Shown here: positions 1-42,397 of the stretch, in pieces
Numbering within the stretch: the stretch's first letter is position 1
Layout of the letters: the number at the start of each line of letters is the position of its first letter
From: Pirellulales bacterium
GTDB lineage: Bacteria; Planctomycetota; Planctomycetia; Pirellulales; JAGQOS01
DNA: 42,397 nucleotides
Assembly (NCBI GenBank): GCA_028289525.1
Contig: JANQPJ010000152.1
Span: 1-42,397, forward strand
Reading direction: 5' to 3'
The notes under the pieces: generated by a model
Told to the model about the DNA's origin: nothing
Database searches by the model: none
The model's input: only the letters and a program-made list of their open reading frames with translations
Translations under genes and position numbers: made by a program

Positions 1-1
1 A

Positions 2-436
2 AGTATGACGCTCTTAATCGGCGAGGTTCGAGCGGGGCTTGCTTCGTTGGATCCACGTGGCGTGTGGGCTCTGGGCGGGCCAGCTAGCGCTCTTTGGGGA
101 CATGGCGCTTTGCACGAGAGGTGTGGTCCCAATTGCGCCGAACTGTGGCAAGACAATTTCCCCAGTTGCCTTGATCTAAGAGTATTGCAGGGCTGCACCA
201 ATGATCAATGTGAGCCACTAAAACAAGAAAAAATGACTTGCTGGTATTCAGGACATAACCAGTCTGGCGCGCGAAGCATGCATGCTGGCGGAATCGTAGC
301 TGCTTTCTGCGATGGCAGTGTGCGGTTTATCTCCGATTGGATCGACCAAGGAGGATTCACGACCACAAACCCCTCGGTTTGGGAACGGCTGAATGTGTCG
401 GCCGATGGATTTGACGTCGACCCAGGCCAATTTTAG
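2..436 (+). CDS. C-terminal part of a DUF1559-type planctomycete protein (pseudopilin-like), truncated by the window edge
   Basis: Open frame runs in from the window start. '...SMHAGGIVAAFCDGSVRFISDWID...' matches the characteristic H-x-GG-x-...-x-DGSVRFI ending of DUF1559 proteins. Confidence 0.85.
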   Translation, partial: SMTLLIGEVRAGLASLDPRGVWALGGPASALWGHGALHERCGPNCAELWQDNFPSCLDLRVLQGCTNDQCEPLKQEKMTCWYSGHNQSGARSMHAGGIVAAFCDGSVRFISDWIDQGGFTTTNPSVWERLNVSADGFDVDPGQF

Positions 437-634
437 TGACGCGGTGGAGGGTGGAGGGAACGCGCTCGCCGCGTTTTGAATTACTTGGATTGTTGGGCGT
501 TCCTTGTTGAATATTGGACACTCCCTTTGCGTCAAAGAAGAACACCCAATATCCAACAAGGAATATCCAATTTTCCAAGGATCAAGCAACGCGCGAGCGC
601 GTACCACTCACCAATAACTAACAACTAAAAACCA
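437..634 (+). repeat. About 200-bp composite dispersed repeat
   Basis: See 37108-37322; contains internal aatatccaacaaggaat motifs shared with 1995-2108. Confidence 0.85.
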
Positions 635-640
635 CACCCG

Positions 641-1078
641 TTGTTTGAAATCATGCGCCGACGAACCTTCATCTTGTGGTTCACGGTCCTGTTTGGCTGT
701 GGCTCTGGGGAACCGTATGACCTGGTGCCGGTCTCAGGTCAGGTAACCTATGAAGATGGAACACTGATCGCTGCCGAGCGGATTACCCTCTATTTCCATT
801 CACTGGCGCCGCCTATCAACGCCAAGACCCACCCACGTCCTAGCACTGCGGAGGTTGAGCCGGCCACCGGCAAGTTCGATTTGGCAACCACTGCCCAGTA
901 TGGGGACGGGATCGTCGCTGGCCGCCATCGAGTCACGTTGATTGTTCGCGGCACAGAGAACCTGCCGGTCGATACCATTCCTCAGCATTATATGTCGCAC
1001 GAGACCACACCGCTCGAAGTCGACGCGGCCGATGCTCCCTTCGATTTCAAAATCGCCCGGCCTGCGAAGGCTAAGTGA
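641..1078 (+). CDS. Small putative lipoprotein with carboxypeptidase-regulatory/transthyretin-like fold
   Basis: Signal-like N-terminus with lipobox-like 'VLFGCGSGE', then 'VSGQVTYEDGTLI..' typical of planctomycete lipoproteins often found after DUF1559 genes. Confidence 0.75.
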   Translation: MFEIMRRRTFILWFTVLFGCGSGEPYDLVPVSGQVTYEDGTLIAAERITLYFHSLAPPINAKTHPRPSTAEVEPATGKFDLATTAQYGDGIVAGRHRVTLIVRGTENLPVDTIPQHYMSHETTPLEVDAADAPFDFKIARPAKAK

Positions 1079-1084
1079 ACGACG

Positions 1085-1618
1085 TCAGGCGACGAAATAC
1101 GACCCGACTGGCCAGCAATACGCTGCCTGGGGAGTTGGCTGCCAGCGCTGACAGGCAACATGCCGGCGCGATGGGCTAGAGAGACGCGGCACATAAGCCT
1201 GAATGGCCAGGTTCAGTTGGTTGCAAAAACGATCGTGGCCGGTCGTGATGCAAATGCAATGCCTGGCGCCCAGGTCGAACGCTTCCAGAAATTCATAAGG
1301 ACTCGACGATTGGGTCAGCGCGATCACCGGAATTTCGCGAAACCGATTATCCCAGTGCAGTTCGGCCAACAGCTCTCGGCTGCCGCCGTCAGACAGATGA
1401 AAATCGAGCAGAATAATATCTGGACGATGTGGCGCCGTGGCGGCGAGCGAGGCTTCAAGCGAGGCAATCGCGCTGCGGGCCGTGGGGGCCGATTCCACGC
1501 GGCACTCCAGATGACCTTCGGCCAACGCCTGGCAGGCAAGCCGAGCCCGGCTGGCGTCTTCGGCCACTAACAATACATCGACCTCGTGACGGCGAACCCA
1601 TTCGTCCATGACGGGCAC
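1085..1618 (-). CDS. Response regulator receiver-domain protein (single domain, degenerate at the conserved Lys)
   Basis: 'VDVLLVAEDASRARLACQAL', phosphoacceptor-like 'DIILLDFHL', 'IPVIALTQS', 'LGARHCICI'. Confidence 0.75.
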   Translation of the reverse strand: MPVMDEWVRRHEVDVLLVAEDASRARLACQALAEGHLECRVESAPTARSAIASLEASLAATAPHRPDIILLDFHLSDGGSRELLAELHWDNRFREIPVIALTQSSSPYEFLEAFDLGARHCICITTGHDRFCNQLNLAIQAYVPRLSSPSRRHVACQRWQPTPQAAYCWPVGSYFVA

Positions 1619-1803
1619 CTCGGCGACAGAAAAGAGTTGAGCTGGTATGCCGCTTTTCGCCTGCTGCTGAGCGAGTCATTCGCAGAGTTGGTCGTGCAAG
1701 AAGAAAGCGGAACTGTTGGGCGATTGTAGCCGCAGCCAAAACCTAGGGTCAAGGTGAGCTTTTGGGCATCCAGGGCAAGTCAATTGTTTAAACTACGCAA
1801 ACG

Positions 1804-1873
1804 CGAACCCGAAGCGTAAGCGAGGATGGACGCCAAAAAACCGTGGTTTTCCCTCGCTTACGCTTCGGGTTCG
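1804..1873. repeat. Perfect 22-bp inverted repeat (cgaacccgaagcgtaagcgagg / cctcgcttacgcttcgggttcg)
   Basis: Left arm 1804-1825, right arm 1852-1873, read directly as reverse complements. Confidence 0.9.
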
Positions 1874-1994
1874 TAGATCGTTCGTGGCCCAAATTGAAAA
1901 ACGGACTCGCCCTGTTTGGGCATCCCGGCTAGCGAGATAGCGTTGCTGGCGCAAGCAATCGTCGATGCGTTCCGAGTACAATGCACGGACGAAG

Positions 1995-2108
1995 GAATAT
2001 CCAATATCCAACAAGGAATGTCCAACTTCCAAGGGATGGTAAAGTGTAGCCTAACGCGTCAGCGCGTTACTTCGTTATTGGACATTCCTTGTTGGATATT
2101 GGATATTC
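1995..2108. repeat. Perfect 31-bp inverted repeat around a 52-bp spacer
   Basis: gaatatccaatatccaacaaggaatgtccaa (1995-2025) and its exact reverse complement (2078-2108). Confidence 0.93.
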
Positions 2109-2132
2109 AAAGCACCTAGTCGCCTGAGCACC

Positions 2133-2564
2133 CTATTCCGGGTGCACGATCTTGCTCTCCGGCGCGGCCGGGGCGGCGACCGTGGCCGCATTTTTCATCG
2201 CTACAAATGCCATCCGCAACTGGTGCAGCACGTCGGTCAGGCTTTGCGATTCGTCGGTCTCGAGATTGCCTTGGGTCTTCTCTTCCAGCATGCCCAGCGT
2301 GTCGATAAAGTATTTTGCCGCTTCCAGATTTTGTTCGGCTTTGCCGGTCGCCGGATGGGGAATTTGTCCCAGGGCAACCATCGCTTCGGTGGCCAGCGTG
2401 GTCAACAGCATCGGAAACGAAGCCGGCGGCATCTGGCCTTCTGGCGGAGCCTCGGCTTGCTGTTGTTGTTGCTGTTCGAGCGCCTCCTTTTCAGCCTGTA
2501 CCTGACTCTTCCAGTCGTCGTCGACGATGATTTTTTTCTCGTTTTCCGGGGCGTTGTCAGACAT
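2133..2564 (-). CDS. DUF1844 domain-containing protein
   Basis: 'FPMLLTTLATEAMVALGQIPHPATGKAEQNLEAAKYFIDTLGMLEEKTQGNLETDE' is the typical DUF1844 core; preceded by a Gln-rich stretch. Confidence 0.88.
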   Translation of the reverse strand: MSDNAPENEKKIIVDDDWKSQVQAEKEALEQQQQQQAEAPPEGQMPPASFPMLLTTLATEAMVALGQIPHPATGKAEQNLEAAKYFIDTLGMLEEKTQGNLETDESQSLTDVLHQLRMAFVAMKNAATVAAPAAPESKIVHPE

Positions 2565-2590
2565 TACTTGAGACTCCCAAAATGAAAATG

Positions 2591-4315
<1,725 letters not shown>

Positions 4316-4798
4316 TCACGGTGAGCCGCGAGAAGTGGTTACCAAACAACTCATTGTAACAAATCTCGGGCCACTGAAAACCGGCGAGAAACAGGGCGTT
4401 TCCGAACAAGTGGACCGGTTCGAGCATCATTTTACCTTCGCTAAACCGACGAGCACATTGTCCCAAGCGAGCACGCGTGCTAGGGAAGCCCTGTGGCAAG
4501 CAACTCATTTGTTCGGAGAAGACGATTTCGCGAGTTTTTTTGCCATTGTACGAGACCGAGGGCTTCCCTGCTGCACAGGTGCTACCTGACGCTTTCCGTA
4601 TCCAGTGCTTGGCGATCAAGTAGCCTGACGGCTGACTTGCTTTGTTTCAACTTCTGTTCGCTGGAAAACGATTGACGGCTGCGCGGCGAGCAACCCCTCA
4701 GGCGACCAACGAAAGTCTGTAGATTCTGCCTAAAACCGCACGTCTGCGCAGTCTTCAATAAGTTCTTGCTAGCCGATTGATCTGAAGGAGGAATTGCC

Positions 4799-5599
4799 AT
4801 GCAACGTTTGCTGCGAGTTGGGTTGTTTTCAGTCTTCGGGTTCGGGGTTCTATGGGCGTCGCCCGATCTTGCGATCGCACAAAAAGTGTCCTCGCCAAAG
4901 CAGAAATCCGCTGCGCAAATCGCTGCTCAGCTAAAATTGCTCAAAGCCTTGCCATCGCCTTCTCCCTGTGTGGAGGCGGTTATCATCGCTTTGGAGAATC
5001 CTGGTGTTCGCACCCTGGTGATTGAAAAAGCGGCCGATCCGTGCAACGTGTTTAAAAAAATCTGTTGTCTGGGTTTGCCGAGGATCCCCGGGTATGAATA
5101 TGTGCTCTTCGACTTCGATTGCGAAAATTGTGTTTGTCTCGTCGATCCTCAGTTTTTAGTGGTTGTTGACCGTAATCGCAACAAGGTGGTTGATATCCAA
5201 GATCCGTATCTTGGACCAACGAAACCCTGTTTGCCGGTTTACGAAGTCAAGACAAAAACAGCAAAGTGTTGTGCTGCTTGTCAGGACCAGCAGCCTTTCG
5301 CAATTGGCAAGGAGCAAGCCCACGGCTATATCAAACTGATCAATGCCACGAGCGACCTAGAACGGGCTGTGTTTGTGATTGCCAGTTCCAACCACTGCGA
5401 GCATTACCAGGTAACCAAGGGCGCATCGTATACAATTGCCGGTTTGCCTGCGATTGGGTTTGCCGCAGCGGCTTTCAACCCAAAGAACCCTAGACGTCGC
5501 GCCATCGGGGGCGACTCATTCCAACTGAGGGTGCCGTTTGAAGTTTCAGTTGAAGGCGCCGCAGGAAGCTACCGGCTAAAGATTAACCCGCTCGAGTGA
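4799..5599 (+). CDS. Secreted cysteine-rich hypothetical protein
   Basis: Strong SD (aaggagg) just before the ATG; signal peptide 'LLRVGLFSVFGFGVLWASPDLAIAQ'; several Cys clusters (ICCLGL, CENCVC, KCCAACQ). Confidence 0.75.
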   Translation: MQRLLRVGLFSVFGFGVLWASPDLAIAQKVSSPKQKSAAQIAAQLKLLKALPSPSPCVEAVIIALENPGVRTLVIEKAADPCNVFKKICCLGLPRIPGYEYVLFDFDCENCVCLVDPQFLVVVDRNRNKVVDIQDPYLGPTKPCLPVYEVKTKTAKCCAACQDQQPFAIGKEQAHGYIKLINATSDLERAVFVIASSNHCEHYQVTKGASYTIAGLPAIGFAAAAFNPKNPRRRAIGGDSFQLRVPFEVSVEGAAGSYRLKINPLE

Positions 5600-5607
5600 G
5601 TACGGAC

Positions 5608-5680
5608 AATACAAGCCCGACGCGCAAGCGAGGGAAGACGTTCCAATCCAATTCCCTCGCTTGCGCATCGGGCTTGTATT
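5608..5680. terminator. Hairpin with T-run between convergent genes, likely terminator
   Basis: 29-bp arms with one mismatch (5608-5636 / 5652-5680), followed by ttttttattt; lies between a + stop (5599) and a - stop (5713). Confidence 0.75.
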
Positions 5681-5712
5681 TTTTATTTAGACAAACACCG
5701 ATCGCTGTAGTA

Positions 5713-6675
5713 CTAGATCGCCGCATGGTACGACCGAAACCAGTCGACATATTCCCGCAGGCCTTCGCGGAATTCGACCTTTGGCCGGTAGCCTAACAGG
5801 CGTTCGGCCTTTTCCAGATTGGCAAACGTGATCGGCATGTCGCCGGGCTTCTCTGGCTGCCAGTCGATGTTCGCCGTTTTGCCCAAGGCCTCTTCCAGGC
5901 CAGCGATCAAGGCGCGAACCTCGATCGGTTCGCTATGGCCCAGGTTGATCGTTTCGCCTACGACGCCGTCGGCCGTCATCGCCGCGGTAAGGCCATCGCA
6001 AATGTCGGCCACGTGCGTGAAGTCGCGGCGGATCGTCCCGTCGCCAAACACAGGCAACGTTTTGCCGTTTTCGATCGCGTCGGTGAAAATCGTCATCGCC
6101 AAGTCGGGCCGCAGCCGGGGACCGTAGACGCTAAACGGCCGCAAACAAACCACCGGCACCTGATGCAGGTCGTAATAAGTCAGGCCCAACAGTTCGGCTG
6201 CCCGTTTGGTTGCTCCGTAAGGGCTCATCGGAATGCCGAGCGGGGCGTCTTCGCTAAAAGGCACCGCCGCACCGCTGCCGTAGACGGTCGACGACGAAGC
6301 CAGCAAAAATCGTTCGACCGGATGCTCGCGAGCCGCTTCTAGCAAACTGAGCGTCCCTTGGACGTTTGCCTGTTGGTAGATAAACGGGTTGGCCACGCTA
6401 GGACGCACACCAGCATAAGCCCCCAAGTGAACCACTTGGCGAAACTGGTGCTGGGCAAACAGTTGCTGCATCGCCGGGGCGTCGCAGAACGACTGTTCGA
6501 CCACGGTCACTTGATCCACATCGTCAAACGCGGCGGCATTCGTGCGCTTGAGCGCCGGGTCGTAGTAGTCGTTAAAATTGTCCAGGCAAACAATCGGGTC
6601 CGAGGTTTGCGGAAGTAGACGCTGGATAAAATGACTGCCGATGAAGCCGGCGCCGCCGGTGACTAAAATGGACAT
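5713..6675 (-). CDS. NAD-dependent epimerase/dehydratase, UDP-glucuronate 4-epimerase-like
   Basis: 'MSILVTGGAGFIGSHF' Rossmann motif, 'LDNFNDYYDPALK', 'GAYAGVRPSVANP', catalytic 'YGATKRAAE'. Confidence 0.9.
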   Translation of the reverse strand: MSILVTGGAGFIGSHFIQRLLPQTSDPIVCLDNFNDYYDPALKRTNAAAFDDVDQVTVVEQSFCDAPAMQQLFAQHQFRQVVHLGAYAGVRPSVANPFIYQQANVQGTLSLLEAAREHPVERFLLASSSTVYGSGAAVPFSEDAPLGIPMSPYGATKRAAELLGLTYYDLHQVPVVCLRPFSVYGPRLRPDLAMTIFTDAIENGKTLPVFGDGTIRRDFTHVADICDGLTAAMTADGVVGETINLGHSEPIEVRALIAGLEEALGKTANIDWQPEKPGDMPITFANLEKAERLLGYRPKVEFREGLREYVDWFRSYHAAI

Positions 6676-6747
6676 GGTAAGGCGTTACTCGAGGCAAATT
6701 GAACGTGGTGCGAACGACGCCCGACCACGCACGTCGGACGCCCTGCT

Positions 6748-7539
6748 CTAGGCAGCGTCCCTATCATAACCTGCCAGAAATCGGCTTACAAACGCCTGAT
6801 AATCGGCCGGGGTGTCGATGCCGATCGACGGTTCCTCGATCGGAGAAACCAAGATCGAATGCCCATTTTCTAGCACCCGGAGCTGTTCCAGGCACTCCAG
6901 ACGCTCGAGCGGCGAAGGAGGCAGGCTGGCCAGGCGGAGCAAAAATTCACGACGATAGGCGTAGAGCCCAATGTGCTGGAAATAGACCGGGGAGTCGCGA
7001 TCGAAGAGGTCGGCATCTGGAGTCCGAGCATGAGGGATCGGGCATCGGCTGAAATATAACGCGCGACCGTGGGCATCGGTCACTACCTTGACGCAGGCTG
7101 GGTCGTTCAACTGCGCGGCCGAGCGGATCGGCGTGGCCAGGGTGGCCATCGACGCGCTACGATCAGCGGCCAACAGGTCGATGAGTTGATCAATCGCCGC
7201 CCCAGAGATTTCTGGCTCGTCGCCTTGTACGTTGACGACAATCTCGCAGTCGGCGAGCGATTGGGCCACCTCGGCCACGCGATCAGTGCCGCTGGCGCAA
7301 TCGACCGACGTCATTTGCACCTGGCCACCAAAACGGCGGACCTCGGCCGCGATTTCCTCATCGTCGGCGGCCACCCAAACCGCCTCGGGCCGAGTCGCCT
7401 GGCGGGTGCCTTCATAGGTGTGTTGGAGCACCGACTTGCCGGTTTCTCGCAGCAACAGTTTGCGCGGCAAACGTGTCGAGGCCAGTCGGGCTGGAATCAC
7501 CACGACACTGCGGTCGGAATTTGTAACAGACGTAGACAT
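6748..7539 (-). CDS. kdsB: 3-deoxy-manno-octulosonate cytidylyltransferase
   Basis: 'VVIPARLASTRLPRKLL', 'NVQGDEPEI', 'YFSRCPIPHAR', 'HIGLYAYRREFLLRL', 'LEQLRVLENGHSI'. Confidence 0.95.
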   Translation of the reverse strand: MSTSVTNSDRSVVVIPARLASTRLPRKLLLRETGKSVLQHTYEGTRQATRPEAVWVAADDEEIAAEVRRFGGQVQMTSVDCASGTDRVAEVAQSLADCEIVVNVQGDEPEISGAAIDQLIDLLAADRSASMATLATPIRSAAQLNDPACVKVVTDAHGRALYFSRCPIPHARTPDADLFDRDSPVYFQHIGLYAYRREFLLRLASLPPSPLERLECLEQLRVLENGHSILVSPIEEPSIGIDTPADYQAFVSRFLAGYDRDAA

Positions 7540-7749
7540 CGAAAAGAATTCTCCGGCGACGAAGTCTCCAACGCGGCTATTTCAACGAGCACTTCGAATC
7601 GTTTTCACAGGTTGCGAGCAACTTGAGCACGAAAATTAACGAAAACTGGCCCACCGGAACAGACCATTTGTGTGGTACGATACCAGGTAGCAGGCGTCAT
7701 TGGCGTTTCCGGTTGTGCTAGCAATTACAAATTTGCGGAGTCCGAAGCG

Positions 7750-9618
7750 ATGTGTGGAATTGTCGGGTATGTGGGCCATGGCCAGGCGGGCGATTTTTTG
7801 GTCTCAGGGCTCCGACGGCTGGAGTATCGGGGCTATGACAGCTCTGGCGTTGCCTGCATGGACGAGGAAGGTCGCACGCAAATCGTGAAGACAGCCGGGC
7901 GGATCGACAATCTGGCCGAACGATTGGCCCAATCTCCGACGCCTGGTAGCGTGGGGATCGGCCACACGCGTTGGGCCACGCATGGCCCGCCGACCGACGA
8001 AAACGCCCACCCTCATGCCGACACCGGGGCCACGTTGGCCTTGGTCCACAATGGGGTGATCGAAAACTTTCGGGCACTCAAGCGACGCCTGGAGTCCGAA
8101 GGCTGCCAGTTTCAGTCGGCCACCGACAGCGAGGTGATTGCCCATTTGATTGCGCTCGAATTGACGACCGCCCAGCGCCAGCCGACCAGCGATCTCGATC
8201 CTTACGCACCGCTGGTGGCGGCCGTTCAGGCGGCGCTTGCCCAACTCCAAGGCACCTATGGCCTGGCGGTCGTGTTTCGCGATTGGCCGAACGTGATCGT
8301 GGCGGCTCGCCAAGGCAGCCCTTTGGTGATTGGCGTCGGCGATGGCGAACATTTTTTGGCCAGCGACGGTTCGCCGTTGGTCGGTCGGACCGACAAAATT
8401 GTCTATCTGGCCGACCACGAGTTGGCGGTCGTGACGCCTGACTCGCTGCGCGTCGTCCATCGCGACCAAGGCCACGTACAACACGATGTGCAAACGCTCG
8501 AAATTGACACTGGCGACATCGGGCTCGAAGGCTATCCACACTATATGCTCAAGGAGATTTTTGAGCAGCCGGAGACGGTGCGCAACGCCATGCGGGGCCG
8601 CCTGAGCCGCGACGAGGCAACCGCCGTGTTCGGTGGGCTTAATCTGACGCCCCAGCAACTGCGGTCGGTCAATCGGATTGTGATGACTGCCTGTGGCACG
8701 AGCTGGCACGCCGCATTGGTCGGCGAATATATGATTGAAGCGCTTGCTCGAATTCCAATCGAGGTCGAGTATGCCAGCGAACTACGCTACAGCAACCCTC
8801 CGCTGGACGGCCAGACGCTGGTCTTCGCACTGACCCAAAGCGGCGAAACGGCCGATACCCTGGCTGCCCTGCGCGAAACCAAACGCAAAGGCCACCCCAC
8901 GCTGGCCATCTGCAACGTCGTTGGCAGCACGATTGCCCAAGAGTCGGACGGCGGCATCTATCTGCACGCCGGCCACGAGATTGGCGTCGCCTCGACCAAA
9001 GCTTATACATCGCAATGTGTGGTGCTGGCGATGCTGGCGCTCTACTTGGGCCGGTTGCGCCACTTGAGCTACGAAGCCGGACTACGGCTGATCGACCAAT
9101 TGGAGCAGTTGCCAGACCAAGTGGACAGGGCGCTGGCGACCAACGATCGGGTGGCCGAGGTCGCCAAGAAATACGCCGAGTGCGACAACTTCCTCTACCT
9201 AGGCCGCCAGTTCAACTTCCCGACCGCACTGGAAGGGGCACTCAAGCTCAAGGAAATCAGCTACATCCATGCCGAAGGCTATCCGGCCGCCGAAATGAAG
9301 CATGGTCCGATCGCCTTGGTCGACGAGCAGACGCCAAGCGTTTTCATCATGCCTCAGGGTGCGGTTTACGACAAGGTGATTGCCAATCTCGAGGAGATCA
9401 AGGCACGCGGCGGGCCGGTTATTGCCATTGCCGGCGAGGGCGACGATCGGGTGGCCGAAATGGCCGACGACGTGATCTACGTGCCCCAAGTAGAAGAGTT
9501 TTTGCAGCCGGTCGTGGCCATCGTTCCGCTCCAATTGCTCGCCTACCACATCGCCCTCTTGCGCGGCTGCGACGTCGACAAACCGCGCAATCTGGCCAAA
9601 AGCGTCACAGTAGAGTGA
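7750..9618 (+). CDS. glmS: Glutamine--fructose-6-phosphate aminotransferase (isomerizing)
   Basis: N-terminal nucleophile start 'MCGIVGYVGHGQAGDFLVSGLRRLEYRGYDSSG' sets the start at 7750; SIS domains and C-terminal 'DVDKPRNLAKSVTVE'. Confidence 0.97.
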   Translation: MCGIVGYVGHGQAGDFLVSGLRRLEYRGYDSSGVACMDEEGRTQIVKTAGRIDNLAERLAQSPTPGSVGIGHTRWATHGPPTDENAHPHADTGATLALVHNGVIENFRALKRRLESEGCQFQSATDSEVIAHLIALELTTAQRQPTSDLDPYAPLVAAVQAALAQLQGTYGLAVVFRDWPNVIVAARQGSPLVIGVGDGEHFLASDGSPLVGRTDKIVYLADHELAVVTPDSLRVVHRDQGHVQHDVQTLEIDTGDIGLEGYPHYMLKEIFEQPETVRNAMRGRLSRDEATAVFGGLNLTPQQLRSVNRIVMTACGTSWHAALVGEYMIEALARIPIEVEYASELRYSNPPLDGQTLVFALTQSGETADTLAALRETKRKGHPTLAICNVVGSTIAQESDGGIYLHAGHEIGVASTKAYTSQCVVLAMLALYLGRLRHLSYEAGLRLIDQLEQLPDQVDRALATNDRVAEVAKKYAECDNFLYLGRQFNFPTALEGALKLKEISYIHAEGYPAAEMKHGPIALVDEQTPSVFIMPQGAVYDKVIANLEEIKARGGPVIAIAGEGDDRVAEMADDVIYVPQVEEFLQPVVAIVPLQLLAYHIALLRGCDVDKPRNLAKSVTVE

Positions 9619-9638
9619 CGCGGTGGAGGGTGGAGGGA
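9616..9638 (+). repeat. Composite-repeat motif tgacgcggtggagggtggaggga, overlapping the glmS stop codon
   Basis: Same 23 bp as 437-459. Confidence 0.85.
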
Positions 9639-9874
9639 GACGCGCTCGCGCGTATCAACAACCAACAAACCAACATCCAACGTTTCGCGAGCGGCCGCTG
9701 CTTTTCCTCGAATGGCCATTCCTGCCGGTCGGTCGGCACTTCTTGCTGCTAGCAGCCCTGGGCGGCGGCACCACGCCTGGCGCTAAGCGAACCTATTTGT
9801 AAAACCGCTAACTTCTTGGCTAGCCAGCGGTTCAGCCATTTCTTCAAGGCCCATTGCCAGGCCTGCCGCACAAG

Positions 9875-9891
9875 TTGGCACGACCATTGCA
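9875..9891 (+). promoter_or_regulatory. Sigma-54 (RpoN) promoter -24/-12
   Basis: TTGGCACGACCATTGCA: TGGCAC-N5-TTGC with correct spacing, about 65 bp upstream of the flgF start. Confidence 0.8.
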
Positions 9892-9956
9892 ACTAGCGAC
9901 CGGCGTCTCGCAGGGGGGCGGACACGTTGCATGCGAATTTTGATTCGCTTACCGCC

Positions 9957-10709
9957 ATGCCATACGGAATGTATATCTCGGCCGAAGGAGCCCAGGCTCA
10001 GGCCCAGCGGATGGAGGTCATCTCCAACAACCTGGCCAACGTCAACACCCCTGGCTTCAAACGCGATGTGGCCACCTTTCAAGCCCGCTTTGCCGAAGCG
10101 ATCGAGCAAGGATTGGTGCCACCGGAGCAAGGAGGTGTCGAAGACATTGGCGGCGGCGTGATGCTCGACTCAGTCAGAACCGATTTTGCCACCGGCAACC
10201 TCCAACGCACCGGCCGCGATACTGACATGGCGATCGACGGCGAAGGGTTTTTCGAAATCCTCACCGAGCGAGGCAACATGCTAACCCGAGCTGGCAACTT
10301 CACGCTCAGCCCGAGTGGTCAGCTACAAACCCAATCAGGCGATCCAGTCCTCAGTACCGGTGGTAGCCCCATTACGATCGACTCAACACTTGGCCCTTGG
10401 CGCGTCACGCCTGATGGCGGCATCGAACAAGCCGGAGCCGTAACGCTCTTGTCATTAGTCAGGCCAGGTTCGTTGGGCGACTTGGCCAAGGCAGGCGAAA
10501 ACCTGTTTGCCCCGCTGGCTTCGGTTGAACAAGTGCCGGCCGCCGAGCGAAGCGTGCGGGCCGGCTATGTCGAGATGTCAGGCGTCAACGCCACCAGCAG
10601 CATGATGGAGTTGATCGAAACCTCGCGTGCCTTTGAAGCCAACATGCAACTGATCCAAAACCAAGACCACATGATCGGCACCCTAATCGGCCGAGTCCTG
10701 CAAAGCTAG
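9957..10709 (+). CDS. flgF: Flagellar basal-body rod/hook family protein, FlgF-like
   Basis: 'MPYGMYISAEGAQAQAQRMEVISNNLANVNTPGFKRD' and C-terminal 'MSGVNATSSMMELIETSRAFEANMQLIQNQD'; precedes flgG. Confidence 0.88.
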   Translation: MPYGMYISAEGAQAQAQRMEVISNNLANVNTPGFKRDVATFQARFAEAIEQGLVPPEQGGVEDIGGGVMLDSVRTDFATGNLQRTGRDTDMAIDGEGFFEILTERGNMLTRAGNFTLSPSGQLQTQSGDPVLSTGGSPITIDSTLGPWRVTPDGGIEQAGAVTLLSLVRPGSLGDLAKAGENLFAPLASVEQVPAAERSVRAGYVEMSGVNATSSMMELIETSRAFEANMQLIQNQDHMIGTLIGRVLQS

Positions 10710-10782
10710 TTCAAGAAACACGTCAGCACGTCAAATACCAAACTCTAAATCCTAAATCAGAAATCCCAACGGGGTAGTTGTT

Positions 10783-11586
10783 ATGAGCGTACAAACCCTT
10801 TACACCGCGGCCACCGGGATGGAGGCCTTGGAAACCAAGTTGGACGTGATCGCCAATAATCTGGCGAACGTGAATACGGTCGGCTTCAAACGCGATCGGG
10901 CCAACTTCGAAGACTTGTTCTACCGGCATCAAGCGGTGCCAGGGGCTCAGGATTCGGCTGGAAACCTAGCGCCGACCGGCATCGCCATCGGCCTCGGCTC
11001 GCGGGTTTCCAGCACTCAAACCGACTACGACCAAGGTGCGTTTCAAACCACGAACAACCAGCTTGACCTGGCCATCGAAGGCAACGGATTTTTCCAAGTG
11101 CAAGATCCTTCTGGTGAGACGCTCTACACACGGAGCGGTAATTTTTCGATCAACGCCAACGGCAACTTAGTAATGGGTTCGGCCAGCACCGGTCGCCTGG
11201 TCGAGCCGCCGGTCGTTTTTCCGCCAGACACGACCAATATTAGCATCTCGGCCGATGGGATTGTTGAAATCCAGCAGGCAGGCAACAGCCAGCTGCAACA
11301 GCTAGCCCAACTGCAGTTGGCCCAATTCACCAATCCCGATGGTCTTCAGAAGTTGGGCGAAAACTTGTTCCGCGAAACGGACGCTTCCGGCTCGGCAACC
11401 TTGGCCAACCCCGCCACGCAAGGGCTGGGAGTCGTGCGTCAGGGAACGCTCGAGTCGTCCAATGTCGAGCCTGTCCAAGAACTAATCGACCTGATCACAA
11501 CCCAACGTGCATTTGAACTGAACAGCCAGGCCGTCCAGGCAGGCGACCAAATTTTGCAACTGGTCGCCAACCTACGTCGGTTCTAA
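10783..11586 (+). CDS. flgG: Flagellar basal-body rod protein FlgG
   Basis: 'MSVQTLYTAATGMEALETKLDVIANNLANVNTVGFKRDRANFEDLFY', 'QGLGVVRQGTLESSNVEPVQELIDLITTQRAFELNSQAVQAGDQIL'. Confidence 0.96.
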   Translation: MSVQTLYTAATGMEALETKLDVIANNLANVNTVGFKRDRANFEDLFYRHQAVPGAQDSAGNLAPTGIAIGLGSRVSSTQTDYDQGAFQTTNNQLDLAIEGNGFFQVQDPSGETLYTRSGNFSINANGNLVMGSASTGRLVEPPVVFPPDTTNISISADGIVEIQQAGNSQLQQLAQLQLAQFTNPDGLQKLGENLFRETDASGSATLANPATQGLGVVRQGTLESSNVEPVQELIDLITTQRAFELNSQAVQAGDQILQLVANLRRF

Positions 11587-11656
11587 TGCGCGGTCGAGAG
11601 TCGAGGGCACGCGCTAACACGGATTACTCACCACTCACCACTCACCACCTACCAAC

Positions 11657-12733
11657 ATGAACCAGTCATCCACTAACTTGTGTTTCATCCTTCTACTCGG
11701 CACTGCCGTGTCGAGTTCCGCGGCCGAAATCCATCTTCGTTCTCAGGCTCGACCGGTGAGCAGCCTGGTCCGGTTGGCCGACATTGCTCAAGTCGTCGCC
11801 AACGATTCGCAACAACAAACAGAATTAGAGTCGATTGGCCTGGTGCCGGCCCCGGTCGACGGGCAGACTCGCTATTTGGGCATTCGCGAACTCCAGGATC
11901 TGCTCCACCTGCGAGGAGTCGACTTGACCACTTTACGGTTCTCGGGGGCCAGCCGCGTAGCGATTGGGGCCGATGCCGAGCAGCCAGGTCGTCGAACAAA
12001 TCGCCTTTCGACCCAAGAGGCCGGCCGTGCTCAACAACGAGTTCACCAGGCACTCCAACAGTACTTGGACGCCCAGGCACCGGGGGCCAACTGGCAGATT
12101 GCTTGTCCACTCAATGCCGCTCAAGTGGCCGCGGTTTCGCAGGCAGGCGGGGCCATTCAGGTCTCCGGAGGTCATGCGCCGTGGACTGGTCAGCAGCAGT
12201 TTCAGCTCCGCTTGATCCATCGAGGCGGAACGCAAACGATCGGCGTAACCGCTCAAGTGTCGCTGCCCCAGGCGGTGGTAACCGCTGCCAGGCCGTTGCC
12301 GCGCGGGGCGATCATCAATGCCTCGGATCTGGTTTTGCAGCCCAGCGATTCACCACGGCTGCGAGCTGGAGAAGATCTGTTTCATGAAATTGAATTGGTG
12401 GCCGGGATGGAGACCACTCGATCGGTGGCCGTGGGCGAGCCGATCCATGCTCGCAGTGTGAGAACGCCGCAGTTGGTTGCCCAAGGCGATGTAGTCACAG
12501 TCTACTCGAGAGCCGGAGGAATTTCGGTCCGCATCACCGCTCGGGCTCGGCAAGCTGGTGGATACGGAGATTTGATTGCAGTCGAAACCTTTGAAAGGAA
12601 ACGGTTTTTTGCTCGGATCAGCGGACCGCAACAAGTGGAAATCAGTGCCGAGCCGGCGCCGGCCAAACGTCCAACAACTGCCCAAGCTTCGCGCGAGGGC
12701 GGTCGGCGGGCTGTGGCCCTGGCCAACCAATGA
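11657..12733 (+). CDS. flgA: Flagellar basal body P-ring formation chaperone FlgA
   Basis: SAF-like 'AARPLPRGAIINASDLVLQPSD' and '...VAVGEPIHARSVRTPQLVAQGDVVTVYSRAGGISV'; between flgG and flgH. Confidence 0.9.
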   Translation: MNQSSTNLCFILLLGTAVSSSAAEIHLRSQARPVSSLVRLADIAQVVANDSQQQTELESIGLVPAPVDGQTRYLGIRELQDLLHLRGVDLTTLRFSGASRVAIGADAEQPGRRTNRLSTQEAGRAQQRVHQALQQYLDAQAPGANWQIACPLNAAQVAAVSQAGGAIQVSGGHAPWTGQQQFQLRLIHRGGTQTIGVTAQVSLPQAVVTAARPLPRGAIINASDLVLQPSDSPRLRAGEDLFHEIELVAGMETTRSVAVGEPIHARSVRTPQLVAQGDVVTVYSRAGGISVRITARARQAGGYGDLIAVETFERKRFFARISGPQQVEISAEPAPAKRPTTAQASREGGRRAVALANQ

Positions 12734-12792
12734 GGACGCGGTGAAGGGTTGAGGGTGTAGGGTGGAGGGAAAACGCTTACGCGGAGATAGAT

Positions 12793-13473
12793 ATGAAAAT
12801 TGGGTTGAATGACTTAGCCAAAGTTGGAATGGTTTGGATGCTGTTGTTGGCTTCCGGCGCTCAGGCACAGGATAGCAGTCTGTTTCAACGCGGGCCGCGC
12901 TCGTTGAATGAGCCGTTTTTAACGGTCGACAATGCGTCGCTGTTGTACCGACGGCCCAATCCGCCCAAGACGCTCAAGCTCCATGATCTGGTAACGGTCG
13001 TCGTCAGTCTGAACTCGCGGATGTTGAGCGAAGGCGATGCCGAGAGTCGAAAGACGGCCAATATCCAAGCAGTGCTGGCCGACTGGGTTGGACTGGATGG
13101 CCTGGCGCTGCGACCTGACCCACAAACACCTGGCGACCCTACGATCGACGGCTCGCTCAGTAGCCAATATCGAGCTGAGTCAGACATCGAAACCCGAAAC
13201 ACGTTGACCTTCACCATCCAATCGACAGTGGTCGACGTGCGACCCAACGGCAACTTGGTGATTGAAGCCCGGCAAGAGGTGACCAACAACGGAGAAATTT
13301 GGGAAAAATCGATCACCGGAATCATTCGCCGCGAAGATGTGAATCCAGACAATACGGTCGAAAGTGATAAGGTGGCCGACCTGCGACTCTTCAAGCGTGA
13401 ACGGGGTACGGTGCGCGACGGTTATCGTCGCGGCTGGCTGGTGAAGTTTTATGACCGTTTCCATCCTTTCTAA
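12793..13473 (+). CDS. flgH: Flagellar L-ring protein FlgH
   Basis: 'HDLVTVVVSLNSRMLSEGDAESRK', 'GNLVIEARQEVTNNGEIWEKSITGIIRREDVNPDNTVESDKVADL'. Confidence 0.92.
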   Translation: MKIGLNDLAKVGMVWMLLLASGAQAQDSSLFQRGPRSLNEPFLTVDNASLLYRRPNPPKTLKLHDLVTVVVSLNSRMLSEGDAESRKTANIQAVLADWVGLDGLALRPDPQTPGDPTIDGSLSSQYRAESDIETRNTLTFTIQSTVVDVRPNGNLVIEARQEVTNNGEIWEKSITGIIRREDVNPDNTVESDKVADLRLFKRERGTVRDGYRRGWLVKFYDRFHPF

Positions 13474-13535
13474 GTGAATAGTATCCCAAGCCTGGTTGTT
13501 GCGATTAAATCTTTCGCCGGAGAATCGAGTTCGCC

Positions 13536-14627
13536 ATGTTCGTCAAACGCTTCCTAATCAACCTGTTGGCCGTGGTCGTCACCCTGAGTGTCTTGGCCAC
13601 CCCGGCACTGGCCGGCAAGACGGTGCTTCGCAACATCTGTCGGGTGAAAGGCCAGGAAGAGAACACCCTGCGAGGGCTCGGCTTGGTGGTCGGCCTGCAA
13701 GGGACCGGTGATTCAGATGACAGCTTGCCGACCATGCGGGCATTGGCCAGAGCCATGGAACTGATGAACATGCCGGTCGTGGGCGCCGGGTTCAGCGATC
13801 AGGAAATTTTACAACAATTCAAAGGAACCAAAAATGTAGCGTTGGTTTGGGTCACCGCCACTGTGCCGGCGACCGGGGGCCGGCGAGGCGACGCCCTCGA
13901 CTGCACCGTGAGCGCGATTCGAGCCAAAAGCTTGAAACACGGCGAACTAGTCTTTGCCGCGCTCCAGGGGCCGAATATTCGCGACTCGCGAATTTATGCC
14001 TTGGCCAGCGGCCGGCTCCATTTGGACGACTCGACCCATTTGACTCATGCCAAAATCTTTCGCGGCTGCCGGCTCGAGGAAAACGTCCGCAATGGTTTTC
14101 AAAAAGATGGCAAAATCACTCTTGTGTTGAACAAAAACCACGCCGGATTTCAAGTCGCCTATGAAGTGGCCAATACGATTAACACCCAATTTGGCTACCA
14201 AGGCGGCGGCGGCACGCAAGACGATGAAGTCGCGCGACCGATCGATCCGAGCAACATCGAGGTGCGCATCCCCGACGCCTACCGCGATGTGCCAGTGCAG
14301 TTCGTGGCCGAGGTGATGGAGTTGGGCGTGTTCCGTGTGCAAACCGAAGCACGAGTGGTGATTAACGAACGGGCTGGCAGCATTGTGATCGGCGGCGACG
14401 TGGAGATTGGCCCGGCGGTGGTTGCCCACAAAAATGTGACGGTCGATACTCAAGCTCCCCAGGATTCGCCCTTCGTGGCCTTGGACCCCGAGGCGACCGA
14501 GACGCCTAAACTGAAGTCGTTGGTGGCCGCCTTGGAACGCGTGAAAGTCCCGCCGAGCGACGTGATCGAGATCATCAAAGGCCTCGACCGCAACGGCAAG
14601 CTGCACGCCAAACTGATTATCGAATAA
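13536..14627 (+). CDS. flgI: Flagellar P-ring protein FlgI
   Basis: 'ICRVKGQEENTLRGLGLVVGLQGTGDSDD', 'FKGTKNVALVWVTATVPATGGRRGDALDCTVSA', 'ERAGSIVIGGDVEIGPAVVAHKNVTV'. Confidence 0.95.
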   Translation: MFVKRFLINLLAVVVTLSVLATPALAGKTVLRNICRVKGQEENTLRGLGLVVGLQGTGDSDDSLPTMRALARAMELMNMPVVGAGFSDQEILQQFKGTKNVALVWVTATVPATGGRRGDALDCTVSAIRAKSLKHGELVFAALQGPNIRDSRIYALASGRLHLDDSTHLTHAKIFRGCRLEENVRNGFQKDGKITLVLNKNHAGFQVAYEVANTINTQFGYQGGGGTQDDEVARPIDPSNIEVRIPDAYRDVPVQFVAEVMELGVFRVQTEARVVINERAGSIVIGGDVEIGPAVVAHKNVTVDTQAPQDSPFVALDPEATETPKLKSLVAALERVKVPPSDVIEIIKGLDRNGKLHAKLIIE

Positions 14628-14652
14628 CCAAGGTCGCCACGAAAACAATCTC

Positions 14653-15054
14653 ATGCAAAGTCTCGACACACTTTTGGCTTCGACGCCGCTCGACACCTCG
14701 GCCGCCACGCGGCTGCAGGCCAGCGGCGCGCCGAAGCCTGGCCCAGACGAGGTGGCCCAGGCACGCGACGTGCATGACGCCTTTACGTCGTTTGTCGGCG
14801 AAACGTTTTTTGCCCAAATGATCAAGGCAATGCGCAGTTCACAAGACAAGGCAGCCTATTTTCACGGCGGTCGGGCAGAAGAGGTGTTCCGCTCTCAATT
14901 AGATCAAACACTGGCCGAGCAGATGACCCAGAGCAATGGGGCGCAAATTTCCGAAGGCTTGTTCCGCAATCAGTTCCCCCATTTGGCCGAAGTGCTCCAG
15001 GCAGCCGATCAGGCCGGCAGCCTGCAAGACTTGGAGCAGCTGGTAAGACGATAG
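14653..15054 (+). CDS. flgJ: Rod-binding protein, FlgJ N-terminal domain type (no muramidase domain)
   Basis: 'FVGETFFAQMIKAMRSSQDKAAYFHGGRAEEVFRSQLDQTLAEQM'; follows flgI. Confidence 0.85.
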   Translation: MQSLDTLLASTPLDTSAATRLQASGAPKPGPDEVAQARDVHDAFTSFVGETFFAQMIKAMRSSQDKAAYFHGGRAEEVFRSQLDQTLAEQMTQSNGAQISEGLFRNQFPHLAEVLQAADQAGSLQDLEQLVRR

Positions 15055-15481
15055 TAAAACTAATTTTTGAATGAAGCTAGTACCTTCATTCACTTGAATT
15101 TGTGAGTTGTAAGCTTCTGTTTCCCCCCTAGCCGCGACAAGACTTTGTCGCCGGGAAGCCTTGGGCCGTAACACGAAACTTTGCCAAACAACAAATACAA
15201 GCACGTAGCGCCGCGAGTTGACCGTGAAGTTCGAGATTCAGTGGTTGCACATTTCTCATGTTGAGCAGTAGCAGCGGTCGGTGATCGCTCGCGAAACCGT
15301 TGATTTTACAGATTTCCAGAAAACAATCGGTTTTCGAGCCCTTGTTTTTGGAACGACTGAGATTCATTCGCTGACGCGTCATGCTTGTATTTTTCATTTA
15401 GCCTGTTTTGAGACAAAGCCCAAAATCCCCCCTTAAGAAAATTCACTTCGTGAAATGACTAAACAAGAAGAGAGGCACCCA

Positions 15482-15997
15482 ATGGACAACTCCCCCACGG
15501 CAGACTCGCTGCCCGAAGTCGCTTGGGAAACAGAAATCGCTGAACTGCTGTCAATGCTGTCAGCAACCCAAGGCGAAATGCTCGAACTGCTAGGCGAAAA
15601 ACGCCAAGCCTTGGTCGATGGCGACTCCCAACGCTTAACCGCGATTGGACCGCGCGAAGAGAGCCTGGTGGCCAGGCTGTCGGAATGCCAACAACGCCGG
15701 GCATCGTTGCTCGAATCGGCAGCCGAACACGGCTTGCCTGCTGGCAGCATCGAGGCTCTGTCGGCTGCGGTGACCGGCGACGAATCTCATGAAAGGCAAA
15801 ACGAGATTCGTGACGCCAAGCAACAGGCAAGATTGTTGCAGCACCATAGCCTTACCAGTTGGGTGCTCGTCCAACGCACCGTGCTGCATCTTTCTCAGCT
15901 CTTAGAGATTATTGCTACTGGAGGGCAAATGCAGCCGACATATGGAAAAGGGGGAACCTCGTCGGCCAGTGGTTCCTTAGTCGACCAGGCCGTTTAA
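15482..15997 (+). CDS. FlgN-family flagellar export chaperone-like protein
   Basis: Helical protein of FlgN size directly before flgK: 'LLSMLSATQGEMLELLGEKRQALVDGDSQRLTAIGPREESLVARL'. Confidence 0.7.
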   Translation: MDNSPTADSLPEVAWETEIAELLSMLSATQGEMLELLGEKRQALVDGDSQRLTAIGPREESLVARLSECQQRRASLLESAAEHGLPAGSIEALSAAVTGDESHERQNEIRDAKQQARLLQHHSLTSWVLVQRTVLHLSQLLEIIATGGQMQPTYGKGGTSSASGSLVDQAV

Positions 15998-16071
15998 GCA
16001 CCATTACGCAATGACAGCACTGCCAGCACTCTCGGCCCTAGCCCTTTGCCTCTAAACCCTGGAACTGAACC

Positions 16072-17769
16072 GTGTCGCTATTCGGATCAATTCAACTTGC
16101 CAACAACACTCTGAGAGCCTCGCAGATCGGCCTGCAGGTGGTCGGGCAGAACATCGCCAACGCGAATACCCCAGGGTATATTCGCGAAGAGGTGATTCTG
16201 GCCCCCGCGACCACGCAGCGCCAGGGCGGATTGCTGCTCGGTTTAGGGGTAAGAATCGAGGCCGTGGTCCAAGAAATCGACACCTTTCTCGAGGCGCGGC
16301 TACGCGGCGCGGTCAGCGATCGGGCCAGCGCCGAGGCTCAGGAAAGAACCTACCTCGATCTGGAAGGCTTGATCGGCGAACTTTCCGACACCGACCTGTC
16401 GACCTCGCTCAACAGTTTTTTCAACAGCATTTCGGAAGTGCTCAACCAGCCGGAAAACGCCGCGGTGCGGAATCTGGCGGTTCTCCAAGGCCGCACGCTG
16501 GCGACCGATGTGCGGCGGTTGTTCGGACGCGCGCTCGAACTGCACGAAGATGTGAACAATCGGGTTACCGATCTGTCGAGAGACATTAACCGACTGACCT
16601 CGGAAATTCGGGAACTCAACGTGCGAATCGCCTCGGCCGAAAGCGGCGGGGCCACGCCGAGCGACGCGGTAGGATTGCGAGATCAACGCTTGTTGGCGCT
16701 GACCCAATTGGCCGAGTTGACCAACATCAATGCCATTGAACAGCCGGATAGCACGGTGTCGATCTTCGTCGATGGGGATTTTCTCGTGCTAGGAAACGAA
16801 CGTCGAGAAGTAACCGTGGCCGATGTGAGTGACAATGGCCGGATTCGTAGCGAGATTCGCATCGCCGCGACCGATTCGCCTCTCAGCGCCGAGGGGGGCG
16901 CGCTGGCGGGTTTGACCGAGTCGCGCGATGTGATTCTCGATGGGTTTCTCGATGGATTGGATGACTTTGCCCGCACGCTGTCATTCGAGTTCAACCAAAT
17001 TTTTTCCAGCGGCCAAGGGCTCTCCGGCTACGAAGAGTTGGTGAGCGAGTTCGCCGTCGACGCGAGCGACGCCACGTTGGACGCCGCGAATCTTCCCTTT
17101 ACGCCAGAAAACGGCTCGTTCGAGGTGCTAGTCTACAACACCCAAACGGAGCTCTCCCAAACTTCGACAATTCGCGTCGACTTGAACGGCCTGGACGAAG
17201 ACTCCACGCTGGCCGACGTGGTGGCCCAACTCGAAGCGGTCGACGGAATTTCGGCGCAGATTACTCCCACCGGTCGGTTGTCGATCGAAAGCGATGCGGT
17301 CGACTCGACGTTTGCCTTCGCGAACGACAGCAGTGGGCTGCTGGCCTCGCTCGGCATCAATACGTTTTTTAGCGGCACCGGCGCCGCTGATATTGATGTG
17401 AGTCAAGCCATTCAGGATGACTCGTCCAAGTTTGCCGCTAGCCGGAATGGGATTGGAGAAGACACGCTGATCGCGATCGACTTGGCTGCGTTTCTCGATC
17501 GGCCGCTCGATTCGGTCGGCGGCGAAAACTTGGCCGAGCAATATGACACCTTGATCAATACAACGGTGCAAGGGTCGACCGTTACGCGGAGTGTGGCCGA
17601 AGGGTTGCGGGTGTTCGAGTCGTCGCTCGAGTCGGAAAAATTGGCCACGAGCGGTGTCAACCTGGATGAAGAAGCGGTCCGCTTGATTGCCTTTCAACGA
17701 ACCTATCAGGCTTCGGCCCGATATATTGCCACGATTTCCGATCTGCTGGACGTGCTGGTCAACTTATAG
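16072..17769 (+). CDS. flgK: Flagellar hook-associated protein 1 FlgK (GTG start)
   Basis: 'MSLFGSIQLANNTLRASQIGLQVVGQNIANANTPGYIREEVIL' and C-terminal 'SGVNLDEEAVRLIAFQRTYQASARYIATISDLLDVLVNL'. Confidence 0.95.
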   Translation: MSLFGSIQLANNTLRASQIGLQVVGQNIANANTPGYIREEVILAPATTQRQGGLLLGLGVRIEAVVQEIDTFLEARLRGAVSDRASAEAQERTYLDLEGLIGELSDTDLSTSLNSFFNSISEVLNQPENAAVRNLAVLQGRTLATDVRRLFGRALELHEDVNNRVTDLSRDINRLTSEIRELNVRIASAESGGATPSDAVGLRDQRLLALTQLAELTNINAIEQPDSTVSIFVDGDFLVLGNERREVTVADVSDNGRIRSEIRIAATDSPLSAEGGALAGLTESRDVILDGFLDGLDDFARTLSFEFNQIFSSGQGLSGYEELVSEFAVDASDATLDAANLPFTPENGSFEVLVYNTQTELSQTSTIRVDLNGLDEDSTLADVVAQLEAVDGISAQITPTGRLSIESDAVDSTFAFANDSSGLLASLGINTFFSGTGAADIDVSQAIQDDSSKFAASRNGIGEDTLIAIDLAAFLDRPLDSVGGENLAEQYDTLINTTVQGSTVTRSVAEGLRVFESSLESEKLATSGVNLDEEAVRLIAFQRTYQASARYIATISDLLDVLVNL

Positions 17770-17900
17770 CGGCGTTCGTCCCTTCCAAAGCTTAGACAGG
17801 ACAAGTACACCAAAGAGCTAAACAGAACAAAGACACCACAGAGGGCACAGAGAACACCGAGGGAAAGCGTTTTAGTCTGCTTACACGCGCAGGCGTCGTT

Positions 17901-18031
17901 TCTCTTGTTCCCAAGCTCTGCTTCAAGGCATTTCGAGAAACGTAGGTCGACGAGCGAGGAATCAATAAAAGGATGCCTGGGAAGCAGAGCATCCTTCCAA
18001 AGCGTTCCCAAGCAGAGCTTGAGAACGAGAC
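17901..18031. repeat. MITE-like element with CAAGCTCTGCTT terminal inverted repeats
   Basis: gttcccaagctctgctt ... gcctgggaagcagagcatcc ... gcgttcccaagcagagcttgagaacgagac; homologous to about 24716-24825. Confidence 0.75.
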
Positions 18032-18108
18032 GAAAAAGTACGTGCGATCAATTCCCAAAACGCATCCTACAAACCAAGTCACCATTTTCTACCCTACCGC
18101 GAACTTCC

Positions 18109-21102
18109 ATGACCTCAGTTTCGTCCATCTCGTCGGCTCGTGTTAGCGGCCTGCTGATCCGTTCAAGGCTGGTGCAACAGATCCAGTCCGATCAACGGGA
18201 GTTGTTTCGTATTCAGACGCAACTGAGCACCGGGCGGCGCATTGCCTTGCCAAGTGAAGATGTGCCAGCAGCGGTTCGCGCGATCAGTTTGCAGCGCTTG
18301 ATCGAACGCAAGGAACAAGCCCAGATAAACCTGCAAACGAATGAATCGTATCTGTCAGCAACCGAGTCGGCGCTGAGCAACGTTACCGGGATTCTCTCCG
18401 ACGTGCGTGGATCGGTGTTGTCGGTGACCGATACCACGAGTAGCGATCAGCAACGTCAGGCGGTGGCCGAAGAGATCGACCGGGCGTTGTCCCAACTGGT
18501 CGATGCCGGCAACCAGCGGTTTCGCGGCCGTCATCTGTTTGCCGGCACGCGAACCAGTGTGCGGCCTTTTTTGCTGCGCGACAACGTAGTCGAATACGTC
18601 GGCAACGAAGGCGAATTGCAAAGCTTTTCGGACATCGACGTGTTGTTCGAGTCGAGTGTCGATGGAAATTCGGTGTTTGGCGCCGTGTCGACCTCGGTCC
18701 GCGGCACTGCCGATTTGAATCCAGTGCTAACCTCGGAAACGGCGCTCGACGATTTGCGAGGCGGTTTGGGAATCAGTGTCGGCAGCCTCGAAGTGAGCGA
18801 CGGTGTCGACACGGTGCAGGTCGATATCAGCGGAGCGGCCACGTTGGGCGACGTGGCCCGCTTGATCGAAACCAATCCGCCGGCCGGTCGTCAGACGACC
18901 GTCAGCATTTTGCCGGAAGGGCTGAAAGTTGAACTCGATACGGCCGGTGGCGGCGAGTTGACGATTCGCGAGGTGGGCGGAGGGACCACGGCCAACGAAT
19001 TGGGGATTTTGGCCGAAGACGGCGAGCCGAGCGGCATTGTGCTCGGGGCCGACCTCGATCCGATTGTACGGCTCGGAACCCCATTGAACGAGGTGTTTGG
19101 AGCCCGGGCTCAGGCACGGCTTGCCTCGCCAGGACCGAATAATGATCTCACCATTCAAGCGACCGACGTGGGAGCCCAATTCAACGGCGTTCAAGTGCAA
19201 CTGGTCAACGACCGGCTGCTCACCGCGTTGCCTGGGGTCTCGGTCGGAAACGAATTTGCCCGCTTCGAAACCAGTGCGGTCGCGGCCCAGGCAGCACTCA
19301 CGTTCCCCGGCGCAGATAACGATCTAATTCTCACTTCAACCACGCCAGGCAGCGCCGGCAACGACGTGACCGTGCGAGTGACCTCAACCGAAGCGGGGCC
19401 GAACCCGACCGCCTCGTACGATGCCAGCACTAAAACGTTGTCGCTCAATCTGGAAGCCGACGGTTCGTCAACCGGCAGTCAGGTGGCCACGGCCATCGCC
19501 GGTTTGGCTGGCACGCCGTTTTCCGTTTCGCTCGACACCTCGGCCGAAACAACCAACACCGGGTCCGGGACGATTGGCCTGTTGACCGATAGCGACTTTG
19601 CCAGCACCGGTTCGAGCGGCGGCGAGGCCAACACGTTGTATGTCCACGTTCAGGCAGGCCAAAGCCAATCGCGGCACGTGGTCGACGCGATCAACGCCGA
19701 AGGAACCTTTACGGCCGAAATCGACCTTCGCGATGCCCTGACCGCGGTACAAGCCGGGTTTGGCGTGGTCGATCCAACGGCCGCGACCGTGACCGAAGGT
19801 GGCAGCGGCTCCCAACTCGATCTCGACTCCGGCATCCAGATCACCAGCGGCGAAGAGACGTTTGAAATCAATTTTGACACCGCGGAAACGGTCGAAGATC
19901 TGTTGAACGCCATCAACGGCTCTGGCGCAGGGGTACTCGCCCAAATCAATGCCGCGGGGACTGGAATCGACGTTCGATCTCGGGTTAGCGGAAACGACTT
20001 TGCCATTTCAGAAAACGGGGGCGCGACCGCTTCGCAGTTAGGGATTCGCACCTTTACGGCCGATACCCGGCTTACTGAATTGAACCTTGGTCTCGGGGTG
20101 CCGACCGCTCAAGGGACCGATTTTACCGTGACGACCAGCGACGGCACGGCCCTCGACATCGACGTGGATGGACTGCAAACAGTCGGCCAGGTGATCGATG
20201 CCATTAATAACCATCCTGGCAATACGCAGTTAGTTCAGGCTCAATTGGCCGCCGTTGGCAATGGCATTGAACTCATCGAGCTAAACCCCACCGGACCTGG
20301 CAATTTTCAGGTTGATTCGGCACCTCTCTCCTTGGCGGCCGAATATTTGGGCCTGGTGCCTGAGGGCACGGCGACCAGTGGTTCGCCTACGGCCGCCACG
20401 CTTTCGACCGGAGTTGCCGATCTAGCGGCCGCGAACACCGATTTGACCTTTTCCGCCCGTTCGCCAGGAACCGCGCTCAATGGGGCCCGAATCGAATTCG
20501 TCAACAACGCCGCCACAGGCGACCAGGCCCTGGTGAATTATGACACGGTGTCTAACACGTTGACCGTCGATATCGACCCGGCCAATACGCGAGCAGTGAC
20601 GGTCGCGGCGGCCGTCAACGGTCAGCCAGGCGGTCTGTTTGATGCCCAATTGAACACCGACAACGACCCCAACACCGGGCAAGGAATCATCGCCGAAACC
20701 GGCGTCGTGGCCACATTGGCCGGCGGCACAGGCCAGGTGTTGGCCGGGCGCGACGTGAACCCTCAAGAGACCAACGGGGTGTTTAACACGCTCATCCGTC
20801 TTCGCCAGGCAGTCAACGAGCACGACGTGCCTGCGACGCAGCGTTATTTGGAAGAGCTGGACGCCGATCTTACGCGGCTCACATTTGCCCGCGCGGAGTT
20901 GGGTGCCCGGCAGCAGGGCACCGAAGTGTTGAAAACCCGGCTGGAGAACGAAGAAATCGAACTCCGTTCGGCATTGTCGTTGGAAATCGACGTCGACATT
21001 GCCGAGGCAATTTCGGATCTGACCAGTCGTCAGGCTTCGTTTGAAGCAACTCTGCGAACCTCGTCGAGCATTCTGCAACTCTCGCTGTTGGACTTTCTCT
21101 AG
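18109..21102 (+). CDS. flgL: Flagellar hook-associated protein 3 FlgL, greatly expanded (about 997 aa)
   Basis: 'RVSGLLIRSRLVQQIQSDQRELFRIQTQLSTGRRIALPSEDVPAAVRAISLQ' N-terminus and 'SSILQLSLLDFL' C-terminus, with a long repetitive insertion. Start moved to 18109 because upstream codons lie in the repeat. Confidence 0.92.
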   Translation: MTSVSSISSARVSGLLIRSRLVQQIQSDQRELFRIQTQLSTGRRIALPSEDVPAAVRAISLQRLIERKEQAQINLQTNESYLSATESALSNVTGILSDVRGSVLSVTDTTSSDQQRQAVAEEIDRALSQLVDAGNQRFRGRHLFAGTRTSVRPFLLRDNVVEYVGNEGELQSFSDIDVLFESSVDGNSVFGAVSTSVRGTADLNPVLTSETALDDLRGGLGISVGSLEVSDGVDTVQVDISGAATLGDVARLIETNPPAGRQTTVSILPEGLKVELDTAGGGELTIREVGGGTTANELGILAEDGEPSGIVLGADLDPIVRLGTPLNEVFGARAQARLASPGPNNDLTIQATDVGAQFNGVQVQLVNDRLLTALPGVSVGNEFARFETSAVAAQAALTFPGADNDLILTSTTPGSAGNDVTVRVTSTEAGPNPTASYDASTKTLSLNLEADGSSTGSQVATAIAGLAGTPFSVSLDTSAETTNTGSGTIGLLTDSDFASTGSSGGEANTLYVHVQAGQSQSRHVVDAINAEGTFTAEIDLRDALTAVQAGFGVVDPTAATVTEGGSGSQLDLDSGIQITSGEETFEINFDTAETVEDLLNAINGSGAGVLAQINAAGTGIDVRSRVSGNDFAISENGGATASQLGIRTFTADTRLTELNLGLGVPTAQGTDFTVTTSDGTALDIDVDGLQTVGQVIDAINNHPGNTQLVQAQLAAVGNGIELIELNPTGPGNFQVDSAPLSLAAEYLGLVPEGTATSGSPTAATLSTGVADLAAANTDLTFSARSPGTALNGARIEFVNNAATGDQALVNYDTVSNTLTVDIDPANTRAVTVAAAVNGQPGGLFDAQLNTDNDPNTGQGIIAETGVVATLAGGTGQVLAGRDVNPQETNGVFNTLIRLRQAVNEHDVPATQRYLEELDADLTRLTFARAELGARQQGTEVLKTRLENEEIELRSALSLEIDVDIAEAISDLTSRQASFEATLRTSSSILQLSLLDFL

Positions 21103-21546
21103 AGCGTATTTCAAAACCATGTTACCCATGCAAATACAAAGCGCGCGGCGCTAGCAAGGGTCGAGAGATACGCAAATCCACTCGCTTGCACTTTTGGAAG
21201 TTGCGCTATTTCCAGAAGTGCTTCTTGATTTTTCTCAGAAGGTCGCTGAAAAGGTTTGTTTGGGGTACTCTTTTATAAAGCCTGTGTAGACATTGATCGC
21301 GGCAAGTGCTAGCACCCGCTGGCTCATCCGCCGGAAACTCGGCTTGTCTCCTTGGCAGTCTTCTTGTATTTCTACTCGCCCAAATGACGCCTTCTCGATC
21401 CACAGCAACCGTTCGGTGGGTTCCCTGCGGGGAGCGCTGAACGTGAATCGCATGGTCTGTTGTCGCGGCGTCAACGAACTGGCCTGGCGTCCAATCAATA
21501 CACGCCCTGGCTGCTGTGTCTGCAAACCTGATGGACCTCACTTTTA

Positions 21547-24345
21547 ATGACACACGTTGGCTCACGGATGAAAACCATGACGTATTGCACCCTGGTCGCC
21601 GGGCTAGGGTTGCTGTGCCATGCCAAGTGGCTCACGGCCCAAACGCCGGAGCCTGTCAGCCCTGGCGAGCTGGTGGTCGATGTGCGCGTGCAAGGGAACC
21701 AAACGGTCACCCAAACGCGCATTCTGAACGAAATCAAGACGCGGCTCGGCCGGCCCTTCTCGCGCGAGACGGTCGAGCAAGATGTTCGCCATCTGGCCCG
21801 CCTGGGCTGGTTTGTCGATGTGAAGCCGTTGTATCAGCAAACGCCTCGAGGCCGCGTGGTGATTTTCCAGGTCACCGAACGGCCCACTCTGCGGTATATC
21901 AAATACCTGGGCAACGAAAGCGTTCGCGACAAAATCATGGCCCGCGAAACCGGGCTCAAGGTCGGCGACGCACTCGACCCCTATGCGGTCGAAGAAGGCC
22001 GGCGGAAGATCGAACAATTCTATCGCGAGCGCGGCTACAACAAGGCTCAGGTAAAAGTTCTCGAAGGAACCAAGCTCCAAGATCGCGGCGCGGTGTTCGT
22101 CATCAACGAAGGCGCTCAGCAGCGTGTCTGGAAGGTCAAATTTATCGGGAACACGATTGCCAGCGATTCTCGCCTGAAGACTCAAATCCAGTCGAAGCCA
22201 GGCCTTTTTTGGTACTTCAAAGGCTACGTCGACCGCAAGAAGATCGACGAAGATATCGACCGGCTAACGGCCTACTACCGTAGCCTGGGTTTTTTCGGGG
22301 CTAAAATTGGCCGTGAACTGGAGTTCAGCGACAGCGACAAGTGGCTCACCTTGACGTTTGTCATTGACGAAGGTCCACGCTACAAAATTCGCAACGTTTC
22401 GTTCCTCGGCAACAAACGTTTCCAGACCTCGCGGCTGGCCACCGGCATCAGCCTGAAGCGGGGCGATCACTTCGATCAAAAGTTGATGAACCATGACGTG
22501 AGCCTGTTGCGCGATTTGTATGGCAGCGAAGGCTATGTGTTTGCCGACGTGAAGGCCGACCCTCGCTTCCTGGAAGAGCCAGGCCAGCTTGACCTGGTGT
22601 ATAACATCGACGAGGGGAGCCGCTATCGAGTTGGCCGCATCACGGTTCACGTGCAAGGCGACAACCCGCATACCCGAATTCAAACCGTGTTGAACCGCGT
22701 GTCACTACGCACGGGCGACATCATCGACATTCGCGAAATGCGGGCTAGCGAGCGCCGCCTGAGGGCCTCGGGCTTGTTTGCCAACAACCCGATCGCAGGC
22801 CAGGCTCCGCGAATCGTACTGCAACCGCCCGGCTCGCAAGAGACCCAATTGGCCGAAGAAAGAGGCCGGGGCGCGCGCGGCCAAAGCCCCGATCCGCCGC
22901 GTATCGCGCCGCGCGGCCAACAAGTGGTCGATGTACAAGTGCATGGTCACTTGGCACCAGCACACCATACTGCCCCCAACCATCCGGCGCGCCTGCGCCA
23001 GACCGCGAAACCGGCGACCAACGTGGTGCGGATGCAAAGCCCAGACTCTGGTGCAACCCGTCCGACCACCGGCTACGGCGGCTATGGGGTGAATGCCGTG
23101 AGCCCCGGCGGGCAACCGGCTGGCGGCTATCCGGTTCAACCGAGCGTTACCCAAGCTCCGGTTCGCACGGCCGCGCTGCCTGGCAACGCCGGGGGCGGGG
23201 TTCCGCAATACACGCAGCCGAATTTTCCCCAACCACACTGGGATCCCAACGCACCGCTGGAAGTTTATCCAGAAGGCTTGCCGGTCGACATTTTTGTCGA
23301 AGAGACGCAAACCGGACGTTTTATGGTCGGCGTCGGTGTGAACTCCGATGCCGGCGTGCTCGGCAACATTACGCTGGATGAACAGAACTTCAACCTGTTC
23401 CGTGTTCCTCGGAGCCTGGAAGATTTCCGCAACGGCACCGCCTTCCGTGGTCGGGGACAACATTTTCGCCTTGAAGCCCAACCAGGCAGCGAGGTGCAGC
23501 GGTACCTGGTCAGCCTGCAAGAACCCTACCTGTTCGATACCCCGGTGTCGCTCGGCCTGAGCGGTTTCTTCTTCGACCGCCGTTTCCGTGATTGGGACGA
23601 ACAACGTTACGGTGGCCGCGTGTCGCTCGGCTACCAGTTGACGCCCGACCTGTCGTTGTCGGTCGCCTACCGGGGCGAAAACGTGAACATCCACGATGTG
23701 TTTGTGCCGACGCCGCCAGAGTTGGCGGACGCGGTTGGCGACAACGTGTTGCACGGCTTTCGCCCGACGCTGCGGCACGACACACGCGACAGTGCGTTCT
23801 TGGCCACCCAAGGGCACCTGCTGGAACTGAGCTTCGAACAGGTGATCGGCACCTTTTACTATCCGCGCGCCGAACTCGACTTGCGACAATACTTCCTGGT
23901 CCGCCAACGGCCGGATGGCTCTGGCCGGCATGTCATTAGCGTCGGGGGCAAGGTCGGGTTTACCGGCGCGCAGACGCCAATCTACGACCACTTTTTCGCC
24001 GGCGGGTTCTCCACGATCCGTGGGTTTAGCTTTCGAGGAGCCGCGCCGCGCGATCCAGACACCGGAGTGACCGTTGGCGGCGAATTCACCATCCTGGGCA
24101 GTGCCGAATATCTGTTCCCCATCACAGCCGACGACATGCTACGCGGCGTCGTCTTTTGCGACGTTGGAACGGTCGAGCGAGATGTCGAGATCAACGACTT
24201 GCGCGTGGCCCCTGGCGTTGGCCTGCGGATCACGGTACCAGCCCTGGGCCCGGCTCCAATCGCGCTCGACTTTGCCTTCCCGGTGGTCACGGTGGCCGGC
24301 GACGACGAGCAAATCTTCAGCTTCAACGTTGGCTTCTTGCGGTAA
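21547..24345 (+). CDS. bamA: Outer membrane protein assembly factor BamA / Omp85 family
   Basis: Signal peptide, several POTRA-like segments ('VRVQGNQTVTQTRILNEIKTRLGRPFSRETVEQDVRHLARLGWFVDV'), C-terminal barrel with 'FFAGGFSTIRGFSFRGAAPRD'. Start may be 21568. Confidence 0.92.
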   Translation: MTHVGSRMKTMTYCTLVAGLGLLCHAKWLTAQTPEPVSPGELVVDVRVQGNQTVTQTRILNEIKTRLGRPFSRETVEQDVRHLARLGWFVDVKPLYQQTPRGRVVIFQVTERPTLRYIKYLGNESVRDKIMARETGLKVGDALDPYAVEEGRRKIEQFYRERGYNKAQVKVLEGTKLQDRGAVFVINEGAQQRVWKVKFIGNTIASDSRLKTQIQSKPGLFWYFKGYVDRKKIDEDIDRLTAYYRSLGFFGAKIGRELEFSDSDKWLTLTFVIDEGPRYKIRNVSFLGNKRFQTSRLATGISLKRGDHFDQKLMNHDVSLLRDLYGSEGYVFADVKADPRFLEEPGQLDLVYNIDEGSRYRVGRITVHVQGDNPHTRIQTVLNRVSLRTGDIIDIREMRASERRLRASGLFANNPIAGQAPRIVLQPPGSQETQLAEERGRGARGQSPDPPRIAPRGQQVVDVQVHGHLAPAHHTAPNHPARLRQTAKPATNVVRMQSPDSGATRPTTGYGGYGVNAVSPGGQPAGGYPVQPSVTQAPVRTAALPGNAGGGVPQYTQPNFPQPHWDPNAPLEVYPEGLPVDIFVEETQTGRFMVGVGVNSDAGVLGNITLDEQNFNLFRVPRSLEDFRNGTAFRGRGQHFRLEAQPGSEVQRYLVSLQEPYLFDTPVSLGLSGFFFDRRFRDWDEQRYGGRVSLGYQLTPDLSLSVAYRGENVNIHDVFVPTPPELADAVGDNVLHGFRPTLRHDTRDSAFLATQGHLLELSFEQVIGTFYYPRAELDLRQYFLVRQRPDGSGRHVISVGGKVGFTGAQTPIYDHFFAGGFSTIRGFSFRGAAPRDPDTGVTVGGEFTILGSAEYLFPITADDMLRGVVFCDVGTVERDVEINDLRVAPGVGLRITVPALGPAPIALDFAFPVVTVAGDDEQIFSFNVGFLR

Positions 24346-24383
24346 TCGAATGACGCGACGAAGCAACGATTCCTTCGCTTGCG

Positions 24384-24500
24384 CTTTTTGAAGTTGCGCA
24401 CTTCCTAGTTGGCCTGGGCCATTTTGTTGTAATCTCTGGGTAATACAACCTGAACGATTCACGATTGCCACTGCGTGGCTAAAAAGCGCAACTTCAAAAC
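24384..24500. repeat. Inverted copies of the GAAGTTGCGC repeat
   Basis: 'gctttttgaagttgcgc' and downstream 'gcgcaacttcaaaac' are near reverse complements. Confidence 0.6.
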
Positions 24501-24715
24501 TGGCGTTTCAGGGTTTAAAGCAAGTTACCCAAATACTTGTTGATGTTTCGTCGAGAAGTCTCAGTGAAAATTAGGTCGCGCCCGCGATGGTAAGGGGTGC
24601 AGCCTGGGTTTTGAGACGAAGTCCAGCATCTGTAGCGACCACCAAAGTATCCGTGTGCCGGCCGCCTTTGGATTTCTGATCTGACGTGTTGACGCGTACG
24701 AACAACCAAAAACCA

Positions 24716-24825
24716 ATTCCCAAGCTCTGCTTCAAAACGTAAGTCGATGCTCGAAGAATACGCAAAAAGACGCCTGGGAAGCAGAGCTTTCTTCAAAAGC
24801 GTTCCCAAGCAGAGCTTGGGAACCA
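24716..24825. repeat. MITE-like element, second copy of the AAGCTCTGCTT family
   Basis: ttcccaagctctgcttcaaaacgtaagtcgatgctcg...gcctgggaagcagagctt...gcgttcccaagcagagcttgggaacc. Confidence 0.75.
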
Positions 24826-24885
24826 GGCTAAAGCGACTAGATCTTTCTGGTTTTTGCGGAATAAGCGGCTCTGATTGAGCCTGCA

Positions 24886-25407
24886 CTATCCGGCCAGTCG
24901 GGTAATCCGATTCATCGGCAGAACGTTTTCCCCCGACTCGGGGCGATAGCGGAATTGCATTAGATAGGCGTCTTCCGGTGTATCTTCATAGTAGCTATGC
25001 AGCACCGAGACTGCCCGAAAGCCACATTCGCGGAAGAACAGTTGGGCCGACAGATTGGTCTCGCGCACTTCAAGCGTAATCCGCGTGCGCCGCTGGCTGG
25101 AAAGTTTGTTGATCAGTTTGTCGACCATTTGGGTGCCAGCACCACGTCGCCGGGCATCGTCGGCCACACAAAAATTCAGGATATGGAGCCGTGATTTGTG
25201 CAATTCATAAATCATGAATCCCACAACCTGTTCGTCGTGCTCGGCCACCATGCCGATGCAGTTGCGTTGCCGCAAACAGCGGATGAAATCTTCTTCCGAC
25301 CACGGAAACTCGAAGCTACGGCGCTCGATCTCAAGAACCTCCGGCATATCGCGACGAATCATCCAGCGAATATGTACTCGGATCTGTGGCTTGCGACCTA
25401 CACTCAT
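24886..25407 (-). CDS. rimI: Ribosomal-protein-alanine N-acetyltransferase (GNAT)
   Basis: 'IRRDMPEVLEIERRSFEFPWSEEDFIRCLRQRNCIGMVAEHDEQVVGFMIYELHKSRLHILNFCVADDARRRGAGTQMVDKLI' is RimI-like; start set at MSVGRKPQIRVHIRWM. Confidence 0.88.
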   Translation of the reverse strand: MSVGRKPQIRVHIRWMIRRDMPEVLEIERRSFEFPWSEEDFIRCLRQRNCIGMVAEHDEQVVGFMIYELHKSRLHILNFCVADDARRRGAGTQMVDKLINKLSSQRRTRITLEVRETNLSAQLFFRECGFRAVSVLHSYYEDTPEDAYLMQFRYRPESGENVLPMNRITRLAG

Positions 25408-25608
25408 GCGCGGCCTCCTTCCATGTCGGCCTAAACGATGCGATGATAACTGTTGCTCTAAAGCGTTCGAATCCTTCCGAACATTCAATCGGCCAGCGCC
25501 GTCTCGTGACGTGGTTCGTAAAAGTAGCAAAACAGCCGGTTCTTGCCAATACGATCTAAAGCGCTACGGCCCTAGTTTTTTCTCGGCGATGCTAGCACTC
25601 GCATTATT

Positions 25609-25655
25609 TCTCGTAGTCTCGTTCCCAAGCTCTGCTTGGGAACGAGACTACGAGA
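25609..25655. repeat. Perfect 22-bp arm palindrome of the CAAGCTCTGCTTG family with 3-nt loop
   Basis: tctcgtagtctcgttcccaagc-tct-gcttgggaacgagactacgaga. Confidence 0.92.
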
Positions 25656-25703
25656 GTAAAAATCACTCGGAAAGCACGATTTCAAATAGCGTCGTAAGCG
25701 CGG

Positions 25704-28700
25704 CTAGGGGAAGAGGACGAGGATCAACAACAGGACCGGCGCTTCGCCGGCATTCCATGCGCGCCGCACGGCCAGATAGAGTCCGACGAACATGAGCGCC
25801 AGCCCCACGACACTGGGCGCAAGCCACAACCACCAGACGAGTCCAACGATCGCAACCATCAGGTGCGGCCAGCGCCAGAGCCATTCGCCCATCGTCGCCA
25901 AGTGGCAACCTCTGACGGCGATTCCCAGGCTCGTCGCCAGTCCCAGCACAACAAGCCAACGCCAGAGCCAATCGCCGCGATCAGGCTCGGCATAGTCGAC
26001 CTCGACGACTGGCTGCCAGGCAGTTCCCGGCTCGCTCCACCGGCTGGCCGTTCCTCGATGGAGGTCGCGATATAAGTTTCCCAACTGCGACACGGTACTC
26101 GTCTCGCCTCGCAGCTTCGCATATTGGGCCATGACGCCCAAGCGACGGGCTAGCCGTAGTTGTTCGTCGTGGGCCGTGGTGGCAGTGGTTTGAACCTCTC
26201 TCGAAATCGTCTCACGCCCGGCGGCCGCGATGGCATGGACCAATGCCCGTTCCGAGGCCAAAAAGCGGCGTGCCCAGGGCCAGTACCAACGCTGGATTTC
26301 CTCGGCCGACTGTCGTTGATCAATGTCGGCAGCACGACTCAACAGACGGCCCATCGACTCGACACGTTGACCGGCTGCGGAAACCACTCCAATCTGATCG
26401 CCACGCGACGCCTGAATAGGCCGATATCCGGCCGGCCCAGAAACGGTCCAAAGGCCACGAGTCACCGGAATCGGTTTGCCGTGTGCCCACAACTCCGGCA
26501 CAACCAGACGAACTTGCTGGTCAGCCAGGCGTTCGATTGCTCCGGAAAAGAGCACCGCCACCCGTTGGGGCAGGCGACGAGAAATGGTAGCCACGCGCCA
26601 ATCGCCTGAACCGGCGCGCCGTAGCGAAGCTGGTTGATCGGCCACCATCGCTTGCAAGAGTTCAAACTGTTTGGGAAACCGAATCCGGCACTCGGCCAAA
26701 CCGGCCGGCTCTAGATCGAAGGTCGCCACGGCGTGCATTCGTCCATCGGCCTGCCAGGTGATCGACACATCGGCCAATTCGATCTGGGGTGTGCCAAGCG
26801 TGGCTCCAGACATTTGCGGAACCGCTGAAAAATCACGTCCAAACACCAGGTATGACTCCAGGCGTTGGGGCATCAGCCAGGGCGGCTTGGCCGGCTGTAG
26901 GCCGCGCGTTCGCCAAGTGATTTGTTTTTCGCCAGTCTGCTTGGGCAGCACGACATAACGCTGTACGTTGCCAGGCCCAATCGGCACGATTTCAGGCACA
27001 CGCAACGACTGGCCGGCTTCGAGGTCGAGTGGAAAATTCATCCGAAACGCAACCTTGCCGGCCAGTGCCTGGCGAGGCCGGACGATCAACCGCTGGTGCG
27101 GCTGGCCTGGTAAATCGGCCAACACCGTATCGGCCGCCGGGGCGACCTCCGGCGAATTGGCAAACCAGGCTGGCAAATCGAAATAGATCGCGTCCAAACG
27201 ACCTTGCTCGACCTCGGCTCGATAGTCAACTTCCACTGCCCAACGATCTCCGCGGGGTACCATCCTCGTCACCAAGGTCGACTGAACCTTCGGCTCGTTG
27301 GCCGACACGCGAAATCCCAAGGGCACCGCATCTGGCAGCACCAAGAAGCTGGCCACCCAGCGCCCAGCGGCATGGGCCGGTCGACGCTTGGGTTGGTCGA
27401 GCGACGCCAGGCCGTCGTCCGGCAGATCGACCAACACTTCTGGCAACCGATAAACATTCAACCGCAACGGGCCCAGAAGGCCCTGCGGAGCGACTTCGCC
27501 AGAGGCCGAACGCAACGCAATCTTGGGCACTGTGAACCGTTGGGTCGCTGGCACTGGGATGTTGCCTGTTAAACGCAAACGGTGCGTGCCGGAGAGCGGT
27601 TGCTTGAGAAAGACGGTAAGCGTTCCATCGTCGGTCCGCGACCAGCGCACTGCTTGCTCCGTGCGGTTTTGAGTCACGGAGACCGAATCGACCACCAACT
27701 CTTTAGGAATCGCAAGCATCTGTCGCAAGTAGAACCCTCGTCGGGTTTCAATCGCGACCTCATAGGCCACCAAGGCCGAGCGCCGCCGGAAGCTGAGGGC
27801 CAGCGTTTGTTGAGCGGTCATTTGTGGCGATTGGGGCCAGGTGGCGAGCGTCCAACCAACCGTCTGGCTGTCGAGCGCATAGGCTCGCTGAGGCGGCTGA
27901 TGCTCGATGCCCCAATGCCCAAAAAATTCCATCACATCGGTCGGCTGCAGCTTTCCTTCGGCCGCCTTGACCTCGGATTCCAATGACTTGTCGACCGAGA
28001 CGCCCAACAAGCGTTCGGTGGTCGCAGTATCGAGCAGACGCAAGAAAGGCAACGACAACTTGCCAACCCCGGAAACACCACGCAACAGCCAACGTCCCTC
28101 GAACACCACTTGATCTTGGGCCGGGCGTTTCAATTCCCAAACGTAGGTTGTACGCACGCCGGGGATGGTTTCGATCAGCCGCACTGGTGCATCGGGCGGC
28201 GCCGGCAACAACCGCAAACGCGGATCGGCCTCGATGCGCAAACGGGTTAGCTCTCCCTGAGAAACGCGCAGCTTGAAACGCGCCGAAAGCACCACGGTTC
28301 CAGGCCGAACGTCTAGCCACAGTAGCTGGAGCGCGTCGAATCGGAGCGCCTGGGTCGCACCGTGGGGGGCAACGGCCCAATCGGCCTGAATTCGTTTGGC
28401 GCTGCCCAATCGGCCGCGCAACATGCCGGCGGCGCGATCGAGTCGCACAGCACCGGCAATCCCCGGCAGCCGCGGCTGACTCTGCCCGACGGCTGCTTCC
28501 ACCGCAATCGTCGACGAAGGCAAACGCGGCACCCGAAAATCAACCCGAGTTCCGGTGGGAGTCGCGAGAAGCTTCGGGCGAAATTGAATGGTTACCCGAT
28601 GTTCCCCAGACGGCTGGCCAGGCAATTCACAATAACCACCTTCGACGTCCCATGCCAACGGCTGGTCGCGCCCGTCGACTTGAGCCACCAGTGGCCGGTG

Positions 28701-31700
28701 AGCCAAATCGCGCGGATCGAGCGCGATCCGAATAGGACGGTTGCGATGGAGCACTGTGATCGAAAACACCGCCCGCGCCTGAACCATCTGGGGCGCGTCT
28801 TCGTCCATCCCACGCACCAAACGTAACCGGTAGTCGGCCGCCGTCAACAACCAACCTCGAGGGACGCCGCTCACCGTTTCGGCGCGTCGGGTAAGATCGT
28901 GCAACAGCGACTCTGGCACCTGATACATGCCGCCGGTCGGCTTCCGATCGTCGTCGATGGGAATAAAGACACGATGAATTTTCACTTCAGGACGCATCTG
29001 GTCGCTGGCTTGGACTGGTTCGGGCACCGTCTGCCCAAAGACCGCTTCGGGGGCGATGCTCAACAACAAGGCCAAGCTGGCCGTAGTGGCCGGCAGCTTG
29101 CGTCTGCCGGAGTCGTGCAAAGCGATCGCTTGAAGCGCCAAGGCCGCCAGACTTCCCAGCACCGCGCCCGTGGCGATCGGCGCATAAATCACCGGCATCG
29201 CCAGGGCAAGCGTTCCACTAGCCGCTAAAGCCAACCACCCCAGGCGCGCCTGACGACGACTACCCCACAAGACCATCGCAAAGGCGAACAAAAAACTCGC
29301 GCCGCTCAATGCTTGAATCGCGACCCGATCGACCACTTGGACCGTGGTGGTCTCAGGCGACCAATCGGCCACCCGAAACGCATTCCAGCCCTGCCGGGGC
29401 AACCGGGGAATGCCAGTGCTGGTCCACGGCAACTTGACCAACCCACCGGCCTCGTTCCAATCGGCCACGGCGACCCAAGGCCGGTCGGGCGTCGTTGCCA
29501 AATGGCCTTGTTTTCCGGACGCTTCGAACGCATAGGCCGCGACCTCTGGCAACAACGGGGCGCGGTTTGCGCGCGTCGCCGCTTCTACCTCGGTCGTCAA
29601 CACGACGGCCCCCGGCGCCACCAGCAACGCGAGTTTTGCACGCTGCAAAATTTCAACGGCCTGCTGCAGACTAGGGCCGTGGACATCCTGCCATGGGACC
29701 AAGCCTTCCGGCAAAATCTCACCGGCGGCTAAACTTTGCTCATCGACCAACAGGGGCTCCCAAACCGCCGTCCTCCGCGGACCGACGGTTTGCAACGACT
29801 CGGCCATTTCCAGCCACGCTCCCCAGGTTAGCTGGCGACCGGAATCGTCGGCCGGCAATGCCTGCCCGAGTCGTTCCAAAAGCGCCCGCACCCATGCTCG
29901 ATCGCGCTCGGCCGCTGGCTCGACGCTGAACATCGTCGACCAATCGGTCAAACGTCCTGGATGAAACGGCAACGAAGCGGTACGGGCTAGCGGACCAAAA
30001 ATCCGCTCCCGCCAGGGGACCGACTCTAGCCACGAAGCGTCTGCCGAGCGAACGGTATATCCCGACGGCACCCAGAGCGTCCATTGCCTGCGAATCACCG
30101 GCAAGTCGATCTGAGGGACCAAGGGACGTTCGGAGCGCGTGAGCGAGCCGGCCAACTGCTCGGTTTCATAGCGGACCACTAACTGAGGAAAACGTTCGCC
30201 GGTTGGCAGTGGAATTGCAATTTCGCGCTGACCGCCCAAGTGCTGCGTCGGTTTGACCAGGGTTCCGTCGAGCCACGCCGAGCGGAAGCGCAATTCCGCT
30301 GGCCAGCTTAAGCGGACTTGGCGATGCCCTATGTTTTCAATCGCGTAACAAGCCGAGTGAATCGCTTTGCCGTCACGCGCATATTGCGACTGCACGTCAC
30401 AGTTCCACACCCAGGCAGAACTGCCTGGGGACACGTGCGACCGGCGCTGGACACGGATTGCGACCGGGGCTCCCTGCAAGGCGTCACGAGCCGGCTCATA
30501 GCGAAACACCATCCTCGCAGCGGTGGTTTTTTCGTCGGCCCAGGGCTCGGGGGGAATCGGCTCTAAACGCTCATTGGCCAGCCCGACGGCAAACCGGCGA
30601 CCGGCCATCACTGAGACTGTGGCCGATTGGCTGGCCGCCTGCGGCAAGCCGGCTAACCCGATCGCCATGGCCGGCTTGACCGGCACGGTGCAAGTAGCAC
30701 GAATCTCAAATGGAACACTGCGCGCTTGGCGGAGCACAATCTCCCAGGTCTCGCCCTGCGGCGAGGCCTCTTCGGTTCCTTCGGCCACCAGAATCCGTTG
30801 GGCGGAAAGCTGGGGTTCGCCATCGGTGGCCAAGGTCCAGCGCCAGGGGTTTGCCCGACGCTGAGTAAAGTGAACCAAGAGTCGGTCGATGCGGCTTTCG
30901 ATCGGCGTACAGCGAATCACCAGGGATTCGGTCAACGAGTCGTTCTCAACCTGGGCCTCAAGCGCCAGAGCAGCCTCATAACGAGCCCCAGCGGTTACCA
31001 GGCGAAACGCCAGACGCCGCGTGTCAGCCCCATGATCGAACAACATGCCGCTCCAGGGCCCATTGAGCAACTCGACGGTTTCAACCTCCAAGGTCGCCGG
31101 ATCGACTTGCAAGAGCCGCTCGTCCCCTTCGCTGGCCAGGCGATAAGGATCGCTCGCGCGGACCAACAACCAATCGGCGGCCAGTTGAGCCTGCTGGAAA
31201 TCGAGCATCCGTAATCGCAAGGCAGGCAACAATTCGTCGAGATTGCTACGCCGTAGATGCCCTCGGGCAACAATTTTGAGCGTTCGACCGACCGCGAGCC
31301 CCTTGGCCAAACGAATCGCCACTTCGCCTGATCCGTCCTTCCCGCGCCGCATGCTCCAGTCGGCAATCGCCTCCTCTGGCACGCTGGTAATGGAGTCGAT
31401 GATCCAATCTTGAGGAAATTTGGCGTCTAGGGTGAACTGCGGAGCGCCGTCAACAGTCAGCTGAGCGGTCATTTGACCGACCACTTCGCTGGCCCCGACT
31501 TCAATGGTCGTTCCCTGGCGCACCTGAAGCTTGGTCTCGTCGCGGCGCACCACCACTTGAACCTGACAGTCCTCTTGGAACTGCTGCAACTCGATCAACT
31601 CACCCAATCGCGGCTCAGGCAAACGCAAGGTTCTCGTTTGCGTGCAGCCCTGGGTATCAAGCTGTTCGAGCACCAAAGGGCGAGGGATCATCATTTCGAT

Positions 31701-32828
31701 CCGCCCTTCCGACCACTTCAGGTCAGGCAGCCGGATCCGTGGCAAGCGCCAAGCGCCTGCGGCAACCGGCGGTGCAATCGCCAGCAAACGAATCGTCTGT
31801 CCCGTCCCAACCAGCGGTTCCGGCAACTGCAATACCACCTGATTCTCGGTCTGCTCGGCAGACGATTCGGCCACCCAGGCAATTTTCTGCTCGCCATAGC
31901 GGGCAGCGACAAGCCTGAGCGTTGGCGCCAGCGAGACGCGAATCGCATGCAGGGGACGCTCGGGATCGTCGATCGCAAATTGGGCCGAAACCTCGACCCC
32001 ACGAGGAGAAAAATCGTACGTGGTCGCTTCCCGCACGGCCGCTCGGGCAGTCGACGCGGCAACCTCCTGACCACGACGAATACGCAACTCAAACTGGGCC
32101 CGTGCCCCGGGCTCTAACCGCCACTGTCGGCGATGGCCGGCAACCGGGCCCACGTCGCTTACCAATCCACCGGCCAATACAGGGCGATCGCCCTCAGGCA
32201 GATTGATCATGATCCGCTGTAGCGGGCAAGGCACCAAGGCCAAATCGTATTGCAAGTCGTCCTGTTGTCCAACGGCTCGCTGCGTCCACTCGATGTGAAG
32301 CTGCCCAGGGTGCTCGACCATCAGGGCCAGCTCTCCGTTCGGCTGGAGGCCCAAACGCGCAGGCTGTCCATCGCTGTCTTGCCAAACAGCTTGTTCGATT
32401 GCTAACCGGCAAGGCCCCAAAGGCAACGACACCGCCCGATCGCCCTGGTGCGAAATTTCCAGCAGCGCCTGACCGATCAAGTTCCCGGCGTCGTCCAAAC
32501 GAGCTTCATATCGGGCCTGAGTAACGCGCGACATGACCAAGTCGGGCACGCCTGCCGCGGCCGCTCGCGCGCGCCGCAAGAGGGCATCGAACTGGTCAGG
32601 CGCGATCGGCAGATACGGCTCCTTGCCGAGTGGCCAATCGTCGATCCGATCGGCCGGCGCGAAAATCCGTCGATACTCGATCTCACGCGGTGCGTGGCTG
32701 GCAGGTTCGGCCGCTTGAGCCCCACACGTGCCAACCAGCCATACTAATCCCACGACAACTTGGCGCGCTAGCCAGCTCAACAGCAGCGGCCGGTGGCCGC
32801 TCGCGAAACGCTTGTCTGGCGTGCTCAT
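25704..32828 (-). CDS. Giant (2374 aa) secreted/membrane protein of unknown function; apparent fusion of two homologous units
   Basis: Continuous ORF with N-terminal signal ('VVVGLVWLVGTCGAQA'), internal TM cluster, internal second signal-like segment, and C-terminal TMs. The 4-bp ATGA overlap with the upstream gene supports translation. Confidence 0.85.
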   Translation of the reverse strand: MSTPDKRFASGHRPLLLSWLARQVVVGLVWLVGTCGAQAAEPASHAPREIEYRRIFAPADRIDDWPLGKEPYLPIAPDQFDALLRRARAAAAGVPDLVMSRVTQARYEARLDDAGNLIGQALLEISHQGDRAVSLPLGPCRLAIEQAVWQDSDGQPARLGLQPNGELALMVEHPGQLHIEWTQRAVGQQDDLQYDLALVPCPLQRIMINLPEGDRPVLAGGLVSDVGPVAGHRRQWRLEPGARAQFELRIRRGQEVAASTARAAVREATTYDFSPRGVEVSAQFAIDDPERPLHAIRVSLAPTLRLVAARYGEQKIAWVAESSAEQTENQVVLQLPEPLVGTGQTIRLLAIAPPVAAGAWRLPRIRLPDLKWSEGRIEMMIPRPLVLEQLDTQGCTQTRTLRLPEPRLGELIELQQFQEDCQVQVVVRRDETKLQVRQGTTIEVGASEVVGQMTAQLTVDGAPQFTLDAKFPQDWIIDSITSVPEEAIADWSMRRGKDGSGEVAIRLAKGLAVGRTLKIVARGHLRRSNLDELLPALRLRMLDFQQAQLAADWLLVRASDPYRLASEGDERLLQVDPATLEVETVELLNGPWSGMLFDHGADTRRLAFRLVTAGARYEAALALEAQVENDSLTESLVIRCTPIESRIDRLLVHFTQRRANPWRWTLATDGEPQLSAQRILVAEGTEEASPQGETWEIVLRQARSVPFEIRATCTVPVKPAMAIGLAGLPQAASQSATVSVMAGRRFAVGLANERLEPIPPEPWADEKTTAARMVFRYEPARDALQGAPVAIRVQRRSHVSPGSSAWVWNCDVQSQYARDGKAIHSACYAIENIGHRQVRLSWPAELRFRSAWLDGTLVKPTQHLGGQREIAIPLPTGERFPQLVVRYETEQLAGSLTRSERPLVPQIDLPVIRRQWTLWVPSGYTVRSADASWLESVPWRERIFGPLARTASLPFHPGRLTDWSTMFSVEPAAERDRAWVRALLERLGQALPADDSGRQLTWGAWLEMAESLQTVGPRRTAVWEPLLVDEQSLAAGEILPEGLVPWQDVHGPSLQQAVEILQRAKLALLVAPGAVVLTTEVEAATRANRAPLLPEVAAYAFEASGKQGHLATTPDRPWVAVADWNEAGGLVKLPWTSTGIPRLPRQGWNAFRVADWSPETTTVQVVDRVAIQALSGASFLFAFAMVLWGSRRQARLGWLALAASGTLALAMPVIYAPIATGAVLGSLAALALQAIALHDSGRRKLPATTASLALLLSIAPEAVFGQTVPEPVQASDQMRPEVKIHRVFIPIDDDRKPTGGMYQVPESLLHDLTRRAETVSGVPRGWLLTAADYRLRLVRGMDEDAPQMVQARAVFSITVLHRNRPIRIALDPRDLAHRPLVAQVDGRDQPLAWDVEGGYCELPGQPSGEHRVTIQFRPKLLATPTGTRVDFRVPRLPSSTIAVEAAVGQSQPRLPGIAGAVRLDRAAGMLRGRLGSAKRIQADWAVAPHGATQALRFDALQLLWLDVRPGTVVLSARFKLRVSQGELTRLRIEADPRLRLLPAPPDAPVRLIETIPGVRTTYVWELKRPAQDQVVFEGRWLLRGVSGVGKLSLPFLRLLDTATTERLLGVSVDKSLESEVKAAEGKLQPTDVMEFFGHWGIEHQPPQRAYALDSQTVGWTLATWPQSPQMTAQQTLALSFRRRSALVAYEVAIETRRGFYLRQMLAIPKELVVDSVSVTQNRTEQAVRWSRTDDGTLTVFLKQPLSGTHRLRLTGNIPVPATQRFTVPKIALRSASGEVAPQGLLGPLRLNVYRLPEVLVDLPDDGLASLDQPKRRPAHAAGRWVASFLVLPDAVPLGFRVSANEPKVQSTLVTRMVPRGDRWAVEVDYRAEVEQGRLDAIYFDLPAWFANSPEVAPAADTVLADLPGQPHQRLIVRPRQALAGKVAFRMNFPLDLEAGQSLRVPEIVPIGPGNVQRYVVLPKQTGEKQITWRTRGLQPAKPPWLMPQRLESYLVFGRDFSAVPQMSGATLGTPQIELADVSITWQADGRMHAVATFDLEPAGLAECRIRFPKQFELLQAMVADQPASLRRAGSGDWRVATISRRLPQRVAVLFSGAIERLADQQVRLVVPELWAHGKPIPVTRGLWTVSGPAGYRPIQASRGDQIGVVSAAGQRVESMGRLLSRAADIDQRQSAEEIQRWYWPWARRFLASERALVHAIAAAGRETISREVQTTATTAHDEQLRLARRLGVMAQYAKLRGETSTVSQLGNLYRDLHRGTASRWSEPGTAWQPVVEVDYAEPDRGDWLWRWLVVLGLATSLGIAVRGCHLATMGEWLWRWPHLMVAIVGLVWWLWLAPSVVGLALMFVGLYLAVRRAWNAGEAPVLLLILVLFP
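32784..32810. repeat. Dispersed repeat B copy inside the 5' end of the 2374-aa CDS
   Basis: cagcggccggtggccgctcgcgaaacg; exact reverse complement of 2596-2622. Confidence 0.9.
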
Positions 32829-35800
32829 CGGTTCGATTCCGTCGGATGCAGCGCGACAGTGGTCGCCGCAGACGATGGGGACGAACCGCCTGACTCGTAG
32901 ACCGACTCCACCGCACTGGGGGTAAGAATCATGCTCGAGATAGGCCCTGAGGCGGGCCGCCGCCGTTTTTGTTGCAACAGCACATATCGCAACAGCCCGG
33001 CCAGTAACACCAACACAACTCCCACGGTCGCGGCTCGACCAACCTGGATTGCCAAGTCAGGCTGACTCACCCCCGCAACCAGCAACAGCATCGCGAGCGC
33101 CACCAAAACGGCCGGCCGACGGGCTACCGGGAGATAGACCAGCAACAGCCCTACGGCCAGGGTAATCCCCGAAATGACAAACAACACGGCCCCGCGGCTG
33201 GCAGTGTGCACTTGCAACACTGGCGGGGAATCGAGTGAGAAAAACAGATATCGAGTGGCCGAGGCCGGAATCTGGCCAGGGGATTTTGCGCCCGCCCAAG
33301 CTTCTAATTGCTGATCGCTCAAGACCGGCCGGCGACTCCAGAGCCAGCTTTCGCGATCCCAAAGATCGAGTTGAGTAAACGACTGGGCCGCCGACAACAC
33401 GGCCTCGCGCGGCGGCAAAACAAGCTGCCAATAGGTTTGGCCATTCCATTGGCTATCCAACATCTGGACTGATGCCAGTTGCAGCGCACCGCGCGGCGGT
33501 TGATCGAACAAATGGTAACGAAGTTCGAGGTGGTGCTGCGTCGCCAAATCGCCCGACGGTAACGACACCACCAGCGTCCCGCTCACCGCTTTGGCAGCTT
33601 GCAACGCCCCGTCTAACAGCACTTCAACTTCATCAGGAGTTACGCCCGAGGGAAGTCGCAAGCGGATTTTCGAGGCGGTCGAGGTAAACCGATAGACTAC
33701 CCGATCTTGACGGGCAGAACCGTTGAGCCAAGTTTGCACCCAGAGCCGATGCACCAACGTTGCCCCGTCATCCGACCGGTCTTCGAGTTCCAAGATCAAC
33801 GGAACCTGGGCCGCTCGTGTTTTGGTCTGCAACACCAGCGACTCGCTACTGCCTGCAGGTCCAGCCAACCAAGCTGCCTGAGAATCGTTTTTGCCTAGTT
33901 TGGTGCGCAACCCGGACTCTGGCTTCACGGTCACTTGGGCCGAAACAAACTGGCCCTCGATCGGAACGACCAGGGGAACCGCTTCGCGCACGGTACTACG
34001 GGGTTCGAGCCTGGGCAACGGGTGTTGATAGCGCACTAGCAGGTTGCAGGTTCCAATGCGAGCCGGGGGCGGCAACGCAACACGCACCATGGTTGCTGGG
34101 CTTGGTTGCTCTTGATTGGCAACCGGTTCCAACAACTTGAACGGCAGGGGGTTGCCTTCGAAGATTAACTCCGCGCGTCCGTCAACCGCCAACCCAGCCG
34201 GCAGTCGTAGGTCGACGTGATCAATCGGTTCATGACGCACTCGATAGACGATGCGTTGCCGGATGTCGGCCGTGGTCTTGCTCACCGCAATTTGGGCATT
34301 GGTCTCAACCGTGATTTCCTGGGGATGGACCGTCATCTGCGCCACAAAACTTGCTTGTTCTGCCTGAGCCCGATAGTAAAGCGGTTCCTGTTGGCGCACT
34401 GGCAATTCGATTTCAGGCGCTACATGCTGTGGTAATAGCCCGACCATCTTGTCGGCTAATGGAACTAGCTCGACATTGTCTGCCGGCTGGACGACCAGCA
34501 TGGCCGGCTCGGAGGAAGTCGCCCTAGGCACTGGCAACACCAACTGGAGGCGCTCGGCATCGGCCTCAACCGGCTGCACCCCGGCCAGTTCTAAAGTGAC
34601 CGGTTGGGTCGAAGGCCGCTTGAGCGGCACAATCAACTCTCCTTCGTCCGTAATCACCACCCCATCTTTATCCACCAGGTGATCCGGTCCGACCTCGACA
34701 TTTTTCCAGCCTTGCATCGCGATCGTAAAGGCAAACACCTTGGCGCCTCGAATCGAATAGCGAAGCTTTCCTTGCAACACGGTCCGATTGGCATCGACAT
34801 GAACCAGATATTCCGGTTCAACCCTAGTTTGCGTGCTTCGCGGAATGACGCGAGCAGGCAGCGAGAAGGGTTGGCTGAAGTATTCAAAAGCGGCCGCCAA
34901 CCGTTCTCGGCTTAACGCCTCGGGCACCTCTTCCACTTGGCGGACGTTGCGCGACTGGCCCCAAAGCACCTGCCAGTCGTCGCGCACCACGACCGCCACG
35001 TGGCCCCATTGCCTCACCGCGTCGACCACCTGAAAACCGGCCATCTCAAGCGTTTTATCGGCCGCGGAAAGATCGAGCGACCGGTCAACGGTAATCCGCA
35101 CCGGCAGCGATTCGCCGGTCGGTTCATCGAGCCGGACCTCGACTTCGCGTCCTCGATCGGCCGCGTTTTCGTCGGCCGCGCTAATTTGCGCAACCGAATA
35201 GCCGTTGTGAACCGTCTGGACCAACGTGGCCTGAGGAGGCAGCCGTACCCGAAACGTATCGAATTGGCCGCCAAAGCTGCGGACCAACAGTCGGGCTTCG
35301 GAACGAATGTTCGGACCGTTCACGCGCACGACAACGTCGCCGGTCGCTTCCAAGGCCGTGGGAGCGGTCGAGCCCTGACGTTCGGCACTATGCCAGGAGA
35401 ATTCTAGTAGACCATCGAGTCCCAGCGCCGAGAACAGGGTATTGTTGCCTTGGGCCTTGGCCGCCTGCAACTGGCCACCTTCGACCAGCCGGCCCACGGC
35501 CTTGGCCATGGCGACCTCCAAAGCCAACTCCGAATGGGTCGCCCGAGGCACCTGAAGCTTTAAGGTCGACAGCTCGCCTTGATGTTCGATGGGCACCAAC
35601 AGTTCGAGTTCCACTTGGTGCAGCGCCTCGTCGGCCTTGGCGTCTGGTTGCTCGTCCGCGCGCAGCCACAACACATAGCCAGCCCCTGGTTCGAAATCCA
35701 GATAGCGCGCGCCCGACTCAGGCTTGGCTAACGGCTTGGCCAACACGGCGCGCTGCATTCCGATCGGCACCCGAACCCAATTGGACCGATGCAAGCGGAT

Positions 35801-36130
35801 GCCAAGTTCGACTTTCAACGCAGCCCGATCCTGTTTGGCATGACCGGTGATTTTGAGCGTCTGCAAACTAAAACGCGGCTGTGCCTGGTCTTCTTCTAGC
35901 CCTTGCAACATACGACGGGCTTTGACAAAAGCCTGATAACTGAAATTCAATACCGCCTGGAGTTGGCCCTGCTCGTCTTCGAGCAGGTAGGTATCAGGTT
36001 CGAGTTCGCGGACCTCGCCCTTGGCAACCTCGGCCGGTTTGGGCGAGGGCTCTTGGGCACACAGTTCCGGCGGGCGAATCGACAGCACGAGAACCGCGAA
36101 AACAAGCGTAACAGCGTGAAAAGCTTGCAC
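32825..36130 (-). CDS. Large (1101 aa) secreted/membrane protein of unknown function, related to the downstream giant protein
   Basis: Signal peptide 'AVTLVFAVLVLSIRPPELCAQ', long beta-rich ectodomain, C-terminal TMs 'VLFVISGITLAVGLLLVYL..AVLVALAMLLLVAGV..VGVVLVLLAGLLRYVLL'. Confidence 0.87.
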   Translation of the reverse strand: MQAFHAVTLVFAVLVLSIRPPELCAQEPSPKPAEVAKGEVRELEPDTYLLEDEQGQLQAVLNFSYQAFVKARRMLQGLEEDQAQPRFSLQTLKITGHAKQDRAALKVELGIRLHRSNWVRVPIGMQRAVLAKPLAKPESGARYLDFEPGAGYVLWLRADEQPDAKADEALHQVELELLVPIEHQGELSTLKLQVPRATHSELALEVAMAKAVGRLVEGGQLQAAKAQGNNTLFSALGLDGLLEFSWHSAERQGSTAPTALEATGDVVVRVNGPNIRSEARLLVRSFGGQFDTFRVRLPPQATLVQTVHNGYSVAQISAADENAADRGREVEVRLDEPTGESLPVRITVDRSLDLSAADKTLEMAGFQVVDAVRQWGHVAVVVRDDWQVLWGQSRNVRQVEEVPEALSRERLAAAFEYFSQPFSLPARVIPRSTQTRVEPEYLVHVDANRTVLQGKLRYSIRGAKVFAFTIAMQGWKNVEVGPDHLVDKDGVVITDEGELIVPLKRPSTQPVTLELAGVQPVEADAERLQLVLPVPRATSSEPAMLVVQPADNVELVPLADKMVGLLPQHVAPEIELPVRQQEPLYYRAQAEQASFVAQMTVHPQEITVETNAQIAVSKTTADIRQRIVYRVRHEPIDHVDLRLPAGLAVDGRAELIFEGNPLPFKLLEPVANQEQPSPATMVRVALPPPARIGTCNLLVRYQHPLPRLEPRSTVREAVPLVVPIEGQFVSAQVTVKPESGLRTKLGKNDSQAAWLAGPAGSSESLVLQTKTRAAQVPLILELEDRSDDGATLVHRLWVQTWLNGSARQDRVVYRFTSTASKIRLRLPSGVTPDEVEVLLDGALQAAKAVSGTLVVSLPSGDLATQHHLELRYHLFDQPPRGALQLASVQMLDSQWNGQTYWQLVLPPREAVLSAAQSFTQLDLWDRESWLWSRRPVLSDQQLEAWAGAKSPGQIPASATRYLFFSLDSPPVLQVHTASRGAVLFVISGITLAVGLLLVYLPVARRPAVLVALAMLLLVAGVSQPDLAIQVGRAATVGVVLVLLAGLLRYVLLQQKRRRPASGPISSMILTPSAVESVYESGGSSPSSAATTVALHPTESNR

Positions 36131-36328
36131 AATCAGCGAAGGGTGTTAGAACACATTTCAAAACCAGTAAAAGTAACGCAGGATCGCGGGATTTCGCCAC
36201 CAAATCCAGGTTTTGAAACTGGCTCTAGAACTGCCGCGACCTGGGTCCGGAACATTCCCGTGCCGATTCAGACCGGCAAAATGCCCATAGGAGAGCAGGC
36301 CGTCAAAACCGCACAGGTATCTTCCAGT

Positions 36329-37105
36329 TTACTCTGGCGAATCTAACAAAGCCATCATTTGCCGATGAATCGTGGGGCCTGCGGCCGCGACAAATTTGGG
36401 ATTCCAGAGGTCAAACGCCCCCCCATCGCGGGCTGTGAGCTGTCCGCCGGCCTCGATGACCAACAAACAGCCAGCCGCCACGTCCCAGGCTTTCACGTCG
36501 CTGGCCCAGCAGACGTCGTAGCGGCCAGCCGCCAAATAGGCCAGATTCAGCGCCGCCGAGCCCCCCCGGCGCACCGCCTGACACTTGGGCAACACGCGGA
36601 CAAACTCATCAATGGCCGGCAACTGCTTGTCGACCCGATGGGGAAAACTGGCCGCCACCAGGGCCTCGGAAAATTCGGCCACCTGGCTCGTCCGCAGCTG
36701 GTTGCCGTTGAGCGTCGCCCCTTGGCCCCGTTGGGCTACGAAACACTCATCCAGCATCGGGTCGAACACCGCACCAACCAGGCTCTGGCCTTGATGGACC
36801 AACGCCACGCTGGTCGCATAGTGGGGAATGCCGTGTGCGTAGTTGGTCGTCCCGTCGAGTGGGTCGACTACCCAGCAATACTCGGCCAGCGGCTCGGCTG
36901 CCCGAGGCCCCTCTTCGCCAACAAAGCCATGGTCGGGAAAGTGTTGGGCCAACAATTCCTGAATCGCCTGCTGAGCGGCAAGATCGGCATCGGTTACCAA
37001 ATCGGCAGGCCCTTTATATCGGGCTTGAAAACGGCCCAAGTGCTCAAGCAACACCTGACCGCCAAGTCGGGCTGCCCGTTCGCAAATCGTTCGTTCGTGA
37101 GACAT
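36329..37105 (-). CDS. Inositol monophosphatase family protein
   Basis: 'DLVTDADLAAQQAIQELL', 'GEEGPRA', 'WVVDPLDGTTNYAHGIPHYATSVAL', 'WASDVKAWDVAAGCLLVIEAGG'. Start set at MSHERTICERAARLGG because the longer ORF runs through a repeat. Confidence 0.92.
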   Translation of the reverse strand: MSHERTICERAARLGGQVLLEHLGRFQARYKGPADLVTDADLAAQQAIQELLAQHFPDHGFVGEEGPRAAEPLAEYCWVVDPLDGTTNYAHGIPHYATSVALVHQGQSLVGAVFDPMLDECFVAQRGQGATLNGNQLRTSQVAEFSEALVAASFPHRVDKQLPAIDEFVRVLPKCQAVRRGGSAALNLAYLAAGRYDVCWASDVKAWDVAAGCLLVIEAGGQLTARDGGAFDLWNPKFVAAAGPTIHRQMMALLDSPE

Positions 37106-37107
37106 TT

Positions 37108-37322
37108 GAGCGTTTTTTCCGTTGTTAGTTGTTGGTGAGTGGTGAGTGGTGAGTGGTGAGTGGTACGCGCTCGCGCGTTGCTTAATCCTTGGAAATTGGA
37201 TATTGGGTGTTTTTCTTTGACGCAAAGGAAATGTCCAATATTCAACAAGGAACGCCCAACGATCCAAGTAATTCAAAACGCGCGAGCGCGTCTCCCTCCA
37301 CCCTAAACCCTCCACCGCGTCC
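37108..37322 (-). repeat. About 200-bp composite dispersed repeat, inverted relative to the copy at 437-634
   Basis: Reverse complement closely matches 437-634, including 'ttttgaattacttgga.cgttgggcgttccttgttgaatattggac' and 'aagcaacgcgcgagcgcgtaccactcacca'. Confidence 0.85.
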
Positions 37323-37624
37323 TTCCACCGCGCAAAACCTACCGGGGGGGCAACCGCCGACCAAGAGATATGTGTACCGGTAAATTTTAACGACAATCAG
37401 GGAAGCCTGAGTGTAAAGACCAAAAAGTTTCAAAAAAGAGTCTGCTTGGCATTCGAGTTTTCTATCCAAAAGACTGGACATCCAGCGCCAAATCTGTATG
37501 ATCGAATCTTAGTGAACGAAGAGGGTGTCGAGTTTTCATCTAGCGAGAGTTTATTCACGGCAGCATACGCCTTATTTTTATTCATCTCAGCTTCGTTGGT
37601 GCATTCGGCCTCTTCTCTGTTCCG

Positions 37625-37665
37625 GCCCCGTCGACTTACGCTTGCGTAGGCGGCGGGGTTTTTTT
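37625..37665 (+). terminator. GC hairpin followed by T7, terminator-like
   Basis: ggccccgtcgacttacgcttgcgtaggcggcggggttttttt. Confidence 0.6.
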
Positions 37666-37709
37666 ATTTCTAGAGCAGATCCAGCGTAAGTGTGACGATG
37701 TAGGCCTCG

Positions 37710-38459
37710 ATGGCATCTACTGTGTGGCAACTCGACGACCAGAGCGCCGCGCTGACTCAACCAGGGTTGCGCGCCAACTTTCAGCTCTCCAATCCTCAAC
37801 AGGGAATTGTGGAGTGCCAGGTAGCCGACGCGCGTCTCGACGCCAAGTTGTTGCAGGGCGCTCGCCTCGACCCGGCGACCGCAGGCTGCCAGTTGCTCGA
37901 GGCATACGTTCGGCAAAACGATTTGATCGCCAGCTACACACTCGGACAAGAACAGCCTTTTGAGTTGAAACACTATTGGCGTGGCTTGCCGTCTAACAGC
38001 ACGTCGACTCTGGCCGCCCTGGAACTGATCAGTTCGATGCAAACCGAGCTGCTCGATGCGCTGCCGCGATGCGTGGTAGGTAGTCGCTTAGCGGCCGTCC
38101 AATCCGTGCTGATTTGGAAATCGGTGGAGGACGACTGGCAACCGTTGGAAATCGAGCCAGAAAGTTCGCACATGTTCGCCCACCATCAGGTGCCGGCTGG
38201 CGTGCTCTGGCGTTTCAAAGCGCCTCAGGTAAGCTACTTAGAACTGATCCCGCCTGGCGACGCCCAACAGTTGCGGTTGGCTCGAACGGCCAACGGTGCC
38301 GTAACTTCGCAATGGCAAATTTTTGCCCGACCGCTTGAAAAGGGAGTAATCCTCCGCTCGCGCCTGTATGGCGTGTTGGTGGAACAAGCCACCGACCTCG
38401 ACCAAGCTCAGCATTGGTGGCAAGCTCTTGAGTCGAGCCAACTGCCTTTGACGGTGTAA
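37710..38459 (+). CDS. Conserved hypothetical protein
   Basis: 250-codon ORF, no competing frame of better quality; well-structured soluble protein composition. Confidence 0.7.
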   Translation: MASTVWQLDDQSAALTQPGLRANFQLSNPQQGIVECQVADARLDAKLLQGARLDPATAGCQLLEAYVRQNDLIASYTLGQEQPFELKHYWRGLPSNSTSTLAALELISSMQTELLDALPRCVVGSRLAAVQSVLIWKSVEDDWQPLEIEPESSHMFAHHQVPAGVLWRFKAPQVSYLELIPPGDAQQLRLARTANGAVTSQWQIFARPLEKGVILRSRLYGVLVEQATDLDQAQHWWQALESSQLPLTV

Positions 38460-38655
38460 AAAGTTTTTAGTTCTTGGTTTTTAGTTCTTAGTTTTCATGA
38501 TCGAAAGTGGCGCTGTCCAACTAGAGCGAGTCGCTCTTTACCATAGCAGGCACGGCCTAGCTTCCACCAAGATTTTCCGACGAAACACGACTACGAATCA
38601 TCCAAAATTGCTCTAAGGCCGTTGGATTCGCGCGACCATCCATCAAAGTTGCATT

Positions 38656-39291
38656 TCAAAGCCGACTCGATTGAGCAAGCTTCGGTCGGGCGGTTCGCGC
38701 TGCACCGTTGAGTTGGAAACAGGGCAACTGGGCAATCTCAACCATTTCCGCCAAGCCTTCAGAGACCAATTCTTGTCCGGTGATATACCGGCCTGGATGA
38801 ATCCACTTATCCAAATGCCCGCGTGGCATCCCAAACAGCTTGGCCAGCAGTTCGTCCATCTCTTCCTCAAGATGTCCGAAATGGCGTGCCCATTCGGCCG
38901 CTTCGCCCAGCCCCACGTGTTCTTCGCTCTGCCATTTCATGGGATGAAACAGCAACACGCTAAACGGAGTCACCAGCCGGCGTTCACACGCGGCAAAGGG
39001 CCACAACATGGCCGAAGAGCACTCGCCTGTCACGATCCCGGTCACTTTCAGACCGCGCAATTTCATAATCGACATGAGCGAAAGCGACGTGTAAGGACTG
39101 CCGCCTGGCGAATCGATATACATCAGACATTCGCCGCCTGGCTCGACGCCTAGCAGTTTTTCCGTGATGTCACTTTCGTGGTCGGTTAAGTCGCCAATCA
39201 CGGCAATCTCGACCGGGCCTTCTTGAATTGCATCTTCGGCCATCAATCGTGTATTCCTCAGGTTACTGAAGCCAACTTCGCTAAACTCCAT
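38656..39291 (-). CDS. ClpP-like / SDH-family peptidase homologue (crotonase fold)
   Basis: 'CLMYIDSPGGSPYTSLSLMSIMKLRGLKVTGIVTGECSSAMLWPFAACERRLVTPFSVLLFHPM' aligns with ClpP IxSPGG / Ser / His regions. Start may be 39243 (MAEDAIQEG). Confidence 0.82.
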   Translation of the reverse strand: MEFSEVGFSNLRNTRLMAEDAIQEGPVEIAVIGDLTDHESDITEKLLGVEPGGECLMYIDSPGGSPYTSLSLMSIMKLRGLKVTGIVTGECSSAMLWPFAACERRLVTPFSVLLFHPMKWQSEEHVGLGEAAEWARHFGHLEEEMDELLAKLFGMPRGHLDKWIHPGRYITGQELVSEGLAEMVEIAQLPCFQLNGAARTARPKLAQSSRL

Positions 39292-39435
39292 CGTACACGT
39301 ATTTTTCTAATCGGGCTACGAATTGGGTACCCTGGAAGCCGAAATTTCCTGCCCTTGAAAGCCCGACTTTTTCGATTATAACGCTTATCCCGTGGGACCA
39401 CTGGCCAGGAAAACTGCAGAGTCAACGATTCTACA

Positions 39436-39510
39436 AAAGCAGCGGTCGGTGACCGCTCGCGAAACGGCTAGACTCTCCCGTTTCGCGAGCGGCCGCCGGC
39501 CGCTGCTTTT
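39436..39510. repeat. Inverted pair of dispersed repeat B forming a long hairpin
   Basis: aaaagcagcggtcggtgaccgctcgcgaaacgg ... ccgtttcgcgagcggccgccggccgctgctttt, three mismatches between arms. Confidence 0.85.
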
Positions 39511-39670
39511 CGACTTTGCAATCGTCCTGGGGCCACTGGCCCTGCTGCTTCACACCCCACGGCACCCAGGTATATAATAGAGTTTCAGTCGTTCCAACGG
39601 TTTCGCGCTTCGGCCACCGGCCGCTGTCACCAACACTTCTCGCAGGAAATTCGGCCGCCAGCAAAACGTC

Positions 39671-40399
39671 ATGGGCATTAAGTTTCAGTGTCCCAATGGG
39701 CACCAGCTGAACGTCAAAAACTTCCTGGCTGGAAAGCGTGGAATTTGTCCCGACTGTGGGATCAAATTCATCGTTCCCGACAAGAGCGGTGGAGTCGCCG
39801 AAATGGCCTCGACCACCCAGGTGGCCCCTCAGGCTTCTCCGGCTCCGATGGAGCCCCCGTCGGATACCAACCCGTCCACGACGACCGTCACGGCCGTACC
39901 GGTCGACCAACCAGCGTCGACGCCAACGGCTATTCCCACCGATCCGTTGGCCGTTGCTCCCACGGCCTCCTGGCATGTCCGGCCCAGCACCGGTGGCCAG
40001 TTTGGCCCGGCGACGGCCGGGGTGATGCGCCAATGGTTGTCGGAAGGACGGATCGGCAACGATTCACTGGTGTGGCGTGACGGCTGGAGCGAATGGCAAA
40101 ACGCGGCTCAGGTCTTTCCGCAAATTGGCAACCCCAGCGCCCAAGACATCCACACGTTGCTCGGGCAACCGGCCCCCCAACGAGCAGTGAACCGTCTGCG
40201 CTCGCACCGTTCACGGCACAAGTCTGAGCAGCTCACCCTGGCAGCGATCGTCGTGATGATCTTTTTGACCGTGTTGCTCTTTGTCGGTCTGGTGTATGTG
40301 ATCTCACAGCAAAATTTTGGCGCCAGTCGCCTCGAACGCTTGCCTGAGGCTGTAGGCCATTGTCCCCAAGCACATGCGATGCCAAGATTTGAAACCTGA
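39671..40399 (+). CDS. Zinc-ribbon plus GYF_2 (DUF4339) domain protein with a TM segment
   Basis: 'FQCPNGHQLNVKNFLAGKRGICPDCGIKF' zinc ribbon; 'WHVRPSTGGQFGPATAGVMRQWLSEGRIGNDSLVWRDGWSEWQNA' GYF_2; C-terminal TM 'LAAIVVMIFLTVLLFVGLVYVI'. Confidence 0.85.
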   Translation: MGIKFQCPNGHQLNVKNFLAGKRGICPDCGIKFIVPDKSGGVAEMASTTQVAPQASPAPMEPPSDTNPSTTTVTAVPVDQPASTPTAIPTDPLAVAPTASWHVRPSTGGQFGPATAGVMRQWLSEGRIGNDSLVWRDGWSEWQNAAQVFPQIGNPSAQDIHTLLGQPAPQRAVNRLRSHRSRHKSEQLTLAAIVVMIFLTVLLFVGLVYVISQQNFGASRLERLPEAVGHCPQAHAMPRFET

Positions 40400-40505
40400 A
40401 TCGCCAGTTCTGAAGTTGCGCATTTGTGCTGGAAAGCTTGCAAGTGTTGGCGGCAAAGGGAAGTTTCACGCTAAAAACATCCCCTGACGAAAGAGCGGAA
40501 CTGCT

Positions 40506-41459
40506 CTAATGTCTCCCTGCAGGCAAACAGCCGCGTAACAAGGCCGGCGAGGCAAACGCCAGGCTGGCAATCAACATGACCAGACAAAACAGCGTTAACC
40601 CGGTCAGCAACGCCAAGCCAGCCCACATCACCACGGCCAGGGCCAACAACAACGGGCGGGCCAAGGGAACCCAAATCAACACGGCAAACCCAATCTCAAA
40701 GAGCACAATCGCATGGGTCCACAAGTTGATGAGATAGATATGGCCGGATAATACGCCAGTCAAATCGACCAATCGGGTTTCAGGCCGGACGGCCAGCCAC
40801 CACACCGCCTCGCCGATCCACCAGGTATCTCCGCCGGCCCCTAGTTGGCCCACGGCCATCATCAGATAAACCAAGACGATGTGCACCTGAATGAGCCGCA
40901 ACACAATCCGCGCGGCATAAGAACGCGACGGCAATTCGGTTTCGTCCTCAGCGGCCTGACGGCGTCGCCAAGCGTCTACCGACAGCTTGGCGCCACAAGG
41001 CGCCCAACACAGATAGAACAACACCAAGGTGATGATCGGCTCGACCTGGCCAGTCAACAACGGTGCGCGATGAATGTATGACAATACCACCAACAAGGTG
41101 AACACCGCGCTCAGTCGGGTTTTGAAACCGACCAGAAACATCAACAACGGGACGGCGCAAGCCAGGTGAACCGTCCACAGCATCGTTTCGGAATGGACAT
41201 AGTCGAGCAACGAGAAGCTGGTATTCTCAGCTCCCCGCAACAAATCGATCGCCTCGACCGGCAACATCCCATGCGGTCCAAACCAGCGGACCAAATCGAA
41301 CGCATAGGTCGCATGCCAATAGACGACGACCGCCGCGATCAACACCCGAATCACGCACAACGGCAACGGATCGGCCGGCGTATACCAAAAACGGTTCCAC
41401 GCCTGGCCAAACCGCTGGCTGCACACCCCGGCATAATCCCCCATGGCCGAGAGACTCAT
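40506..41459 (-). CDS. HTTM (horizontally transferred transmembrane / gamma-carboxylase-like) domain protein
   Basis: Multi-TM protein with 'RFWYTPADPLPLCVIRVLIAAVVVYWHATYAFDLVRWFGPHGMLPVEAIDLL', 'YIHRAPLLTGQVEPIITLVLFYLCWAPCGAKLSVD'. Start set at MSLSAMGDYAG. Confidence 0.85.
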   Translation of the reverse strand: MSLSAMGDYAGVCSQRFGQAWNRFWYTPADPLPLCVIRVLIAAVVVYWHATYAFDLVRWFGPHGMLPVEAIDLLRGAENTSFSLLDYVHSETMLWTVHLACAVPLLMFLVGFKTRLSAVFTLLVVLSYIHRAPLLTGQVEPIITLVLFYLCWAPCGAKLSVDAWRRRQAAEDETELPSRSYAARIVLRLIQVHIVLVYLMMAVGQLGAGGDTWWIGEAVWWLAVRPETRLVDLTGVLSGHIYLINLWTHAIVLFEIGFAVLIWVPLARPLLLALAVVMWAGLALLTGLTLFCLVMLIASLAFASPALLRGCLPAGRH

Positions 41460-42136
41460 GGTTGCGTCTCCTGACGAACCGCCGCGTTCTCGCCGGCTCC
41501 GGCAGCCTTCGTCAAATGGAGCCGCGACTGGAAAAATGATAAATTTGCTCGATAGACGGTTTCGTACCATTGCGGATCGTAGGGATCTCGGACGGCCGGG
41601 TCGAGCGCCTCCATCGACTCCCGAGGAATCAGCAACTGACGCTTGACCGCCAACTGATGTTTTCCACGGTCGATCTGCCGTTCGGCCAGCAATCGCTGGC
41701 TAATCTCCACTGGCAATACACCGCCGACACTGTCGTCGCCCAGTCTTCTAGACAACGTATACATCAGGTTGCCATACCGGCGGGCTCGCACGCGAGGCCG
41801 CAGGCCCTGGACAGGGAACTGCACGGCCGCCGCACCATCGGCCGCTTGTCCTAGCTCAAGCTCGATCACATGATCAACGTCCAACTCAGTAGCATGGGTA
41901 AAATGGTAGTTATACCCCAGATCCATATGCAACCACTGGAGATAAGGCCGCACCAAGGGGACGTTGGCCAACTGTCGCCGGACCGCCGAAACCGGGCCGA
42001 CGTTCGAAGCCACAGCCACGAAGAGTGCGAACAGGTGGAGAAACAACAGGAAGGAGAGCAGCGTGCGAAACCCCTCGGCCGGTAGCTCGGGCGAGTCGGG
42101 ATCATCGACTGCGGAATGGTCGGCTTTGCTCTGCAT
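41456..42136 (-). CDS. Hypothetical membrane-anchored protein, translationally coupled to the HTTM gene
   Basis: One N-terminal TM 'FRTLLSFLLFLHLFALFVAVASNVGPV'; its stop overlaps the HTTM start by 4 bp. Confidence 0.8.
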   Translation of the reverse strand: MQSKADHSAVDDPDSPELPAEGFRTLLSFLLFLHLFALFVAVASNVGPVSAVRRQLANVPLVRPYLQWLHMDLGYNYHFTHATELDVDHVIELELGQAADGAAAVQFPVQGLRPRVRARRYGNLMYTLSRRLGDDSVGGVLPVEISQRLLAERQIDRGKHQLAVKRQLLIPRESMEALDPAVRDPYDPQWYETVYRANLSFFQSRLHLTKAAGAGENAAVRQETQP

Positions 42137-42397
42137 CGAAGTACAACCTAAACGAAAGCAAGTTCTATCGTTTTCCGACGATTACACTACGGAGTTACGG
42201 AGGGGGAAAATCCGAAATCCGAATTTCGGATTTCTCCCAAGCCCCCAAGGTCGATTCCACCCGGCTGAAGTCTTACCTAAAATTCAAATACTATTGTCCA
42301 CTGGGCTTTGTCTCAAAACAAGTATCAACGCGCAGGAGAACCGCAAAGTCATTGATTCCACAAGAGCAGCGGCCGGCGGCCACTCGCGAAACAGGAA

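Follow-up and report, generated by a model that had tools for sequence, protein, structure and literature searches.

What is built by two very large genes that overlap each other on a Pirellulales contig? The planctomycete cell envelope is unusual, enlarged and folded, and its parts are poorly known. In the window (the whole analysed stretch of DNA, 42,397 nucleotides), genes A and B have a combined coding length of 3,475 residues, and such a set, which occurs in most sampled genomes of the class and lies outside the searched family libraries, is a candidate basic part of the envelope. Both open reading frames are clearly genuine genes, with long-frame relatives, mostly of 25–40% identity, in 53 of the 58 genomes examined from this order. 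Their positions, sizes and four-base stop-start overlap (ATGA) agree exactly with a preliminary description of this DNA, which had also proposed translational coupling. This proposal fits the orthologous loci, where a B start overlapping the A stop has been kept in 28 of 39 cases (25 at −4 and three at −1); in the others, B starts within ~35 bases of the A stop. A and B are adjacent in all 40 loci of the order. The features of the pair are collected in Table 1.

Table 1. Coordinates of the gene pair and its assigned or predicted features in the window.
Feature	Positions	Strand	Basis
Gene A (unit A), 1101 aa	32825..36130	-	ORF list; orthologues in 53/58 order genomes
A signal peptide, residues 1-25 (ELCA^Q)	36056..36130	-	hydropathy; helix 2-17 in model; Ala-x-Ala-type sites in 27/38 orthologues
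A N-terminal strand-helix motif, residues 45-82, conserved	35885..35998	-	strands 47-51 and 57-61, helix 65-75; counterparts in B1 and B2
A, five predicted tandem beta-sandwich repeats, residues 83-255, 256-430, 431-601, 602-787, 788-935	33326..35884	-	AF2 model; repeat-repeat hhalign
A three-helix membrane cluster, residues 976-1056	32963..33205	-	model and hydropathy; best-conserved segment of A
Gene B, 2374 aa, fusion of B1 and B2	25704..32828	-	ORF list; split genes in L148 and L154
B1 signal peptide, residues 1-40 (CGAQA^AEP)	32709..32828	-	hydropathy, cleavage-site test
B1 N-terminal motif, residues 49-95	32544..32684	-	alignment, conservation
B1 repeat ectodomain, residues 96-935	30024..32543	-	collinear with A 63-924, E 2e-41; M1N matches near 263, 440, 806
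B1 TM1-3, residues 1166-1238	29115..29333	-	hydropathy
Internal former signal peptide, B1-B2 junction (ATTASLALLLSIAPEAVFG^Q)	29043..29114	-	N-terminal signal peptide of B2 in three-gene loci; drift
B2 N-terminal motif, residues 1283-1325	28854..28982	-	model helix, alignment
B2, five predicted tandem repeats, residues 1326-2140	26409..28853	-	AF2 model
B2 helical stalk, residues 2141-2285, not present in A	25974..26408	-	helices 903-996 of B2 model
B2 C-terminal TM cluster	25707..25973	-	hydropathy, model

For the unit comparison, 40 loci of ~20 kb each were sampled from 40 genomes, B was cut at residue 1245 into B1 and B2, and profiles built from 39–41 orthologues were compared by hhalign in local mode. 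All three pairs were collinear, with homology spanning ~820 columns: A–B1 scored 395 (E 2e-41, 823 columns), while B1–B2 and A–B2 reached 375 (E 9e-39) and 355 (E 2e-37), respectively, each over more than 810 columns. Reversed or column-permuted profiles scored 12–51, and the top null, 51, matched a TM segment to an N-terminal segment. Plain hmmsearch agreed, at 1.6e-39 for a B protein searched with the A profile and at about 1e-25 for A proteins searched with the B profile. Thus, homology among the three units extends over the full length of the ectodomain. The preliminary description had seen one layout in the 1101-aa protein and in both halves of the 2374-aa protein, and had held that a lack of significant profile-profile likeness among the units would speak against it; the opposite was found (355–395 versus nulls of at most 51). 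It had also treated A as the weaker member. Instead, A–B1 is the best-scoring pair, and the distance from B1 is similar for A and for B2.

In each of A, B1 and B2, hhalign gave off-diagonal self-matches shifted by ~175 residues. A and B2 were modelled separately with AlphaFold2 (A: 16 sequences, mean pLDDT 78, pTM 0.41; B2: 10 sequences, mean pLDDT 76, pTM 0.40), and an identical five-repeat plan was predicted for both, each repeat being a β-sandwich of ~175 residues that opens with a long hairpin. The first strands were placed at residues 87, 259, 434, 605 and 791 of A, with pLDDT of the repeats mostly 80–95, and at residues 81, 252, 424, 602 and 770 of the B2 model, corresponding to B residues 1326, 1497, 1669, 1847 and 2015. 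Repeat-versus-repeat hhalign scores of up to 70 (R3–R4), compared with at most 22 for the reversed controls, support most of the repeats; R1 is the most divergent one. Since pTM is only ~0.4, the placement of the domains relative to each other is unfixed, and a rod shape is assumed. The signal segment, N-terminal motif and "long beta-rich ectodomain" of the preliminary description are all present, the last of these resolving, where modelled (A and B2), into the five predicted tandem repeats.

By hydropathy over 39–41 orthologues, most have a signal segment at the N-terminus of A and of B. A ends in ~three TM helices; in B, ~three TM helices come after the B1 ectodomain, then a single additional segment, then the B2 ectodomain and finally a TM cluster at the C-terminus. 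We infer that the ectodomains face the periplasm. The preliminary description had named C-terminal TM clusters for units A and B; by hydropathy, A, B1 and B2 each end in one.

In two distant genomes, the three units are encoded by three individual genes, and each of the proteins starts with a signal peptide. B is therefore a gene fusion, and the additional segment, an internal "TM", was once the signal peptide of B2. One of them (locus L148, genome G203) encodes proteins of 1128, 1237 and 1138 aa, which match A, B1 and B2 in this order (5.6e-86, 7.7e-59 and 8.4e-75, respectively), and the other (L154, G153) encodes counterparts of 1202, 1419 and 1470 aa. In the window, the counterpart of the B2 signal segment lies inside B, at about residues 1239–1262. 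Its drift, expressed as mean top-residue frequency, is 0.28, compared with 0.26–0.30 for the N-terminal signal peptides, 0.36 for the B1 TM helices and 0.45 for the motif that follows. When a hydrophobicity drop was required, Ala-x-Ala sites were detected at the internal segment in 25 of 39 cases versus 2 of 79 inward-to-outward TM controls, and without this rule in 30 of 40 versus 42 of 79 (p 0.03); the rule is biased against hairpin TMs, and the excess over the controls depends on it. The internal site of B in the window is of the loose kind only (VFG^Q), the stricter rule giving none there. From these sequence patterns, we lean slightly towards signal peptidase cleavage at the internal site. 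The series of gene fission and fusion, with three genes in some genomes and two in others, makes both subunit identity and processing testable.

The five genomes of the order outside the 53 that carry the pair gave no match even by profile search, so the pair is not strictly indispensable. In the class, single-sequence search was positive in 55 of 99 genomes and profile search in 24 of 46 then-negative ones, which amounts to about 79 of 99, and in the phylum sample a narrow profile found at least 39 of 121, a lower bound. The profile scan of genome contigs used a five-row alignment. In a FastTree of 70 units, which has long branches and uncertain deep nodes, units of one type (A, B1 or B2) from different genomes group together (4 label changes versus 28.8 in shuffles). 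As the units cluster by type and not by genome, the divergence into A, B1 and B2 predates the compared groups. The tree further splits each unit type in two, namely that of the window and a second one found through much of the phylum, which is also present in family f22 (L155 and L167), there as an additional, paralogous A/B operon. Both genomes with this operon (G072 and G114) contain another A copy elsewhere.

We also infer the heteromeric cell-envelope assembly suggested in the preliminary description, which gains support because A and B are adjacent in 40 of 40 loci, three genes occur in L148 and L154, and the units cluster by type. Three features had been overlooked there: the ribophorin-I/M1N-like character of the repeats considered below, the fusion in B with its internal former signal peptide, and the second, paralogous A/B operon. 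Three neighbours recur next to the pair in the order and were judged to be bystanders: upstream, an inositol monophosphatase; downstream, a GNAT acetyltransferase; and a divergent gene of 249 aa (cluster 2); no constant neighbour with a telling function was found in the order's loci.

No named family had been recognised in the preliminary description, and searches of Pfam, NCBIfam and PDB sequences agree. Pfam, NCBIfam and PADLOC gave no above-cut-off match for the window proteins, and the PDB sequence profile search yielded chance matches only. For the ectodomains, no match below E 0.001 was obtained in any of these four resources with the window proteins, or in Pfam with 25 A and 18 B proteins. 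The single match under this threshold, to TgpA_N (4.7e-5) in one A orthologue, probably concerns a TM segment. No match was found in the plasmids searched. We found no description of the family in the open literature, an earlier mention being possible.

The models suggest a possible fold likeness. Foldseek against the PDB ranked ribophorin I/OST1 first for both, with 6ezn_A (OST1, E 1.9e-9) on top for A; for B2, the top match was 8b6l_O (E 3.5e-9), an OST subunit from the structure of the Sec61-TRAP-OSTA translocon. These top matches have a probability of 1.00 and TM-scores by target of just 0.19–0.33 across several domains, the global values being low because multi-domain chains are compared. 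Integrin alpha chains and other large β-sandwich proteins follow in the lists, and leukotriene A4 hydrolase (LTA4H) appears in both. Ribophorin I/OST1 resembles our units in having lumenal tandem β-sandwich domains followed by a membrane anchor. However, it has two such domains and one TM helix, whereas five domains and ~three TM helices are predicted here; there is no match to Pfam Ribophorin_I among the window proteins or the 25 A and 18 B proteins, and no oligosaccharyltransferase gene was observed beside the pair.

A profile of 36 M1-aminopeptidase N-terminal domains (M1N) was also compared with the units. It scored 27–40, with reversed scores of 15–23 and probabilities of just 3–39%, so that each match is weak alone. 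Seven of the eight M1N matches in A and B2 start at most three residues from a modelled repeat start, and Glyco_hydro_2_N (GH2_N), a control β-sandwich family of similar length, scored 15, 25 and 16 on the three units; because the repeats are alike among themselves, their common M1N register is not fully independent evidence. The M1 N-terminal domain (PF17900; LTA4H) is likewise a β-sandwich of ~180 residues, and these in-register matches are suggestive, but no proof, of a remote kinship with the repeats. PF17900 itself gave no match at E up to 5 in the 25 A or 18 B proteins. M1 enzymes carry one copy of this domain fused to an HExxH catalytic domain, in contrast to five per unit and no catalytic domain here.

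Ninety positions are conserved at ≥85% in A and B. They are confined to P, G, W, L, Y, R, F, A, V and Q, and almost all are P, G, W or L; D, E, H, K, C, S, T and N are missing from this set, which contains no catalytic pattern. Together with the lack of an HExxH zinc motif in either window protein, this argues for a structural or binding role.

Building on the homology, adjacency and three-gene forms observed, we propose, with a probability of roughly 45%, that A, B1 and B2 make up a three-subunit, inner-membrane-anchored periplasmic scaffold. The two genes would give rise to three subunits of one complex, each exported via its own signal sequence and each comprising a periplasmic rod of five ribophorin-I/M1N-type β-sandwich domains with a C-terminal bundle of ~three TM helices. 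The overlapping stop-start and the B1–B2 fusion would keep A:B1:B2 near 1:1:1, and the heterotrimer would assemble through the TM bundles. In the fused B, the B2 signal sequence would either be cut by signal peptidase, which leads to three chains, or be retained as a fourth TM helix. The complex would then serve, without enzymatic activity, as a scaffold, spacer or binding platform between the inner membrane and the outer envelope. In a bolder form, which we consider possible but doubtful, this would be a phylum-wide pseudo-threefold heterotrimer of fifteen M1N/ribophorin-I-like domains, in which B is a polyprotein cut at its internal signal peptide and the whole represents a bacterial family related to ribophorin I. 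If true, such a bacterial relative of the ribophorin-I fold bears on the origin of that eukaryotic subunit.

The main rival explanation builds on the likeness to ribophorin I: the ribophorin-I-like domains would form a polypeptide-holding platform at the exit of a secretion channel, where they bind newly exported or modified proteins and prevent their aggregation or present them to enzymes. Ost1 consists of two similar luminal β-sheet domains and binds glycosylated peptides, which fits this role, but the structures of OST subunits show no chaperone-like folds (PMC7226087). As a shared fold does not carry function, and genes for secretion or glycosylation are not among the constant neighbours, we regard this explanation as unlikely.

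Rather less probable is a structure that spans the periplasm as a conduit or tether for lipids or glycans, comparable to the AsmA/TamB-like or MCE bridges. An inner-membrane anchor, a long repetitive periplasmic part and broad conservation in a diderm phylum would suit it. However, the predicted repeats are separate β-sandwiches and neither a continuous β-groove nor an MCE ring, Pfam gave no match to AsmA/TamB-like or MCE families in the 25 A and 18 B proteins, and membrane anchoring of AsmA/TamB differs from the C-terminal helices and cleavable N-terminal signal of our units.

We consider it very unlikely that the proteins serve in surface adhesion or form a matrix, with VWA partners providing the adhesion. 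A YfbK-type VWA protein does adjoin the pair or a two-unit relative in four distant genomes (L161, L162, L165 and L168), but it is no neighbour of the pair in the order; the integrin alpha chains among the Foldseek matches lose weight because integrin calf domains are generic large β-sandwiches, and the polytopic membrane clusters at the C-terminus suggest an inner-membrane location. The planctomycete giant proteins with the export motif RRLxxExLExRxLLA, described as likely surface-exposed and in some cases containing integrin-beta-type domains (PMC8567305), share great length, export and phylum with A and B, which differ in their ordinary signal sequences and C-terminal TM clusters. An ECF sigma gene is present in one of these four genomes (L162); one of the YfbK-type VWA proteins has a zf-HC2 match at its N-terminus, with the ECF sigma gene lying upstream.

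Finally, an enzyme related to M1 peptidases, to which the resemblance of the repeats to the M1 N-terminal domain might point, is close to refuted by the missing HExxH motif, the lack of conserved acidic, His/Lys, Cys, Ser or Thr residues and the absence of any Pfam peptidase domain in the window proteins and the 25 A and 18 B proteins.

Several other genes of the window were recorded. A BamA-like Omp85 protein with five POTRA matches (21547–24345, +) is encoded on the strand opposite to the pair; it was considered as a partner and rejected, as it formed no cluster with other loci and is not a conserved neighbour. A flagellar cluster (11657–21102, +) comprises an FlgA-like chaperone, FlgH, FlgI, FlgN, FlgK and a 1065-aa flagellin-like protein, which has Flagellin_N, Flagellin_C and Flagellin_IN matches and is large for a hook-associated protein. 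The inositol monophosphatase gene (36329–37396, −) has TTG as its listed start codon. Because the match to the family only starts at residue 105 and there is an ATG close to residue 98, the true start is probably ~100 codons downstream of the listed one. A short Clp-protease-like protein (38656–39291, −) and a GYF_2-domain protein (39671–40399, +) are also encoded.
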